From an uncultured Prevotella sp. (lineage in GTDB: Bacteria; Bacteroidota; Bacteroidia; Bacteroidales; Bacteroidaceae), in the NCBI GenBank assembly GCA_934204655.1, contig CAKPZJ010000004.1, forward strand, positions 62,001 to 126,000: a DNA stretch of 64,000 nucleotides. The letters run 5' to 3'. The position numbers were made by a program, and so were the translations under genes. Position 1 is the first letter of the stretch; each line of letters opens with the position of its first letter. Under the pieces are notes generated by a model. That model saw only the letters and a list, made by a program, of their open reading frames with translations, was not told the origin of the DNA and did not search any database. This document shows positions 1-64,000 of the stretch, piece by piece.

Positions 1-1390
1 TGTCGCCCAGTTTGTAACCCTGGTCATTAACCCACTGCAGCACGATGGGCTCCTGGCCCTCGACGCTGAAGTCGTCAATGCCCTCGAGAACGTCAGCTAA
101 CTCGCCCATCTGCTTGGCAGAGTACTCCTTCCAGCGTTTGCGCACGGTCTTGTCATCGTACTCAGTCGGGGGGAGGAAGAAAAATGAGCAGAGAGGCCAC
201 AGCTCCTTGACGAAGCTCACGCGGTCTTTCATAAGGCCCACTACAGTGCGTATGCGGTCCATGCTCTCGTCGACGCCGTTGTTAGCCACGATGGGGGCGA
301 ACAGGTCAGCAATCTCCTCGTTGCTCTTACGCAGAATATACTCGTGATTAAACCAGATACCCTTCTGATAGTCAAACTTGGCACCACTCTTGGAACACTT
401 GGTGATGTCAAAGGCTTTGACGAGTTCGTCCAGGCTGAAGAGTTCCTGCTCAGTACCGGGGTTCCAGCCCAAGAGAGCCAGGAAGTTGACCACAGCCTCG
501 GGGAAGTAACCACTCTCGCGGTAGCCGCTCGACACTTCGCCCGTCTTGGGGTCGTGCCACTCCAGCGGGAAGACAGGGAAACCTAAGCGGTCGCCGTCGC
601 GCTTGGACAGCTTGCCCTTGCCCTCGGGCTTCAAGAGCAGCGGCAGATGGGCAAAGCGTGGCATAGAGTCCTCCCAACCAAATGCGCGGTACAGCAGCAC
701 GTGCAGGGGGGCCGATGGCAGCCACTCCTCGCCGCGTATCACGTGGCTTATCTCCATCAGGTGGTCGTCCACGATGTTGGCCAGATGGTAGGTGGGCAGC
801 TCGTCGGCACTCTTGTAGAGCACCTTGTCGTCCAGGATGTCGCTCTTGATGACCACGTCGCCGCGTATCATGTCGTTTACATGTACCTCGATGCCCGGCT
901 CTATCTTGAAACGTACCACGTACTGCTCGCCGCTGTCTATCAGCTGGTGCCAGTCGGCCTCCGGCATCGTCAGCGAGTTGCGCATCATTAGCCGCGTCCG
1001 CGAATCGTACTGGAAGTTCTGTACTTCGGCGCGCTTGGCGTCCAGTTCCTCGGGCGTGTCGAACGCGTAGTAAGCCTTGCCGTTGTCGATGAGCTGCTGT
1101 ACATACTTCTTGTAGATGTCGCGGCGCTCGCTCTGACGGTAGGGGCCGTGAGAGCCACCGAAGCTCACTCCTTCGTCAAACTCGATGCCTAACCACTTGA
1201 ACGACTCGATGATGTATTCCTCAGCGCCGGGTACAAACCGGTGCGAGTCGGTGTCCTCTATGCGGAACACCATGTCTCCGCCATGCTGGCGGGCAAAGAG
1301 GTAGTTATAGAGGGCGGTTCGTACGCCGCCAATGTGTAACGGTCCGGTAGGACTGGGTGCAAACCGCACCCTGACTTTTCTTTCTGACAT
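1..1390 (-). CDS. gltX: Glutamyl-tRNA synthetase, 3' end cut by window edge
   Basis: Cytoplasmic class I aminoacyl-tRNA synthetase that charges tRNA-Glu. The minus-strand frame starts at 1390 with [20 protein letters not shown], which carries the family N-terminus and the HIGH-type motif (HIGG). About 250 residues in, a KLSKRDGDR segment (around 550-640) is the KMSKS-type ATP loop. About 463 residues are visible; the family is usually near 500, so only the anticodon-binding C-terminus is missing beyond base 1. The gene is divergent from the HD-domain gene at 1627. A TAATTTTG box on the minus strand at 1554-1547 would give a leader of about 150 nt. Identification is firm; the true 3' end is not seen. 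Confidence 0.95.
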
Positions 1391-1546
1391 TATTATATAT
1401 AGTCTTGTTGTTTCTGTATGTGGTTGGGGCCGTCAGGCCGATGGCTACCGTGGGTGGCGCCGTGGCTGCGGGTACCGGGCAGGATGTCGGCAGGCGCGTG
1501 GCCATAGTCGCGGGAAGACAGCGAAGGGCCCCGTAAGATTTTTTTG

Positions 1547-1596
1547 CAAAATTACTTGATTTTTTTGAGTATTGCCCATTATTTTTCGTATTTTCG
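1547..1596. promoter_or_regulatory. Divergent promoter region between gltX and the HD-domain gene
   Basis: On the minus strand TAATTTTG at 1554-1547 matches the Bacteroidetes -7 consensus TAnnTTTG and points at gltX. On the plus strand TTTG at 1564-1567 and TATTTTCG at 1589-1596, 21 nt apart, approximate the -33/-7 pair and point at the gene starting at 1627. Inferred from consensus only. Confidence 0.45.
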
Positions 1597-1626
1597 CAAA
1601 ATAATAGCAATACAGACTAAGCATTT

Positions 1627-3672
1627 ATGAGATTTCATACCGCAAACCGCCGCTTCAACCGGGTGCTTACCCGCCTGCTGCTCGTCGTTGTCAGTACCTC
1701 CGTCATCGTCTGGTTCCTGCCCCACAACGAGAGTCAGCGCTTCCGCTACGATATAGGCAAGCCCTGGATGTACGGCTCGTTCATCGCCAAGTTTGATTTC
1801 CCTATCTACAAGACTGATGAGGCCATCAAGGAGGAGCAAGACTCGCTGATGCGCACCTTCCAGCCCTATTACCGTTACGACTCACGGGTAGAGCAGCGCC
1901 AGTTGCTGTTGCTGCAGGAGAGCTTGCGGTCGGACGACCACGAGGTGCCACGCGACCTGATGCCCGTCATCGTAAACAGGCTGCACAGGCTGTACATGGC
2001 CGGTATCATGAACACCGCCCAGTATCGCGACTTTGCCCGCGATTCTACCAGTACCATCCGCATAGTCAACGGAAAGGAGGCCCAGAGTCTGCCGGTCAAC
2101 TTGGTGTACTCTACCATGAGTGCCTACGAGCAGCTGTTCATGGACGACCGCCTGGCAGCCCAGCGCAGCGTGCTGCAGAAGTGCAACCTGAACGAGTTCA
2201 TAGAGCCCAACCTGATATATGATAAGGACAGGAGCCAGACCGAGCTCAACGACCTGCTCAGCGGTATCTCGCCAGCCAGCGGCATGGTGCTGGCTGGGCA
2301 GAAGATAATAGACCGTGGTGAAATCATCAACGACTACGACTACAGGGTGCTCTCCTCGCTTGAGCGAGAGATGCAGAGGCGCAGCTCGACCCCCTCTGAA
2401 ATCACCTCGACCGTCGTGGGCCAGATACTCTTCGTCACTATCCTCATAGGGCTGTTCTCCATGTACTTAGCGCTGTTTCGCAAGGACTACTTTGCCAAAC
2501 CGCGCAACATACTGATGCTCTATGTCATGGTAACGCTGTTTCCCGTGCTCGTATCGCTGCAGGTGTCGCACAACCTGTTCAGCGTGTACATCCTGCCGCT
2601 GGTCATGGTGCCCATATTCGTACGTGTGTTCCTCGACTCGCGTACCGCCTTTGCCACCCATGTCGTCATGGTCATCATCTGTGCCGCCGCGGTCAAGTAC
2701 CAGTACGAGTTTATCATCGTGCAGATAGTGGGCGGCATGGTGGCCATCTACTCCCTGCGCGAACTGGCCCGCCGGGCGCAGGTATTCAAGACGGCCATTC
2801 TCGTAACGGTGTCGAGCTGCGCCATATACCTGGCCCTGCAGCTTATGCAGGACAACGATATAACCAAGTTGGATGCCAGCATGTACTACTACTTCGTAGT
2901 TAACGGCGTGTTCCTGCTCCTGGCTTATCCGCTAATGTACCTTATCGAGAAGACGTTCGGCTTTACATCCGACGTGACCCTCATCGAGCTGTCGGACACC
3001 AACAAGGGACTGCTGCGGAGGCTGAGCGAGGTGGCCCCGGGCACCTTCCAGCACTCCATCACCGTGGCCAACTTAGCCGCCGAGATAGCCAACAAGATAG
3101 GGGCCAACAGCCTGCTCGTGCGAACGGGTGCCCTGTATCACGACATAGGCAAGATGGCCGACCCAGTATTCTTTACCGAGAACCAGGCCGGCGTTAACCC
3201 GCACAATGAAATCTCCTGCAAGGAGAGTGCCCGCATTATCATCAACCACGTGGCCATGGGTGTCAAGGAGGCCGAGAAGGCCGACCTGCCTGTGTTCATC
3301 AAGAACTTTATACTGACCCACCACGGACTGGGAATAACCAAGTACTTCTACATCAAGTACAAGAACGAGCACCCGGACGAGACGGTAGACATAGCAGACT
3401 TCATGTACCCCGGCCCCAACCCCTTTACGCGCGAGCAGGCCATCCTGATGATGGCCGACACGGTCGAGGCGGCCTCGCGGTCGCTCACCGAGTACACCGA
3501 GGAGAGCATCATCAGCCTGGTCAATAAGCTTATAGACCAGCAGGTGGCCGATGGCTTCTTCAAGGAGTGCCCCATCACTTTCCGCGACATCGCCCAGGCC
3601 AAGTTGGTACTCATAGAGCGCCTCAAGGCCATCTACCACACCCGTATCCAGTATCCCGAGCTGAAGAAGTAA
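1627..3672 (+). CDS. 7TM-HD family membrane phosphodiesterase (PgpH-like, probable c-di-AMP hydrolase)
   Basis: A 681-residue inner-membrane protein. One N-terminal helix (about residues 17-35) leads into a roughly 225-residue extracytoplasmic region, then a block of seven hydrophobic segments (about 263-445) and a cytoplasmic HD domain. The HD signature is clear: FQHS with H476, then YHDIGKM with H505-D506, and later HHG and D residues as expected for a bimetal HD phosphohydrolase. This order (7TMR-HDED, 7TMR-HD, HD) matches PgpH, which hydrolyses cyclic di-AMP in Firmicutes; in Bacteroidetes the substrate is inferred. It is transcribed away from gltX. The A-rich tract after the stop (AAAAAGGTAAAAGAATAAAAAGGTAAAAG, split here as two near-direct repeats) has no clear terminator. 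Confidence 0.85.
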   Translation: MRFHTANRRFNRVLTRLLLVVVSTSVIVWFLPHNESQRFRYDIGKPWMYGSFIAKFDFPIYKTDEAIKEEQDSLMRTFQPYYRYDSRVEQRQLLLLQESLRSDDHEVPRDLMPVIVNRLHRLYMAGIMNTAQYRDFARDSTSTIRIVNGKEAQSLPVNLVYSTMSAYEQLFMDDRLAAQRSVLQKCNLNEFIEPNLIYDKDRSQTELNDLLSGISPASGMVLAGQKIIDRGEIINDYDYRVLSSLEREMQRRSSTPSEITSTVVGQILFVTILIGLFSMYLALFRKDYFAKPRNILMLYVMVTLFPVLVSLQVSHNLFSVYILPLVMVPIFVRVFLDSRTAFATHVVMVIICAAAVKYQYEFIIVQIVGGMVAIYSLRELARRAQVFKTAILVTVSSCAIYLALQLMQDNDITKLDASMYYYFVVNGVFLLLAYPLMYLIEKTFGFTSDVTLIELSDTNKGLLRRLSEVAPGTFQHSITVANLAAEIANKIGANSLLVRTGALYHDIGKMADPVFFTENQAGVNPHNEISCKESARIIINHVAMGVKEAEKADLPVFIKNFILTHHGLGITKYFYIKYKNEHPDETVDIADFMYPGPNPFTREQAILMMADTVEAASRSLTEYTEESIISLVNKLIDQQVADGFFKECPITFRDIAQAKLVLIERLKAIYHTRIQYPELKK

Positions 3673-3799
3673 GGGGCGCGGAAAGTAAAAAGGTAAAAGA
3701 ATAAAAAGGTAAAAGAGTAACAAGAGCCGCCCCGAGTGAGCTATGGGTGACGATAGGATTACAGGGGGCATGGCCACAATGACCGCAGACAAGTCCATG

Positions 3800-4095
3800 T
3801 GGCCAACGCGCGTTGAAAGCGCAGCAGTATAAAGCCTGGGGCAACGCCCCAGGTACATAATCACTGAACTATTGTCGCGCTATAAGCGCAAAAGTAGCCG
3901 TAGGCGTTACATTAGGGAACAATACCAATACCACCATTATGCAAACGAGTGTCACATCGGGTATGGTGGTTACCCCCGTGCTTTTGACGCTTCGCTACTT
4001 TTGCGCCTACAGCGCGCATTGCTTATGTGGGGGCTATACCTGGGGCGTTGCCCCAGGCTTTATACTGCTGCGCTTGCAGCGCGCGCTGGCTGCGG
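3800..4095. repeat. MITE-like composite palindromic repeat, copy 1
   Basis: Two inverted copies of a GC-rich unit flank a central segment. The left unit (3806-3862) holds GCGCAGCAGTATAAAGCC and the hairpin CCTGGGGCAACGCCCCAGG; the right unit (4004-4095) is its inverse. Inside them GCGCAAAAGTAGC (about 3887) and GCTACTTTTGCGC (about 3992) pair, around a middle beginning AGGGAACAAT. The same architecture and middle recur at 25125-25490, and a single unit at 60660-60725. No coding content is believable here. The rest of 3673-4378 shows nothing beyond this and the next repeat. Confidence 0.75.
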
Positions 4096-4149
4096 GGGCA
4101 TCCTCACCACATCCGAAGTTCCCGCAAATATTCCAGCGGGCATCGCGAG

Positions 4150-4235
4150 AAAAGAAAAGATCAAACTTTGGACTTCTAAAGACGGCTCCCAGCTCGCTAA
4201 AGACGGCTCCGGGACACGTGGAGGTCGGTCTCCGT
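4150..4235. repeat. AAAGACGGCTCC-type intergenic repeat, copy 1
   Basis: Contains the tandem pair TAAAGACGGCTCC, 21 bp apart, followed by a GAGGTCGGTCTC arm. The left arm is degenerate compared with the copies near 33995 and 45996, where the ends form a perfect 15-bp inverted repeat. Orientation is the same as those copies and opposite to those at 25612 and 60505. Confidence 0.75.
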
Positions 4236-4378
4236 GATTGTGGTGATACTTGTAGATCTCATGGAGAGGTTCTCTGTTCTCTAACTTTTTGCCTTCCCCC
4301 CTTTCCCCCTATTTCCTTTTCAAGCAGAGATGGCACCCCTAACCGTGGCCATTATGGCGGCTGAGGCCCTAATAAGGG

Positions 4379-4505
4379 TTATAAATATGGAAATACTGAA
4401 AAACTAAACCGCTTGGTCATCAGTACTTATTGCTGCGTCTCTTGTCATATTACCCGCATCCTATACAAAATTACCCATCTCCGCGGGCGGAAAAGTGTAT
4501 ATTTG
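4379..4505 (+). promoter_or_regulatory. PUL-type promoter A with conserved upstream blocks
   Basis: TTATAAA at 4379, ATCAGTA at 4419 (offset 40), CATATTA at 4446 (offset 67) and a TATATTTG -7 box at 4498-4505 (offset 119). The same spacing is found before the genes at 10828, 26168 and 46519. There is no recognisable -33 TTTG, as expected for an activator-dependent promoter. The sequence after the box (AGCGTCAATTTG) is identical in promoter B. The leader to the SusC start is about 55 nt. Confidence 0.6.
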
Positions 4506-4564
4506 TAGCGTCAATTTGACCATTGTACTAACAAAACTAAACGATTAACGCAAATCTTAACAAG

Positions 4565-7500
4565 ATGGTGAAACGATTTATTAAAACAAACAAGGTGGGA
4601 AGCCTTTCGGCCATGCTCCTGATGATGCTGCCTATGCAACCCGTGTGGGCAGGTACGTCATTGCCGAACGCCCCAACTCTATTGGGGGAGGTAACCCGTA
4701 GTCAACAAGCCAACACGCAGAAGTGTGGCGGAGTAATTAAGGATGCCACAGGCGAGCCCATCATCGGTGCCACCGTGCGCAAGCCCGGGACGACCGTGGC
4801 CGCGCTCACAGACATAGACGGACACTTTACGATAGACGTTCCCGAAGGCACCATGCTGTCAGTGTCGTACATAGGGTACAAGGACCAGACCGTGCGCGCC
4901 GCCCGCAATATGACGGTGACGCTCCAGCCCGATGTGGCCAACCTCAACGAGGTGGTGGTAGTGGGCTATGGCGTGCAGAAGCGCGCCTCGGTAACCGGTT
5001 CGGTGGCCTCGGTACAGGCCAAGGACCTGGTTACGGTCAAGTCGGCCAATGTTACCAACGCCCTGGCCGGTAAGCTGCCTGGTCTGCGCGCCGTGCAGCG
5101 TAGCGGAGCCCCTGGCGACGACGGTGCCAGCATCGACGTGCGCGGTTTCGGTAGCGCCCTGGTCATCGTCGACGGAGTTCAGCGCGACTTCTCGCAGATA
5201 GACCCCAACGACATCGAGTCTGTCAGTATCCTGAAGGATGCCTCGGCAGCCGTATATGGTTTCAAGGGTGCCAACGGTGTCATCCTGGTCAAGACCAAGG
5301 GCGGCGAGAAAGGCAAGGCCACCATTAACTATAATGGCTACTACGGCATACAGCAGATAACCCGTTACCCCCGCCTCTATAATGGTTACGAGTACGCCAG
5401 CCTGTACAACGAGGCCCAGCAGAATGTGAGCGTTACGCCTTCGTACTCGGCCGAAGAACTGGAGAACTTCCGTAACGGCATCGGTGTTACCGACTGGTAC
5501 AACGCCACCATCCGCAAGTCGTCGCCTATGACGTATCACAACCTGAGCGTATCGGGCGGCACCGACCGTATCAAGTACTACTTTGCTGCCGGCTTCCTCG
5601 GCCAGGAGGGTATCTACCGTTCGGGCGACTACAACTACCATCGCTACAACGTGCGCTCTAACATTACGGCCACCATCCGCGACGGCCTCAAGGTGGGCAT
5701 GCAGCTGAGCGGCCGTTTCGACAAGCGCGAGAAACCCTATGAGCCCGACCCCATTTCGCGTAGCATCCAGATGGCTCTCCCTGTGACCACTATCTATGCT
5801 AATAACAACGAGCGCTACTTTACCAACCCTGGCGACAAGGGCAACCCTGTCCAGATGTCGCAGATAGGCAACATCGGTTACAGTCGTCGTAACCGCCATG
5901 TGTTCAACGGTTCTGTCAATATCGACTGGGAGGTGCCATGGGTCAAGGGCCTCAGTGTCAAGGGTCTCTTCTCTTATGACTACACCAACGTGGGCAACAA
6001 GAACTGGTACAAGGAGTTCTACGAGTATGGCTACAACGCTACCTCTGACAGCTACAGCGTCTCGCGCTCGCACGTCATCTCTGAACTCACCAAGCAATCT
6101 AACGAGGACATCAAGACCAATGGTCAGATTTCTATCAACTACCACAACACCTTTGGCGAACACGATATTACCGGACTTCTCTTGTGGGAAGCCTACGACG
6201 ATAACGGCGACTGGTTCAAGGCTTACCGTCAGTTTGACGTGAGCGCTATCGACCAGATCAATGCCGGCAACACCACCAACATGGACAACGGTGGCACCGC
6301 CAACGAGCAGGCTCACGAGGGTCTGGTAGGCCGTATCAACTACGCCTACGCTAACAAGTACCTGGCCGAGTTCAGCTTCCGCTACGATGGTTCGTACAAG
6401 TTTGACCCGAGCAAGCGCTGGGGCTTCTTCCCCGCAGTATCGCTGGGCTGGCGTGTGTCGGAAGAGAAGTTCTTCAAGGACGCTCTGCCCATGTTCGACA
6501 ACCTCAAGATACGTGGGTCGTGGGGCATTATCGGCGACGAGAGCAGCTTGAGTGCTTTCCAGTACCTCAGTGGCTATACCTATCCGTCGGGCAGCTACGT
6601 GCTGGGTACCAATGGCTCGTCGCCAGGTGCCAGCGACCGTGGACTGGCCAACCGCAACCTTACCTGGTACAAGTCCAAGACTTTTAACATCGGTTTTGAG
6701 GGATCGGTCTACAATGGTCTGCTCAGCGTAGAGTTCGACTACTTCGTGCGTAAGCGCGAGGGCCTGTTGGCCAACCGACTGCTCAGCCTGCCAACCACGT
6801 TCGGTATCTCGCTGCCGCAGGAGAACCTGAACTCAGACAAGACTCAGGGATACGAGATAGTACTGGGCCACCACAACAAGGTCGGTAAGCTCACTTACGA
6901 CATCAAGGCCAACTTCAGTACCACACGTAACTACAACCGCTATGTGGAGCGTGCCGCCTCGGCCAACATGTACGACAACTGGCGCAACAACTCCAACGGC
7001 CGTGTCAAGAATATCCAGTGGGGCAAGGTGGCCATCGGCCAGTTCCAGAGCTACGAGGAAATCCTCAACTCGCCCATCCAGGACGGCAATGGTAACAAGT
7101 CGCTCCAGCCTGGTGACATCAAGTTTGAGGACTGGAACCACGACGGTATCATTAATGACAAGGACAACCAGCCCATCGGCCGCGGCGATACTCCTTTTAT
7201 GTATTACGGACTTAATATGTCGGCCAACTACAAGGACTTCGACATCACTGTCTTCTTCCAGGGTGCCGCCGGCCACTCCATATTCACCTCGGGCGACTTC
7301 GCGGCCCCCTTCATCCAGCAGGGACTGGGTAACGGTGTGTCTATCTGGCTCGACCGCTGGCACCGCGTAGACCCCTCGGACCCCTCAAGCGAGTGGATTC
7401 CCGGCAAGATGCCGTCGCTGCGTCCTACAGGCTTCTCGCTCAACGAGCAGACCTCTACCTGGAATAAGCAGAAGGGCGACTACCTGCGTCTGAAGACCCT

Positions 7501-7705
7501 TGAGATAGGTTACTCGCTGCCTAAGAAGCTGCTCAGTCATGTCGGCATACAGCGCCTGCGTGTCTATGTTAACGGTTTCAACCTCCTTACCTTCACCAGC
7601 CGTAAGGGTATGATGAAGTGGATGGATCCCGAGAACAGCAATGGCATGTTCAGGTACTACCCGCAGATGCGTACGTATAACTTTGGTGTCAACTTAACAT
7701 TCTAA
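4565..7705 (+). CDS. SusC/RagA-family TonB-dependent outer-membrane transporter
   Basis: A 1046-residue outer-membrane importer that works with the SusD-like partner encoded 14 nt downstream to take up oligosaccharides using TonB energy. A signal peptide (about residues 1-29) is followed by a carboxypeptidase-D-like domain with CGGVIKDATGEPIIGATV and DIDGHFTIDVP (about 53-125). The plug carries NEVVVVGYGVQKR, the SusC signature, and LKDASAAVYGFKGANGVILV; the rest is beta-barrel ending in YNFGVNLTF. First gene of a three-gene operon driven by promoter A. The glycan is not deducible from this protein alone; the neighbouring GH43, GH127 and GH115 enzymes suggest a glucuronic-acid- and arabinose-bearing plant polymer. 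Confidence 0.95.
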   Translation: MVKRFIKTNKVGSLSAMLLMMLPMQPVWAGTSLPNAPTLLGEVTRSQQANTQKCGGVIKDATGEPIIGATVRKPGTTVAALTDIDGHFTIDVPEGTMLSVSYIGYKDQTVRAARNMTVTLQPDVANLNEVVVVGYGVQKRASVTGSVASVQAKDLVTVKSANVTNALAGKLPGLRAVQRSGAPGDDGASIDVRGFGSALVIVDGVQRDFSQIDPNDIESVSILKDASAAVYGFKGANGVILVKTKGGEKGKATINYNGYYGIQQITRYPRLYNGYEYASLYNEAQQNVSVTPSYSAEELENFRNGIGVTDWYNATIRKSSPMTYHNLSVSGGTDRIKYYFAAGFLGQEGIYRSGDYNYHRYNVRSNITATIRDGLKVGMQLSGRFDKREKPYEPDPISRSIQMALPVTTIYANNNERYFTNPGDKGNPVQMSQIGNIGYSRRNRHVFNGSVNIDWEVPWVKGLSVKGLFSYDYTNVGNKNWYKEFYEYGYNATSDSYSVSRSHVISELTKQSNEDIKTNGQISINYHNTFGEHDITGLLLWEAYDDNGDWFKAYRQFDVSAIDQINAGNTTNMDNGGTANEQAHEGLVGRINYAYANKYLAEFSFRYDGSYKFDPSKRWGFFPAVSLGWRVSEEKFFKDALPMFDNLKIRGSWGIIGDESSLSAFQYLSGYTYPSGSYVLGTNGSSPGASDRGLANRNLTWYKSKTFNIGFEGSVYNGLLSVEFDYFVRKREGLLANRLLSLPTTFGISLPQENLNSDKTQGYEIVLGHHNKVGKLTYDIKANFSTTRNYNRYVERAASANMYDNWRNNSNGRVKNIQWGKVAIGQFQSYEEILNSPIQDGNGNKSLQPGDIKFEDWNHDGIINDKDNQPIGRGDTPFMYYGLNMSANYKDFDITVFFQGAAGHSIFTSGDFAAPFIQQGLGNGVSIWLDRWHRVDPSDPSSEWIPGKMPSLRPTGFSLNEQTSTWNKQKGDYLRLKTLEIGYSLPKKLLSHVGIQRLRVYVNGFNLLTFTSRKGMMKWMDPENSNGMFRYYPQMRTYNFGVNLTF

Positions 7706-7719
7706 AAACGGTAGATAAA

Positions 7720-9570
7720 ATGAAAAAGAATATAGTAAAAGTATTAGGACTCGGTCTGCTGGTGTCAGGTATGGCGTCATGCTCGGGCTATCTGGACCGA
7801 AACAACTACGATACGATAACGCCAGACAAGGTGTGGCAGGAGAACAAGCTGATAAACGCCGTGCTGGTAAACCTGTACTCGTCGCTCAAGCTCGAGGACT
7901 TCAATTACTGGTACAACGAGGCATGGCGTCTGCAGAACCCATCGTCGATGTCCGACGAGGCACAGGGCTCCTTCCAGAAGGCCCCGGCCTTTGACAACGG
8001 CAACGCCACCTACACCTATCAGGACGAGCTGTTCGCCATAACCTTTGCCGACCGCTATAAGGCCATCCGTAACTGCAACAGTTTCCTGGAGCAGTTAGAG
8101 ACAGCTACCACGCTCGATGATGCGCAGAAGAAGGCCCTCGTGGCCGAGGTGAGGTTCCTCCGCGCGTTCGACTACTTTACCCTCGTTAAGCGCTATGGCG
8201 GTGTGCCCCTGATTACCAATAGTCAGGCCTACGACCCGAGCCACCCCGAGACCCTCCAGGTACCCCGCAACAAGGAGGTCGAAATCTACGACTACATTGT
8301 TAACGAGTGCCGCGCGGCTGCCACCGACCTGCCCGTTAAGCGCGACGATGCCAATAAGTACCGCGCTACCCAGGGCGCTGCCCTGGCCCTGCTCTCGCGT
8401 GCAGCTCTCTATGCCGGCTCTATCGCCAAGTATGGCGAGGTGCAGCTCGATGGCCTGGTGGGTATTCCCGCTTCTGACGCGCAGCGCTTCTTCCAGCTCT
8501 CATACGATGCTTCTAAGGAAATCATCGACAGCCACGCCTACTCGCTCTACCAGGGCAACAGTAACAAGAGCCAGAACTTCTGCGACCTGTTTACCAAGAC
8601 CGTTAATGGCAACAATGGCGAGTACATCTTCCAGAAACAGTTTGACGTGGCCGCCAATAAGGGTCACGACTGGGACAAACGCAACGCTCCCTTCTCGTAC
8701 CGTGGTGGCGGCTGGGGCTGTGGTATCGCCCCCACGCTCGAACTGGTCGAGGCGTTCGAGTATGTTGATGGCAGCAAGGGTACTCTCAAGCTCACCGACG
8801 ACGAGGGCAATCCCGTGCGTCTGAGCGACCCCATGGAGCTGTTCAAAGACAAGGATCCCCGTCTGCTGGCTTCTATCTATCTGCCTGGTTCACCCTGCAT
8901 GGGTTCTAACATGGAGTGGTACCGCGGTGTCATCGCCCCCGACGGCACTAAGTACCAGGCCACCAGTCAGCCCAGCGGCTCCAACTCGGTTGTCATCAAT
9001 GGCACCACCTACAAGACATCTGGTAAGGATGGCGGTGCTGATGCCGGCGATGCCTCTAAGACCGGTTTCTATCAGAAGAAGTTCTTCGACGAGACCATCT
9101 CTGACCTCAACATGGGTAAGTCTGAGACCCCGTGGCCTGTGTTCCGTCTGGGCGAGATTTATCTGAACCTCGCCGAGGCTGCCTACGAACTGGGCAACGG
9201 TAGCGATGCCCTCTCGGCTGTCAACGAGGTACGCAAGCGTGCCGGCATAGCCCCCTTAGGCACCATCGACATGGACAAGATACGCCATGAGCGCCGTGTA
9301 GAGTTGGCTTTCGAGGGCCATCGCTTCTGGGACCTCAAGCGCTGGCGTCTGGCCGACAAGGATGTTTCCGAAGGCGGTCTCAATGGTTTCCGCGGCTCTG
9401 CCCTCTATCCCTGGTACAATGTCAGCGACGGCAAGTACACCTTCGAGCGCGGCACTAACACGCCCAAGCAGGTACGTGTGTTCCTCCAGCGCAACTATTA
9501 CCTGAAAATTAACGCCAGCGATATGAATTCCAACAAGCTCTTGGTTCAGAATCCTGGTTATACTAACTAA
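7720..9570 (+). CDS. SusD/RagB-family surface glycan-binding lipoprotein
   Basis: A 616-residue lid protein of the SusCD complex on the cell surface. The N-terminus has a lipoprotein signal with lipobox SGMASC (Cys at residue 21) and the typical GYLDRNNYDTITPDKVW opening. Mid-protein helices (RFLRAFDYFTLVKRYGGVPL) and the C-terminal VRKRAGI … RRVELAFEGHRFWDLKRW block are diagnostic of SusD/RagB. It lies 14 nt after its SusC and 16 nt before a DUF3823 gene, consistent with one transcript. Ligand specificity cannot be read from the sequence. Confidence 0.95.
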   Translation: MKKNIVKVLGLGLLVSGMASCSGYLDRNNYDTITPDKVWQENKLINAVLVNLYSSLKLEDFNYWYNEAWRLQNPSSMSDEAQGSFQKAPAFDNGNATYTYQDELFAITFADRYKAIRNCNSFLEQLETATTLDDAQKKALVAEVRFLRAFDYFTLVKRYGGVPLITNSQAYDPSHPETLQVPRNKEVEIYDYIVNECRAAATDLPVKRDDANKYRATQGAALALLSRAALYAGSIAKYGEVQLDGLVGIPASDAQRFFQLSYDASKEIIDSHAYSLYQGNSNKSQNFCDLFTKTVNGNNGEYIFQKQFDVAANKGHDWDKRNAPFSYRGGGWGCGIAPTLELVEAFEYVDGSKGTLKLTDDEGNPVRLSDPMELFKDKDPRLLASIYLPGSPCMGSNMEWYRGVIAPDGTKYQATSQPSGSNSVVINGTTYKTSGKDGGADAGDASKTGFYQKKFFDETISDLNMGKSETPWPVFRLGEIYLNLAEAAYELGNGSDALSAVNEVRKRAGIAPLGTIDMDKIRHERRVELAFEGHRFWDLKRWRLADKDVSEGGLNGFRGSALYPWYNVSDGKYTFERGTNTPKQVRVFLQRNYYLKINASDMNSNKLLVQNPGYTN

Positions 9571-9586
9571 TAATATAATGTAGACT

Positions 9587-10288
9587 ATGAGAAAAGTATA
9601 TTTGTTTGCAGCTATGCTCCTGTCGGCCATGTTGATGGTGAGCTGCGGTGACGAGATAGATAACTATGATGCCCCCAACGGCGGTATCAAGGGCCAGGTG
9701 CTCGATGCCGATACTGGCGAGCCCATTCCCCTGCCTGTTAGCGGTTCGTCTGGCGTCATTATCAACATGAATGAGCTCAACACGGGCGCCACTAAGTCGG
9801 TTGACTTCTATGCCAAGGCTGATGGCTCGTTTGAGAACTCCAAGATGTTCAACGGCGACTATCACATGGTGGTTAATGGCCCGTTCGTGGCTAAGTGCGA
9901 GGGCGATGTCAAGATTAGCGGTCAGACTCAGTTCAACCTGACGGCCACTCCTTATGCCCGTGTTACGGCCAATGTGTCGGTACAGGGCCACGTGGTTACT
10001 GTGGCGTACAAGGCTACGCCCACCCAGGAGGGTGCTACGGTGGCCGAGGTCTATGGTTACTGGAACCTCGCCCCTGGCGTAGACGACAGCAAGTCTAACT
10101 ACGAGGAGCGCCAGGTCGTTAGGAATGTTGCAGAGGGTTCGTTCACCTTCAATCTGGACAACTCGGCCAGCTACAACAAGAACCTGTACAAGATTAAGAG
10201 CAACGGTAACAAGCTCTACTTCCGCGTGGGAGCTAAAACCAGTGGCAAGGTCAACTACAGTACCATCGTAGAGGTGGTAGTACCTTGA
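9587..10288 (+). CDS. DUF3823-family surface lipoprotein of the SusCD operon
   Basis: A 233-residue lipoprotein (lipobox LMVSC, Cys at residue 21). The body begins with YDAPNGGIKGQVLDADTGEP, a carboxypeptidase-regulatory-like beta fold seen in DUF3823 proteins, and continues with a second beta domain (about 120-230). Such proteins usually sit directly after SusD and are thought to be accessory glycan-binding proteins; that role is inferred. It is the last gene of the first SusCD operon, followed at once by a strong hairpin terminator. Confidence 0.75.
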   Translation: MRKVYLFAAMLLSAMLMVSCGDEIDNYDAPNGGIKGQVLDADTGEPIPLPVSGSSGVIINMNELNTGATKSVDFYAKADGSFENSKMFNGDYHMVVNGPFVAKCEGDVKISGQTQFNLTATPYARVTANVSVQGHVVTVAYKATPTQEGATVAEVYGYWNLAPGVDDSKSNYEERQVVRNVAEGSFTFNLDNSASYNKNLYKIKSNGNKLYFRVGAKTSGKVNYSTIVEVVVP

Positions 10289-10310
10289 TGTTCGGTCGTC
10301 GACCGATAAA

Positions 10311-10357
10311 GGCAAGAGGGGAGAGTGCCGCCGGCATCCTCCCCTCAGTCTTTCTAT
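10311..10357 (+). terminator. Rho-independent terminator of the first SusCD operon
   Basis: Stem GAGGGGAGAGTGCC / GGCATCCTCCCCTC (10316-10346) with two internal mismatches and a 3-nt loop, followed by AGTCTTTCT. Bases 10358-10645 show no other feature I can support. Confidence 0.75.
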
Positions 10358-10645
10358 ATATTATAATAATGTATACCTTATTATATAATAGGGCTGTATC
10401 AGTCCCGGTGGTTCTCTGATTGGCGGTGACCACTATTCCTTGTCTGGTGTTGGCAGCGGTAAATGGCGGTATTGCGTGCCTGCTTCCCGTGGGTGCCGTG
10501 GCTCATGGCGGGGCTGTTTGCCTGTTTCCTTCACATGTCGTGGCTAATCTCCAGGCATCCTCTTGTAGCCTTGTGATGCTTCCCCTTTTATCATAAATTG
10601 TGCCAATAACTGGACTTATGGCGGCGGCTAACGCCCCGAAAACGG

Positions 10646-10772
10646 TTATAAAAATCGGAGCCATGAAAAATTGAATAGTTTGATACTCAGCGTTGATAGT
10701 GGTTGTAGACTCTATATTTTTTATAATCAGTACAATAGTACACATGTGCGCGTAATATATTATGTAAATTTG
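10646..10772 (+). promoter_or_regulatory. PUL-type promoter B with conserved upstream blocks
   Basis: TTATAAAAAT at 10646, CTCAG at 10686 (offset 40), CTATATT at 10712 (offset 66), -7 box TAAATTTG at 10765-10772 (offset 119). An extra ATAATCAGTA lies at 10723. The transcribed start AGCGTCAATTTG is shared with promoter A. Drives the GH43 gene at 10828. Confidence 0.6.
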
Positions 10773-10827
10773 CAGCGTCAATTTGTAAGTGATTACTAAC
10801 CCCTAAAGGATTACAAAACTATTCGAT

Positions 10828-13593
10828 ATGTCTATGAGACGGATATTTACCCTTTTATTGCTGGGTATGGCTATGTTGGCTTGGGCCGACAATATACCCG
10901 AGAGTGAAGTGAAGACAGCTGACCCATTCGTAATGCTCGATGGCGATACCTACTACTGCTACGGTACCCGTGCGGGTAACCCCAACAAGGGCTTCGAGGC
11001 TTTCTCGTCCAAGGATCTGAAGACCTGGAAACGCGAAGGCTATGTTATTCAGACTGGGCACAACCTCTACTGGGCCCCCGAGGTCTACAAGTTTGATGGC
11101 AAGTACTATATGTACTACTCGGCTAACCATAAGCTCTATGTAGCTGTTGCCGACTCTCCCCTGGGCCCGTTCCGGGATGTTACGGGTACTCCCATGGTCG
11201 ATTTTGGCAAGAACACTATCGATAACACTATCTTCACCGACACCCTTGAGGACGGTCGGGTAGAGCAGTGGATGTTCTTCGTGGTCGAAGATGGTCAGAA
11301 CATGATTTATCGCTGTAAGGTCAACCCCGACCACGTCACCGTGGATGCCAGCACCATTGTTAAGGTGTTTGGCGCTGACCAGGCCTACGAGAAAAAGGTC
11401 GGCTACCGCTGTACTGAGGGTCCCATCGTGGTTAAGGCACCCAAGCCCCTGCGTGGCAAGTATCGCTACTACCTCTGCTATTCTGCCAATACGTACAACA
11501 GCCCTTACTACTGTGTATGTTACGCCTATACCACCGACATAGCAAGCAACCGGTGGACTAAGTACACCGGCAACCCCATCCTGTCGTACGACAAGGAGCC
11601 CATCAAGTATCAGGTGTACGGCCCTGGCCATCACGGCCACTTCTATGATAAGGAGGGCAAGTTGCGCATCATGTTCCACGGCTACAAGACAGCCAAGTGT
11701 AAGGGTACCCGCCGTGTATATATAGGTACAATGAAAGCTACATCGACCAAAATAGAGATGGATGCCGATGATCCGATTATCTCTCCGAAGCTGTATATGG
11801 GCGGCTACGATGTATGTGACTCTACTACGACCGCCGTTCAGGTGGGTACCAGCGTGTGTGCCGACTTGACGAACAACGGGCACAAGGATATGATCTTCGC
11901 AGGTAAGGCCCGCGACGGATTCTTGAAGTATGCCGACTGGAAAGACCGCGTGCTGGCCGGGCGAACCAACGGTGCTTACTGGAACACTACCATGCTCTTT
12001 GACCCAGCTACCAAGAAGTGGACCACCAAGGCCAATGGGCTCAAAACCATGTACCGCCCGGTGGTGGTGCCCTGCGATATCAATATGGATGGTAACATTG
12101 ACGTGATAACCTTTGACACCTTGGGCATCTCGTCGCCTGCTACCACTACGGCAGATGCCTTGGCCCGCGAGGGACTTTTCCTGGGCGATGGCGAGGGTAA
12201 CTTTACCCGTCAGGAGCTCAAGTTTGTAGACGAGGCGGGCAATCCCACTACCTTTAATATGATAGCCCCGTTGGCCGCCGATGTAGCCGACTTTAACAAC
12301 GACGGCTTGCCAGACATCGTGCTGGCTGGCTTTCGCGTCAATGTGCAGAATGCGAACGTAGTTCTTATCAATCAGGGCAACTTCACGTTCAAGGTATATA
12401 CCTGGGACGCTACCCGTAAGTTCGTGTCGGCCGTGTTGGCAGCCCATGACTTCAACAATGATGGGCTGACAGACTTTATTGTGAGCGGCAATATCAACAA
12501 CGGCTCAGCGCCCTACGTGGCCATCTATATGGGCAACGCCGCTAAGCCCGGGACTTTTACCGTGCGCTCGGTGGGCAACCTGGCCATGCAGAACTTGGCC
12601 AATGGTACCGTGCTGGTCGGCGATATTAACAATGATGGCTGGCTGGACGTCTTTCTTCAGGGCTCCTCTGGCAAGATGGGCGACATTAACGCTTTCCGCC
12701 AGCATGTCTATCTGAACAAGAAGTCGCAGAAAGCCTTGGCATTTACAACCGATAAGAATACCGATGCCGAGCTTTCGGGCAACAGCAAGATCGTGCGCAT
12801 CCAGAATGCTACCCCCACCAGTGGTGGCATCATCGACTGGGACGGCGATGGCCAGTTCGACGTGGTGGTGACTGGTCGTACAGAGTACTTCCAGACCCAG
12901 TTGGGTTACCTCTACCGCAATGTTGACGGCCACCTCAAGCAGGACTGCGTTGTTTCTGGTGGTTCGGCCTCTACAGTGGCCTTCCCCGACTGGGATGGCG
13001 ATGGCGTGAAGGACTATTACAATGCCGGTTACTCTACCGATGACCTGAGTTTTGATACCGACTACAAAGGCATCCGCTCTACTATATATTTAAATAAGGT
13101 AACCGAGGCTCCCGCGCGCCCCGACTGTCCCACCATGTTAGCAGCTGATGGCAAGGCTGGGGCCGTGACCCTCTCCTGGACACCCGCGACCACCGCGCTC
13201 GACAATACCACCTACGAGATATTTGTCAAGAACGCCGAGGGCAAGCTCATTACCCAGACCCTCTCGCACATAGGCGGCTCGCTCGATGGCGTGCGCAAGG
13301 TTAACCGCCTGGGAGCTATGGGCTGCAACAAGCAAGTTACCCTCAGTCTGCCCGAGGGCTCTTATACCTGGGGTGTGCAGGCCATCAATGCTGCCTACGA
13401 CGGCTCTGAGTTTGCCACAGCTAAGTTTGACGTTACCGCAGGCGCTGTTACCGGCATCGATGCCCCCGTGCATCAGCCCGTGCGTGTCGTGGCTCTGTAC
13501 AATGTACGCGGCCAGCGTGTAGATGCCAGCACCAAGGGTCTGGTGATAGCCAAGTACTCTGACGGAAGCGTAAAGAAAATACTAATCAGATAA
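10828..13593 (+). CDS. Secreted GH43 glycosidase fused to an FG-GAP/VCBS repeat propeller
   Basis: A 921-residue secreted protein. After a signal peptide (about 1-20) comes a GH43 five-bladed catalytic domain (about 25-335): ADPFV with the base Asp32, WAPEVYKFDGKYYMYYS, IDNTIF with pKa-modulator Asp132, TEGP with general acid Glu197 and GPGHHGH near residue 268. Then seven calcium-type FG-GAP motifs (DxNxDGxxD, about 345-735), an Fn3-like domain (about 760-880) and a C-terminal tail YNVRGQRV … GLVIAKYSDG that resembles a sorting domain. GH43 members are mostly alpha-L-arabinofuranosidases and beta-xylosidases; the exact specificity is open. First gene of its own transcript (promoter B), 16 nt before the next gene. 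Confidence 0.85.
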   Translation: MSMRRIFTLLLLGMAMLAWADNIPESEVKTADPFVMLDGDTYYCYGTRAGNPNKGFEAFSSKDLKTWKREGYVIQTGHNLYWAPEVYKFDGKYYMYYSANHKLYVAVADSPLGPFRDVTGTPMVDFGKNTIDNTIFTDTLEDGRVEQWMFFVVEDGQNMIYRCKVNPDHVTVDASTIVKVFGADQAYEKKVGYRCTEGPIVVKAPKPLRGKYRYYLCYSANTYNSPYYCVCYAYTTDIASNRWTKYTGNPILSYDKEPIKYQVYGPGHHGHFYDKEGKLRIMFHGYKTAKCKGTRRVYIGTMKATSTKIEMDADDPIISPKLYMGGYDVCDSTTTAVQVGTSVCADLTNNGHKDMIFAGKARDGFLKYADWKDRVLAGRTNGAYWNTTMLFDPATKKWTTKANGLKTMYRPVVVPCDINMDGNIDVITFDTLGISSPATTTADALAREGLFLGDGEGNFTRQELKFVDEAGNPTTFNMIAPLAADVADFNNDGLPDIVLAGFRVNVQNANVVLINQGNFTFKVYTWDATRKFVSAVLAAHDFNNDGLTDFIVSGNINNGSAPYVAIYMGNAAKPGTFTVRSVGNLAMQNLANGTVLVGDINNDGWLDVFLQGSSGKMGDINAFRQHVYLNKKSQKALAFTTDKNTDAELSGNSKIVRIQNATPTSGGIIDWDGDGQFDVVVTGRTEYFQTQLGYLYRNVDGHLKQDCVVSGGSASTVAFPDWDGDGVKDYYNAGYSTDDLSFDTDYKGIRSTIYLNKVTEAPARPDCPTMLAADGKAGAVTLSWTPATTALDNTTYEIFVKNAEGKLITQTLSHIGGSLDGVRKVNRLGAMGCNKQVTLSLPEGSYTWGVQAINAAYDGSEFATAKFDVTAGAVTGIDAPVHQPVRVVALYNVRGQRVDASTKGLVIAKYSDGSVKKILIR

Positions 13594-13609
13594 GTTAATC
13601 AGAACAATT

Positions 13610-15793
13610 ATGATGAACAAACATTTACTTAGCTTTTTGATGCTGTCATCGCTGTGCGCGACGGCCAGCGCACAGAACAGCTTATCGGTAGACCTAACCG
13701 ATAAGCTGTTAGTGAACCCAGACTTCGAGCTGTTCGAGTGCAAGGTGAAGCCCGCGAACCAGAGTAAGGCCGCAGAGATAGAGGCCCTGCCTGAGTTTGG
13801 CCAGCTTCTCCGTTTCAAGGACGAATACAAGACCGATGCAGCTACCGCTGTCTATCGCGAGGCTGCCCGTGGCGTGCCTTATGGCTGGAGTATGAGTCAG
13901 CCTGAGACGGGCGAGGAGGGTGGCTTTGGCGGCAACTCGTATGGTATCAATTCCGATGCCTACAATGCTCATGGCAATGCGGCCTGTTGGTTCAGCCAGG
14001 GAACATTCCCTGAGGGTTGGAAGCTCTATCAGACCATCCCCGCCAGCAAGTTAGAGCCCGGATTGTACAAAGTTACCTGCCTGCTCTGGCAAGAGGTGTC
14101 CCTCAACAAGGCCAGCAACACCATTACTACCTATCAGGAAGGTTATACTTATACGAACATCGCCGGTACTTGTTGTCTGTTCGCCAATAACAGCGTGCAG
14201 TACTACGGCCGCAAGGATGACTACAACGAGGCCGGCCTTACTCCCACCGACGAGGTTGTAACATACGCCAACCACATGTTTGGGCTCAACAAAAATGGTG
14301 TTAAGCTGCACCCCATGGTGGTTTACGTCAACGTCAAGGAGGGTGAGGATCTTACCATCGGTATCCGTACCTCTCATATAGATAAGTATGGCAACCCACG
14401 TGGTAACCGTTCGGGCTGGTTCAAGGCCGACAACTTCCGCGTAGAGAAAGTGCTCTCGCAGCCTGAGAAAGATGCTGATGAGTTTACTGCCGAGGTGCTC
14501 ACGAATAGCAGCTTTGAGCTGGACCACAACGGCGAGGTGACCGACAAGCAGATATGCAATGGCGACTCACATGCCAGCCAGACTCCTGGTAGCGATGGCT
14601 ACAACCCTGACTTTACTTATTATGGTTGGGAGAACGACAACCTGCCCGACGACTACGGCCAGCATCCCAACTTCTGCTGGGGCCTGATGGGCCACAATGC
14701 TGGTTACATGGACGGCAAGAATACTCCTATGGAGGGCACCCGTCTGTATCAGTACATCGATGCCGACAAGTTAGAGCCCGGTGTGTACACCCTCAGCTGT
14801 ATGGCTTGGCAGCCCACCGACCTGAAAGGCTTTGGCCAGTTCCGTATCTATGCTGACAATGGTAACAACACTTATGTTACCTACTACGGTGTTGAGTCCA
14901 AGTACGAGAAGAACCAGACCGAGGGCGAGATAGCTACCTTCGCCGGTCTTCCCGGTGGTGTGGACTCTTACTCTAAGCGTTCGCGCATCCTTGAGGATAT
15001 GTATGTCAACATTCCCGTCTATCCCGGTCAGGACCTGGAGGTAGGACTGAAGACTGGTGGCCAGAATGGCGATGCCGATGAGGCCGTCGTACACGCTGGC
15101 GCTTTCCACATAGACTACTTCCGTATCTCCAAGACCTCTAACCTGCCTGTTAACTACACAGCAGAGGCTAACGAGGTACAGGCTGAGAGCTACAAGGTTC
15201 GTGCTACACTCAACTGCACTGTTGCCAACAACACTTGGAACACCGTATGTCTGCCTTTCGCCCTCAATGCAGCCGACATCCAGACCATATTCGGTAAGGG
15301 TGCCAGGGTGGCAGCCTTTGATGGTGCCGACGCCACCACTGCCAACTTCAAGACCGTTGCCGAGATGGAAGCCGGTGTACCTTACCTGGTATATGCTACC
15401 GACGCCCTGCCCGCACCGATGGTCATCGACGACGTAGTGATAACCAAGTCATCTGCCGAGACCGTTACCAAGGGTAACTTCAGCTTCGTAGGCGGTTTCT
15501 CTGCTACCACTATTAACGCCGGCGACCAGAACAGCCTGGTAGTTAACGGTGACGGAACCCTGAAGCCCGCTGCTGAGGCAGCCACGGTCAATGCTTTCCA
15601 CGCTTATATGAAGTCGGCTACCGGCGGTGCCGCCACCTATACTGTAAATGGTACTGTAGTAACCGGTATCGACAGCATTACCACCGGGGCCGAGGCTAAG
15701 GACGCTAAGGTGTTCAACCTGGCTGGTCAGCGTGTCAACAATGATGCCAAGGGCGTGGTAATCGCCAATGGCAAGACCATTATCAAGAAGTAA
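13610..15793 (+). CDS. Secreted protein with two copies of a putative glycan-binding module
   Basis: A 727-residue protein with a signal peptide (cut near ASAQ, residue 22) and no recognisable catalytic domain. Residues about 33-282 and 297-508 are two copies of a beta-rich module: LLVNPDFEL, GVPYGW, SYGIN, CWF, LYQTIPASKLEPGLYKVTC, CRLFANN-like, QYYG and GWFKADNFRVEKV. The module recurs in both downstream GH115 enzymes. Residues about 530-680 hold a 'NTWNTVCLPF' domain common in Prevotella secreted proteins, and the end is FNLAGQRVNNDAKGVVIANG, a sorting-like tail. Co-transcribed with the GH43 gene and closed by a strong terminator. A carbohydrate-binding role is inference from module sharing. 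Confidence 0.7.
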   Translation: MMNKHLLSFLMLSSLCATASAQNSLSVDLTDKLLVNPDFELFECKVKPANQSKAAEIEALPEFGQLLRFKDEYKTDAATAVYREAARGVPYGWSMSQPETGEEGGFGGNSYGINSDAYNAHGNAACWFSQGTFPEGWKLYQTIPASKLEPGLYKVTCLLWQEVSLNKASNTITTYQEGYTYTNIAGTCCLFANNSVQYYGRKDDYNEAGLTPTDEVVTYANHMFGLNKNGVKLHPMVVYVNVKEGEDLTIGIRTSHIDKYGNPRGNRSGWFKADNFRVEKVLSQPEKDADEFTAEVLTNSSFELDHNGEVTDKQICNGDSHASQTPGSDGYNPDFTYYGWENDNLPDDYGQHPNFCWGLMGHNAGYMDGKNTPMEGTRLYQYIDADKLEPGVYTLSCMAWQPTDLKGFGQFRIYADNGNNTYVTYYGVESKYEKNQTEGEIATFAGLPGGVDSYSKRSRILEDMYVNIPVYPGQDLEVGLKTGGQNGDADEAVVHAGAFHIDYFRISKTSNLPVNYTAEANEVQAESYKVRATLNCTVANNTWNTVCLPFALNAADIQTIFGKGARVAAFDGADATTANFKTVAEMEAGVPYLVYATDALPAPMVIDDVVITKSSAETVTKGNFSFVGGFSATTINAGDQNSLVVNGDGTLKPAAEAATVNAFHAYMKSATGGAATYTVNGTVVTGIDSITTGAEAKDAKVFNLAGQRVNNDAKGVVIANGKTIIKK

Positions 15794-15805
15794 TATACCA
15801 CCACG

Positions 15806-15845
15806 AAAGGCCCTGCCGTACCTATGTGCGGTAGGGCCTTTTTTA
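15806..15845 (+). terminator. Rho-independent terminator after the GH43 operon
   Basis: AAGGCCCTGCCG … CGGTAGGGCCTT (15807-15840) forms a 12-bp stem with one G-U pair, followed by a T tract. It contains an upstream in-frame ATG at 15824, which argues for the later GH127 start at 15893. No separate promoter is evident before GH127, so partial read-through may feed it. Confidence 0.85.
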
Positions 15846-15892
15846 ATAGCCATTTGATCACTCTTCCCAGACAAGAGCCAACCCACATAGAG

Positions 15893-17881
15893 ATGACAAA
15901 GAAAGGGTTTATCTTATCGCTGGTGCTGGCCGCCTCAGGCGCAGCCTTCGCCCAGCCTTACGCCGCCTATCACGACGGACTGATACGCCACATACAGCCC
16001 AAAGGCTGGATCAACGAGTTCCTGAACCGCCAGCGTACCGGCATGACTGGCCATCCCGAGGCGATAGCCTATCCTTACAACACCTGTCTATGGGCTGGCG
16101 AGATAGCCCGTCAGAACGAGTGCTCGTTTGCCAAGGACTGGTGGCGTTACGAGCAGAGCGCCTACTATACCGACGGCCTGCTCCGTCTGGGTTATGTCCT
16201 CGGCGACACCGCCTTTATCAACAAGGGCGAGCGGGGCATACGTTACACCATCGACCACGCACAGCCCAATGGTCGCCTGGGCAATGTTAAGATAGAGTCG
16301 CAGTGGCCTATGGCCGTATTTTTCAGGGCCATGAAAGCCGCCTATGAGTACCGGGCCGATGCCGCGATACCCCAGGCGTTAGAGCGCCATTATCTCAGCC
16401 TGAGTGTAGACCAGCTGGTCAAGGGCCGTCGCCACATCGTCAACCTGGAAGGTATGCTGTGGACTTACGGCATTACCCACAACGCCCAGCTCTTGGCCCA
16501 CGCCGAGCAGGCTTACAATCGCGGCGGATTTGAACTCGATGCCCGCGCTGCTGGCAGTGACAAGCTCATCAAGATGCACGGCGTTACCTACTGCGAAATG
16601 CTCAAGATACCCCTCCTCTTATATGCTTACACCGGTAAGCAGCAGTATTTAGACCTGGCACTCCATGCCGAGCGCAAGCTGGAACGCGACCACCTGTTGC
16701 CCGATGGCGTTCCCACAAGTGCCGAGTTTACCTCGGGCAACTCGATAGACATCGCCCACGAGACATGCGACATTGCCGACTACACCTGGTCGCTCGGCTA
16801 CTTTCTCACCGTTACCGGCCGCGCCGAGTGGGCCGACCGCATAGAGCGCGCCGTGTTCAATGCCGGCTTAGGGTGTGTCACCAAGGACTTCAAGTCGCTC
16901 CAGTACTTCTCATCGGCTAACCAGCTGATTGCCACGGGTACCTCTGACAACAACGCGTTTAAGCGGGGCAAGACCTGGATGCAGTATAGACCCATACATG
17001 AGACCGAGTGCTGCGCCGGAAACGTTCACCGCATCATGCCCAACTACGTTTCGCGTATGTGGCTTACCGATAACCAGGGCGGAGTGGTTGCGGCTCTCTT
17101 CGGGCCCTCCCGCATCAGTACATCTATTAATAAGGTACCTGTACAGATAACCGAAAATACCCGCTATCCCTTTAGCACACAGATAGAGTTTACCATACAC
17201 ACCCCCAAGAGCGTAAAGTTCCCCTTCAGGATACGCATACCGGGCTGGGCCAAGTCCGCCCGGCTCACCGTTAACGGTCGCAGCGTGCCCTGTGCCCCTG
17301 CCACCTTTGCCACCATATCCCGCAAGTTTAAGGATGGCGACAAGGTATGTCTGACCATGGACGCCCCTGTCAAGGTGAATACCATTGCCGGTCAGGGCAT
17401 GTACGTGGAGCGTGGCCCGCTGCTCTATAGCTACGCCATACCGCAGACCGTGACCGAGGACACCACCACCTACGCCAATATGAGCGGAAAGAAATCGGCC
17501 AACCCCGACTTTAAATGCTGGTCGATACGCCCGGCAGGTGCCTTTAACTATGCCATAGACCCCACGCTACTCTCGCAGCATGGGGCACTTACCGCAGCAC
17601 ACAAGGAGCAGACTGATGGCTATCCCTTTGACATCCAGAATACCCCCGAGAGTATTCAGCTGCCCGTCAGACGTATCGCGTGGACACTGGAGAAAGGCAC
17701 CCTCAACCCCCTGTTGCCCGCTCCCGGCAAGGTGGTTCCCACCGATACGGTAGAAACCGTCACGCTGGTGCCCTACGGCTGTACCGAGCTGCGCCTCACC
17801 GTATTCCCGGTGGTAAAGAGCGCCTCTTGCTGCCAGAAAGCTGCCGCAACCCCGCAGCAGACCGCTACACGTAAAGAATAA
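15893..17881 (+). CDS. GH127-type beta-L-arabinofuranosidase (DUF1680 clan)
   Basis: A 662-residue exported enzyme (signal peptide MTKKGFILSLVLAASGAAFA) predicted to release beta-L-arabinofuranose. It has the (alpha/alpha)6-barrel family motifs, and the zinc/cysteine site of GH127 is visible: HETCD gives Glu290 and Cys292, and HETECCAGN gives Glu372, Cys373 and Cys374, with spacing like that known for HypBA1 (one Cys as nucleophile). A C-terminal beta-sandwich (about 420-600) follows. GH146 is a close alternative assignment. The start at 15893 is chosen because the longer frame begins inside the terminator hairpin and lacks a signal peptide. The GH115 gene follows 82 nt later. Confidence 0.85.
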   Translation: MTKKGFILSLVLAASGAAFAQPYAAYHDGLIRHIQPKGWINEFLNRQRTGMTGHPEAIAYPYNTCLWAGEIARQNECSFAKDWWRYEQSAYYTDGLLRLGYVLGDTAFINKGERGIRYTIDHAQPNGRLGNVKIESQWPMAVFFRAMKAAYEYRADAAIPQALERHYLSLSVDQLVKGRRHIVNLEGMLWTYGITHNAQLLAHAEQAYNRGGFELDARAAGSDKLIKMHGVTYCEMLKIPLLLYAYTGKQQYLDLALHAERKLERDHLLPDGVPTSAEFTSGNSIDIAHETCDIADYTWSLGYFLTVTGRAEWADRIERAVFNAGLGCVTKDFKSLQYFSSANQLIATGTSDNNAFKRGKTWMQYRPIHETECCAGNVHRIMPNYVSRMWLTDNQGGVVAALFGPSRISTSINKVPVQITENTRYPFSTQIEFTIHTPKSVKFPFRIRIPGWAKSARLTVNGRSVPCAPATFATISRKFKDGDKVCLTMDAPVKVNTIAGQGMYVERGPLLYSYAIPQTVTEDTTTYANMSGKKSANPDFKCWSIRPAGAFNYAIDPTLLSQHGALTAAHKEQTDGYPFDIQNTPESIQLPVRRIAWTLEKGTLNPLLPAPGKVVPTDTVETVTLVPYGCTELRLTVFPVVKSASCCQKAAATPQQTATRKE

Positions 17882-17886
17882 ATTCG

Positions 17887-17925
17887 CGCAGGGCGTGGGG
17901 GCCACAGCCGCCCTTGCGCCCTGCG
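17887..17925 (+). other. GC-rich hairpin between GH127 and GH115 genes
   Basis: CGCAGGGCG / CGCCCTGCG is a perfect 9-bp stem (17887-17925). It has no T tract, only TCATATATACC, so it may slow or partly stop transcription or stabilise mRNA ends; it is not a convincing terminator. Confidence 0.4.
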
Positions 17926-17963
17926 TCATATATACCTTATTATATATAGTAACTACAACCATT

Positions 17964-20900
17964 ATGAGAAGATATAGATTAACCATCGCGGCCCTGTGTA
18001 CACTTGTCATGCAGACGGTATGGGCCGGGCCTGTCCAGGTAACCGACAAGAGTACCACTGGGGCCATGCCCATAGTAACCACGGCTCAGGTGGCCACCTT
18101 AGTGTACGACGAGGCCGATGCCCCCGTGGTACATACCGTGTCTAAGATGGTACAGGGCGACATCCAGGCCGTAACAGGTCGCCAGGTGCCAGTGGCCACC
18201 GCTACCACCGGAGCCCCCTATGCCATCATAGCCGGAACGGTAGGTCAGTCTAAGTTTATCGACGGCCTGGCTACCGCAGGCAAGATAGACGTAGGCACCA
18301 TCCGCGGCAAGTGGGAGTCGTATGTGCTCCAGCTGGTAACCAGCCCTTACGACGGCGTCAGCAAGGCACTCGTCGTGGCCGGCAGCAACCCCCGTGGCAC
18401 CGCCTACGGCCTGTTAGAGTTGTCGCGCCAGTTGGGTGTGTCGCCCTATGTGTGGTGGGCCGACGTTACACCACGCCATCGCGATGAGATATATGTATCG
18501 GGCGACCGTACCGAACAGGGCGAGCCGTCGGTCAAGTACCGTGGCATCTTCATTAATGACGAAGACTGGGGCATCCTCCCTTGGGCCCGCAAGACCATTG
18601 ACGCCGCCTACAACAATATAGGCCCCAATACCTACGAGCGCGTGGCTCAGCTGCTGCTCCGCCTGCGTGCCAACACCCTCTGGCCAGCCAAGCACGGAGC
18701 CACTAAGGCCTTCTGGACACTCGAAGGCAACCTGAAGGTGGCCCGCGACTACGCCTTAGTGATGAGTTCGGGCGACCCCATGCTGCGCGACAACCTCTGG
18801 GAGTGGGTGCGTTTCGGCGGGTCGAGCAAGAACTACAACTACAATACCAATAAGAGCATGATGCTCGACTACTGGGCCAAGCGCGTGGGCCAGAGCCGTG
18901 GCTACGAGGCCATCTACGACATCAGTACCCGTGGCTTCCAGGACGAGCCGCTGTTAGGCTATGGCTCAACGGCCGAAGCGGTCAAGGGCATCACTGGCCT
19001 TATTGCCGACCAGCGCCAGTTGCTCACCGACTCACTTGGCGACGCCACCCAGGTGCCCCAGATATACCTCCCCTACAAGGAAGCACTCGACCTCTACAAT
19101 GCCGGCCTCAAGATACCCGACGACGTTACCCTCTGCTGGGTCGACGACAACTTCGGCTACATCCGCCAACTGCCCACCAAGGCCGAACAGGCCCGCAGCG
19201 GTGGCAATGGTGTGTACTACCACCTCTCTTACCTCGGCACGCCGGCCTCTTACCTGTGGCTGTCGTCCATGTCGCCCGCTTTTCTGAGCTACGAGCTGAC
19301 CAAGGGTTATGAGAACGGCATCCAGCGCTTCTGGATGTTCAACGTGGGCGACATCAAGCCCGCCGAGATGGAGTTAGAGTTCTGCATGGACCTGGCCTGG
19401 GACATCAATGCCTGGTCCAAGGACACCCAGCGCTACAACCGCTACTGGGGCGGCAAGACCTTTGGCGACGAGTATGCCGATGCCATCGGCTCTATCAAGC
19501 AAGAGTACTACGACCTGGCTTCGGTGTGCAAGCCCGAGTTGATTAATCGCATGGACTGGCCTGACAATGAGTGCAACGAGCGCATACGCCGGTACGATGA
19601 GCTGGTGCGCAAGGTCGATGCGCTCAAGTCGCAGATACCGGCCGATATGCAGGATGCCTACTTCGAGCTGATAGAGTATCCCGTCAAGGGAGCCGCCGCC
19701 ATGAACACCAAGATACTGAGGGCCCAGCAGGCGTGGTTCCATGCCGAGGCCGGTCACCGAGACACCACCCTGACCTTTGCAGCCGCCTCGCGCAACGCCT
19801 ACCGTACCATTCTCAGCTTGACGGATAAGTTTAACAAGCAGATAGCCAACGGCAAGTGGAACGGCATGATGGACTACAAGCCCTATGGCGGCAGCGTGTT
19901 CGACATGCCCATCGTGCCGACGGCCGAGGATATCAATGTGGTAAGCAAGCCCGTCATCAATCCCGACCGGACCTACTACCCAGCCAAGGACTACGCCTCT
20001 GTCAAGGGCGACATAGTGCCTATGACCAATGTGGGCGTGGCCGGAAGCTGCATAGCCGTGTGGCCGATGGACGAGACCCGATATACGGCGTCAACGTATA
20101 GCCGCGCGCCCCATACGTACTACAAGGTGCGCGTCAAGGCGGGCCTTAACACCGTAGTGGTACGCTGCCTGCCCACATTCCCCATCAACTCGTCGTACGA
20201 CCTGCGCGTCGGCATCAAGATGGGTACCCAGGGACTGGTCATCAAGTCTGTCAAGACCAAGGCCATGAGCGGCAAGTGGAATACCACCGTGGCCGAGGGC
20301 TTCTCGGATGCCACCATCAAGTACACCGCCAAGACCGATGGCGAGGTGGGCCTCACCCTCTACTTCATGGACCCCGGCCTGGCCGTGAGCGACATCATGG
20401 TAGAGAGCGAGGGTACCCCCGACAACGAGCTGACCAACGCGCTGCTCGTGAACCCCGATTTCGAGCTTAACGCCGATGGCAAGCATGCCGGTGCCAAGGG
20501 TGTGCCTTACGGCTGGCACATGAACGTGCTGCCCACGGGAGGCTCCTACGGTGTCAATGCCGATGCCGCCAATCCCCATGGCGAATACTGCTGCTGGGTG
20601 ATAGCCCGCCCCTTCCCAGACGACTTCAGCCTGTATCAGACCATCCCTGCCGACAAGATTAAGCCAGGCATCTACCGCGTGTCGTGTATGCTCTGGAACC
20701 AGAATGGCATCAGCGGCAACTGCCGCCTGTTCGCCAACAAGAACGTGCAGTACTTTGCCAGTCCTGAGGGTGTCAGCAATATTCTTACCGATGGCGAGTA
20801 CAACTCGTACGCCAGCTACCAGGGTACTACCACGGCCGACGCCACCATGAAACCTATGTCCGTCTACGTGGTTGTTAACGAGGGCGAAAGCCTGCAGCTC

Positions 20901-21788
20901 GGCATCAAGAGCAGCAACCGCAAGAACAACGGCACTACAGCCTCGGGCAACGACCCGACGGGCTGGTTCAAGGTTGACAACTTCCGCATAGAGCGTGTGG
21001 GCGACCTGGACGACGTGGTTAAGACTGACGACAGCTATACCGCCGACCGCATCGTTAACTACGACTTCGAACTGGGTGCCGACGGCATCGTCAACCGTCC
21101 GCCTAACGCCTCCAAGGGCGTGCCTTACGGCTGGGCCATCAGCGGCGACTTCCCCGGTACCTCGTATGGCATCAACCAGGCAGCCACCAATCTGCATGAC
21201 AACAATGTGTGCTGGTTCCAGCCCCAGCGTAGCCCCATCCCCGAGGGCTTCGAACTCTCGCAGACCATCCCCGCGGCCAAGCTCGGTGCCGGCCGCTACC
21301 GTATAGGCTGTAAACTGTATGTCGAGAGTGGCTACTTAGGCACCTGCCGTCTCTTTGCTAACAACTCCGTGCAGTACTATGGTGCCGAGGCCGACTACGA
21401 GGCCAACCGTACCGAGGGCGAGGCCAATACTTTTGCAGCCTATGATGGCGGTGCTTATGGCAAGTACGTCCTGCAAGACATGTTCGTCTTTGCCGATGTG
21501 GCCGATGGCCAGGACCTCACTATAGGCATCCGCACCAGTGGCCAGAAGGGCGACGGCACCTATGTAACAGGGTCTAACCGTACCGGATGGTTCAAGGTAG
21601 ACTATTTTACCATAGAGCGCGTAAGTTCGGTTGCCACTGGCATAGACGGCATTACCACCACCGCCCCCACCCGGGCCACCGGCGTGTACAACCTGAACGG
21701 TCAGCGCGTGGCCGACAGCCTGTCGCCCGGCCGCCGGTTGCCCTCCGGCATCTATATCGTTAACGGCAAGAAGATAGTAGTCCGCTAA
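17964..21788 (+). CDS. GH115 alpha-glucuronidase with two C-terminal accessory modules
   Basis: A 1274-residue secreted enzyme predicted to remove (4-O-methyl)glucuronic acid from xylan or related glycans. Signal peptide about 1-22; an N-terminal alpha/beta domain; the catalytic barrel with YRGIFINDEDWGILPWA, NNIGPNTYERVAQLLLRLRA, LCWVDDNFGYIRQLP and FWMFNVGDIKPAEMELEF; an all-helical region; and a beta-sandwich (SRAPHTYYKVRVKAGLNTVV). Two copies of the repeated module (about 826-1012 and 1029-1222) and a sorting-like tail (YNLNGQRV … IYIVNGKKIVV) end the protein. The start is set at 17964 because it gives a good signal peptide. It is a tandem paralogue of the next gene, 22 nt downstream. Confidence 0.9.
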   Translation: MRRYRLTIAALCTLVMQTVWAGPVQVTDKSTTGAMPIVTTAQVATLVYDEADAPVVHTVSKMVQGDIQAVTGRQVPVATATTGAPYAIIAGTVGQSKFIDGLATAGKIDVGTIRGKWESYVLQLVTSPYDGVSKALVVAGSNPRGTAYGLLELSRQLGVSPYVWWADVTPRHRDEIYVSGDRTEQGEPSVKYRGIFINDEDWGILPWARKTIDAAYNNIGPNTYERVAQLLLRLRANTLWPAKHGATKAFWTLEGNLKVARDYALVMSSGDPMLRDNLWEWVRFGGSSKNYNYNTNKSMMLDYWAKRVGQSRGYEAIYDISTRGFQDEPLLGYGSTAEAVKGITGLIADQRQLLTDSLGDATQVPQIYLPYKEALDLYNAGLKIPDDVTLCWVDDNFGYIRQLPTKAEQARSGGNGVYYHLSYLGTPASYLWLSSMSPAFLSYELTKGYENGIQRFWMFNVGDIKPAEMELEFCMDLAWDINAWSKDTQRYNRYWGGKTFGDEYADAIGSIKQEYYDLASVCKPELINRMDWPDNECNERIRRYDELVRKVDALKSQIPADMQDAYFELIEYPVKGAAAMNTKILRAQQAWFHAEAGHRDTTLTFAAASRNAYRTILSLTDKFNKQIANGKWNGMMDYKPYGGSVFDMPIVPTAEDINVVSKPVINPDRTYYPAKDYASVKGDIVPMTNVGVAGSCIAVWPMDETRYTASTYSRAPHTYYKVRVKAGLNTVVVRCLPTFPINSSYDLRVGIKMGTQGLVIKSVKTKAMSGKWNTTVAEGFSDATIKYTAKTDGEVGLTLYFMDPGLAVSDIMVESEGTPDNELTNALLVNPDFELNADGKHAGAKGVPYGWHMNVLPTGGSYGVNADAANPHGEYCCWVIARPFPDDFSLYQTIPADKIKPGIYRVSCMLWNQNGISGNCRLFANKNVQYFASPEGVSNILTDGEYNSYASYQGTTTADATMKPMSVYVVVNEGESLQLGIKSSNRKNNGTTASGNDPTGWFKVDNFRIERVGDLDDVVKTDDSYTADRIVNYDFELGADGIVNRPPNASKGVPYGWAISGDFPGTSYGINQAATNLHDNNVCWFQPQRSPIPEGFELSQTIPAAKLGAGRYRIGCKLYVESGYLGTCRLFANNSVQYYGAEADYEANRTEGEANTFAAYDGGAYGKYVLQDMFVFADVADGQDLTIGIRTSGQKGDGTYVTGSNRTGWFKVDYFTIERVSSVATGIDGITTTAPTRATGVYNLNGQRVADSLSPGRRLPSGIYIVNGKKIVVR

Positions 21789-21810
21789 TCCTATAGTTAC
21801 TCATTGTAGT

Positions 21811-24800
21811 ATGAACAGATATATATTGTCGCTCCTGCTGCTCCTCGGCTGCCTGTCGGCCGGGGCAGCCCCCATCACCATTACAGACCAGGCCACGGCC
21901 GGCGCCTTTCCCATCGTGTCGGCCCGGGAGCGTGCCGCCATCATCTACGATGCCGCCGATGCCCGCGTGGTGCAGATAGCCGCCAATGCCGTCCGCGACG
22001 ACATACGCGCCATTACCGGCTCCACGCTCTCCGTGCGCTCCATCGTACAGCAGGCACCCCACGCCATCATCGCCGGAACCATCGGCCGCAGCAAGTATAT
22101 AGACCAGCTGATAGCCGAGGGCAAGGTGAGCGTGACCGACATCAAGGATAAGTGGGAGACCTACGCCATCCAGCTGGTCGATGCCCCCATGGACGGGGTG
22201 GGGCAGGCCTTGGTGATATGCGGAGCCAACCCCCGCGCCACCGCCTACGGCCTGTTCGAGCTGTCGAGGCTCATGGGCGTGTCGCCCTACATCTGGTGGG
22301 CCGACGTGGCCCCCGCCAAGCATCAGGAACTCTACGCCGTGGGTACCCGCACCGCCAGCCATGAGCCATCGGTCAAGTACCGCGGCCTGTTTATCAACGA
22401 TGAGGACTGGGGCATCACCCCCTGGGCCCGTAAGAAGATGGATACGGCCAAGAACAACATCGGCCCCAACACCTATGCCCGCGTTATGGAGCTGCTGTTA
22501 CGCTTGCGCGCCAATACGCTGTGGCCGGCCATGCACGGGTGCTCTGCGGCGTTCTTCTATTACCCCGAGAACATCGCCGCGGCCAAGCGCTACGACATCG
22601 TGTTGGGCTCCAGCCACTGCGAGTCCATGATGCGCAACAATGTATGGGAGTGGAACCGTTACGGAGGCCATGGCAACGACGACTGGAACTACAGGACCAA
22701 TACGGCCATGGTGCAGCGCTACTGGGCCGACCGCGTGGGCCAGGCCCGCGACATGAACGTGATGTACACCCTGGGCATGCGCGGTGTCCACGATACCGGT
22801 ATCAACGGTTATAGTAGCACCGCCGACAAGGTGAAGGGCCTTACCGACATCATCGCTTATCAGCGCCGTCTTATCAGCGACTCCATAGGCGACCCCACCC
22901 GTGTCCCGCAGATTTTTATCCCTTACAAGGAAGTCCTCGATGCCTACAACGCCGGCCTCAAGGTGCCCGACGATGTTACCCTCTGCTGGGTCGACGATAA
23001 TCACGGCTATATCCGCCAGATGCCTACCCCCGAGGAGCAGGCCCGCAGTGGCGGCAACGGCATCTACTACCATTTGTCCTACCTGGGCACGCCCGCATCG
23101 TACCTGTGGCTGTGCTCCACGTCGCCCTCGCTTATCAGCTACGAGCTATCTAAGGGCTATGCCAACGGCATACGCAACTTGTGGATTATCAACGTGGGCG
23201 ACATCAAGCCCGCAGAGATGGAGTTAGAGTTCTGCATGGACTTGGCGTGGGACGTAGATGCCTGGACACCCACCCGGGCTTACACCTACGCCCGCCACTG
23301 GGCTGCCAAGACCTTCGGCGATGCCTATGCCGACGAGCTGGCCGCCATCAAGGCCGAGTACTATGCCCTGGCCGCCGCCGGTAAGCCCGAGCTCATTAAC
23401 CGCATAGCCTTTACCGATGCCGAGCGCACCGCCCGTGTAGCCCGGTACGAGGCCCTGAAGACGCGGGTAGATGCCCTCAAGTCCCGCATACCCGCTACGC
23501 TTCAGGATGCCTACTTCGAGATGATAGAGTATCCCGTCAAGGGTGCCGCCGATATGAATATCAAGATGCTGCGCTCCGAGCAGAGTTTCGACTACGCCAA
23601 GGCAGGCAACGCCACCCGTTCGGCTGCTTACGCTGCGGCTTCTACCACCGCCTTTAATGACATCGTGAGCCGTACCGATACTTATAATAAGGTAACGGCC
23701 GGCGGCAAGTGGGACGGCATGATGAGTTACCGTCCCGGAACGGGCGGCCCCATGTCGGTAAGCGTGTTCAGCCAGCAGCCCGTGGCCACTACGGCCGATG
23801 TGGCTCCCTACCATGCCGTGGTGTATAGTCCCGACCGCACTTACTATCAGTCTACCGCCTACACGTCGGCCTCTCCGACAGTCTGCCAGTTGCAGGGGCT
23901 CGGCCTTAACGGGCAGAGCGTGGGCGTGTGGCCACTGGACATGACGGCCTATGCCACCGCCAACTACTCGCGGGCACCCTGGACCAAGTACACGGTACAC
24001 ATGAAGCGCGGACTCAACACCTTGGTGGTGCGCTGTCTGCCCTCGTTCCCCGTCAATGCCACCTACGACCTGCGCGTGGGTGTCAAGATGGCCGGTGGAG
24101 CCTTCCGCGCGCAGAGCGTCAAGACCACGGCCATGTCCGGAAAGTGGAACCGCACCGTGGCCGACGGCTTCTCGGATGCCATCTATACCTATAACGCCAC
24201 GGCCGACCGCGATGTAGAGGTAACGGTCTACTTCATGGACCCCGGCGTGGTGCTCAGCGACCTGTATGTAGAACACAGCGGGGTAGAGGACCGCACGCTG
24301 ACCGACAAGCTACTGGTTAACGCCGACTTCGAGTACAACGCCGACAACAAGAAAGCCGATGGCCGCGGCATACCTTATGGATGGACGGTCAAGGGTACGC
24401 TGAGCGGCAACTCTTACGGTGTCAATACCGATGCCAAGAACCCCCACGGCACTAACTGCTGCTGGTTTAACTCTAAACCGTTCCCAGACGAGTTCGAACT
24501 GTCGCAGACCATTCCCGCCGGGAAGATAGAACCGGGTCTGTACCGCGTATCCTGCCTGTTCTGGAACCAGAGTGGCAACGGTGGCAACAGCCGTATCTTC
24601 GCCAATAACAGCGTGCAGTACTTTGGCACAGCCATGGGCGTGCAGAACATCCTCACCCCCGGCGAGCTCAACAGCTACGCCAACTATGAGGGTACCCCCA
24701 CCAGCGACATCTACCTCAAGCCCATGTATGTGTACGTACAGGTACACGAGGGCGAGAGTCTTACCATCGGTGTGCGTAGCAGCAACCGCAAGAACAATGG

Positions 24801-25029
24801 TTCGGTGGCTACGGGCAACGACCCCACGGGTTGGTTCAAGGTCGACAACTTTATGATAGAGCGCATAGAGCCGGTTACCGACGGCATCCGTCAGCCCGGC
24901 ACTACCACTGCCCAGCGCGACCGCGGCATCTACACCCTCCACGGCCAGCGGGTGGGCACCACTGATAGCTCCCTGCCTGCTCTCCCGTCTGGTGTCTACA
25001 TTGTAGGCGGTCGCAAGGTGGTGAAGTGA
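21811..25029 (+). CDS. GH115 alpha-glucuronidase with one C-terminal accessory module
   Basis: A 1072-residue paralogue of the preceding enzyme. It has a signal peptide (LLLLLGCLSAGAA), GLFINDEDWGITPWARKKM, LCWVDDNHGYIRQMP, RNLWIINVGDIKPAEMELEF and the matching beta-sandwich (SRAPWTKYTVHMKRGLNTLV). Only one repeated module is present (about 833-1020), then a sorting-like tail (YTLHGQRV … GVYIVGGRKVV). The barrel sequences of the two neighbours are very close while the third GH115 at 51677 is clearly more distant, so these two probably arose by local duplication followed by gain or loss of a module. Probably different side-chain or backbone contexts are recognised; this is inference. Confidence 0.9.
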   Translation: MNRYILSLLLLLGCLSAGAAPITITDQATAGAFPIVSARERAAIIYDAADARVVQIAANAVRDDIRAITGSTLSVRSIVQQAPHAIIAGTIGRSKYIDQLIAEGKVSVTDIKDKWETYAIQLVDAPMDGVGQALVICGANPRATAYGLFELSRLMGVSPYIWWADVAPAKHQELYAVGTRTASHEPSVKYRGLFINDEDWGITPWARKKMDTAKNNIGPNTYARVMELLLRLRANTLWPAMHGCSAAFFYYPENIAAAKRYDIVLGSSHCESMMRNNVWEWNRYGGHGNDDWNYRTNTAMVQRYWADRVGQARDMNVMYTLGMRGVHDTGINGYSSTADKVKGLTDIIAYQRRLISDSIGDPTRVPQIFIPYKEVLDAYNAGLKVPDDVTLCWVDDNHGYIRQMPTPEEQARSGGNGIYYHLSYLGTPASYLWLCSTSPSLISYELSKGYANGIRNLWIINVGDIKPAEMELEFCMDLAWDVDAWTPTRAYTYARHWAAKTFGDAYADELAAIKAEYYALAAAGKPELINRIAFTDAERTARVARYEALKTRVDALKSRIPATLQDAYFEMIEYPVKGAADMNIKMLRSEQSFDYAKAGNATRSAAYAAASTTAFNDIVSRTDTYNKVTAGGKWDGMMSYRPGTGGPMSVSVFSQQPVATTADVAPYHAVVYSPDRTYYQSTAYTSASPTVCQLQGLGLNGQSVGVWPLDMTAYATANYSRAPWTKYTVHMKRGLNTLVVRCLPSFPVNATYDLRVGVKMAGGAFRAQSVKTTAMSGKWNRTVADGFSDAIYTYNATADRDVEVTVYFMDPGVVLSDLYVEHSGVEDRTLTDKLLVNADFEYNADNKKADGRGIPYGWTVKGTLSGNSYGVNTDAKNPHGTNCCWFNSKPFPDEFELSQTIPAGKIEPGLYRVSCLFWNQSGNGGNSRIFANNSVQYFGTAMGVQNILTPGELNSYANYEGTPTSDIYLKPMYVYVQVHEGESLTIGVRSSNRKNNGSVATGNDPTGWFKVDNFMIERIEPVTDGIRQPGTTTAQRDRGIYTLHGQRVGTTDSSLPALPSGVYIVGGRKVVK

Positions 25030-25050
25030 TAGCCCCTACATCTCCCAGGT

Positions 25051-25076
25051 GGCCCCCTCAATCCCCCTAAGGGGGA
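25051..25076. repeat. C-rich palindrome of a dispersed intergenic family
   Basis: CCCCCTCAATCCCCCTAAGGGGG-type sequence able to form a CCCCC/GGGGG hairpin just after the GH115 stop. Related tracts lie near 33910, 45911 and 46150, each at the 3' side of an operon. Confidence 0.55.
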
Positions 25077-25124
25077 CGCAAAAAGCCCAAGTGCCTCTCA
25101 TTGATATGCCATAAACCATCACGC

Positions 25125-25490
25125 CAGCAGCGCGCGCTGTAAGCGCAGCAGTATAAAGCCTGGGGCAACGCCCCAGGTATCGTATCCATACCCACAATGC
25201 GCGCTGTAGGCGCAAAAGTAGCGAAGCGTAAAATCAAGGGAACAATTCCTCTGGTTACCATTGTATAAACAAGTATAACACCAGTTATAGGCATACTTGC
25301 TGTGGTAACGCCTGCGGCTACTTTTATAGAAAACAGGCTGCGCCTCGGCCATCCGAGCAAGCTCGTGGCGCTCGGCTTGCACTGTTTTTGCGCCTACAGC
25401 GCGTTTTGTGCTTGTGCTTGGCTACCTGGGGCGTTGCCCCAGGCTTTATACTGCTGCGCTTACAGCGCGCGCTGCTCATGTGCGATGGCC
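25125..25490. repeat. MITE-like composite palindromic repeat, copy 2
   Basis: Same build as 3800-4095. The left unit 25125-25215 and right unit 25385-25485 are inverted copies carrying GCGCAGCAGTATAAAGCC and the CCTGGGGC…GCCCCAGG hairpin. Inner arms GGCGCAAAAGTAGC and, degenerate, GGCTACTTTT surround a middle starting AGGGAACAAT that aligns with copy 1. About 70 bp (near 25320-25385, AGGCTGCGCCTCGGCC onward) has no counterpart in copy 1. Confidence 0.75.
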
Positions 25491-25611
25491 TGCAATCATT
25501 ATAGGCAGTGTTATGGATATTATGGCCAACATGGGTGATGTCATGGCCGAAGCCGAAACATCGTTTGTAACCCTCAGACCGTCCATCTCTATTCTGGAGC
25601 TAATCACAGAA

Positions 25612-25697
25612 ATCGTGGAGACCGGTCTTTACGATTCCCGGAGCCACCTTTAGCGAGCTGGGAGCCGTCATTAGAAACGTAAAGGCCGGTCTTTTTA
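25612..25697. repeat. AAAGACGGCTCC-type intergenic repeat, copy 2 (inverted)
   Basis: GACCGGTCTTTACG … GGAGCCACCTTTAGCGAGCTGGGAGCCGTCATTAG (shown as motif positions 25619-25675) … AAAGGCCGGTCTTT. One tandem unit is mutated. Bases 25700-25900 show only AT-rich DNA. Confidence 0.7.
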
Positions 25698-25903
25698 TTT
25701 CCCGCGTTTTCCTTTATACTTCTAACATCCCTCTTGGGAGCTTTCGGGGCTGCCGCCTGTGGATACTCAACGCCTTTTTATTCTTTTAGTTTTTGTCTTT
25801 TTGCATTGAAATATGCTCCTGTAATTCTTAAATAACGTTATCCATAATGGCTGTTTATGGTCGCTACAGATGCCGTGATATCCCTCAAACGAGCTAAAAT
25901 GAG

Positions 25904-26029
25904 TTATAAAAATGGCGTGGCTAAAAATAAAAATAAGCTGATAATCAGTAATATTTTATCTATAACTATCTATATTTCTAAAATAAAGACAAAAATACTA
26001 AAGACAATTAATAAATTTTAATAACTTTG
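25904..26029 (+). promoter_or_regulatory. PUL-type promoter C with conserved upstream blocks
   Basis: TTATAAAAAT at 25904, ATCAGTA at 25944 (offset 40), CTATATT at 25970 (offset 66), -7 box TAACTTTG at 26022-26029 (offset 118). It would give a leader of about 130 nt before the IPT/TIG gene at 26168. Confidence 0.6.
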
Positions 26030-26167
26030 TCGGCGAAAAGTGCAAAAGCCCTGCCTGTATCTACCAAGATGATGGCGACCTAAAAGCTTAGTCATGGCTA
26101 CCTTTTCGGCCCTTGTGGCCGCGTCCTGTAAGCGTAACTAAAATACTAATAATACTAACAATTAATT

Positions 26168-27553
26168 ATGGCAAAAAAACAAATGAAACGTAGTTGGAGT
26201 ATCTGCTCACTGCTGATGCTTGTGGCTGCTATGTTCTTTGTCGGGTGTGATAAAGGTGATTTCAACCCCGACAATGGTATTCATGGTACGCCGTTTGTTC
26301 CTGGCCAGTCTACCGTTGTTACTGACTTCCTCCCCAAAACTGGTGGTGCCGGTACGCGTTTGGTGGTCTATGGTAAGAATTTTGGCAACGACACCGCGCG
26401 TGTACATGTTACCATCGGTGGCGTTCCTGCAAAGGTTATCAACACTCTTGGTGAGAGCTTGCTCTGCCAAGTGCCTAACAAGGCTTACTCTGGTGAGATT
26501 GTCGTGACTGTCCTTGATGAAGAGGGCAACGAACTGCAGAGCGGCGTGTGCGAAGACAAGTTCGACTATCAGCGCAAGACCCTCGTGTCTACTTTCTGTG
26601 GTACTATGTACGAGAATAACACCAAGTACGACGTTAAGGCGGGTCCCTTTGACGACTGCGGTGGCTTCGACCGTCTTCTCTGGATGAAGTTCGACCCGCT
26701 GGACCCCGATATGCTCTATGTAGCTGCTGAGAAGAAGTCGTTCCGCATCTTTGACTTCCACCGTCAGTATGCCGACGTGTTTACGACTAATATAGATAAT
26801 GTGTCGAGCTGCGACTTTACCAAGGAAGGCGACCTCGTACTCTCGCGCGACCAGAGCAACGACAAGAATATCAGTCTGTACATGTTTACCCGTGAGAGTG
26901 GCTTCAAGACCCGCCTCGAGCTCTGCACCGCCCGCGGTGTCAAGTGCGTGGCTACCCATCCCGTGAACGGGCGTATCTACTATACACTCTACCGTAAGGG
27001 CGAGATGTGGTCGGTTGACCCCTACAACCCACTCGATAACCACATGGAGGTAGGTCTGCCCCGTACCGGTACCGGTGTACTTATCGTATGGCACCCCACT
27101 GGCGACTACTGCTATCTTATACACTATGAGCGTCATACTATCTGGCGCTCGGACTACGACAAGACTACCGGCACCATGTCTAACCCCTATCTTATCTGCG
27201 GTAAGGACAATACGGCAAACTGGGCCGACGGTGTTGGTTCCAGCGTACGTATGAAGAAACCTCTCCAGGGCGTATTCGTGAAGAACCCCGAGTATGCCGG
27301 TCAGGAGGATGAGTACGACTTCTACTTCTGCGACAATGGTACACATAGTATCCGTGTGCTCACCCCGATGGGACGTGTCTACACCTATGCCGGCCGTTCT
27401 GACGGTGGTTCTAACGGCTATCGCAACGGTGACCTGCGTAACGAGGCCCTCTTCTACTATCCCGAGTCTATTGTCTGGGATGCTAAGCGCGAGTGCTTCC
27501 TTATTGGTGACACCAACAACCGCCGTGTGCGCAAGATAGGTAAGGAAGAGTAA
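26168..27553 (+). CDS. IPT/TIG and NHL-like propeller lipoprotein, putative surface glycan-binding protein
   Basis: A 461-residue lipoprotein (lipobox FVGC, Cys near residue 27). Residues about 48-135 form an IPT/TIG immunoglobulin-like domain (VTDFLPKTGGAGTRLVVYGKNFG). The remainder (about 140-461) has repeated blades with NHL/SMP-like strings such as LLWMKFDPLDPDMLYVA, VLIVWHPTGDYCYLI and the final IGDTNNRRVRKIG. Proteins of this build are common first or last genes of SusCD operons and are thought to bind glycan at the cell surface. It precedes the second SusC by 23 nt under promoter C. An alternative start at 26183 is possible. Confidence 0.75.
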   Translation: MAKKQMKRSWSICSLLMLVAAMFFVGCDKGDFNPDNGIHGTPFVPGQSTVVTDFLPKTGGAGTRLVVYGKNFGNDTARVHVTIGGVPAKVINTLGESLLCQVPNKAYSGEIVVTVLDEEGNELQSGVCEDKFDYQRKTLVSTFCGTMYENNTKYDVKAGPFDDCGGFDRLLWMKFDPLDPDMLYVAAEKKSFRIFDFHRQYADVFTTNIDNVSSCDFTKEGDLVLSRDQSNDKNISLYMFTRESGFKTRLELCTARGVKCVATHPVNGRIYYTLYRKGEMWSVDPYNPLDNHMEVGLPRTGTGVLIVWHPTGDYCYLIHYERHTIWRSDYDKTTGTMSNPYLICGKDNTANWADGVGSSVRMKKPLQGVFVKNPEYAGQEDEYDFYFCDNGTHSIRVLTPMGRVYTYAGRSDGGSNGYRNGDLRNEALFYYPESIVWDAKRECFLIGDTNNRRVRKIGKEE

Positions 27554-27576
27554 TAAAACAAAATACTTGAAGACTG

Positions 27577-30500
27577 ATGAAAAGATTTATATTAACCTTC
27601 GTAATGTTGCTGGGGCTTACCGTAAGCCTGTGGGCTCAGGAGTCCTTCACAGTGACAGGTACTGTAACCGACGACAAGAACGAACCCCTGGTGGGCGTGA
27701 GCGTGGTTATAGCTGACAACCCCGGTCTGGGAGCTATCACTGACCTGGACGGTAAGTACTCTATCAAGGGAGTAACCCAGTACAGCAAGCTGGTATATAC
27801 CTATATAGGTTACGAGAAGGCTGAACGCATGGTCCGTAACCAGCGTGTGATTAACGTGAAGCTGAAAGAGGCGGTTGACAACGTTATCGACCAGGTGGTG
27901 GTAACGGCTATGGGTAACCGTAAGAAAATCAACGTGACGGGTGCCGTTACCAATGTGGATGTAGAGGAACTGAAGGTGAACCCTACCGGTTCTATCTCTA
28001 ACTCACTGGCCGGTGTGGTTCCTGGTATTCAGGCCATGGCCACCAGCGGACGCCCCGGTAGCGTGTCAGAGTTCTGGGTACGTAGTATATCTACCTTCGG
28101 TGCCAACTCATCTGCCCTCGTTCTGGTCGACGGATTTGAGCGTAACCTGGACGAAATCAACGTGGAGGACGTAGAGTCGTTCTCTGTACTCAAGGATGCC
28201 TCTGAGACGGCCATCTATGGTAGCAAGGGTGCCAACGGTGTAATCCTTATCACCACCAAGCACGGTAAGGATGGCAAGATCAATATCAATGGTAAGGTAG
28301 AGGGCTTCTACAACACGCTGACCAAGCTACCCGACTTCGTAGATGGTTACACCTACGCCAGCATGGCCAACGAGGCCCGCATAACCCGTAACCAGGACGC
28401 ACTCTATACACCCGCTGAACTTGAGATGTTCCGTCTGGGTATCGACCCCGACCTCTATCCTAACGTAGACTGGATGGACGTGATGATGCGCGACGGTGCC
28501 TGGAGTCAGCGTGCCAGCCTCAATATGAATGGTGGTGGTAAGACCGCCCGTTACTTCGTCTCGGGTAGCTATATCAACCAGCAGGGTATCTATCGTGTTG
28601 ACGACACGATGAAGGACTACAATACCAATACCAACTATCGCAAGTGGAACTATCGTATGAACCTCGATATCGACATTACTAAGACCTCGCTCCTCAAGAT
28701 AGGTCTCTCTGGCTCTCTGGCCAAGCAGAACGACCCAGGTAGCGGTACCGATGCCGTATGGAATGGTCTTATGGGTTACAACCCTGTTATGGTTCCTGTA
28801 ATGTACTCTAATGGTTATGTTCCTGCATGGGGTGTCGGTGGTGGCGACCATGATGGCTACAATCCCTGGGTTTCTGCCACGCAGACTGGTTTCAACGAGT
28901 CTTGGACGAATAACATCCAGGCCACTTTGGAATTTATCCAGAAGCTCGACTTCATTACCAAGGGCCTGAAATTTACATTCCGTTTCGGTTACGATACATA
29001 CAACAGCAACTGGATTAAGCGTCGTAAGTGGCCTGCTCAGTACAAGGCTCAGCCCCGTTTCCGCGATGAGAACGGTAATCTGAACTTCACACGTATCGTG
29101 GAGGAGCAGCTGATGACCCAGAGCTCTGGGTCAAAAGGCTCGCGCAATGAGTTCTTAGAGTGGCAGATTAACTATGACCGCACATTTGCCAAGGCCCATC
29201 ATATAGGAATGATTCTGAAGTACAGCCAGTCGGCTAAGATACAGACACAGAACCTCGGTACCGACCTGAAGAATGGTATGTCGCGTCGTAATCAGAGCTT
29301 GGCCGGTCGTTTCGAGTACGACTGGAAGCACCGCTACTACATCAACTTCAACTTCGGTTACACCGGTTCTGAGAATTTCCACAAGGACCACCGTTTCGGT
29401 TTCTTCCCCGCTCTCTCGGGTGCATGGAACATCTCGGAGGAGCCTATCATCAAGAAGACATTCCCATGGATTGAGATGTTCAAGATACGCTACTCTTGGG
29501 GTAAGGCCGGTAACGACAACCTGGGCAACAATGTACGCTTCCCCTACCTGTACACCCTGGCCACTACTTCTGGCAACGTGTACAACTTCGGTGACTACAA
29601 CTACGACCGCGCTTATCAGGGTATCTACTATTCACAGCTCGCATCAGAGAATGTGTCATGGGAAATTGCCCGCAAGAGCGACCTCGGTCTCGACTTCTCG
29701 TTCTTTAACGATGCTCTCTCTGGCTCGGTAGACTATTTCTACGAGCACCGCTCGGGTATCTATATGCAGCGTAACTACCTCTCAGCCATGGTGGGTATCA
29801 ATAGTGGTGCGCCTAAGGCTAATGTGGGTGAGGTTAAGGCCAGCGGTTTCGATGGCAACTTTGCCCTGAAGCACAAGTTCGGCCCCGTACGCCTTACGCT
29901 CCGTGGCAACATCACCTATAGCAAGAACGAAATCTTGGAGTACGATGAGGAGTACACCGTGTATGGTTACAAGCAGTACGCCGGTCACCGTATCAACCAG
30001 GCCCGCGGTCTGATAGCCTTAGGCCTCTTCAAGGACTACGACGATATTCGCAACAGCCCTAAGCAGACTTTCGGCGACTACATGCCTGGTGATATTAAGT
30101 ATAAGGATGTCAACGGTGATGGTGTTATTGACGGCAACGACGTCTGCGCCATTGGTGCTACCACCAAGCCTAACCTTACTTATGGTTTCGGTTTCAGCGT
30201 TAACTGGAAAGGCCTCGACTTCAATGCCCACTTCCAGGGTGTAGGTAAGTCTACCTACTTCATCAACGGTTCTACCGTATATATGTTCAGTACCTCTGAC
30301 GGTTGGGGTAACGTACTCAAGGAAATGGCTTATGGCAGCCGCTGGATTTCCCGCGAAATCTCGGGCACCGAGGCTACCGAGGACGTTAACGCCGCCTATC
30401 CCCGTCTGAGCTACGGTACCAGCAGCATGACCTCGGGTGCCGGTAACAACTACCGCGCTTCTACTTTCTGGCTGCGCGACGGCTCGTACATGCGCCTGAA

Positions 30501-30699
30501 GACCCTCGACATCGGCTACACACTGCCTACCGCCTGGGTTCGCAAGGTCCACATGAACAAGGTTCGTGTCTACTTCGTCGGTACTAACCTCCTGACCTTC
30601 TCTAAGTTCAAGCTCTGGGATCCTGAGCTGGGTAGCGCCACCGGTAAGAACTACCCGCTTAGCCGCACCTACTCTCTGGGTGTATCATTAAACCTGTAA
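27577..30699 (+). CDS. SusC/RagA-family TonB-dependent transporter (second system)
   Basis: A 1040-residue outer-membrane importer. Signal peptide about 1-20 (ends LWAQ), carboxypeptidase-like domain with VTGTVTDDKNEPLVGVSV and DLDGKYSIKG, then DQVVVTAMGNRKK and the plug motif VLKDASETAIYGSKGANGVI, then the barrel ending YSLGVSLNL. It differs throughout from the SusC at 4565, so it is a distinct system rather than a recent duplicate. The matching SusD follows 23 nt later. Confidence 0.95.
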   Translation: MKRFILTFVMLLGLTVSLWAQESFTVTGTVTDDKNEPLVGVSVVIADNPGLGAITDLDGKYSIKGVTQYSKLVYTYIGYEKAERMVRNQRVINVKLKEAVDNVIDQVVVTAMGNRKKINVTGAVTNVDVEELKVNPTGSISNSLAGVVPGIQAMATSGRPGSVSEFWVRSISTFGANSSALVLVDGFERNLDEINVEDVESFSVLKDASETAIYGSKGANGVILITTKHGKDGKININGKVEGFYNTLTKLPDFVDGYTYASMANEARITRNQDALYTPAELEMFRLGIDPDLYPNVDWMDVMMRDGAWSQRASLNMNGGGKTARYFVSGSYINQQGIYRVDDTMKDYNTNTNYRKWNYRMNLDIDITKTSLLKIGLSGSLAKQNDPGSGTDAVWNGLMGYNPVMVPVMYSNGYVPAWGVGGGDHDGYNPWVSATQTGFNESWTNNIQATLEFIQKLDFITKGLKFTFRFGYDTYNSNWIKRRKWPAQYKAQPRFRDENGNLNFTRIVEEQLMTQSSGSKGSRNEFLEWQINYDRTFAKAHHIGMILKYSQSAKIQTQNLGTDLKNGMSRRNQSLAGRFEYDWKHRYYINFNFGYTGSENFHKDHRFGFFPALSGAWNISEEPIIKKTFPWIEMFKIRYSWGKAGNDNLGNNVRFPYLYTLATTSGNVYNFGDYNYDRAYQGIYYSQLASENVSWEIARKSDLGLDFSFFNDALSGSVDYFYEHRSGIYMQRNYLSAMVGINSGAPKANVGEVKASGFDGNFALKHKFGPVRLTLRGNITYSKNEILEYDEEYTVYGYKQYAGHRINQARGLIALGLFKDYDDIRNSPKQTFGDYMPGDIKYKDVNGDGVIDGNDVCAIGATTKPNLTYGFGFSVNWKGLDFNAHFQGVGKSTYFINGSTVYMFSTSDGWGNVLKEMAYGSRWISREISGTEATEDVNAAYPRLSYGTSSMTSGAGNNYRASTFWLRDGSYMRLKTLDIGYTLPTAWVRKVHMNKVRVYFVGTNLLTFSKFKLWDPELGSATGKNYPLSRTYSLGVSLNL

Positions 30700-30722
30700 T
30701 AGACATAGTAATAATATAGAAT

Positions 30723-32795
30723 ATGAAAAAGATATATATATTGTCAGCCGTCCTCGGTCTCTCATCTATGCTTGTGGGCTGTAAGGATTATCTTGACTCT
30801 GACTACATCTTTGACGAGCGCTTGCAGACCGACGATATCTACAAGAACAAGGATTATGTCAACCGTTTCCTGGCTGAAGCATACCAGTACCTGGGCAACA
30901 CATTCGTGCAGGACATCTGCTGTAAGGATGGCAACCCCTTCAACTTCGCCGACGATATGGCTTACAGCGACCGTACCGGTATAAGTAACGACTACGGAAC
31001 TTGGCGTAACGGTGTGTACAGCGAGTATGGTACCAAGAACAACTCTCTGCTCACCTGGACTGCCTGCTACCAGGGTATCCGTCAGGCTGCACTCTTCCTC
31101 AAGGATATTGACAAGTGTACCGCCTTTACTGCTGACGAGGTGACCGACCTGAAGGGTCAGGCCAACTTCCTGATAGGCTATTTCTACTGGTATATGCTGC
31201 GTATGTACGGACCTATACCAATCATTCCGGGCGACGGAACGCTCGACTACATGCAGAGTTATAACGGCCTGTCGCTGCCGCGTAACACCTACGACGAGTG
31301 TGTGGCCGAGATAGAGAACCGCATGCTCACCGCTGCTCAGATGTTACCTCTTACACGTTCAGCTCAGGAGATTGCGCGTCCAACTCGTGGCGCCGCGCTG
31401 GCCGTTCGTGCTCGCACACTTCTCTATGCAGCCAGCCCGCTTATGAACGGTAAGGCCCCCGAGGAGTATGCCTCTGAGATGGTTAACGACAAGGGCGAGC
31501 GCCTGCTTCCCACCCAGTACGACGAGCGTAAGTGGGCCCGCGCCGCTGCTGCCGCACGCGACGTGATGAACCTCAATACCTACCGGCTCTACGTGGCTTA
31601 TACCCGTACGCAGACTGCTGACGAGTATGCTTACCCGCTTACCATTACGCCTCCCCACGATGCTCAGTTCTCTGACAAGGACTGGCCCAACGGATGGCGT
31701 AACATCGACCCGTTTGAGTCTTACCGCTCTATCTTCACCGGTCAGGTTCCCGGCAACGAGAATCCCGAGATTATCTTCACCCATGGCCAGAACCAGGGTG
31801 CCGAGGATATCCGCGTGCTTGTTATGCACATGCTGCCCCAGGTCGAGGCCCATGGCTACAACACCATCTGTATGACCCTCAAGCAGCAGGACGCTTACTA
31901 CATGGCCGACGGCTCTGACGTTCCCGGTAAGGACAAGGAGATAGGCCGTGGCGACGGTTCCGACCGTGTGCAGGGCTATATGGACGACGACGTGCGCGAC
32001 CAGTATCCTTACTGCGACATCCCCGACGGCGTGTCTCTCCAGAACGCCAACCGTGAGCCTCGTTTCTACGCTTCGGTAGGTTACAACGGCGCCATCTGGA
32101 ACCTGCTCAACGCCAAGACCCAGGAAGACGAGAAGAAGAACTGCCAGGTATGGTACTACCGCGGCACCAATGACGGTTACCGCTCTGGCGGTGGCTGGCC
32201 CAAGACGGGTATCGGTGTCAAGAAGTACGTTCACCCCGACGACATCGCCGACACTGACGAGGGCGCTTACCGTCGCGAGCGTATCACCTACCGTGTAGAC
32301 CCCGTTATCCGCTATGCCGAGGTGCTGCTGAGCTATGCCGAGGCTCTCAACGAGCTGACCCAGAGCTACGAGATACCCTCGTGGGACGGCAGCACTACCT
32401 ATACCATCAGCCGCGATGTCAATGAGATGAAGAAGGGTGTACAGCCTGTGCGTATCCGTGCCGGTGTGCCCGACTATGCTGAAGACGTGTACGCCAGTCA
32501 GGACAAGATGCGCGCCAAACTGAAGCGCGAGCGCCAGATAGAGTTCTTCGCCGAGGGCCAGCGTTACTTCGACCTGCGCCGCTGGATGGATGCTCCCAAG
32601 GAAGAGACCATCCCCGTGTGGGGCTACAACATGCTTGCCACCAAGAATATGCGCGACATCTATTACACACCTATTATGATACAGGATTACCCCTGTACGT
32701 TTACTAAGAAGATGTGGTTCTGGCCTATCTCGCTCGATGAGCTGAAGCGCAACAAGCGTCTCACTCAGAACCCTGGCTGGACATATCCTGAATAA
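30723..32795 (+). CDS. SusD/RagB-family surface glycan-binding lipoprotein (second system)
   Basis: A 690-residue lipoprotein (MLVGC lipobox, Cys at residue 20) opening with DYLDSDYIFDERLQTDDIY. Family landmarks are NFLIGYFYWYMLRMYGPIPI, PTRGAALAVRARTLLYAASP and the C-terminal RERQIEFFAEGQRYFDLRRW block. Pairs with the preceding SusC and is followed 22 nt later by a DUF1735/DUF4973-type gene. It is longer than the first SusD (616), mainly through loops in the 330-500 region. Confidence 0.95.
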   Translation: MKKIYILSAVLGLSSMLVGCKDYLDSDYIFDERLQTDDIYKNKDYVNRFLAEAYQYLGNTFVQDICCKDGNPFNFADDMAYSDRTGISNDYGTWRNGVYSEYGTKNNSLLTWTACYQGIRQAALFLKDIDKCTAFTADEVTDLKGQANFLIGYFYWYMLRMYGPIPIIPGDGTLDYMQSYNGLSLPRNTYDECVAEIENRMLTAAQMLPLTRSAQEIARPTRGAALAVRARTLLYAASPLMNGKAPEEYASEMVNDKGERLLPTQYDERKWARAAAAARDVMNLNTYRLYVAYTRTQTADEYAYPLTITPPHDAQFSDKDWPNGWRNIDPFESYRSIFTGQVPGNENPEIIFTHGQNQGAEDIRVLVMHMLPQVEAHGYNTICMTLKQQDAYYMADGSDVPGKDKEIGRGDGSDRVQGYMDDDVRDQYPYCDIPDGVSLQNANREPRFYASVGYNGAIWNLLNAKTQEDEKKNCQVWYYRGTNDGYRSGGGWPKTGIGVKKYVHPDDIADTDEGAYRRERITYRVDPVIRYAEVLLSYAEALNELTQSYEIPSWDGSTTYTISRDVNEMKKGVQPVRIRAGVPDYAEDVYASQDKMRAKLKRERQIEFFAEGQRYFDLRRWMDAPKEETIPVWGYNMLATKNMRDIYYTPIMIQDYPCTFTKKMWFWPISLDELKRNKRLTQNPGWTYPE

Positions 32796-32817
32796 TCCTT
32801 TTAGCAGAACAATAGTT

Positions 32818-33816
32818 ATGAAACAGATATTTAAGTTAGTTATTATGTTGGTTGTTGCAGTGGGCTTTGCCTCCTGCAACAACGAATGGGAAAACGAGCA
32901 GTTCGCCCAGTACGTTTCTTTCAAGAGCGTGCCCACTACTCTTGGCATTACCGACACCTATTTGCGTTACAAGACTGCGGGCGAGGTTACCTACGAGCTT
33001 CCTATCATCATCAGTGGCTCTACTAACAACAAGACCGACCGTGTGGTCAAGGTCGCCATAGACCCCGATACCCTGGCCGACCTTAATATACGTAAGTTCG
33101 GTGGCCGTCCGGAACTTTATTTCAAGGAGTTGCCCTCGCAGTACTATTCGTTTCCGTCAGAGGTAACCATACCTGCCGGCAAGAACCAGGGCGTGCTGCC
33201 CATTACGTTCAAGCTGCAGGGTCTGGACCAGTCAGAGAAGTGGGTGCTGCCCATCGCCATCGTCGACGAGCCGGGGGCCAACTACAAGGCCAACCCGCGC
33301 AAGTATTACCGCAAGGCCATCCTGCGCATCCGTCCGTTCAACGACTTCTCGGGCACCTACTCTGGCTCACAGCTCATGTCTGTCCTCTCTGACGACCCCT
33401 CGCAGAAGGCTAACCGTAGCGACCAGCGCTGCTATGTGGTTAACGACAGCACCGTGTTCTTCTATGCCGGTCTGCGCGACATCGACTACCTGGACCGTAA
33501 GAACTACAAGGTGTTTTTCCACTTCACCAAGGAGCGTTACCGTATGCAGAAGTACTATGTAGACATCTATGCCGAGAACCCCGAGCTCAATTTCAAGGTC
33601 AACGGCCGCGCCTGCTACTCGGTAGTCAAGGAGATGGATGCCACCAAGACTTATCTGCAGCATACCTACATCACGATAGAGAATATAGACTACGAGTTTA
33701 CCGACTACACCACCATTCCTACCTATCCTCTGAAGTATCATATCACGGGTTCGCTCACCTTGCAGCGTGACCTCAACACGTTGATACCCGACCAGGACCA
33801 GGGTATTCAGTGGTAA
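32818..33816 (+). CDS. DUF1735/DUF4973-type surface lipoprotein
   Basis: A 332-residue lipoprotein (lipobox FASC, Cys at residue 20). The N-terminal half, with VSFKSVP, GEVTYELPIIISGS and the KYYRKAILRIRPFNDFSGTYS boundary, looks like the DUF1735 beta domain; the second half (about 175-330) looks like the DUF4361/DUF4973 partner. Such proteins are found after SusD and are considered glycan-binding accessory proteins. The DUF assignment is from memory of family sequences. Last gene of the promoter C operon, with a terminator 22 nt after the stop. Confidence 0.65.
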   Translation: MKQIFKLVIMLVVAVGFASCNNEWENEQFAQYVSFKSVPTTLGITDTYLRYKTAGEVTYELPIIISGSTNNKTDRVVKVAIDPDTLADLNIRKFGGRPELYFKELPSQYYSFPSEVTIPAGKNQGVLPITFKLQGLDQSEKWVLPIAIVDEPGANYKANPRKYYRKAILRIRPFNDFSGTYSGSQLMSVLSDDPSQKANRSDQRCYVVNDSTVFFYAGLRDIDYLDRKNYKVFFHFTKERYRMQKYYVDIYAENPELNFKVNGRACYSVVKEMDATKTYLQHTYITIENIDYEFTDYTTIPTYPLKYHITGSLTLQRDLNTLIPDQDQGIQW

Positions 33817-33837
33817 GCATACATATCATTATAACCG

Positions 33838-33875
33838 AGGGCCCGCAGGTGGAAACATCTGCGGGCCCTTTTGCG
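33838..33875 (+). terminator. Rho-independent terminator of the second SusCD operon
   Basis: GGGCCCGCAG … CTGCGGGCCC (33839-33868) forms a strong stem, followed by TTTTGCGATTTTT. Confidence 0.85.
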
Positions 33876-33879
33876 ATTT

Positions 33880-34190
33880 TTAGAAGTGAAAAAATCAAAG
33901 GGAAAAAAGCCCTCAAGCCCCCCAAGGGGGATGTGGGCTACCTACCAATGCCCATATATTACTGCTGTCAAAACAATAACCATCGTGGAAAAAGAAAAGA
34001 CCGACCTTTAGACTTCTAAAGACGGCTCCCAGCTCGCTAAAGACGGCTCCGGGAAACGTAAAGGTCGGTCTTTATGCTTCGGGTGACCGTTTCCGTTGCT
34101 ACCAAGGGGGCACCCATCCCCGCACTTTTTACCTTTTTACTCTTTTAAAGTTTTACTTTTCAAAAGAAGGTCGGTCTCTACGATTTTACG
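33880..34190. repeat. Composite intergenic repeat module (AAAGACGGCTCC-type, copy 3)
   Basis: Order: C-rich palindrome (CCCCCCAAGGGGGAT, near 33918), a spacer with ATAACCATCG, then the 80-bp element 33995-34073 with perfect 15-bp ends AAAGACCGACCTTTA / TAAAGGTCGGTCTTT and two TAAAGACGGCTCC units 21 bp apart, then GGGTGACCG … GGCACCCATCCC and CTTTTTACCTTTTTAC. The same order recurs at 45886-46191. Bases 34191-34490 hold a G-rich stretch with no feature I can name. Confidence 0.75.
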
Positions 34191-34490
34191 TGGCATCCCC
34201 ATGTCAGCCAAAGTTGGTTTCGGGGAGCGTGAATGATGCTTCACTGAAACGGGGGATGGGGGTGAATGGTGTACTGGGGCCGATGACGATATTGTGGGGC
34301 GGTGATGTGAAAATGGTAGGGATGATGGTGATGCCGCAGATAAGGAACCTTGTGCGGCTGGCGGCGATGGCAGTCCTGTGATGGATGGAGTGGGGTAGGG
34401 ATGTGGCTAAAGTGGGGCTGTCTGTGGCAGGAGTACACAATATTACCCCTATTCTGCGCAAAAAGCAAGTGGCGCATGGCGCTTTTGTCG

Positions 34491-34498
34491 TAATTTTG
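34491..34498 (+). promoter_or_regulatory. -7 box for the GH89 gene
   Basis: TAATTTTG matches TAnnTTTG and lies 86 nt before the GH89 start, followed by CAGCGTGG, similar to the start region of promoters A and B. The three upstream blocks of those promoters are absent. Confidence 0.5.
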
Positions 34499-34584
34499 CA
34501 GCGTGGACATGGTGGCTGCGCTGCCTATCGGTGCAGCCGCAAGGCCCATGACTCTGAGGTTACTAACCATCATCAATATACACT

Positions 34585-36843
34585 ATGATGCAGACTACTA
34601 TCAATATACGCCGGGTGCTCGTGTGTGTGGCCCTGGCCGCCCTTAGCCTTACGGCCATGAGGGCTACGCCCATCGACGGGCTCTTGGAGAGGATAGACAA
34701 GGGTGCCTCGCGCAAGTTCAAAATCGAACTGCACCGCGGAGCCGACGACTATTTCCGTCTCTCACAGCGCGGCAACCGTGTGTGTGTCGAGGGCAACACC
34801 TGGGTGAACATCGCCACGGGTATCAACTGGTACCTCAAGTACTACGCAGGCATCCACCTGAGCTGGAACCAGATGCAGGCCCACCTGCCGGCTCACCTTC
34901 CGCGCGTAGAGCGTCCTGAACGCCACGACACCCAGCTCCGGCTGCGCTACGACTTCAACTACTGCACGTACTCGTACTCGATGGCCTTCTGGGACTGGTC
35001 CCGCTGGCAGCGCGAGATAGACTGGATGGCCCTGCACGGCATCAACATGCCCCTGGCCATCGTGGGCACCGAGGTGGCGTGGCGCAATGTGCTGCTCCGA
35101 CTGGGCTACAGCCGCGAGGAGATAGGCCGCTTCATCGCCGGGCCGGCCTTTCTGGCCTGGTGGCACATGAATAACTTAGAGGGATGGGGCGGCCCGTTGC
35201 CCGAGACGTGGTACACGAAGCAGGAAGCCCTTCAGCGCAACATACTGCGCCGCATGCGCGAGCTGGACATGCACCCCGTGTTTCCCGGATACGCCGGCAT
35301 GCTGCCCCACGATGCCCCGGCCAAACTGGGAGTAGACGCCGTGGCCGGCGGAACGTGGAATGGCTATCAGCGGCCCGCCACCCTGTCGGCATCTGATAAG
35401 CGCTTTGACGAGATAGCCGACATGTACTACCGGGAGTTGACCCGCCTGTATGGGCGAGCCGACTACTACTCGATGGACCCGTTCCACGAGAGCGGAAACA
35501 ATGCTCGGGTAGACTACGCAGGTACCGGCCGGAGGCTCCTGGCCGCCATGAAGCGCGCCAACCCCAAGGCCACGTGGGTAATACAGGGCTGGACGGAGAA
35601 CCCGAGGCCTCAGATGATCGACGCGCTGCCTGCGGGCGACCTGCTGATACTCGACCTCTTCTCAGAGTGCCGTCCCATGTGGGGCATACCCTCCATCTGG
35701 CAGCGCAAGCAAGGCTATGGCAAGCACGAGTGGCTCTTCTGCATGCTGGAGAACTTCGGGGCCAACGTGGGACTGCACGGCCGCATGGACCAGCTGCTTC
35801 ACAACTTCTACCTGACCAAGGATAATCCGCTGGCGGCCCATCTGCGCGGCATAGGGTTTACCATGGAGGGGTCGGAGAACAACCCCATCATGTTTGAACT
35901 GATGAGCGAGTTGCCCTGGAGGCCCGACCCGATAGACCGCGATGCTTGGGTGCGTGGCTATGTACGTGCCCGCTATGGCAAGGACAACGACGATGTGCAG
36001 ACTGCCTGGTCCCTGCTGGCCCGCAGTATCTACAACTGTCCGGCTGGCAACAACCAGCAGGGCCCCCACGAGAGTATTTTCGATGCCCGTCCTGGCCTGG
36101 ATGTCTTTCAGGTCAAGTCGTGGTCTAAGATGAAGAACTACTACGACCCCCACGCCACCCTGGTGGCTGCGCGTCTCATGGTCGGTGCGGCCGACCGCTT
36201 TGCCGGTAACAACAACTTCGAGTACGACCTGGTAGACATCACCCGTCAGGCCCTCGACGACCAGGCCCGTATCCAGTACCAGCGCGTCATAGCCGATTAC
36301 AAGACCTTCTCGCGCGAAGCGTTCAAGCGCGACTCCCGCCGCTTCCTCAGCATGATTCTCCTTCAGGACAGGCTGCTGGGCACACGCTCCGAGTTCCGCC
36401 TGGGCCGCTGGACTGAGGCTGCCCGCGCCCTGGGTACCACGCCCGATGAGAAGCGCCTGTACGAATGGAACGCCCGCGTGCAGATTACTACCTGGGGCAA
36501 CCGCCGGTGTGCCGACCGCGGTGGTCTGCGCGACTACGCGCACAAGGAATGGCAAGGACTGCTGCGCGACTTCTACTATATGCGCTGGAAAACATACTTC
36601 CAGGCCATGGAGCAGCAGTTGGCTGCCGGGTCAGAGGCCAACTATGCTGTATTAGGGGGCAGCACCGGTTCGGCCAACACCTCGGCCGAGCTGTCCTCAG
36701 CCCGCACGGCTCCCTCGCTCACCATCGACTGGTACGCCCTGGAGGAGCCCTGGACGCTGGCCACCAACACCTATAGCGCCCAGCCCGAAGGCGAACCCAT
36801 CGAGGTGGCTCGCGATGTGATACGTTTCCTCAGTTCCGACTGA
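34585..36843 (+). CDS. GH89 alpha-N-acetylglucosaminidase
   Basis: A 752-residue exported enzyme (signal peptide about 1-27) of the NAGLU family, which removes terminal alpha-linked N-acetylglucosamine. Family landmarks: LRYDFNYCTYSYSMAFWDW, MALHGINMPLAIVGTE, MNNLEGWGGPLP, the acid in DPFHESG (Glu302) and the nucleophile in FTMEGSENNP (Glu428), 126 residues apart, close to the spacing known in GH89. Transcribed alone from its own -7 box. Its substrate type (mucin-like or alpha-GlcNAc-capped glycan) does not match the surrounding plant-glycan enzymes, so it may belong to another pathway. Confidence 0.9.
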   Translation: MMQTTINIRRVLVCVALAALSLTAMRATPIDGLLERIDKGASRKFKIELHRGADDYFRLSQRGNRVCVEGNTWVNIATGINWYLKYYAGIHLSWNQMQAHLPAHLPRVERPERHDTQLRLRYDFNYCTYSYSMAFWDWSRWQREIDWMALHGINMPLAIVGTEVAWRNVLLRLGYSREEIGRFIAGPAFLAWWHMNNLEGWGGPLPETWYTKQEALQRNILRRMRELDMHPVFPGYAGMLPHDAPAKLGVDAVAGGTWNGYQRPATLSASDKRFDEIADMYYRELTRLYGRADYYSMDPFHESGNNARVDYAGTGRRLLAAMKRANPKATWVIQGWTENPRPQMIDALPAGDLLILDLFSECRPMWGIPSIWQRKQGYGKHEWLFCMLENFGANVGLHGRMDQLLHNFYLTKDNPLAAHLRGIGFTMEGSENNPIMFELMSELPWRPDPIDRDAWVRGYVRARYGKDNDDVQTAWSLLARSIYNCPAGNNQQGPHESIFDARPGLDVFQVKSWSKMKNYYDPHATLVAARLMVGAADRFAGNNNFEYDLVDITRQALDDQARIQYQRVIADYKTFSREAFKRDSRRFLSMILLQDRLLGTRSEFRLGRWTEAARALGTTPDEKRLYEWNARVQITTWGNRRCADRGGLRDYAHKEWQGLLRDFYYMRWKTYFQAMEQQLAAGSEANYAVLGGSTGSANTSAELSSARTAPSLTIDWYALEEPWTLATNTYSAQPEGEPIEVARDVIRFLSSD

Positions 36844-36847
36844 GCAG

Positions 36848-36934
36848 GCACCCCTACGTCGGCCACGGCCACCGCGCCTGTTCTCAGTATATCTGCGAGA
36901 ACAGGCGCGGGGGCCGTGGCCGATGCAGGGGTGC
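36848..36934. repeat. Long 38-bp inverted repeat just after GH89
   Basis: Arms 36848-36885 and 36897-36934 are complementary at about 35 of 38 positions with an 11-nt loop (AGTATATCTGC). It begins 5 nt after the GH89 stop. It would make a very stable RNA hairpin on either strand; there is no T tract on the plus side. It could act as an mRNA 3' end or terminator for GH89. Confidence 0.7.
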
Positions 36935-36947
36935 TGGGCATGGGTAC

Positions 36948-36992
36948 AAAAAAAGCAGTGATGAGCCAGGTCGCTACCTGGATCATCACTGC
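36948..36992 (-). terminator. Rho-independent terminator on the minus strand (candidate small RNA)
   Basis: On the minus strand GCAGTGATGATCCAGGT / ACCTGGCTCATCACTGC forms a 17-bp stem with one mismatch (36955-36992), followed by seven T residues. Confidence 0.8.
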
Positions 36993-37067
36993 CGTATGAC
37001 TCTACGGCGACATCAACGTCGCTATAGGTTCCTTAGAGTTACCCACGGACAGGATAGTTCCTGCGAG
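36948..37067 (-). ncRNA. Candidate structured small RNA of about 120 nt
   Basis: No protein frame explains this stretch. It lies between a -7 box TACATTTG (37080-37073) and a strong terminator on the minus strand. In order the RNA can fold CAGG/CCTG, GCGAC/GTCGC (loop GTTGAT), GCCGTA/TACGGC (loop GAGTCA) and the terminator stem; CTCTA and TAGAG may also pair around the second hairpin. It could be a 6S-like or other Bacteroidales small RNA, but I cannot assign a family from memory. Confidence 0.5.
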
Positions 37068-37072
37068 AGCTA

Positions 37073-37100
37073 CAAATGTACTGGCGGAATAACTAACAAA
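37073..37100 (-). promoter_or_regulatory. Promoter of the candidate small RNA
   Basis: Minus-strand TTTG (37100-37097) and TACATTTG (37080-37073) resemble the -33/-7 boxes; the 16-nt gap is shorter than the 20 nt seen at 38711-38742. Confidence 0.45.
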
Positions 37101-37113
37101 ACCACTATACATA

Positions 37114-37410
37114 TTAATGCTCACTCCGAGGGCTGACTCGGGTACGACCTTTAAGTTTCACTTCATATATATCTATCAATCTGGTCGCCAATAACTTAAA
37201 AACCAACTCTCTGGCGGTGCGTATGCTAACGGATAGTGAAGGCACCGTAACCGCCATCTTACCCATGGTATCTTCACAGACTGGGGTAATGAACATGAGA
37301 ATTCTGAAAAACTTTAATCCACTTGCAAAGATAATAGTTATTGCTAATATGACCAAGAAAAAAAGGACAAATCTTCCCCCCCCCCCGAAAAAGTCCTTTT
37401 TTACTATCAT
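37114..37410 (-). CDS. Possible small membrane protein with a poly-glycine homopolymer tract
   Basis: A 98-residue frame, MIVKKDFFGGGGRFVLFF onward, with one or two hydrophobic stretches (about 13-43) and a basic C-terminus. The GGGG is encoded by an 11-base G run, so its frame could slip. No family recognised. In favour: a clean transmembrane-like segment and no competing gene. Against: short, AT-rich, no clear promoter. It ends just before the promoter of the candidate small RNA. Confidence 0.35.
   Translation of the reverse strand: MIVKKDFFGGGGRFVLFFLVILAITIIFASGLKFFRILMFITPVCEDTMGKMAVTVPSLSVSIRTARELVFKLLATRLIDIYEVKLKGRTRVSPRSEH
37376..37386. repeat. Poly-C tract (11 bases)
   Basis: Eleven consecutive C on the plus strand, in the loop of an AAAAAAGGAC/GTCCTTTTTT hairpin (37360-37402). 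It sits in the 5' end of the small minus-strand frame and about 100 bp before the histidine kinase. Confidence 0.8.
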
Positions 37411-37483
37411 AATTGTCTCTGATACATTAATTTATGACATTCGGGCGTGCCGATGTACTAAAACGGGATTTGTAACGTTATCA

Positions 37484-38656
37484 ATGCAGATTATGAAATG
37501 GACAGACCGCATACGGGAGATGAAGATAGTACTGGTGGTGATGGCCGTGGTGTTGGCCATGGCCTCCTTGGTGGTGTCCCATCGGCTCACCCGCGACCTG
37601 GAGACCGAGGAGCACAACAAGATGGGGGTCTGGGCCGAGGCCATGAGGGCCCTGAACAATGCCGACGAGAACACGGACCTGAACCTGGTACTGCGTGTGA
37701 TAGACGAGAACCACACTATACCCGTCATAGTGCTCAACCCGCAAGGGCGGGTGCAGACCTGCCGTAACCTGATCATGCCCCGCAGCGAGACTGACAGTCT
37801 GGGCTACGCTGCCCGCGTGGGCCACCGGCTCCGCAGCGAAGGGCGCTACATACGCATCTATCTCGACCCCTCGCGCCGTGGTGACTACATCGATGTCTGC
37901 TACGACGAGTCGCTTACACTGAAGCGGCTGGCCCTCTATCCATACGTCCAGTTGGGCGCGGTGCTGCTCTTCGTGGGTGTGGGCGTGGTGGCCTTGCTCT
38001 CCCTGAAGCGCGCCGAGCAAAACCGAGTATGGGTGGGCCTGTCCAAGGAGACCGCCCACCAGTTGGGCACCCCCATTAGCAGTCTGATGGCCTGGACCGA
38101 GATACTGCGCGAGACCTATCCCGACGACACGCTCATCCCCGAGATGGACAAGGACGTGAAGCGCCTGCAACTCATAGCCGACCGTTTCTCCAAGATAGGC
38201 TCCCTGCCCGAGCCCGTACCCGTGAGCCTGCAGCAGGTACTCACCCACGTGGTAGAGTATATGGACAGGCGCACCTCGCACCGCATTACCATCGCCGCCC
38301 ATCTGCCCGTCGACACCATCGAGGTCAGTCTCAACGCCTCGCTCTTCGAGTGGGTCATAGAGAACCTCTGCAAGAACGCCGTTGATGCCATGGGCGATGC
38401 CGGAGGCTCGGTGACCCTTACCGCAGGCACCGCGGGCCAGCGCGTGTGGCTCGAGGTGGCCGACACGGGCAAGGGTATTCATAAGAAAGACCTCCGTAAC
38501 GTGTTCCGCCCTGGCTTTACCACCAAGAAAAGAGGGTGGGGGCTGGGCCTGTCGCTGGCCAAGCGCATCGTAGAGGATTACCACCGGGGCCGCATCTTTG
38601 TCAAGAGTTCTACCCCCGGTGTGGGCACCGTCTTCCGTATCGAACTGCGCCGATAG
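37484..38656 (+). CDS. Membrane sensor histidine kinase
   Basis: A 390-residue kinase. Two membrane helices (about 13-33 and 147-170) bracket a periplasmic sensor of about 110 residues. The H-box GLSKETAHQLGTPISSL has His192 as the phosphoacceptor; the ATPase domain shows the N box ENLCKNAVDAM, DTGKGI and GWGLGLSLAKRIV. The start at 37484 (or 37493, MKWTDR) places the first helix correctly; longer versions would read through the poly-C hairpin region. No response regulator is adjacent, so it is an orphan; its partner is unknown. Alternative: part of the NtrB-like GHKL kinases common in Bacteroidetes. Confidence 0.85.
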   Translation: MQIMKWTDRIREMKIVLVVMAVVLAMASLVVSHRLTRDLETEEHNKMGVWAEAMRALNNADENTDLNLVLRVIDENHTIPVIVLNPQGRVQTCRNLIMPRSETDSLGYAARVGHRLRSEGRYIRIYLDPSRRGDYIDVCYDESLTLKRLALYPYVQLGAVLLFVGVGVVALLSLKRAEQNRVWVGLSKETAHQLGTPISSLMAWTEILRETYPDDTLIPEMDKDVKRLQLIADRFSKIGSLPEPVPVSLQQVLTHVVEYMDRRTSHRITIAAHLPVDTIEVSLNASLFEWVIENLCKNAVDAMGDAGGSVTLTAGTAGQRVWLEVADTGKGIHKKDLRNVFRPGFTTKKRGWGLGLSLAKRIVEDYHRGRIFVKSSTPGVGTVFRIELRR

Positions 38657-38710
38657 GGCAGCCATCTCGGTAAGTATGCTGCTATCTGCTGCATATTTTT
38701 AGTAAAATTA

Positions 38711-38742
38711 TTTGGTCGCTATGGTTATTTCTGCTACCTTTG
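38711..38742 (+). promoter_or_regulatory. Bacteroidetes consensus promoter of the transporter gene
   Basis: TTTG at 38711-38714 and TACCTTTG at 38735-38742 are separated by exactly 20 nt, a textbook -33/-7 pair. The expected transcript start is near 38748, which rules out an earlier start codon at 38740. Confidence 0.8.
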
Positions 38743-38784
38743 CGCACGATAGGCAGCCCTGCCGCCTATATATATAATAAGGTA

Positions 38785-40446
38785 ATGGACTGGATTACAG
38801 AAATACTTTCCACCGACTCGCCCGTACATTCCATCGTGGCGCTCTCGTTGATATGTGCCTTGGGCCTGGCCTTGGGCAAGGTGCGCGTCATGGGTATCTC
38901 GCTGGGCGTAGCCTTTGTGTTCTTTATCGGCATCCTGGCCGGCCACTTCGGGCTGAGGGTCAATGCCCAGTGCCTGGGCTACGCAGAGACTTTCGGACTG
39001 GTCATCTTCGTCTATATGCTCGGTCTGAGCGTGGGCCCCAACTTCTTCGGCTCACTCCGCCGCGAGGGTTTGCCCCTTAATCTGTGGTCGCTGGCCATCA
39101 TCTTGTTGGGTACGCTGTTTGCCGTGGTGCTGGTGCCCCTTACCGGGGTCTGTTTGCCCGATATGGTGGGTCTGCTCTGCGGCGCCACGACCAACACTCC
39201 AGCCTTAGGAGCCGCCCAGCAAGCCCTGCAGCAGACTGGCCATGCCGCCGGAACCCTCGCCTTAGGTACCGCCGTAACCTATCCCTTTGGCGTGGTGGGC
39301 GTTATCATCGTGATGGTCATCCTGCGCCGTGTGCTGGTACGTCCCGCCGATTTGCAGATACCTGCCCGCGACGACGCCAACAAGACCTACATCGGCGAGT
39401 ACCTCGTGGTCAATCCCGCGCTCAATGGCAAGAAAGTCTCCGACTTCGCCCTCAACTCCCATGAGCGCTTTATCATATCGCGTATATGGCGTGGGCAGGA
39501 AGTAATAGTACCTGGCGCTGATACAGAGTTAAGGCAGAACGACAAGGTGCTGGTCATTACCAACAAGGACGACCGCAAGGCGATGGAAATACTCTTCGGC
39601 CGCGAGACCGCGACCAACTGGAACGCTGACCAGATAGACTGGAACCACATAGATGCCGAGGTGGCCAGCCGTACGGTGGTCGTTACGCGCAAGGTACTCA
39701 ATGGCAAGCATCTGGTAGACCTGCAGCTACGCTCTACTTACGGCGTTAACGTGAGCCGGGTGCTGCGAGGCGACCTCAAACTGTTGGCCACCGACGACCT
39801 GCGGCTGCAGTATGGCGACCGCGTAGTGGTGGTGGGTCCGCCCAGTGCCCTCGACAATGTAGAGAAGTTTATCGGCAATGCCGTGCAGACCCTCAATGAG
39901 CCCAACTTGGGCAGCATCTTCCTCGGCATGGTACTCGGCCTGTTGCTCGGGCTTATCCCCGTGGCCATCCCCGGTGCCGCCGTACCCGTACACTTAGGCG
40001 TGGCCGGTGGCCCCATCGTCATGGGCATCATCGTGGGAGCCCTGGGCCCCAAGGCGCATATCATCTCGTACACCACGCGCAGCGCCTCGCTCATACTGCG
40101 TAAGTTTGGCCTGTCGCTGTACCTCGCCTGCTTAGGGTTAGAGGCCGGCAAGGATTTCTTCCATACCCTGATACGCCCCGAGGGCCTCATGTGGATAGGC
40201 ATAGGTGCCCTGCTCACGCTGATACCTATCTTTATTGTCGGTGTGATAATGTTGCGTATGCACAAGTACGACTTTGGAACCATCTGTGGCGTGTTGTGTG
40301 GTAGCATGGCCAACCCCATGGCGTTGGGGTACGCCAATGACACCATCCAGGGCGAAACCCCATCGCTCAGTTATGCTTCGGTCTATCCGCTGGGCATGTT
40401 TATCCGCGTGCTGATAGCCCAGGTGCTCATTATGTTTTTCATCTGA
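38785..40446 (+). CDS. AspT/YidE/YbjL-family membrane transporter with two TrkA-C domains
   Basis: A 553-residue inner-membrane protein of the duplicated AspT/YidE/YbjL type. Two blocks of five to six helices (about 1-175 and 380-553) flank two cytoplasmic TrkA-C (RCK_C) domains, visible as VVNPALNGKKVSDFALN … NDKVLVITNKDDR and VVTRKVLNGKHLVDLQLR … GDRVVVVGPPSALDN. AspT exchanges aspartate for alanine, but most YidE/YbjL members have unknown substrates. The start is fixed by the promoter above. Nothing links it to the glycan genes. Confidence 0.85.
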   Translation: MDWITEILSTDSPVHSIVALSLICALGLALGKVRVMGISLGVAFVFFIGILAGHFGLRVNAQCLGYAETFGLVIFVYMLGLSVGPNFFGSLRREGLPLNLWSLAIILLGTLFAVVLVPLTGVCLPDMVGLLCGATTNTPALGAAQQALQQTGHAAGTLALGTAVTYPFGVVGVIIVMVILRRVLVRPADLQIPARDDANKTYIGEYLVVNPALNGKKVSDFALNSHERFIISRIWRGQEVIVPGADTELRQNDKVLVITNKDDRKAMEILFGRETATNWNADQIDWNHIDAEVASRTVVVTRKVLNGKHLVDLQLRSTYGVNVSRVLRGDLKLLATDDLRLQYGDRVVVVGPPSALDNVEKFIGNAVQTLNEPNLGSIFLGMVLGLLLGLIPVAIPGAAVPVHLGVAGGPIVMGIIVGALGPKAHIISYTTRSASLILRKFGLSLYLACLGLEAGKDFFHTLIRPEGLMWIGIGALLTLIPIFIVGVIMLRMHKYDFGTICGVLCGSMANPMALGYANDTIQGETPSLSYASVYPLGMFIRVLIAQVLIMFFI

Positions 40447-40452
40447 TAAGAA

Positions 40453-40476
40453 AAGAGAAGCCCCGTGGTTTCTCTT
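40453..40476 (+). terminator. Weak hairpin between convergent genes
   Basis: AAGAGAA … TTCTCTT, 7 bp stem with a GCCCCGTGGT-type loop, in the 50-bp gap between the transporter and the convergent pseudouridine synthase. No long T tract; could serve both directions. Confidence 0.3.
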
Positions 40477-40500
40477 GCTGTATAGGTGGTAAGGGCGATG

Positions 40501-42060
40501 TCAGAAATCGGCCTTACGACTGAACGTCATTTCCTTTTTGGTAACCGGGTGTACGAAGGTGATGCTCTCTGCATGCAGGCACAGCCGTCCCTGGCCATGC
40601 CCATAGAGCGGGTCGCCCTGTATGGGCCGTCCCAGTCCCTGTGGGTGGGCACAGTGTACCCGTAGCTGGTGGGTGCGGCCCGTGTGGGGATAGAGTGCCA
40701 CTCGGTGGCGGCCCTGCCGGCTGTACTCGGTATAAGCCCGCTTGCCCTGCAGGTAGTCTACCTGCTGTCGCGGACGGTCGGTAGGATGCGGCGAGAGCGG
40801 CAGGTCTATGTGTCCATGGCCAGCCAGCGGCTGGCCGTTGTCTTCTAATACCGCCACGTAACGTTTACGTACCTGATGACGTATAAACTGCTGCTGCAGT
40901 TGGCGGTACACCTCCTCGCTGAGAGCTATGAGCATCAGGCCGCTGGTGTCGCGGTCCAGCCTGTGTACCACCAGTGGGCCCGTGGCCGTGGGGTAGCGTC
41001 GGCGCATCCTCTCGGCTACCGATGTGAGCCCTTCCCGTCCCGGCACGCTCAGCATGCCCGCCGGCTTGTTTACCACTACTAACCACGCGTCCTCGTACAC
41101 TATCTCTATGTCCTTCTCGGTGGTCACCGTGGCCTCTGGCTCTACCGCCAAGCCCTGCAACATGTACGTCAGCGTGGGCCTACACTTGCCCTGGCACGCC
41201 GGATAGTAGTGTAGATGATGGCGAACCTCGCCCTCAGGACTGTCGCCCCACCAGAACATGGCCATGCAGCGCGGTCGCATGCCGTGGCTGTATGCGTATT
41301 GCAGCAGTTTGGGTTCGCAGCACTCGCCCGTGCCACCCGGCGGAGTAAGGTAGGGACGCTGTGGGTCGTACTGGGCAAAAATCTGACTTAGCCCCCGCTG
41401 TTCGCCACGCCCATTGTATAGCACGAAGTGGTCAAAGAGCCACTGCTGCAGTCTGTCGCTCATCTGCCGACGCTCACTGCGTAGCTGGTCGATGTCGCGG
41501 CGACGCTCCTGACACCTCCGGCTCACCGCCCCGATAACCCGGCTCCAGCGCTGCTTGATGCGGCGCAGCTGGGCCTTCTGGTACTGACTCTGGCGAACCA
41601 TCGCCCCACGCGTAGCTTCATCGGCCGTGGCCCTCAGGGTATCTCGCTGTGCCTTGGCCACAGCCATTACCTGTCGCCAGCGCGCTATGGCCCGGTCCAA
41701 ACAATCCTCTAACACCCTGACCGCCTGCTCGCGGCGTAGCAGCGACGGGTCGTGGGCCATCAGCCCGATACGCTGGTTGAGTGCCGAGATGCGGCCCTCG
41801 GTCTGGCGGAAGTGGCCCGTGGGCGATAGATAGTCGAACACCGGCGGCACGAACTCATCTGTGTACGGATAGCCTCCCGAAAGTTGGCCGCTGTATGCCT
41901 GGAGATAGCCCAGACGGCCCCCGTTCTCCACCACGAGCACCCCGAACATCTTACCATGTTCCTCCGGGTGGCGGGCCATGAGCGCGGGCAGCGTGGCCTG
42001 TAGCAGCGTGGCCGCCTGGACGCACAGCGGATGCGGGGTGTAGCTAAAGGGATTGCTCAT
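40501..42060 (-). CDS. RluA-family pseudouridine synthase with long N-terminal extension
   Basis: A 519-residue protein predicted to convert uridine to pseudouridine in rRNA or tRNA. The catalytic domain is the C-terminal third (about 300-519), with VVNKPAGMLSVPGR and the catalytic Asp in HRLDRDTSGL. The N-terminal part has a GKMFGVLVV region, an Arg/Gln-rich coiled coil (about 105-215) and a Cys/His-rich stretch (GECCEPKLLQYA … HHLHYYPACQGKC) that may bind zinc. This long form is usual in Bacteroidetes. The start at 42060 (MSNPFSY) is preferred because a -7 box at 42118-42111 would put the transcript start near 42105, leaving no leader for the longer forms. Confidence 0.85.
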   Translation of the reverse strand: MSNPFSYTPHPLCVQAATLLQATLPALMARHPEEHGKMFGVLVVENGGRLGYLQAYSGQLSGGYPYTDEFVPPVFDYLSPTGHFRQTEGRISALNQRIGLMAHDPSLLRREQAVRVLEDCLDRAIARWRQVMAVAKAQRDTLRATADEATRGAMVRQSQYQKAQLRRIKQRWSRVIGAVSRRCQERRRDIDQLRSERRQMSDRLQQWLFDHFVLYNGRGEQRGLSQIFAQYDPQRPYLTPPGGTGECCEPKLLQYAYSHGMRPRCMAMFWWGDSPEGEVRHHLHYYPACQGKCRPTLTYMLQGLAVEPEATVTTEKDIEIVYEDAWLVVVNKPAGMLSVPGREGLTSVAERMRRRYPTATGPLVVHRLDRDTSGLMLIALSEEVYRQLQQQFIRHQVRKRYVAVLEDNGQPLAGHGHIDLPLSPHPTDRPRQQVDYLQGKRAYTEYSRQGRHRVALYPHTGRTHQLRVHCAHPQGLGRPIQGDPLYGHGQGRLCLHAESITFVHPVTKKEMTFSRKADF

Positions 42061-42110
42061 CAGCGTGGGCGGGGGCGTGGTGGTATGCAGTGGATGAAAT
42101 ATCATGGCTG

Positions 42111-42118
42111 CAAAGTTA
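42111..42118 (-). promoter_or_regulatory. -7 box of the pseudouridine synthase gene
   Basis: TAACTTTG on the minus strand, 51 nt before the chosen start; no clear -33 box. Confidence 0.5.
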
Positions 42119-42201
42119 CTATTTTCTACCGTTGCGCGCATGGCGGCGCCCTGATTTTTAAGAATTGTCGCTAAAAACTTGGCAGTGGTCGTAAAAAATC
42201 G

Positions 42202-42209
42202 TAATTTTG
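42202..42209 (+). promoter_or_regulatory. -7 box of the sugar kinase operon
   Basis: TAATTTTG, 21 nt before ATG 42231, with a partial -33 (CTTGG) about 20 nt upstream. It overlaps an in-frame TTG at 42207, which is therefore unlikely to be the start. Confidence 0.55.
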
Positions 42210-42230
42210 TGGAAAATAAATCATGAAGAC

Positions 42231-43316
42231 ATGGACGAAAAAGGACTCAAAGCCATCATCGGTAAATTTCTGATAGATGCTCCCGTAGAGTCGGTAGCCC
42301 CCTTGGGCAACGGACTTATCAATGATACCTATAAGGTGACCACCGCAGGTGCCGCGCCCGACTATGTGCTGCAGCGCATTAACAATGCCATCTTTACGGA
42401 TGTCGACCTGTTGCAGCACAACATCGAGGCCGTTACCGCGCATATCCGCAAGAAGCTCGTCGCCGCCGGCGAGACCGACATAGACCGCAAGGTGCTCACC
42501 TTTGTACCCACGGCCGAAGGCAAGACCTACTATCAGGATGCCGCAGGCAAGTACTGGCGCGTATCGGTATTCATCCCGCGTGCCAAGACCTTCGAGGCCG
42601 TCAACCCCGAGTACTCCTACCATGCCGGCAAGGCTTTTGGCAACTTCGAGGCCATGTTGGTAGACCTGGAAGAACCCCTGGGCGAAACCATACCCGACTT
42701 CCATAACATGGAGCTGCGTATCCGCCAGCTGCGCGATGCCGTGGCTGCCGACACAGTGGGCCGCATGAGCGAGGTGGCCGACATAGTATCCGAGTTAGAG
42801 GCTCACGCTGACGAGATGTGTAAGGCTGAGCGCATGGGACGTGCTGGCGAGTTGCCCAAGCGTATCTGCCACTGCGACACCAAGGTCAATAACATGATGT
42901 TTGACGAAGACGGACGCGTGTTGTGCGTGATAGACCTCGACACGGTCATGCCGAGCTTCGTATTCTCTGACTATGGCGACTTCCTGCGTACCGGTGCCAA
43001 TGCCGTGGCCGAGGACGACCCACATATAGATAAGGTGGCGTTCCGCCGTGACATCTTCGAGGCTTTCACCCGGGGCTATCTGGAGTCGGCCCGCTTCCTT
43101 ACGCCCGTAGAACGCGACAACCTGCCCTACGCCGTGGCCCTCTTCCCCTACATGCAGTGCGTGCGCTTCCTTACTGACTACATCAACGGTGACACCTATT
43201 ATAAAATAGGGTACCCTGAGCACAACCTGGTGCGCACCCGCAACCAGCTACAGCTCTTCCGTACCGTGTACGACCAGCAGGCGTACATGCAGGACTTTAT
43301 CCGTAACTGCCAATAA
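42231..43316 (+). CDS. APH-fold sugar kinase, N-acetylhexosamine 1-kinase-like
   Basis: A 361-residue cytoplasmic phosphotransferase. Motifs are GNGLINDTYKV (nucleotide-binding start), ICHCDTKVNNMMF (Brenner-type catalytic loop, HxDxxxxN) and VIDLDTVMPSFVFSDYGDFLR (metal-binding DxD). The overall pattern and length match the NahK group, which makes N-acetylhexosamine 1-phosphate in the lacto-N-biose/galacto-N-biose salvage pathway; substrate is inferred. First of four same-strand genes; the CBM9-like gene follows 14 nt later. It could use the GlcNAc freed by the GH89 enzyme, but they are in separate transcripts. Confidence 0.7.
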   Translation: MDEKGLKAIIGKFLIDAPVESVAPLGNGLINDTYKVTTAGAAPDYVLQRINNAIFTDVDLLQHNIEAVTAHIRKKLVAAGETDIDRKVLTFVPTAEGKTYYQDAAGKYWRVSVFIPRAKTFEAVNPEYSYHAGKAFGNFEAMLVDLEEPLGETIPDFHNMELRIRQLRDAVAADTVGRMSEVADIVSELEAHADEMCKAERMGRAGELPKRICHCDTKVNNMMFDEDGRVLCVIDLDTVMPSFVFSDYGDFLRTGANAVAEDDPHIDKVAFRRDIFEAFTRGYLESARFLTPVERDNLPYAVALFPYMQCVRFLTDYINGDTYYKIGYPEHNLVRTRNQLQLFRTVYDQQAYMQDFIRNCQ

Positions 43317-43330
43317 ACCCACAGACACCG

Positions 43331-43987
43331 ATGAAACAACTGACGGTTAAACATATAACCCGCGCCGTGACCGATGCCGCCCTGGTGTCGGCTGCGCTGG
43401 ATGAGGCCGCTATCGAGGCCCACGCCATAGGCTGCGTAGACTGGTCCGCGGACTATCCCTATGCCCCCGAGGTAACCTTCCGTATAGCCCACACAGGCTC
43501 GGCCATCCTGGTAGACTACCGGGTAACGGAGCAGAGCGTGGCCGCTGTAGCCCCGCACGACAACGGACGTGTGTGGGAGGACAGCTGCTGCGAGTTCTTC
43601 TTCAAGCCCGAGGACGGCGAGGTCTATTATAATGTAGAGTGCAACTGCGCCGGAACCCTCCTTGTGGGCTGCGGTCCCCATCGCGAAGGCCGCGAGCTGG
43701 CCAGCCCCTCGCTGCTCAGCGGCGTACAGCGGTGGTCGTCGTTGGGGCGTACTCCCTTTGCCGAGCGCGTGTCGCCCGTGTCGTGGCAGCTGTCGCTCAT
43801 CATCCCCGTGGCTACAGCCTTCCGCTCGTCGCTACCGTCACTGTGCGGGCAGCGCATGACAGCCAATTTCTACAAGTGTGGCGACAAGTTGCAGCAGCCC
43901 CACTTCCTGTCGTGGGCCCCTATACAGTTGCCCGCGCCCGATTTTCACCGCCCCGACTTCTTCGGGCAGTTACTGTTTGAACCCTGA
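43331..43987 (+). CDS. CBM9-like carbohydrate-binding protein without signal peptide
   Basis: A 218-residue single-domain protein. The pattern APEVTFRIAHTGSAILVDYRVTE, VWEDSCCEFFFKP and YYNVECNCAGTLL resembles the CBM9-like (DOMON-clan) domain proteins common in Bacteroidetes. The N-terminus MKQLTVKHITRAV is not a signal peptide, so it is probably cytoplasmic, which is unusual for a sugar-binding domain. It lies 14 nt from both its neighbours, the sugar kinase and the Fur-family gene, so it is co-transcribed with them. Function not known. Confidence 0.65.
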   Translation: MKQLTVKHITRAVTDAALVSAALDEAAIEAHAIGCVDWSADYPYAPEVTFRIAHTGSAILVDYRVTEQSVAAVAPHDNGRVWEDSCCEFFFKPEDGEVYYNVECNCAGTLLVGCGPHREGRELASPSLLSGVQRWSSLGRTPFAERVSPVSWQLSLIIPVATAFRSSLPSLCGQRMTANFYKCGDKLQQPHFLSWAPIQLPAPDFHRPDFFGQLLFEP

Positions 43988-44001
43988 TACTTACCGAGTA
44001 T

Positions 44002-44433
44002 ATGGCTACCCAGCACTTTGCCGACCTCCTGGAGCTACATGAAGTCAGGCCCACGGCCAACCGTATCGTTATAGCCGAGGCGCTGGCCCACATGGGTCAC
44101 CCCGTGTCCATGAGCGAGCTGGAGGGCCATATACTTACCATAGACAAGTCGGGCATATACCGCGCGCTGGCCGAATTTAGGAAGCACCACCTCGTCCACG
44201 CCATCGACGGTGGCGACGGTGAGATTAAGTACGAACTCTGCCACAGCCAGAACCACGGCCATGACGACGATCGCCATGCCCACTTCTTCTGCGAGTGCTG
44301 TCACCAGACCTTCTGCCTGGACTATGCCGCCATCCCACCCATTAGTATTCCCGATGGCTTTGTCGCCAGTTCTGTCAACTACATGGTCAAGGGTCTCTGC
44401 CCCGACTGTGCCCGTAGGCAGAACCGTAAGTAG
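44002..44433 (+). CDS. Fur-family metalloregulator (Fur/Zur/PerR type)
   Basis: A 143-residue DNA-binding repressor. A winged-helix N-terminus (RPTANRIVIAEALAHMGHPVSMSELE … SGIYRALAEF) precedes the metal-binding dimer domain: HSQNHGHDDDRHAHFFCECC, TFCLD and a final CPDC. The two CxxC pairs indicate a structural zinc. Which metal it senses cannot be read from sequence. In an operon with the sugar kinase and CBM9-like genes; the MATE gene is 80 nt downstream. Confidence 0.85.
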   Translation: MATQHFADLLELHEVRPTANRIVIAEALAHMGHPVSMSELEGHILTIDKSGIYRALAEFRKHHLVHAIDGGDGEIKYELCHSQNHGHDDDRHAHFFCECCHQTFCLDYAAIPPISIPDGFVASSVNYMVKGLCPDCARRQNRK

Positions 44434-44513
44434 CCCCCCTGTCCTTATTTCTGTTATGATGTCAGCTATTATCATCGTAACTCCGTAAATAACCGTCATA
44501 AAGTATATCGTAT

Positions 44514-45863
44514 ATGCAGAGCAAGGTAAGGCGGCACCACCACTACAAGCCGCTGTTAGAGATAGGCATACCCATCGTGATAGGCCAGTTGGGCACCGTA
44601 ATCTTAGGATTTGCCGACACACTGATGATAGGGCACCACAGCACTACCGAGCTGGCTGCGGCCGGCCTGGTTAACAACATCTTTACGCTGGCGCTCATCT
44701 TCTACATGGGATTCTCGTACGGCCTGACGCCCATAGTGGGCCGCCTGTACGGTATGGGCCACACCAGCGACATAGGGCAGAAAGTCAAGAACTCGCTCGT
44801 GGCCAACATGGTGGTGGGGGTACTGTTAGTGGCGGTGCTCACCATCCTCTACTTCAACTTAAACAACATAGGGCAGCCCGACGAACTCTTGCCGCTCATA
44901 CAGCCCTACTTCCTGGTCCACCTGGTAAGCGTGCTCTTTGTGGGTGTGTTCAACACGCTCAAGCAGTTCTTCGACGGCATTACCCGGACCAGCGTGGCTA
45001 TGTGGGTCATGGTGGTGGGCAATGTGCTCAACATCTTCTTCAACTGGCTGCTCATCTATGGCGTGGGCGGCATGCCCGAGTTGGGTCTGTTGGGAGCCGG
45101 CATCTCTACCATGGGGTCGCGGGTGCTCATGGCCCTGCTGCTGGTGATGGTCATGCTCGTTCATAAAGACTTTGGCGGCTACCGCCAGGGAGTGGCCCGT
45201 GGCCGTGTAAACCGCCACGACTTCCTGGAGATGAACCGCTTAGGGTGGCCCGTGGCCCTGCAGCTGGGCATGGAGTCGGCCGCGTTCAGTTTTAGCTGTA
45301 TCATGGTGGGCTGGCTGGGCACCGTGCAGCTGGCCGCCCATCAGATAGTAATCACCGTGTCGCAGCTGTTCTACCTGGTACTCTCGGGCATGGCCGCGGC
45401 CATGTCTATACGTATCAGCTACTTCATGGGCCAGCACGACTACGCCGCCGCGCGTACCTGTGCGACCGACGGGTTCCACATGGCCCTCTTTTTCTCGGCC
45501 ATGATGAGCGTGCCCGTACTTCTGGGTCGCCACTACATAGGCGGTCTGTTCTCAGACACGGCCGAGGTGGGGCAGATAGTGGCCATGCTGATATGGGTGA
45601 TGATTATCTACCAGTTTGGCGATGCCCTGCAGTACACCTTTGCCAACGCCCTGCGCGGCATAGCCTGCGTTAAGCCCATGATGTACTACGCCTTTATCGC
45701 CTACTTCGTCATCTCGCTGCCCATGGGCTACGTGCTCGGCTTCGTGTGCCACTTAGGCATCATAGGTGTGTGGGCCGCGTTCCCCGTGGGCCTCACCGTG
45801 GCCGGTGTCCTCTACTGGCAGCGCTTCCGCCGCGAGCTTCGCGCCATCGAACAGCGAGGGTAG
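44514..45863 (+). CDS. MATE-family multidrug/organic cation efflux transporter
   Basis: A 449-residue inner-membrane antiporter with about twelve hydrophobic helices in two repeats. Family landmarks: EIGIPIVIGQLGTVILGFADTLMIGH, GLTPIVGRLYG, and in the second half LQLGMESAAFSFSCIMVGWLG and AAAMSIRISYFMGQ. Exports drugs or metabolites with H+ or Na+. The repeat module begins just after its stop. Confidence 0.9.
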   Translation: MQSKVRRHHHYKPLLEIGIPIVIGQLGTVILGFADTLMIGHHSTTELAAAGLVNNIFTLALIFYMGFSYGLTPIVGRLYGMGHTSDIGQKVKNSLVANMVVGVLLVAVLTILYFNLNNIGQPDELLPLIQPYFLVHLVSVLFVGVFNTLKQFFDGITRTSVAMWVMVVGNVLNIFFNWLLIYGVGGMPELGLLGAGISTMGSRVLMALLLVMVMLVHKDFGGYRQGVARGRVNRHDFLEMNRLGWPVALQLGMESAAFSFSCIMVGWLGTVQLAAHQIVITVSQLFYLVLSGMAAAMSIRISYFMGQHDYAAARTCATDGFHMALFFSAMMSVPVLLGRHYIGGLFSDTAEVGQIVAMLIWVMIIYQFGDALQYTFANALRGIACVKPMMYYAFIAYFVISLPMGYVLGFVCHLGIIGVWAAFPVGLTVAGVLYWQRFRRELRAIEQRG

Positions 45864-45885
45864 GGGAGTGGGCATGGCCTTGAGT

Positions 45886-46191
45886 GGTAAAAAGGTAAAA
45901 GAGGAAGAGGCCCCCAAGCCCCCTAAGGGGGATGTAAGCTAACTACCGATGCTCCTGTATGACTGTTGTCGGTGTAATAACCATCGCGCGAAATGAAAAG
46001 ACCGACCTTTAGACTTCTAAAGACGGCTCCCAGCGTGCTAAAGACGGCTCCGGGAAACGTAAAGGCCGGTCTCCACAATTAGGGTGACCGTTCCCGCCAT
46101 CGCCCAGGCGGCACCCATCCCAGCGCTTTTTACCTTTTTACCTTTCACATCCCCCTTGGGGGGGCTTGGGGGCTTTTTTGGGGGGACTTCC
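45886..46191. repeat. Composite intergenic repeat module (AAAGACGGCTCC-type, copy 4)
   Basis: Same order as 33880-34190: AAAAAGGTAAAAGAGG, a C-rich palindrome (CCCCCTAAGGGGGATG, near 45917), spacer with ATAACCATCG, the 80-bp element 45996-46073 (AAAGACCGACCTTT, two AAAGACGGCTCC units, AAAGGCCGGTCT), GGGTGACCG … GGCACCCATCCC, CTTTTTACCTTTTTACC and a second C-rich palindrome (CCCCCTTGGGGGG, 46151 onward). Confidence 0.75.
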
Positions 46192-46216
46192 GAGCCGTTA
46201 TCTCCTATCTAAACGC

Positions 46217-46345
46217 CTATAAAAAATAGACTATTTGCAATTGTCCTGCTACTGATTATCAAACTATTAGCGCTCAAAAACGTCTATATTTTGCGTATAT
46301 ACCGCGGAGGGGCATGCACAGGAGGCAGATTTTATTGTAACTTTG
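46217..46345 (+). promoter_or_regulatory. PUL-type promoter D with conserved upstream blocks
   Basis: CTATAAAAAA at 46217, TATCAAA at 46257 (offset 40), CTATATT at 46284 (offset 67), -7 box TAACTTTG at 46338-46345 (offset 121). Implies a leader of about 170 nt before the oxidoreductase operon. Confidence 0.55.
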
Positions 46346-46480
46346 TCCTAAGGATGTGCCGTAGCGCTCAGCCAAGGCGCCGCGATGGTGGGGGCTGTAT
46401 TTTTTTGTCACTTTTGGGGTAAAAATACATATTTGCAGAGTGGCAGAACAAATCTCCTTACTTATTATAATAAAAAGGGC

Positions 46481-46488
46481 TACTTTTG
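46481..46488 (+). promoter_or_regulatory. Possible second -7 box close to the oxidoreductase operon
   Basis: TACTTTTG, 31 nt before ATG 46519. It could be a constitutive promoter besides promoter D, or chance in AT-rich DNA. Confidence 0.4.
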
Positions 46489-46518
46489 CAACGATTATCA
46501 TAACAACTAAAAACATAA

Positions 46519-47817
46519 ATGGAAGAAAAACAGATAAACAGGCGGAGATTTCTGCAGAACCTGGGCATGGTAGGAGCCGGCGTGCTGGCCGCTACGAGCC
46601 CCTGGCTGTCGGTATTCTCCGAAGTGAAGCATACAGACAAGGAACGCTGCCGTATCGGAATGATTGGCCCCGGTTCCCGTGGCCGCTTCCTGCTGAGTTT
46701 CCTCGTCCAGAACCCCAAGGCCGACATTGTCGCCATCGCTGATGTCTACCAGCCTTCGATAGATGAGGCCCTCAAGCTGGTTCCTAAGGCCAAGGTGTAC
46801 CGCGACTACCGCGCCCTGCTGGCTGACCGCAGCATCGATGCCGTCGTAGTGGCCACCCCGCTCAATACTCACTATCAGATAGTGATGGATGCTTTCGATG
46901 CCGGCAAGGATGTGTACTGTGAGAAGTCTATCGGCTACACCATCGAGGAGTGTTACAACATGTACAAGCGCCACCTGTCTTCGGGCAAGATTTTCTTTAC
47001 CGGCCAGCAGCGTCTCTTCGACCCCCGCTATATCAAGGTTATGGATCTGGTTCACCGAGGTACCTTTGGCAAGATTGCCGCTGTCCACGCCTTCTGGAAC
47101 CGTAACGGCGACTGGCGCCGCGAGGTGCCCGACCCCAAGTTAGAGCGGTTTATCAACTGGCGTCTGTACAAGGCATCGTCGCACGGACTGATGACCGAGT
47201 TGGCGTGTCACCAGTTACAGGTGGGAACATGGGCCTTGGGTCGTCTGCCGGACAAGGTAATGGGCCACGGAGGTATCACCTTCTGGAAGGATGGCCGCGA
47301 GGTGTACGACAACGTGAACTGCATCTACGCATACAATACTGGCGAGAAGATAACGTACGGCTCTGTCATCTCCAACAAGTTCTATGGACTGGAGGAGCAA
47401 ATCCTGGGCAACTTGGGAACCGTAGAGCCCGAAAAGGGAAAGTACTACTTCGAAGAGGTGGCCCCTGCGCCTGCTTTCCTGCAGATGATTAACAACTGGG
47501 AGAATACCCTTTTCGATGAAATACCGTTCGCCGGAACCAGCTGGGCCCCTGAGACGGCCAATACGAACAATGGCGAGTACATCCTGGACAGCGGCCGCCC
47601 TAAGACCGACGGCACCTCGCTGCTCCTCGATGCCTTTGTCGAGGCTGTGGTTACCCAGCGTCAGCCCAAGAACATCGCCGAGGAAGGCTATTACGCCAGC
47701 CTGCTCTGCCTGTGGGGCCATGAGGCCATGGTACGTGGCGAGATACTGCCTTTCCCTGACCAGTACAAGATTAATTATCCAGTTTACGGAACCCGAGAAA
47801 ACAGCCAAGCTATATGA
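46519..47817 (+). CDS. Tat-exported Gfo/Idh/MocA-family oxidoreductase
   Basis: A 432-residue NAD(P)-dependent oxidoreductase. A twin-arginine signal (NRRRFLQNLGMVGAGVLAA, residues about 7-25) sends it folded to the periplasm. The Rossmann start RIGMIGPGSRGR (from about residue 45) and YCEKSIGYT follow the family order; the usual EKP is EKS here. The C-terminal domain has HGLMTELACHQLQVG. Members include GH109-like glycosidases and sugar 3-dehydrogenases with a tightly held cofactor. In this operon with a second such enzyme and DUF1080, oxidation of a glycoside 3-OH to a keto sugar is the likely role. The stop overlaps the next start by 4 nt (ATGA), so translation is coupled. Confidence 0.8.
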   Translation: MEEKQINRRRFLQNLGMVGAGVLAATSPWLSVFSEVKHTDKERCRIGMIGPGSRGRFLLSFLVQNPKADIVAIADVYQPSIDEALKLVPKAKVYRDYRALLADRSIDAVVVATPLNTHYQIVMDAFDAGKDVYCEKSIGYTIEECYNMYKRHLSSGKIFFTGQQRLFDPRYIKVMDLVHRGTFGKIAAVHAFWNRNGDWRREVPDPKLERFINWRLYKASSHGLMTELACHQLQVGTWALGRLPDKVMGHGGITFWKDGREVYDNVNCIYAYNTGEKITYGSVISNKFYGLEEQILGNLGTVEPEKGKYYFEEVAPAPAFLQMINNWENTLFDEIPFAGTSWAPETANTNNGEYILDSGRPKTDGTSLLLDAFVEAVVTQRQPKNIAEEGYYASLLCLWGHEAMVRGEILPFPDQYKINYPVYGTRENSQAI

Positions 47818-48062
47818 AAGATATAATACTTACCTCGAAGAGGCAGAAATGCGAGCTCTGGTACCTGTTAGGTGCCTTTGTAGTGGCCAACCTGTGCAAC
47901 GTGGGGGCCATCATCGCTTACGAGGCACCCGTTACGGAGCTGTTTACCTCTATCTTTTATGTGCTGTGCTTCACCGTGTTCCTGTATGCGGTGAGCGTGG
48001 TGGCCCGGCTGCTCTGGGCTGGCACCAAGCAACTATTTAAGAAGAAAAAGACTAACAACTAA
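47814..48062 (+). CDS. Small two-helix membrane protein between the oxidoreductases
   Basis: An 82-residue protein: a short basic N-terminus (MKDIILTSKRQKCELW), two hydrophobic helices (about 17-36 and 43-68) and a Lys-rich tail (KKKKTNN). No cofactor motif is apparent; Cys residues lie at 13, 28 and 51. Its ATGA overlap with the upstream oxidoreductase and 13-nt gap to the next one indicate tight coupling. It may anchor the exported enzymes at the membrane or pass electrons from them; both are inference. I do not recognise a named family. Confidence 0.75.
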   Translation: MKDIILTSKRQKCELWYLLGAFVVANLCNVGAIIAYEAPVTELFTSIFYVLCFTVFLYAVSVVARLLWAGTKQLFKKKKTNN

Positions 48063-48075
48063 AATCTAAAAGACA

Positions 48076-49506
48076 ATGACAAGCAGAAGAGATTTCCTGA
48101 AAGCCATGGGCGCATCGGTCGCTGGCGTGGCACTGAGTGGGCTCAATGGAGCCATGGCCGCTCCCCTTACCTCCAAAGAGTGGGCCTCGGCCAAGAAGGA
48201 CAAGGTTAAGATAGCCTATATAGGCATTGGCAACCGCGGAGAACAGAATATCACCGAGTTTGCCAAGACGGGCATGGTAGAGGTTACCTGCCTGTGCGAC
48301 GTGGACATGGGCGCACACCACACGCAGAAGGTTATGAACATGTACCCCAAGGCCAAGCGCTTCCGCAACTTCCGCGAGATGTTCGAGAAGGCTTCGGGCG
48401 ACTTCGAGGCCGTCTGCGCATCGGTGCCCGACCACATGCACTTCCCCATAGCCATGATGGCTCTCTCATACGGTAAGCATATCTACCTGGAGAAGCCCAT
48501 GTGCCGCACATTCCTTGAGGGAGAACTTATGATGGAAATGGCCAAGCGCCACCCAGAGGTAGTTACGCAGGTGGGAAACCAAGGCCACTCTGAGGCTAAC
48601 TACTTCCAGTTCAAGGCTTGGAAAGACGCCGGAATTATCAAGGACGTTACCGCCATTACAGCACACATGAACAATCCCCGCCGTTGGCACAAGTACGATG
48701 CTAACATGATCCAGATGCCTGGAGGCGAGCCTATGCCTCAGGGCATCGACTGGGACACATGGGTAGGCCCCTGCGAGTACTTAGGCTACTCTGAGAAATA
48801 TCACCAGGGCAACTGGCGCTGCTGGTACAACTATGGTATGGGAGCCTTAGGCGACTGGGGTGCTCACCTGCTGGACACCGCGCACGAGTTCCTGAACCTC
48901 GGGCTGCCTTACGAGGTCACCATGAAGTATGCCAAGGGTCATAACGACTACTTCTACCCCTTCTCGTCGACCATCCTCTTCCGTTTCGCCGCCCGCGACG
49001 GCATGCCTCCCTGCGACGTTACCTGGTACGACGGTCTGGACAACCTGCCCCCATTGCCTAAGGGCTACGGTGGTTCTGAGTACAACGCCAACGTGCCCTC
49101 GACCAATCAGGGCAACACGCCTGTCTCTAAGCTCAACCCGGGTAAGGAGATTTACTCGCGCGACCTTATCTTCAAGGGCGGTAGCCACGGCAGTACGCTG
49201 AAGATAATACCGTCAGAAAAGGCCGCCGAGATGAAGGACAAGCTGCCCGTAGTACCCAAGAGTCCGTCTAACCACTATGTTAACTTCCTCCGTGCTTGTC
49301 TCGGCACCGAGAAGACACGCTCTCCGTTTGAGATAAACGGTGTTCTGAGCCAGGTATTCTGCCTCGGTGTTATCGCCCAGCGCCTCAATACGCAGCTGTT
49401 CTTCGATCCCCGCACCAGGCAGTTTACCAATAACGAGTTTGCCAACGCCCTCCTGGCTGGTATGCCTCCTCGCCGTGGTTGGGAAGACTTCTACAAAGTA
49501 AAATAA
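48076..49506 (+). CDS. Second Tat-exported Gfo/Idh/MocA-family oxidoreductase
   Basis: A 476-residue enzyme with a classic Tat signal ([19 protein letters not shown]), the Rossmann motif [14 protein letters not shown] from about residue 45 and the family's EKP (YLEKPMCRT). The long C-terminal domain has [33 protein letters not shown] and a final RRGWEDFY, matching the sub-group often annotated as GH109-like or 'oxidoreductase' in Bacteroides. It differs strongly from the enzyme at 46519, so the pair probably acts on different substrates or steps. DUF1080 follows 22 nt later. Confidence 0.85.
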
Positions 49507-49528
49507 CTACATTAATATAATAGTAACA

Positions 49529-50881
49529 ATGAAGAAAATTATTCTAACAGCATGTGTTGCCATGTTCGCCTTCAGTGGTTACGCACAGAACTGGCAGTCA
49601 CTCTTTAATGGTAAGAACCTCAGTGGTTGGAAACAGCTCAACGGTTCGGCTAAATACACCGTTGAGAACGGTGCCATCGTGGGTCACACGGTCCGTAACA
49701 GCAACAACTCATTCCTCTGTACCAAGAAGACTTATGGCGACTTCATCCTCGAGTTCGACTTCCGTGTTGACAACGGTATCAACTCTGGCGTGCAGTTCCG
49801 CAGCGAGAGCCTGAAGAGCTATCAGAACGGCCGTGTACACGGCTACCAGTTCGAGATAGACCCCTCTAAGCGCGCTTGGACCGGTGGTGTCTACGACGAG
49901 GCTCGCCGTGGCTGGCTCTATAACCTCAATAACAACCCCGCCGCCAAGAAGGCCTTCAAGAACAACGAGTGGAACAAGGCGCGTGTTGAGTGTATCGGCA
50001 ACTCTATCCGCACATGGGTTAACGGCATTGCCTGTGCTGACCTGCTGGACAACACTACCCTTAACGGTTTTATCGCACTCCAGGTTCACGCCATTGGCAA
50101 GGACGGCAAGGAAGAAGGTAAGACTATAGCTTGGAAGAACATACGTATATTGACCAAGGACGTGGCTAAGTACGCCACCCCAGCAAACGAGAGCGTAGAG
50201 CAGATCAATCTCGTGGACAACACTATCTCTGAGCGCGAGGCCAAAGAGGGCTGGAAACTCCTCTTCGATGGTAAGACCACCAACGGATGGCGTGGCGCTA
50301 AGCTCGATAAGTTCCCCGCCAAGGGCTGGGTTGTCGAGAACGGTATTCTGAAGGTGCTCGCCGGCAACGGTGGTGAGTCTACCAACGGTGGCGACATCGT
50401 TACCACACGTACTTACCGCAACTTCATCCTCAAGGTAGACTTCAAGATTACCAAGGGTGCCAACAGTGGTATCAAGTACTTCGTTGACCCCTCTATGAAC
50501 AAGGGCGCCGGCTCGGCCATCGGTTGCGAGTTCCAGATTCTTGACGACCTGCGTCACCCCGATGCTAAGCTGGGTGTTAAGGGCAACCGCAAGCTCGGTT
50601 CTCTCTATGACCTCATCCCTGCTCCAGCCAACAAGCCGTTTGACATCAACAAGTTCAACACTGCAATGATTGTTGTGCGCGGCAATCACGTCGAGCACTG
50701 GCTTAATGGCGTCAAACTGTTGGAGTATGAGCGCAACAACCAGGAGTGGAACGCCCTCGTAGCTTACAGTAAGTACAAGAACTGGCCTAACTTCGGTAAC
50801 TTTACCGATGCCAACATCCTGCTTCAGGACCATGGCAACGAGGTGTGGTTCAAGAACGTAAAGATTCTCGAACTCCAGTAA
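49529..50881 (+). CDS. Secreted double DUF1080 (3-keto-disaccharide hydrolase/lyase-type) protein
   Basis: A 450-residue protein with a Sec signal peptide (ends GYAQ, residue 20) and two concanavalin-like DUF1080 domains: about 22-205 ([16 protein letters not shown] … [18 protein letters not shown]) and about 237-450 ([14 protein letters not shown] … [20 protein letters not shown]). DUF1080 (Pfam 3keto-disac_hyd) enzymes cleave 3-keto glycosides by elimination or hydrolysis after a Gfo/Idh/MocA enzyme has oxidised C3. Finding both enzyme types in one operon supports that route here. The tandem duplication could mean two activities or a catalytic plus a binding copy. Confidence 0.85.
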
Positions 50882-50889
50882 TCATCTGA

Positions 50890-51645
50890 ATGGCCCATAT
50901 CATCAGAGAACTGCCCGACGGTACCACGGCACTCTATGCGTGGTTCATGGCTATGCACACCCGTGTGGACGTTCTGCTGAAGGCGGCCGACAGCACCCTG
51001 CTGATGCCTGCTGTACATGACGTGAGACAACTTATCGGGGAGATAGAGGCTGCGGGCAACCGTTTCGCCCCTACCTCCCAGTTAGCAACACTCAACCGCA
51101 ATGGGCAGATGGCCTTTACTCATCCAGAAGGCCACTTGTACCGCATGATAGCCCAGTGCCTGCGCTTCAATGCGCTGACACTGGGACTATTTGACATTAC
51201 TGTTTCATCCAGGAGCCACTCCCCACATACCATTGACCTGGTACACCTCACTGCAGATACCATTTACTTTGACGAGCCTACCGTGAGCCTCGACCTGTGC
51301 GGCTTTATCAAGGGCTATGCCCTCGACCAGATTAAGCCGATGCTCGCGGCTCATGGCATAGCCGACGCCATTGTCAACATGGGCAACAGCTCGGTGCTGG
51401 CCATGGGCCACGTGCCCAGCAAGTTTACCGGCTGCCTCACCACGTCGGGCAACGATACCCCCACGAGGCGCCACATCGTCAACCCGATAACCGGCCAGTG
51501 GGTCGAAGGCCGTAGCCAGGTATCTGTCAGGACCCAGGGCGGTGCCGAGGGCGAAGTGCTGGCCACCAGTGTACTGCTGGCCGACGACCGCCAGCTGCTC
51601 CAGCTGAAGCGTAATTTCCATATCGAAGACATTAACTATCAGTAG
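50890..51645 (+). CDS. Divergent ApbE-like FAD:protein FMN transferase
   Basis: A 251-residue protein, shorter than usual ApbE (about 320-350). Recognisable parts: the N-terminal FxPxSQLATLNRNG segment, SLDLCGFIKGYALDQI (for DLGGIAKGYAVD) and the end GAEGEVLATSVLL, where the usual metal-binding Asp of ADALATA appears to be Glu. ApbE links FMN covalently to target proteins at (D/S)GAT(S/T)-type sites, normally in the periplasm; this one has no signal peptide or lipobox, and I see no such target motif in the neighbouring proteins. It sits 8 nt after the DUF1080 gene. It may be an enzyme with altered activity; confidence in the family is good, in the activity low. Confidence 0.7.
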   Translation: MAHIIRELPDGTTALYAWFMAMHTRVDVLLKAADSTLLMPAVHDVRQLIGEIEAAGNRFAPTSQLATLNRNGQMAFTHPEGHLYRMIAQCLRFNALTLGLFDITVSSRSHSPHTIDLVHLTADTIYFDEPTVSLDLCGFIKGYALDQIKPMLAAHGIADAIVNMGNSSVLAMGHVPSKFTGCLTTSGNDTPTRRHIVNPITGQWVEGRSQVSVRTQGGAEGEVLATSVLLADDRQLLQLKRNFHIEDINYQ

Positions 51646-51676
51646 TCCTCCGGGGCTACGCTTTACATTATTATAT

Positions 51677-54610
51677 ATGAAGAAGACTATATTATCTCTC
51701 CTTGCCCTGAGTATGGGAGTCCTCTCGGTCTCTGCCCAGGCCACCTTGGGCTCCGAGTTCCCACTCGCAGGGAGTACCGGCACGGTTACCGTATGTTACG
51801 ATGGCCACGAGCCCACGCTCATGAAGCGCGTGTCCATGCTGTTTGCCGACGACGTAAACCGTGTGACCAACCACCGACCCGCTGTGGCCGACATCAGTCA
51901 GGGCAAGGTCAAGGCCAAGCGTGCCGTCATCGTGGGCACCCTTGCCAATGTCTGGATTAAGCGCATGGCGCAAAAGGGCAAGATAGACACCACGGGCCTT
52001 ACGGGCGCCTGGGAACGCTACCGCATCCAGATAGTCAAGAAACCGGCCTCCGGAATAGACGAGGCCCTGGTAGTGGCCGGCAGCGACCGCCGTGGAGCCG
52101 CCTACGGACTGCTCTCGGTATCGCGCGCCATCGGTGTCAATCCCTGGTACTTCTGGGCCGATGCCCCTGTGGCCAAGCGTACTAACGTGGCTGTCAACGT
52201 GAAGCCCTTTACCTCGAAAACTCCGAGCGTCAAGTATCGCGGCATATTCATTAACGACGAGGACTGGGGCCTCTTCCAGTGGGCTAAGCACAATTTTGAG
52301 AAAGACCGTGGCAACTTCGGCCCCCGCACTTATGGCGGCATCTGCGAGTTGCTGCTCCGTCTCAATGCCAATTATCTCTGTCCCGCCATGCACAACTGCT
52401 CGCTGGCTTTCTACAAGGACGCCGAGAACAAAGTGGTCGCCGACAGCTTTGGCATCGTCATGGGCACCTCCCATTGCGAGCCTCTGTTCCTCAATACGGC
52501 TACAGAGTGGGACCGCAAGAAGTTCGGAGAGTGGAATTATGTGACCAATAAGCGCGGCATAGACAGCGTGCTGACCGCCAGGGTCAAGGAAACGGCTCCC
52601 TACGAGAACGTTTATACCGTGGCGTTACGCGGCCTGCACGACGTGGCCATGGCTGGAAGCAACGACTTGGGCGAGCGCAAGGACGTGATGGCTAAGGCTG
52701 TCGAGGGACAGCGCCAGATATTGGCCGATGTACTCAAGCGGCCCGCCAAGGACGTTCCCCAAGCCTTTACTCCTTACAAGGAGGTGCTTGATGTGTACGA
52801 CCACGGACTCCAGTTGCCTGACGACATCACCCTCATCTGGCCCGATGACAACTATGGCTACTTCAAGCGTCTGAGCAACCCCACCGAGCAGAAGCGTTCG
52901 GGTCGCTCGGGTGTGTATTATCACTCTTCGTATCTGGGCCGGCCGCATAACTACCTGTGGATGAATACCACCTCGCCCGCCCTGATGTACGAGGAGCTGC
53001 GCAAGGCTTACGACTCGACTGCCGACCGTATCTGGCTGCTCAACGCCGGCGACATTAAGCTCTGCGAGTTTGCTGTTGACTACTTCCTCAACCTCGCCTA
53101 CGACATTGACGCGTTCGACTACCAGCGTACTGTCAACTACCGTACCGAGTGGACGTGCGGTATGTTAGGCAGCCAGTACAAGGGCGACATTGCCGACATC
53201 TTCCGCTCTTTCTATGACCTCGCTTTCCAGCGTAAACCCGAGTGTATGGGCTTTGGCTCTCAGTGGACGAACGACGCTCACGGCCGCGAGGTCAATGTTG
53301 ATACCGAGTTCTCGCTTACCAACTATGGCGAGGCCCAGCGCCGTATCGCCGAGTACACCCGCATAGGTGCCAAGGCCGAGCGCATGCTCGCCCAGATGCC
53401 TGCCGACAAGCGCGCCTGTTTCTATGAGAACGTGTACTACCAGGTTAAGGGCTGTGAGCTGATGAACCGTACCATCCTCTACGGCCAGCGCAACCGTTGG
53501 TATGCCTTGCAGCAGCGGGCAGCCACCGATACATGGGCCAAACTGTCTACCGAGTGCTTCGACAGCCTGGAAACCATTACCAAGCGCTATAATACCATGC
53601 TCAATGGCAAGTGGAACCACGTTATTACGATGCGCCAGGAACGCACCTCGGCTTACTTTGAGCGTCCGGAACTGCGCAAGGCCACCCTGGTCGATGGCGC
53701 CGACATGGCCCTGCTGGCCGAAGACGAGGATGTACTGCGCGGAGCCAGCAGCTACCACGCCCTGCCCGCCTTCAGCAAGTACCTGCCCACCTCTTATTAT
53801 ATAGAGGTGTTCAACCGCGGCAAGAAGGCGTTCAAGTTTACTGCCAAGGCTTCGGCCCCCTGGATTAAGCTGTCTAAGACTGCCGGAACCGTGACCGAGG
53901 AGACCCGTCTGCAGGTTTCGGTAGACTGGGCCAAGGCTCCTGTGGGCGACCGCGTGGCCGGCCAGGTTACGGTGACGGCCGATAACGGTCAGCGCGAGAC
54001 CGTCCTCGTGTCGCTCTTCAACCCCGCCGCTCCTGCTAAGAGCGAGCTCAAGGGCGAGTACGTCGAGACCAACGGCTACATAGCCATCCCCGCCGTTGGC
54101 TTCCATCGTAAGCAGGAAGCTAAGGACGTCAAGATTTCTGTCATTGACAACTTCGGTGCCGAAGGCAAGGCCGTGCAGCTTGGCGACCCCGTGGCCACCC
54201 AGTGGTACACCAACCGCCGCAGCGCTCCTTATGTCGAGTACGATTTCTACTGCTTCACCCAGGGCCCCGTTGACATCTACACTTACGTGTTGCCCACCTT
54301 CACGCTCAATAACGACCGCGGCTACGCTGGCCATGAGCGCACCAACATCGAGACCCACTACGGCATCACCATCGACAACAGCCGTATCCTTGAGGCTTCT
54401 ACCTCGTCGTTCGAATATGCCCAAAAGTGGTACGAGAGCGTCATGCGCAACTGCCGCATCAACAAGACCACCCTTAATGTAATGACTCCCGGTCACCACA
54501 AGCTCCGCATCATCTGCGGCGACCCTGGTACCGTTCTCCAGAAGGTGGTTCTCGACTTTGGCGGTATGAAGCGCTCGTACATGGGCCCTCAGTCTACACA
54601 AGTTAAATAA
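51677..54610 (+). CDS. Third, divergent GH115 alpha-glucuronidase
   Basis: A 977-residue secreted enzyme (signal peptide ends VSAQ, residue 21) with the GH115 barrel motifs YRGIFINDEDWGLFQWA, LRLNANYLCPAMHN, LIWPDDNYGYFKRLS and RIWLLNAGDIKLCEF. The C-terminal part keeps the classical GH115_C beta-sandwich (ending GGMKRSYMGPQST) and lacks the accessory modules and sorting tail of the two enzymes at 17964 and 21811. In the barrel, WPDDN replaces their WVDDN. So it belongs to another GH115 branch and probably has a different target linkage. Lies in the oxidoreductase operon, 31 nt after the ApbE-like gene. Confidence 0.9.
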   Translation: MKKTILSLLALSMGVLSVSAQATLGSEFPLAGSTGTVTVCYDGHEPTLMKRVSMLFADDVNRVTNHRPAVADISQGKVKAKRAVIVGTLANVWIKRMAQKGKIDTTGLTGAWERYRIQIVKKPASGIDEALVVAGSDRRGAAYGLLSVSRAIGVNPWYFWADAPVAKRTNVAVNVKPFTSKTPSVKYRGIFINDEDWGLFQWAKHNFEKDRGNFGPRTYGGICELLLRLNANYLCPAMHNCSLAFYKDAENKVVADSFGIVMGTSHCEPLFLNTATEWDRKKFGEWNYVTNKRGIDSVLTARVKETAPYENVYTVALRGLHDVAMAGSNDLGERKDVMAKAVEGQRQILADVLKRPAKDVPQAFTPYKEVLDVYDHGLQLPDDITLIWPDDNYGYFKRLSNPTEQKRSGRSGVYYHSSYLGRPHNYLWMNTTSPALMYEELRKAYDSTADRIWLLNAGDIKLCEFAVDYFLNLAYDIDAFDYQRTVNYRTEWTCGMLGSQYKGDIADIFRSFYDLAFQRKPECMGFGSQWTNDAHGREVNVDTEFSLTNYGEAQRRIAEYTRIGAKAERMLAQMPADKRACFYENVYYQVKGCELMNRTILYGQRNRWYALQQRAATDTWAKLSTECFDSLETITKRYNTMLNGKWNHVITMRQERTSAYFERPELRKATLVDGADMALLAEDEDVLRGASSYHALPAFSKYLPTSYYIEVFNRGKKAFKFTAKASAPWIKLSKTAGTVTEETRLQVSVDWAKAPVGDRVAGQVTVTADNGQRETVLVSLFNPAAPAKSELKGEYVETNGYIAIPAVGFHRKQEAKDVKISVIDNFGAEGKAVQLGDPVATQWYTNRRSAPYVEYDFYCFTQGPVDIYTYVLPTFTLNNDRGYAGHERTNIETHYGITIDNSRILEASTSSFEYAQKWYESVMRNCRINKTTLNVMTPGHHKLRIICGDPGTVLQKVVLDFGGMKRSYMGPQSTQVK

Positions 54611-54618
54611 CCATAACT

Positions 54619-55737
54619 ATGCGAAAATTATCAGCTATACTACTGGGCGCGGCGCTGGCCGCCGTGCCCGTGCTGTGCTGGGCTCAGCACACGCCCAACA
54701 GTCAGAAGAAGTGGGCCTGGCTCAACTTTGAGCGGCCCGCGGGAGTCAACCCCGTCATCTCGCCCCGTCCCTCGTCCGTGTTCAACTGCCCTATGCAGGG
54801 CCGCCCCATCGGCTGGGAGGAGAGCGAGACCTTTAACCCAGCTGCCACCATCAAGGGCGACAGTATTATCGTGCTTTATCGTGCCGAGGACAACACCCAT
54901 CAGGGCATCGGCAGCCGTACCTCGCGCTTAGGCTATGCTGCCTCGGCCGACGGCATCCACTTCAACCGCCGCCCGCTGCCTGTGTTCTATCCCGACAACG
55001 ACAGCCAGGCTGCCAACGAGCACCCCGGTGGCTGCGAGGATCCCCGCGTGGCCGTTACCGAGGACGGAATGTACGTCATGTTCTATACTCAGTGGAACCA
55101 CAAGTACGCTCAGCTCGCCGTGGCCACCTCTCGCGACCTGCAGCACTGGACTAAGCACGGCCCCGTCTTTGGCGACAACAAGCGCTATCCCGGCACTAAG
55201 TACACCAAGTCGGCCTCTATCCTTACCAAGATGAAGAATGGTCGCCAGGTCATTACTAAGCTCAACGGCAAGTACGTGATGTTCTGGGGCGAGTACTTTG
55301 TCAATGTGGCCACCTCTGACGACCTCATCCACTGGACTCCCACGCTCGACGACAAGGGCAATATCCTCAAGGCCATGACCCCGCGCCGTGGCTACTTCGA
55401 CAGCATGCTCACCGAGTGCGGCCCTCCTGCCCTGCTCACCAAGAAGGGCATCCTGCTCTTCTACAATGGCAAGAACAGCAAGAGCAACGGCGACCCCAAG
55501 TACACGGCTAACGCCTACTGCGCCGGCCAGGCACTCTTCAGCAGCAAGGACCCTAACAAGCTGCTGGACCGCCTTGACGAACCGTTCTTTAAACCCGAAC
55601 TCGACTTCGAGAAGAGTGGTCAGTATCCTGCCGGTACTGTCTTCATCGAGGGCTTAGTGCCTTTCCACGGTTCCTGGTACCTGTACTACGGTTGTGCCGA
55701 CTCTCGCGTGTCGGTAGCTGTACGCAAGGGCAAGTAG
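54619..55737 (+). CDS. Secreted GH130-family glycosidase or phosphorylase
   Basis: A 372-residue protein with a Sec signal peptide (ends CWAQ, residue 23) and a five-bladed propeller. GH130 motifs: FNPAATIKGDSIIVLYRAED, RLGYAASADGIHF, GGCEDPRVAVTEDGMYVMFY, ECGPPALLTKKGILLFYNG and LYYGCADSRVSVAV. GH130 includes beta-mannoside phosphorylases (usually cytoplasmic) and exported beta-1,2-mannosidases; the signal peptide favours a hydrolase, but I did not check the phosphate-binding residues. Last gene of the seven-gene operon, 8 nt after GH115. Confidence 0.75.
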   Translation: MRKLSAILLGAALAAVPVLCWAQHTPNSQKKWAWLNFERPAGVNPVISPRPSSVFNCPMQGRPIGWEESETFNPAATIKGDSIIVLYRAEDNTHQGIGSRTSRLGYAASADGIHFNRRPLPVFYPDNDSQAANEHPGGCEDPRVAVTEDGMYVMFYTQWNHKYAQLAVATSRDLQHWTKHGPVFGDNKRYPGTKYTKSASILTKMKNGRQVITKLNGKYVMFWGEYFVNVATSDDLIHWTPTLDDKGNILKAMTPRRGYFDSMLTECGPPALLTKKGILLFYNGKNSKSNGDPKYTANAYCAGQALFSSKDPNKLLDRLDEPFFKPELDFEKSGQYPAGTVFIEGLVPFHGSWYLYYGCADSRVSVAVRKGK

Positions 55738-55761
55738 CCCCGTTATCTCTATATCCTAAAC

Positions 55762-55806
55762 AGACGAGGGATGCTGGCATGGAGCCGGCATCCCTCGCTT
55801 GTCTTT
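55762..55806. terminator. Terminator between convergent GH130 and C10 peptidase genes
   Basis: CGAGGGATGC … GCATCCCTCG (55765-55797), extended by AGAC/GTCT, followed by TTGTCTTTAT. Likely serves the plus-strand operon. Confidence 0.75.
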
Positions 55807-55853
55807 ATACCCTGGCCGTACCCGTGGTTATGGCCGTGGGTACGGCGGTCTGC

Positions 55854-58800
55854 TTAGTGAGTCACCTTGATACCTTTTATAATATAGGTGCCGTGGCCGT
55901 ACTGCTGCAACTGTGGGCGGCGGTTGCGTATCTGTGTAGTACCTATCAGCTGGCCGCCTATGGTGTACACTGGTACCCCCTCCTCGTCCTGGCTCCATGT
56001 GGCGGTGTCTATGCCTGTGGCCATGGCCTCGATGACTATGCTGGCTGGGCGCTGGGCAGCCACCTCCTTGGGCACCATGTAGGCCCTGAAGGGCTCCACC
56101 TCGGCTCCCTCGGCCTGGTAGGCCATCGCGTTGCCGCTGCCGTTGAGCACGTAGCTGTCCGTCAGGTTCTGGTGCAGCGTAGAGCCCACCATGTCATAGG
56201 CATCGGTCATGGCTCGCTGGGCCCGCTGGGCTCTCAGCGTTACATGGGTAGCCTTGAAGGTCAGTGTGGCTCCCTTCAGCTCGCCCTCGGCCTTGATGAC
56301 GTAGGGGCGGTCGGCCCCTATCTTGTTGGCCGCTACGAATACAGGCAGGCCATCGGCCCCCGTGCCGCCAAACTCGCTCACGTACAGCCGCTTCTGGTCT
56401 ATCTGTACGGCCCCCGTGGCCGTGGTGATGGCCGAGGGGGCAAAGGGCAGCGCCAGTGTCTGCCAGTTGCGTGCCCCCTGCGTGTTGGCTGCCATGGAGC
56501 GTGCATAGCTGATGCTGCCCACCTCGATGTCGCACGGCACAGCCAGTGCGTAGCCGTCGCTCAGCGTGATGGTGTTAGCATAGTTGCCCTTTACCACGTT
56601 CTTCTTGGCTATGTCTGCCGGCACCGTGGCTCCGGCATCCAGGATGTAGAGCGCGTTGGGGTTAGTCGACGGCTTGATAGTGCTGATGCCGCTCACCCCG
56701 CGCATATCTATGGCTGCCGCGTCGCCCGTATCTACCGTGGCCGATGGCGGAGTGGCCGTGGTGGCTCCCGTTTCATCGTAGAAGATGATGCCGGAACGCT
56801 GTGCGCGCGAGTAGATGACATTTGCGTTGTTGTCTACCACTGCCTGCTCGCCCTCGTAGAACAGGCGCAGTCCGTAGCGGTAGCCCACGGGCGTATTGGC
56901 AAACCCAAAGCGCACCCGGGTTTGCTCCCCGGCAGCCACCCGTACCGACACCAGCTGCTTGTCTATCACGGTCATGCTGTTGCTACCTGTGACGCCCCGG
57001 TACAGCTTTACCACTAAGCGGCCGTCAAAGTCGGCTGTTGCCTTGTTGTTCAGTATGAGTGTGCCCGTACGCGTGGTGCCATACACCACATTGTTTACTA
57101 TGTTGTCGTAAGCCACGTAGCCCACCGAGAGGTTGGCCTGGTTCTGGTCGGTATCGGTTATGGTTACCGTGGTGTGTCCCACGGGTTGGCTGCCGGCTGC
57201 GTCCTTGGCTATCCATACATGGTAGGTGCCCGCCGTGGTGGGTGTAAAGTAGAATGATGCCAGCACCTCGCGGCCTGTGGGCAGGGCCACCTGGGCCGTG
57301 CTGGCGGCCGACCCCTTGGCGGTCGATGGGCTGGCCAGGCAGTACAGCTTGCCGTAATACTCCTTGGCCGTGTTGGTCAGTGTTACCTTGACCAGCTGTT
57401 TTACGTTCTTGACCAGGTTGCCCGTCATGGCCCACGACTTGACGGTTACGGCCGACTGGTCCGCGGGGCCTAAGCTGAGTGTAACCTTGCCCCCCTTTAC
57501 CACCGCCAGTACATACTCAGTGGCCACCTCGCCACAGGGCTTCCACGCGGTGGTTCCCAGCGGGGTGTACACAGGCACCAGGTGGTAGGTGCCGTCGGCC
57601 AGTCCCTTGATGGTAAACGTGACCGTCCTCTCGTAGTTAGTGCTCAGCCACAGGGTCGTGCTGCCCAGCGTGCTGAGTGTTCCGTCGGCCTGGGCTATGG
57701 CTATGCCACCCTGCTGGATGATGGTGGTGCCCGAGAAGTTGGTAAAGGTGATGCTCACCGTGTTGCCGCTCACCTTGATATAGCGTGCCGTGGGCCGCGC
57801 GGTCACATCGGTGCCGCTATCCACCCCGTCGTTGGGCATAATGCCTATCAGGGCCTCCTGCTCGTAGGCATATCCGGAGCCAAAGTTCGTGCTTTCTGCT
57901 CCCGGTTCGGCCGAATAGAGCGAGCCTATGCGGAAGAAACCGTCGCTCTTGCCGCCCCAGCCCCAGTTAACATGGAAGAGGTCGTCGCTGTCGTAGCCGT
58001 CGATGACGAAGGCATGGCCTCCTGAGGGCGAGTTGGCGCGGTAGCCCACCGGGCGACCCTGGGCCAGCTCGCCGTAGAGCAGGTCGGTCCACTGGCGCTG
58101 GCTGTAGCCCCGGCGATACACGTAGTCTATGCGCTCGTCGTAGCCCAGGTAGTCGCGCAGCAGCGGTTTGCCTAACGTCAGGTTGGCTGCCGACTGGCTG
58201 CCGTAGTTCATCTGGACCCCCGTGCCCAGTAGCTGCATCAGCTGGGCCACCGCCTGCTGCTCCTCGGCCGTGCTGGCACTGGTGTAGGTGTCGGTCATGT
58301 GGGCCCAGTCTATGGCCGTGCCGGCCGCCACGCCCTCTACGCGTACGTCCTTGCCCCCGCTTGTAAAGGAGTAGGCCGGTATGGCCGCCGTGGTCTTGGC
58401 CGGATAGCGGTAGTAAGCCATTATCTGGGCCAGGGTGGTGGCCACACAGCCCGTCAGTCCCCGCTGTCCGCTCGACGACCCGTTGCTGTTGTTGTACACT
58501 GGGCACAGGTTGTTGTAGGGTGCCCGCTGGTTCCACTGGGTGCTTATCAGCGGGGCCACATAGTGGCGTGCCTGTTGTGCTATGGTAGTCTCGGCTGCTG
58601 CCGGAGCCTTCGCCGCGCCCGTCTGGGCCATGGCCTGTATCTGGCTGGCGTACACGGCCAGCAGGGCACCCAGTCCGTGCTCCATATCGGTGGTGGTGTA
58701 GCTGCCCCGGTCGGTATATCCTAACACCGTTGGGGTGCGGTCATCGCCCGAGATGATGACAAATCCGCCCCCGTCGGCCACGTCATATATATAATAAGGT

Positions 58801-58997
58801 GTAGCCTGGCCCGCAGTCGCCCCCTCGCTCGGGGCCTTGGCCGGGGCCGATGGGGTGCTCAGTGCCTTGCCCCGCAGGGCCACAAAACGGCTGGCCGCCG
58901 TGCGTGCTGTCTGCGGGTCTACGGGTGCGGCCATGGCGGTGCTACCCAGTAGCACGGCACTGACAATGGTAAGGATGGTGGCTCGTAGCATGTTCAT
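55854..58997 (-). CDS. Secreted C10-family cysteine peptidase (streptopain-like), multidomain
   Basis: A 1047-residue secreted peptidase. Signal peptide MNMLRATILTIVSAVLLG, a propeptide of SpeB/Spi type (YYIYDVADGGGFVIISGDDR), and a papain-like domain with Cys184 in LTGCVATTLAQIMAYY, His328 in GGHAFVIDGYD and FHVNWGWGGKSDGFF. Then several Ig-like beta domains (about 400-730), a 'NWQTLALPF' domain (about 870-990) and a tail YTIGGQLIG … GTYIIKG like the sorting tails of the glycosidases. The start at 58997 gives a proper signal peptide; a -7 box at 59091-59084 excludes the longer form. Substrate proteins unknown. Next to inhibitor-like remnants upstream. Confidence 0.9.
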   Translation of the reverse strand: MNMLRATILTIVSAVLLGSTAMAAPVDPQTARTAASRFVALRGKALSTPSAPAKAPSEGATAGQATPYYIYDVADGGGFVIISGDDRTPTVLGYTDRGSYTTTDMEHGLGALLAVYASQIQAMAQTGAAKAPAAAETTIAQQARHYVAPLISTQWNQRAPYNNLCPVYNNSNGSSSGQRGLTGCVATTLAQIMAYYRYPAKTTAAIPAYSFTSGGKDVRVEGVAAGTAIDWAHMTDTYTSASTAEEQQAVAQLMQLLGTGVQMNYGSQSAANLTLGKPLLRDYLGYDERIDYVYRRGYSQRQWTDLLYGELAQGRPVGYRANSPSGGHAFVIDGYDSDDLFHVNWGWGGKSDGFFRIGSLYSAEPGAESTNFGSGYAYEQEALIGIMPNDGVDSGTDVTARPTARYIKVSGNTVSITFTNFSGTTIIQQGGIAIAQADGTLSTLGSTTLWLSTNYERTVTFTIKGLADGTYHLVPVYTPLGTTAWKPCGEVATEYVLAVVKGGKVTLSLGPADQSAVTVKSWAMTGNLVKNVKQLVKVTLTNTAKEYYGKLYCLASPSTAKGSAASTAQVALPTGREVLASFYFTPTTAGTYHVWIAKDAAGSQPVGHTTVTITDTDQNQANLSVGYVAYDNIVNNVVYGTTRTGTLILNNKATADFDGRLVVKLYRGVTGSNSMTVIDKQLVSVRVAAGEQTRVRFGFANTPVGYRYGLRLFYEGEQAVVDNNANVIYSRAQRSGIIFYDETGATTATPPSATVDTGDAAAIDMRGVSGISTIKPSTNPNALYILDAGATVPADIAKKNVVKGNYANTITLSDGYALAVPCDIEVGSISYARSMAANTQGARNWQTLALPFAPSAITTATGAVQIDQKRLYVSEFGGTGADGLPVFVAANKIGADRPYVIKAEGELKGATLTFKATHVTLRAQRAQRAMTDAYDMVGSTLHQNLTDSYVLNGSGNAMAYQAEGAEVEPFRAYMVPKEVAAQRPASIVIEAMATGIDTATWSQDEEGVPVYTIGGQLIGTTQIRNRRPQLQQYGHGTYIIKGIKVTH

Positions 58998-59083
58998 CTG
59001 TATGGTGTCTATTAGAAGGTTTATGGTTCTTATTGGTAGTAGGCCCGTGACAGGCAGTGTGCCCGCGGCCCTCTTGCTGCTGG

Positions 59084-59091
59084 CAAAGATA
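59084..59091 (-). promoter_or_regulatory. -7 box of the C10 peptidase gene
   Basis: TATCTTTG on the minus strand, about 87 nt before the start codon; no convincing -33. Confidence 0.5.
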
Positions 59092-59178
59092 GCGAAAAAA
59101 AACATTCAAGGGACTTGAAATCAAATATTTAACATATTAAAAAGGCATCCTCAGTCACGGTGGGCTGTAGCGGTATGA

Positions 59179-59230
59179 TAAAAAAAGAGCGGGAGGCCCC
59201 TCCCTTGTTAGTGTGGAGAGGCTTCCCGCT
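59179..59230 (-). terminator. Minus-strand terminator after the serpin remnant
   Basis: AGCGGGAAGCCTCTC pairs with GAGGGGCCTCCCGCT (59188-59230, two mismatches) and is followed on the minus strand by a run of T (59186-59180). Confidence 0.75.
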
Positions 59231-59258
59231 TGTAAGCGTGGTTGCAACTTATGCCGTC

Positions 59259-59935
59259 TTAGGGCTGCATTACCTTGCCCATGAAGAGTATTGCCCCCGT
59301 GGTATTCTCGCGGATGGCAAAGATGAACGGGTGGTCGAACGCGAGGGTCGGTGTGTATGGGGCTATCAGGTCTTCCATCTTGCTGCCTGCGGCTGAGGCC
59401 ACCTTGGTACCATTCTCATCGACCTTGATACTTGCGGAATGTATTATGGTGCTGAGCTCCAGAGGCTCGCCCGTTGCTATGTAAGGGTAGGTGGCTTTGT
59501 TAACGTTAGCCATGTTGAGCGAACTGAGCATGGAGGCAACGTCGGTCTGGCTGGATGAGATGGCAAAGCGCGGAAGCATCACCTCGGCTCTGCCGGTGGT
59601 CATCTGCTCATGCCAACGCCACCAGTCAGCGTGCTGTATCAAGCTGTCTAACTGCTCTGGCTGCTTGGGCATGGCTATCATCATGCTGAAGTAGCCCTGG
59701 CCGTACGGCAGCTCTACCATCTGCTGTACATCATCAGCGTAGTAGTTGGCAGCCAGGGTTTGGCTCATGGTCATAACGTTAGTAGACTGGCCCTCGGTGT
59801 TGTAGAACGGCTGCTGCTTAGTTACGGCAGGGTCGAAAGGCGATGCCCATTTGGCATCAAAGTAGTTGGCGCTTACGGTGACGAGCCTGGCCAGCGATGT
59901 CAGCAACCCAAAATCGGATGCCTTTATTACTCAAA
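59259..59935 (-). pseudogene. Serpin remnant lacking its N-terminal half
   Basis: The frame encodes the second half of a serpin from SLARLVTVSANYFDAKWASPF (strand s3A region) to the end, with the hinge GTKVASAAGS, the reactive loop region and the family signature DHPFIFAIRENTTGAILFMG. A full serpin has about 380-410 residues; only about 220 are left. Upstream the reading frame has no serpin sequence but runs into another gene's remnant in a different frame. The first Met (59906) lies inside the fold, so an active inhibitor is unlikely. Confidence 0.75.
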
Positions 59936-60348
59936 ATGTCGGCTGCTTTTTTCCCAGTTTCGACAAGGTTCTCTGCCAAGATGGTCGGCATGCGCTTATC
60001 TACTGAGTATAGCCTCCAGCCTTTCTGATAGTTGACCAAATACATAATGGTATCATTATTGTAGATGACTGGCTCTATACTATTTATAGTGGGAGTGGCA
60101 TTTCTTGTAACTTACTTGTCTGCTGATATGGCTTGCAAATCGGTCAACGTAACCTTAAATGTATTTCTCAGTGGTTGCCCATTAACGGGAACTGCAGATA
60201 CTTTGAACTTGACTTTAGATACAAAAGCCTTGGCTTCTTGGAGCTTGCTCTCGTTTAATTTGCCAAATTCTTCAGTGTCTGTTATGACACTACTGCACGA
60301 TGCCAATAATGTTGCGGCTGTTAAAACAGGAAGGATAAATCTGTTCAT
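59857..60348 (-). pseudogene. Spi-like lipoprotein gene with a premature stop, truncated by the serpin remnant
   Basis: Starts with a lipoprotein signal (MNRFILPVLTAATLLASC) at 60348. A TAA at 60114-60112 interrupts the frame after LTDLQAISADK; reading on in the same frame gives VTRNATPTINSIEP, VIYNNDTIMYLVNYQKGW and RLYSVDKRMPTILAEN, which looks like the propeptide/inhibitor (Spi, I69-type) domain of C10 peptidase systems. Around 59925 the sequence changes to serpin in another frame. So it carries both a nonsense mutation and a fusion. The Spi assignment is moderate. Confidence 0.6.
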
Positions 60349-60504
60349 AGGTTTTGAAGTTTATAGATATGCCTGCTCTTATGGATTTTCGGTTTCTCCC
60401 CTTTGGTCAGTGTGGTCTGTGTGATTGGTATTTACACATTAGTGATGGCAGTAGGTTTTATAAATCCCTGTTTCCCCATATAAGATAGATGCAGGGATAA
60501 TAGA

Positions 60505-60585
60505 GCCGTTTGGTCTTTACGTTTTCCGGAGCCGTCATTAGCGAGTTGGGGGCCGTCTTTAGAAGTCAGAAGGTCGGTCTTTTCG
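60505..60585. repeat. AAAGACGGCTCC-type intergenic repeat, copy 5 (inverted)
   Basis: GGTCTTTACG, GGAGCCGTCATTAGCGAG, GGCCGTCTTTAGAAG and AAGGTCGGTCTTTT in the order of the inverted element. Bases 60349-60504 contain nothing I can support. Confidence 0.7.
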
Positions 60586-60659
60586 TTTTCCGCGGTCATG
60601 TTGGGTAAAGCCATGGCTGATATAGGGTGGGTCATGGCGGTCTCTGAGGATTAGGCGAG

Positions 60660-60725
60660 AACTTCGCAAGCAGCGCGCGCTATAGGCGCAGCAGTATAAA
60701 GACTGGGGCAGCGCCCTGTGTATAG
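60660..60725. repeat. Single unit of the GCGC/CCTGGGGC repeat family
   Basis: GCGCGCGCTATAGGCGCAGC, then CAGTATAAAG and a degenerate CTGGGGCAGCGCCCTG hairpin. It matches one half of the composite elements at 3800 and 25125. Confidence 0.65.
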
Positions 60726-60774
60726 TCCCTACGCGAGCAACGCTGTCAAGGGTGCTTGTCTTGCTTGTAAATAG

Positions 60775-60832
60775 GATGAAAAAGAACATCCCCATAGACG
60801 CGGCGATGGGGTGTGGCGCGTCTATGGGGATG
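60775..60832 (-). terminator. Rho-independent terminator of the dxr-rseP-trpS group
   Basis: CATCCCCATAGACGCG / CGCGTCTATGGGGATG is a perfect 16-bp stem (60787-60832), followed on the minus strand by TTCTTTTTC. Confidence 0.85.
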
Positions 60833-60854
60833 GATAGTGGGGTAGGGGCAGCGG

Positions 60855-61940
60855 CTACTTGCTGTATTTGGCCACCTGCTGACGGATAAGGTCCTCATCG
60901 GCGAAGTAGTTGATGCGCATAGCGGTGCGCACCTTGTCGAGGGTCTGGGCGGCAGCCTCGCGGGCAGCCTCGGAGCCACGCTGCAGGATGTGGAATATCT
61001 CGGGGATGTCCTGCTCGAACTCATGGCGGCGCTCGCGAATAGGGTCAAGCATCTTGTTGAGTACGTTGTTGAGGAACTTCTTGCAAGTGCCGTCGCCGAT
61101 GCCGCCCTGGACATACTGCGACTTGAGCTCGTCGAGCGAGTGGAACTCGGGCCAGAACTCGGCGAAGTCCTCGGGTGTGCTGAAAGCCTCCAGGTAGGTA
61201 AACACGGCGTTGCCCTCCAGGTGGCCAGGCTCCTCCATGCTCATGCGGGGCTCACCGTTGGACATCTTCTTGACCTTCTTCCATACCGTGGCGGCATCGT
61301 CGCTCAGGTAGATGCAGTTGCCCAGGCTCTTGCTCATCTTCTCCTTGCCATCGGTACCCGGCAGACGGCGGGCGGTGGCATTGGGGGGTAGCATGATGGC
61401 TGGCTCTACCAGCACGTCGCCGTAGGTCTGGTTAAAGCGGCGCACCAGTTCGCGCGTCACCTCGAGCATAGGCTCCTGATCCTCGCCGGCGGGCACGGTA
61501 GTGGCCTTGAAGGCGGTGATGTCGGCTGCCTGAGACACCGGGTAACAGAAGAAACCTAAGGGGATGTTGGACTCGAAGTTGCGCATCTTGATCTCGGTCT
61601 TCACGGTGGGGTTGCGCTGTACGCGAGCCACGCTGATGAGGTTCATCAGGTACGTGGTGAGTTCGGCCAGCTCTGGTATCTGGCTCTGGATGAACAGTGT
61701 GCAGCGGGTGGGGTCGAGCCCACACGAGAGGTAGTCCAGGGCCACCTCAATGATGTTCTGCCGTATCTTCTCAGGATTGTCGGCGTTGTCCGTAAGGGCC
61801 TGTACGTCGGCCATGAATACAAACATGCGGTCGTAAGCCCCCTCGTCCTGCAGCATGACCCTCCGCCGGAGCGAGCCGACGTAGTGGCCTAAGTGCAACT
61901 TGCCTGTGGGGCGGTCGCCAGTCAATATTATTTTTCCCAT
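60855..61940 (-). CDS. trpS: Tryptophanyl-tRNA synthetase
   Basis: A 361-residue class I synthetase that charges tRNA-Trp. MGKIILTGDRPTGKLHLGHY carries the HIGH motif (HLGH) and KEKMSKSLGN the KMSKS loop; FMADVQALTD and SQIPELAELTTYLMNL are family landmarks. The start at 61940 is chosen since this is the conserved N-terminus; the 21 residues upstream are not. Lies 28 nt after rseP on the same strand and ends before a strong terminator. Confidence 0.95.
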   Translation of the reverse strand: MGKIILTGDRPTGKLHLGHYVGSLRRRVMLQDEGAYDRMFVFMADVQALTDNADNPEKIRQNIIEVALDYLSCGLDPTRCTLFIQSQIPELAELTTYLMNLISVARVQRNPTVKTEIKMRNFESNIPLGFFCYPVSQAADITAFKATTVPAGEDQEPMLEVTRELVRRFNQTYGDVLVEPAIMLPPNATARRLPGTDGKEKMSKSLGNCIYLSDDAATVWKKVKKMSNGEPRMSMEEPGHLEGNAVFTYLEAFSTPEDFAEFWPEFHSLDELKSQYVQGGIGDGTCKKFLNNVLNKMLDPIRERRHEFEQDIPEIFHILQRGSEAAREAAAQTLDKVRTAMRINYFADEDLIRQQVAKYSK

Positions 61941-61968
61941 GGTTATATATAGTACTTTTATGTATGTG

Positions 61969-63357
61969 TTAGTGCATAAGGCCCACGAAGCGCAGCACGT
62001 CATTGAGGTTGCCTACCAACATGAGCAGTATCAGTATGCCTATGCCGATGTACTCGGCGTAAATCATGAATTTCTCGGAGGGCTTGCGGCGGGTTATCAT
62101 CTCGTAGAGGAGGAACAGCACGTGTCCGCCGTCGAGCGCGGGGATGGGCAGGATGTTCATAAAGGCGAGGATGATACTCAGGAAAGCCGTCATGAGCCAG
62201 AACATGTGCCAGTCCCACGTCGGGGGGAACAGGCTGCCTATGGCCCCAAAGCCGCCGAGGCTCTTGGCTCCGTCGGCAGTAAACACGTACTTCATATCGC
62301 CTACATAGCCCGACAGGGTGTTAACTCCGTAGCGTATGCCGGCCGGTATGCTCTCGATAAAGCCGTACTCTACCTGTACCGGGGTGTAGTAGTCCAGGAT
62401 GGTGGTCATGCCCACGCCCAGCTTGAGGTCGGGGGTAAGCGTGGCGGCCCGCTTCAGGGTGTCGCCCTGGCTCACGTAGCTGATGGTGACGGTGCGCAGT
62501 GCCATGCTGTCCCTGTGGGTCTGCGCCTGTTCCATCTTCTGGCTCACGCTGGCCATCAGCGCCTGGTAGGCGTTCCACGAGTCTATCGGCGTGGCGTTGA
62601 CGGCCACGATGCGGTCGCCCTTCTTCATGCCTATCTTCTGTGCCGGCGACCCGGGCTGTATCTCGGCGGCCTCGGCCGGTACGAACGGGCGCACGAATGG
62701 CGGCACATCCTTAATCATATTGAGCAGGTTGAGGTTGCCGGGCAGGTGTATGCTCATGTGGCGTCCGTCGCGGACGATGTCGGCACGGTGAGCCTGGGAG
62801 AGGCCACGCACCAGGTCGGCGTTGAAGTCCTTGAAGGTGCCCAGGTCGGTACCCAAGAGGATGTCGTGGTCCTGGAAGCCTAACTGCTTGGCCTCGGTAT
62901 TGAACTTCATGCCCATGGTCATGTCCTTGACGGGTACATACGACTCGCCCCAGACAAAGAGTACCATCGCGTAGATGATGAGCGCCAGCACAAAGTTGAC
63001 CAGCACACCTCCTATCATTACCAGCAGTCGCTGCCAGGCCGGCTTGGACCTAAATTCCCACGGCTCGGCCGGCTTGGCCATCTGCTCCGTGTCCATGCTT
63101 TCATCTATCATGCCGGCTATCTTGCAGTAACCGCCGAGCGGGAGCCAGCCCATACCGTACTCGGTGTCACTGCGGCGCGGGCGGAAGCTGAAGAGCTTGC
63201 CCGACCACTTGCCGATATTGACGTCGAAGAAGATGAAGAATTTCTCAACTCTTATTCCGAAGAGTTTAGCGAAGAACATGTGGCCTCCCTCGTGCAGGAA
63301 TACGAGTAAGGAGATGGCTAATATAAACTGAAGTAGCCTGATTAAAAATATTTCCAT
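61969..63357 (-). CDS. rseP: RseP-type site-2 intramembrane zinc metalloprotease (M50)
   Basis: A 462-residue inner-membrane protease that cuts membrane-bound substrates such as anti-sigma factors. The zinc motif HEGGH lies in the first helix (LLVFLHEGGHMFFAKLFG), the second catalytic site is LPIPALDGGHVLFL near residue 400, and a PDZ region (GSPAQKIGMKKGDRIVAVN) lies between. Four hydrophobic segments fit the family. Follows dxr by 20 nt, an arrangement seen in many Bacteroidetes. Its substrate might include anti-sigma factors of ECF systems, none of which is in the window. Confidence 0.93.
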   Translation of the reverse strand: MEIFLIRLLQFILAISLLVFLHEGGHMFFAKLFGIRVEKFFIFFDVNIGKWSGKLFSFRPRRSDTEYGMGWLPLGGYCKIAGMIDESMDTEQMAKPAEPWEFRSKPAWQRLLVMIGGVLVNFVLALIIYAMVLFVWGESYVPVKDMTMGMKFNTEAKQLGFQDHDILLGTDLGTFKDFNADLVRGLSQAHRADIVRDGRHMSIHLPGNLNLLNMIKDVPPFVRPFVPAEAAEIQPGSPAQKIGMKKGDRIVAVNATPIDSWNAYQALMASVSQKMEQAQTHRDSMALRTVTISYVSQGDTLKRAATLTPDLKLGVGMTTILDYYTPVQVEYGFIESIPAGIRYGVNTLSGYVGDMKYVFTADGAKSLGGFGAIGSLFPPTWDWHMFWLMTAFLSIILAFMNILPIPALDGGHVLFLLYEMITRRKPSEKFMIYAEYIGIGILILLMLVGNLNDVLRFVGLMH

Positions 63358-63377
63358 TGTGGATGTGGTTGCTAATG

Positions 63378-64000
63378 TTATCTGTTGAGTAATTCGGAAG
63401 CCACTCGCCGAGCCTCCGCGTCGGTCTGTATATATACATCGTAGTCGGGGCTGGCGTCAAAGGTCACAGCGGCCATCGTGCGCTCGATGATGTCGGCCAT
63501 ATCGAGGAACCCGCAGCGTCCAGAGCGAAACGCCTCGTTGACCACCTCGTTTGCTGCGTTGACAATGCAGGGCATGTTGCCGCCCGTGCGTATGGCGGCA
63601 AATGCCAGGGCCAGGCACTTGAACTTATCGGTGTCGGGCTCGGCAAATTCGAGGCTTTTGCCAAACAGGTTGAGCCGCTCTCCGCTGAGGGGGAGCCTGT
63701 CGGGGTAAGAGAAGGCGTACTGTATGGGCAGGCGCATGTCGGGCACGCCCAGCTGGGCCTTGACGGAGCCGTCGACAAACTGCACGGCGCTGTGTACGAT
63801 GCTCTGTGGATGGATAAGTACCTGTATGCGGTCGGCCTCGACACCAAAAAGCCACTTGGCCTCGATGACCTCGAAGCCCTTGTTCATCAGCGAGGCCGAG
63901 TCGATGGTAATCTTGGCCCCCATGGTCCATGTGGGGTGCCTGAGCGCGTCGGCGGCGGTCACGGAGCGTAGCTGCTCGTGGCTATAGTGGCGGAAGGGAC
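63378..64000 (-). CDS. dxr: 1-deoxy-D-xylulose 5-phosphate reductoisomerase, 5' part cut by window edge
   Basis: MEP-pathway enzyme making 2-C-methyl-D-erythritol 4-phosphate for isoprenoids. The visible part (about 207 residues) begins PFRHYSHEQLRSVTAADALR, running in from beyond base 64000, and shows HPTWTMGAKITIDSASLMNKG, IHPQSIVHSAVQFVDGSVKA and NAANEVVNEAF. The GTG at 63962 is internal, not a start. About half of a normal 385-residue protein is outside the window. Confidence 0.93.
   Translation of the reverse strand, partial: PFRHYSHEQLRSVTAADALRHPTWTMGAKITIDSASLMNKGFEVIEAKWLFGVEADRIQVLIHPQSIVHSAVQFVDGSVKAQLGVPDMRLPIQYAFSYPDRLPLSGERLNLFGKSLEFAEPDTDKFKCLALAFAAIRTGGNMPCIVNAANEVVNEAFRSGRCGFLDMADIIERTMAAVTFDASPDYDVYIQTDAEARRVASELLNR

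Follow-up and report, generated by a model that had tools for sequence, protein, structure and literature searches.

The window, as the whole stretch of 64,000 nucleotides analysed here is called, contains an operon of seven genes, as an earlier note on this DNA had claimed; all seven were found on the forward strand at the coordinates below, with intergenic gaps, in order, of -4, 13, 22, 8, 31 and 8 nt. Six of the seven encoded proteins were recognised by Pfam, and the seventh is MEM, a protein of 82 residues with two helices.

46481..46488, forward strand: TACTTTTG, Bacteroidetes-type -7 box 5' of GFO1, weak, a pattern match only
46519..47817, forward strand: GFO1, Tat-type Gfo/Idh/MocA oxidoreductase, predicted FMN acceptor
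47530..47544, forward strand: codons A338-G339-T340-S341-W342 in GFO1, predicted flavinylation site (S341)
47814..48062, forward strand: MEM, two-helix membrane protein of 82 aa, ATGA overlap, two hydrophobic helices
48076..49506, forward strand: GFO2, Tat-type Gfo/Idh/MocA protein, relative of the BT2158 glycoside 3-dehydrogenase
49529..50881, forward strand: double DUF1080 protein (3-keto-disaccharide hydrolase family, PF06439), Sec signal by eye
50890..51645, forward strand: diverged ApbE (PF02424), signal peptide not evident by eye
51677..54610, forward strand: GH115 alpha-glucuronidase family (PF15979, PF17829), local addition
54619..55737, forward strand: GH130, beta-1,2-mannosidase type (NF058598), local addition
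55766..55796, no strand: inverted repeat past GH130, possible shared terminator, by eye from the sequence

TAnnTTTG is taken here to be the consensus of the Bacteroidetes-type -7 box, and no -33 box was found upstream of GFO1 at the spacing tried. The gene after GH130 (55854-59105) is on the reverse strand and the inverted repeat lies in between, so the unit is probably bounded on the GH130 side.

GFO2 is a Gfo/Idh/MocA protein with an RRxF N-terminus and a Pfam TAT_signal call. It scored 254.6 bits against NF058561, the BT2158-type glycoside 3-dehydrogenase model (under the equivalog cut-off of 750), and matched PDB entries 8tdf and 8tdh with 163 and 160 bits. GFO1 also begins with RRxF, the Pfam Tat signal being called for GFO2 only, and reached 84.4 bits against NF058561, below the same cut-off. 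The twin-arginine pattern was present in 31 of 32 long GFO1 sequences, and TatC in all 23 of the other genomes tested. The DUF1080 protein exceeded the PF06439 cut-off over two stretches (308.5 bits) and matched PDB 4jqt with 727 bits. Both GH115 domains were over their cut-offs (PF15979, 400.4 bits; PF17829, the C-terminal domain, 129.1 bits), with 503.7 bits against PDB 4zmh, and GH130 passed the NCBIfam model of the beta-1,2-mannosidase BT3780, NF058598 (574.2 bits, cut-off 550).

Recurrence of the genes in other loci

Neighbourhoods were read for 34 of 41 and 19 of 28 DUF1080 places of two surveys (those omitted being mostly half-length matches), all 19 GFO1 places, all 21 MEM places, all 4 places of a further survey and 24 of 30 GFO1-like places (omitting G954, G693, G903, G724, G643 and the second G792 place). 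Short preliminary views (L001, L002, L004-L012), L032 (the same DNA as L003) and L076 (overlapping L058) were dropped before loci were counted. This gave 35 GFO1 loci, in which the same operon is counted twice (window and L003), contig ends truncate L062, L063 and L065, and L073 is included with a GFO1 frame incomplete inside its contig; the fragments L064 and L066 (<300 bits) stand outside the 35. Because loci were selected by DUF1080, GFO1 or MEM matches, the fractions given here are subject to selection bias.

The nearest relative, a Prevotella sp. SUG78 MAG (L003), carries all seven genes in the same order with 95-99% identity, and a scan of genome contigs with ApbE matched only this MAG. 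GH115 and GH130 were found in just two of the 35 GFO1 loci, both the same operon, and a conserved seven-gene system was rejected. The remaining five genes recur in Bacteroidota, in reshuffled order, in 22 of the 35 loci. The two glycoside hydrolases, which the earlier note had counted as part of the system, are thus a local addition.

The core of the recurring set is the trio of GFO1, MEM and ApbE. In 31 of the 35 loci the MEM gene sits within 300 nt of GFO1; ApbE is also in the locus in 31 of 35, within 300 nt in 19 and farther away in 12, so the two proteins are conserved partners, as had been supposed. L073 has MEM and its incomplete GFO1 frame, yet no ApbE in its 5.7 kb contig. Among 295 order-level genomes, GFO1 was detected in 19, MEM in 20 and both together in 17 (P ~1e-22); with the retention of all seven genes in L003, this sharing places the association above chance.

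ApbE and MEM track GFO1, not DUF1080. Among 32 DUF1080 loci without GFO1, ApbE was present in two and MEM in one, both on cut contigs (L083, L085), and neither was found in the 20 such loci whose contigs run on for 4 kb or more in each direction. Ten loci combined GFO2 (>500 bits) and DUF1080 without GFO1; nine showed neither ApbE nor MEM, four of these nine having 4 kb or more of intact contig to either side, and the tenth, L085, begins inside the operon. On the loci without GFO1, the idea that ApbE accompanies DUF1080 or GFO2 in general was rejected, and so was the earlier suggestion that ApbE and MEM serve both oxidoreductases.

ApbE, MEM and the predicted flavin site of GFO1

The window ApbE scored 86.5 bits against PF02424 (cut-off 25.6). 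Alone it matched no solved structure, and the profile of its clade matched solved FMN transferases (7esa, 2.1e-29). Asp-Ser-His is given as the ApbE catalytic triad in an excerpt of PMC12052999. Across the 33 clade sequences the catalytic Ser was kept in 33, His in 31 and the KG pair in 33, the window protein having both Ser and His. The Asp, catalytic or metal-binding, is Glu in 33/33 clade members versus Asp in 8/8 other ApbEs (usable frames from 15 loci fetched), a conservative change. An aromatic residue, F or Y, occupies the flavin-stacking position in 32/33, the GGE segment has become GxSS in nearly all, and two loops are gapped in most. No export signal or lipobox was evident by eye in 34 ApbE N-termini, some of whose starts are uncertain; cytosolic ApbEs are described in the same excerpt (PMC12052999). 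In the best reading, the operon ApbE is a predicted FMN transferase, diverged and dedicated to GFO1.

The known ApbE site is [S/T]GA[S/T], as given in parts of PMC11334425 and PMC8238504. The strict form was not found in the window GFO1, which has AGTS. Ser or Thr occupies position 341 in all 33 GFO1 rows that cover it, within a clade motif, [AG][GS]x[ST]W, that is absent from 27 GFO2 and 26 paralogues. In the form [AGST]Gx[ST]W it occurred in 32/34 GFO1, 0/27 GFO2 and 0/26 paralogues, and with G or S in second place in 119 of 120 database relatives (the best 120 of 1330). Ser221 and Thr226 are as invariant as Ser341, and the Ser341 loop (residues 335-350) is poorly predicted in the model, with pLDDT <50.

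The site A338-W342 aligns with DGV[STA]GA[TS] in a related clade whose ApbE gene is not beside its GFO1-like gene. At the position of Ser341, the strict D..[ST]GA[ST] was found in 98 of the best 120 of 3275 sequences and DGVAGAT in the other 22. Strict motifs arose by chance in three non-GFO1 frames among 844 scanned. A tree, from which L003 and short fragments were omitted, separated a group with the altered motif (35 rows, of which 34 have ApbE in their locus and one is cut; support 100/99) from a group with the canonical or AGAT motif and no adjacent ApbE (12 rows; support 99/99). All 12 genomes of the latter group encode ApbE elsewhere, which discriminates little because genomic ApbE is common. 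On this motif homology GFO1 is the likely flavin carrier, at Ser341, and a flavin link, as first put forward in the earlier note, is still the best lead.

MEM matched no Pfam or NCBIfam family, and its model has helices at 8-36 and 41-81 (mean pLDDT 77). The earlier note had named the membrane protein as a candidate for the reoxidation link; as a flavin carrier it is unlikely: [ST]GA[ST] occurred in none of 38 MEM, and no Ser or Thr is invariant among 21 aligned. Neither is any His or Cys, so MEM is without an obvious redox site. It was not found beside GFO1 in L124-128, five loci with ApbE and GGATW, nor in L067, and is therefore not an obligatory electron acceptor. Substitutes were sought among short hydrophobic frames on the same strand, up to 400 nt away to each side of 15 GFO1 genes; this returned only known MEM (L053, L061) and, on the upstream side in L130, a single frame of 61 residues. 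Three genomes of the order sample have MEM without GFO1, and in one of these, G262, no partner from the trio occurred across 20 kb. MEM may plausibly serve as anchor or electron outlet, though not universally.

Proposed route and its alternatives

In the keto-glycoside route, NAD-type enzymes are exported to where no free pool of NAD exists. We lean, by a modest degree, towards reading the operon as a periplasmic route of glycoside breakdown by way of 3-keto-glycosides, with GFO1 as its first enzyme; GFO1 would be a Tat-exported NAD-type oxidoreductase bearing FMN through a phosphoester at Ser341. ApbE would attach the FMN in the cytoplasm, and Tat would then export the folded GFO1. GFO2 and GFO1 would oxidise the sugar at C3, and the double DUF1080 protein would cleave the 3-keto-glycoside. 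Hydride from the NADH of GFO1 would pass to the covalent FMN, so that NADH is reoxidised outside the cytoplasm, and MEM, where present, would hold GFO1 at the inner membrane and might hand electrons to quinone. Gene order, trio recurrence, motif homology, and ApbE family and residues were computed; the FMN attachment, its compartment, the electron path and the substrates are inferred.

A wider proposal is more tentative, and we think it possible rather than probable: GFO1 may belong to a phylum-wide two-cofactor Gfo/Idh/MocA family, with NAD and covalent FMN, that moves electrons from sugar oxidation in the periplasm into the membrane. One branch and its private ApbE would have co-evolved a new motif, with attachment shifted to the cytoplasm before Tat export and MEM as membrane partner.

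Somewhat less likely again, ApbE may modify another protein (MEM or one encoded elsewhere). GFO1 would then be a NAD enzyme of the ordinary kind, using a second sugar to recycle its cofactor, and its conserved loop would bind substrate. Glucose-fructose oxidoreductase, to whose fold GFO1 has a match, is an exported Gfo enzyme with a tightly bound cofactor that it recycles itself with a second sugar; with such recycling, cofactor reoxidation need not involve a partner. Trp342 and Glu345, next to Ser341, show the same invariance, which would fit a substrate loop, and no recognisable motif was found in four relatives with ApbE beside the GFO1-like gene (L132, L137, L138, L143). Against a different target, the ApbE motif is absent from the 38 MEM, the 27 GFO2 and all 54 DUF1080 proteins, in the related clade the canonical form stands at the aligned position, and ApbE tracks GFO1 and not its neighbours.

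That this is a plain glycan operon in which ApbE and MEM hitch-hike through gene order, functionally unlinked, is very improbable: gene order does differ between lineages and the surrounding glycoside hydrolase genes vary, but the trio outlasts the reshuffling and is found in several families and more than one class of the phylum. It is about as improbable that the ApbE-like protein places a different nucleotide on GFO1, such as the NMN half of NAD, which would prevent loss of the nicotinamide cofactor from the exported enzyme; the changes peculiar to the ApbE clade (Glu for Asp, GxSS for GGE, gapped loops) and the invariant G50, G52, G55, D75 and K136 of GFO1, which presumably serve NAD binding and catalysis, would suit it, but the flavin-stacking aromatic is kept and the related clade has an ordinary FMN motif, with ApbEs elsewhere in its genomes.

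Comparison with known systems

The recurring gene set suggests a new way of handling electrons from sugar breakdown outside the cytoplasm. A flavinylated Gfo/Idh/MocA enzyme, if true, would answer how exported NAD-type enzymes are reoxidised, would extend the known ApbE targets to a large class of enzymes, and would present a target motif changing alongside the enzyme that modifies it. Since the prediction comes down to a single residue and a single mass shift, it can be tested directly. In the open-licence PMC literature searched, no report of a flavinylated Gfo/Idh/MocA protein and no paper on ApbE together with DUF1080 or with polysaccharide utilization loci was found, and the matches for MocA with flavinylation were unrelated, judged by title and start of abstract.

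The BT2157-BT2159 route of Bacteroides thetaiotaomicron likewise joins an exported Gfo/Idh/MocA protein with DUF1080, and GFO2 matches its BT2158 model, although under the cut-off. We know of no counterparts of GFO1, MEM or ApbE in that route. PMC11300592, to judge from part of its text, concerns BT2158, and the word 'ApbE' does not occur in it. In the NAD-dependent sulfoquinovosidases, DgpA and glucose-fructose oxidoreductase the match ends before the motif: among the 60 stretches listed (of 73) in the sequence search with P0143, none extends past residue 323 (8tdi) and most of the others stop by about residue 300, whereas the motif Thr is residue 325 in L130. L130 is apparently the same protein as P0143.

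The ApbE (Ftp) FMN transferases, with targets NqrC, FMN-bind and DUF2271, are of the same family; the operon ApbE mostly keeps the triad Ser and His, and relatives of GFO1 carry [ST]GA[ST]. They differ from the operon ApbE, in which a signal peptide is not evident, Glu replaces Asp and two loops are gapped in most of the clade, and the target proposed here is one of the Gfo/Idh/MocA oxidoreductases; 'gfo' is a string that neither PMC8238504 nor PMC11334425 contains in its main text. The cytosolic Klebsiella ApbE paired with a soluble fumarate reductase resembles it in lacking a signal peptide and acting on a cytoplasmic protein, as described in an excerpt of PMC12052999, unlike the operon, whose proposed target would afterwards be exported by Tat. 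Caulobacter LacABC shares periplasmic C3 oxidation of lactose and cleavage by DUF1080, as proposed in the part of PMC9007349 seen; the oxidation is there performed by a three-component membrane-bound lactose 3-dehydrogenase (same part of PMC9007349), whereas here the enzymes are of Gfo/Idh/MocA type.

Recurrence of GFO1, MEM and ApbE

With the double DUF1080 protein of the operon (46519-55737, forward strand) as query, matches at the limits set were obtained in 38 of 295 order-level and 28 of 301 family-level genomes. Profiles of GFO1, the first Tat-type oxidoreductase, and MEM, the two-helix membrane protein, were run against 295 order-level and 345 phylum-level genomes, and surroundings were read to at most 20 kb for most matches. 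In the nearest relative, a Prevotella sp. MAG (L003), all seven operon genes were present in the same order.

GFO1 above 300 bits was found at 35 of the loci read, together with MEM in 31, ApbE in 31, DUF1080 in 24, GFO2 (the second oxidoreductase, >500 bits) in 17 and GH115 plus GH130 in two; in 22/35, MEM, ApbE and DUF1080 all occurred along with two or more Gfo/Idh/MocA genes. Wherever MEM was present (31 loci), it lay no more than 300 nt from GFO1; ApbE was as close in 19 loci and further away in 12. Eight absences of MEM or ApbE were counted, four of them on cut contigs (MEM in L063, ApbE in L062, both in L065). As for the remainder, MEM was not found in L067, neither gene was found in L068, and L073, on a 5.7 kb contig, had MEM, no ApbE and an incomplete GFO1 frame (1966-2742, C-terminal part only).

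The order GFO1-MEM-GFO2-DUF-ApbE was seen in the window and several relatives, DUF-GFO-ApbE-GFO1-MEM in L074 and L075, and GFO1-MEM-ApbE-GFO2-x-DUF in L020 and L021, x in L020 being a GH88 gene (8113-9216) between GFO2 and DUF1080 inside the operon, another uronic-acid enzyme. Among 32 DUF1080 loci without GFO1, ApbE was present in two and MEM in one, both on cut contigs; in the 20 with 4 kb of unbroken contig on each side, neither was found and GFO2 occurred in four.

In the order sample, GFO1 was detected in 19 genomes, MEM in 20 and both in 17, adjoining in 15 and at contig ends in the other two; GFO1 occurred without MEM in G120 and G294, and MEM without GFO1 in G262, G306 and G313. In the phylum sample, MEM was present in 4/345 genomes; 29 genomes, those four included, encoded a GFO1-like protein at E values up to 1e-70.

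A candidate flavin site and its ApbE

When 35 GFO1, 38 MEM, 27 GFO2, 54 DUF1080 and 34 ApbE proteins were scanned for the known ApbE target motif [ST]GA[ST], only the distant GFO1 of L068 was positive. Position 341 of GFO1 was Ser in 32/33 aligned sequences and Thr in one, followed by an invariant Trp. The form [AGST]Gx[ST]W was present in 32/34 GFO1 (the exceptions being L063, which is cut, and L061, with GSSSW), 0/27 GFO2 and 0/26 paralogues, and [AGST][GS]x[ST]W in 119 of the best 120 of 1330 database relatives of the window GFO1. Ser/Thr reached at least 90% at nine GFO1 columns, and conservation by itself therefore does not pick out 341. The model had pLDDT <50 across residues 335-350, which probably form a flexible loop of conserved sequence.

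Eleven GFO1-like proteins of the phylum (L129-L131, L133-L136, L139-L142) had DGV[STA]GA[TS] aligned at this site; for 10 of them DUF1080 and another Gfo/Idh/MocA gene were nearby, and ApbE was found beside none within the stretch fetched. Five relatives with their own ApbE (L124-L128) had GGATW. Among the best 120 of 3275 matches to one of the eleven, 98 had D..[ST]GA[ST] (DGVSGAT in 89) and the other 22 DGVAGAT. Among 844 long frames from the loci, 14 carried the strict motif, and 11 of those were GFO1 relatives. Strict D..[ST]GA[ST] motifs were seen in a long frame at L072 5616-6926 and another at L128 13253-15412, close to loci of the MEM or GFO1 type, possibly as further ApbE targets or by chance. 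In a tree of 55 sequences, rooted for drawing only, 12 canonical/AGAT proteins grouped together (99/99), as did 35 altered-motif proteins (100/99). Outside both groups fell four relatives from distant Bacteroidota (L132, L137, L138 and, on a long branch, L143), in which ApbE adjoined or overlapped the GFO1-like gene and the motif was not found. ApbE was encoded in 18/18 further genomes tested, including 12 without ApbE adjoining GFO1. We read the site as a predicted flavinylation site of GFO1, served in the canonical branch by an ordinary ApbE and in the other by a private one. One GFO1 relative, P0012 (663 residues), has a long internal duplication, perhaps an assembly artefact.

The ApbEs of the trio (GFO1, MEM, ApbE) matched solved FMN transferases by profile (7esa, E 2.1e-29), and 33 were compared with 8 other ApbEs from trio-bearing genomes. 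KG and the catalytic Ser were kept in 33/33, His in 31/33 and GxFD almost always; relative to the 8 others, Asp was replaced by Glu in all 33, GGE by GxSS in almost all, and two loops were gapped in most. The position stacking on the flavin, described in PMC4767422 and placed here by alignment, was F or Y in 32/33. A further ApbE was encoded in 13/13 trio genomes. Taken together, the kept residues, clade-specific changes, structural match and second ApbE make the trio ApbE look like a working, specialised enzyme.

Substrate hints and neighbouring loci

Uronic acid glycans are hinted at by the operon GH115, two GH115 genes at 17895-25029 and the GH88 of L020. Neighbouring features of the window were:

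4565-25029: large glycan locus with SusC, SusD, GH43, GH127 and two GH115 genes, perhaps targeting a uronic-acid-rich plant glycan; the operon GH115 is 35-36% identical to both
13610-15793, in that locus: 727-residue protein, no Pfam match at E 0.001
26168-36843: second glycan locus with TIG protein, SusC, SusD, DUF4973 protein and alpha-N-acetylglucosaminidase (NAGLU domains), which we take to be GH89
55854-59105, reverse strand: C10 cysteine peptidase carrying a Spi inhibitor domain, convergent to the operon

Proposed working

FMN transfer, its attachment site and the electron path are inferred from sequence. Because the Tat pathway exports folded proteins already holding their cofactor, an ApbE without an evident signal could load GFO1 ahead of export. 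The loop FMN could then accept hydride from NADH if the loop came within reach of the NAD site, an arrangement not seen in the GFO1 model. MEM, with invariant E14, N29, E42, Y58 and R65, could serve as an anchor for GFO1 or as a link to quinone; in five ApbE-linked loci it was not found adjoining GFO1, and its role is therefore lineage-bound. No report of flavinylated Gfo/Idh/MocA proteins was found in the open-licence PMC literature searched. A known related system is the keto-glycoside route of B. thetaiotaomicron; its BT2158 is treated in PMC11300592.
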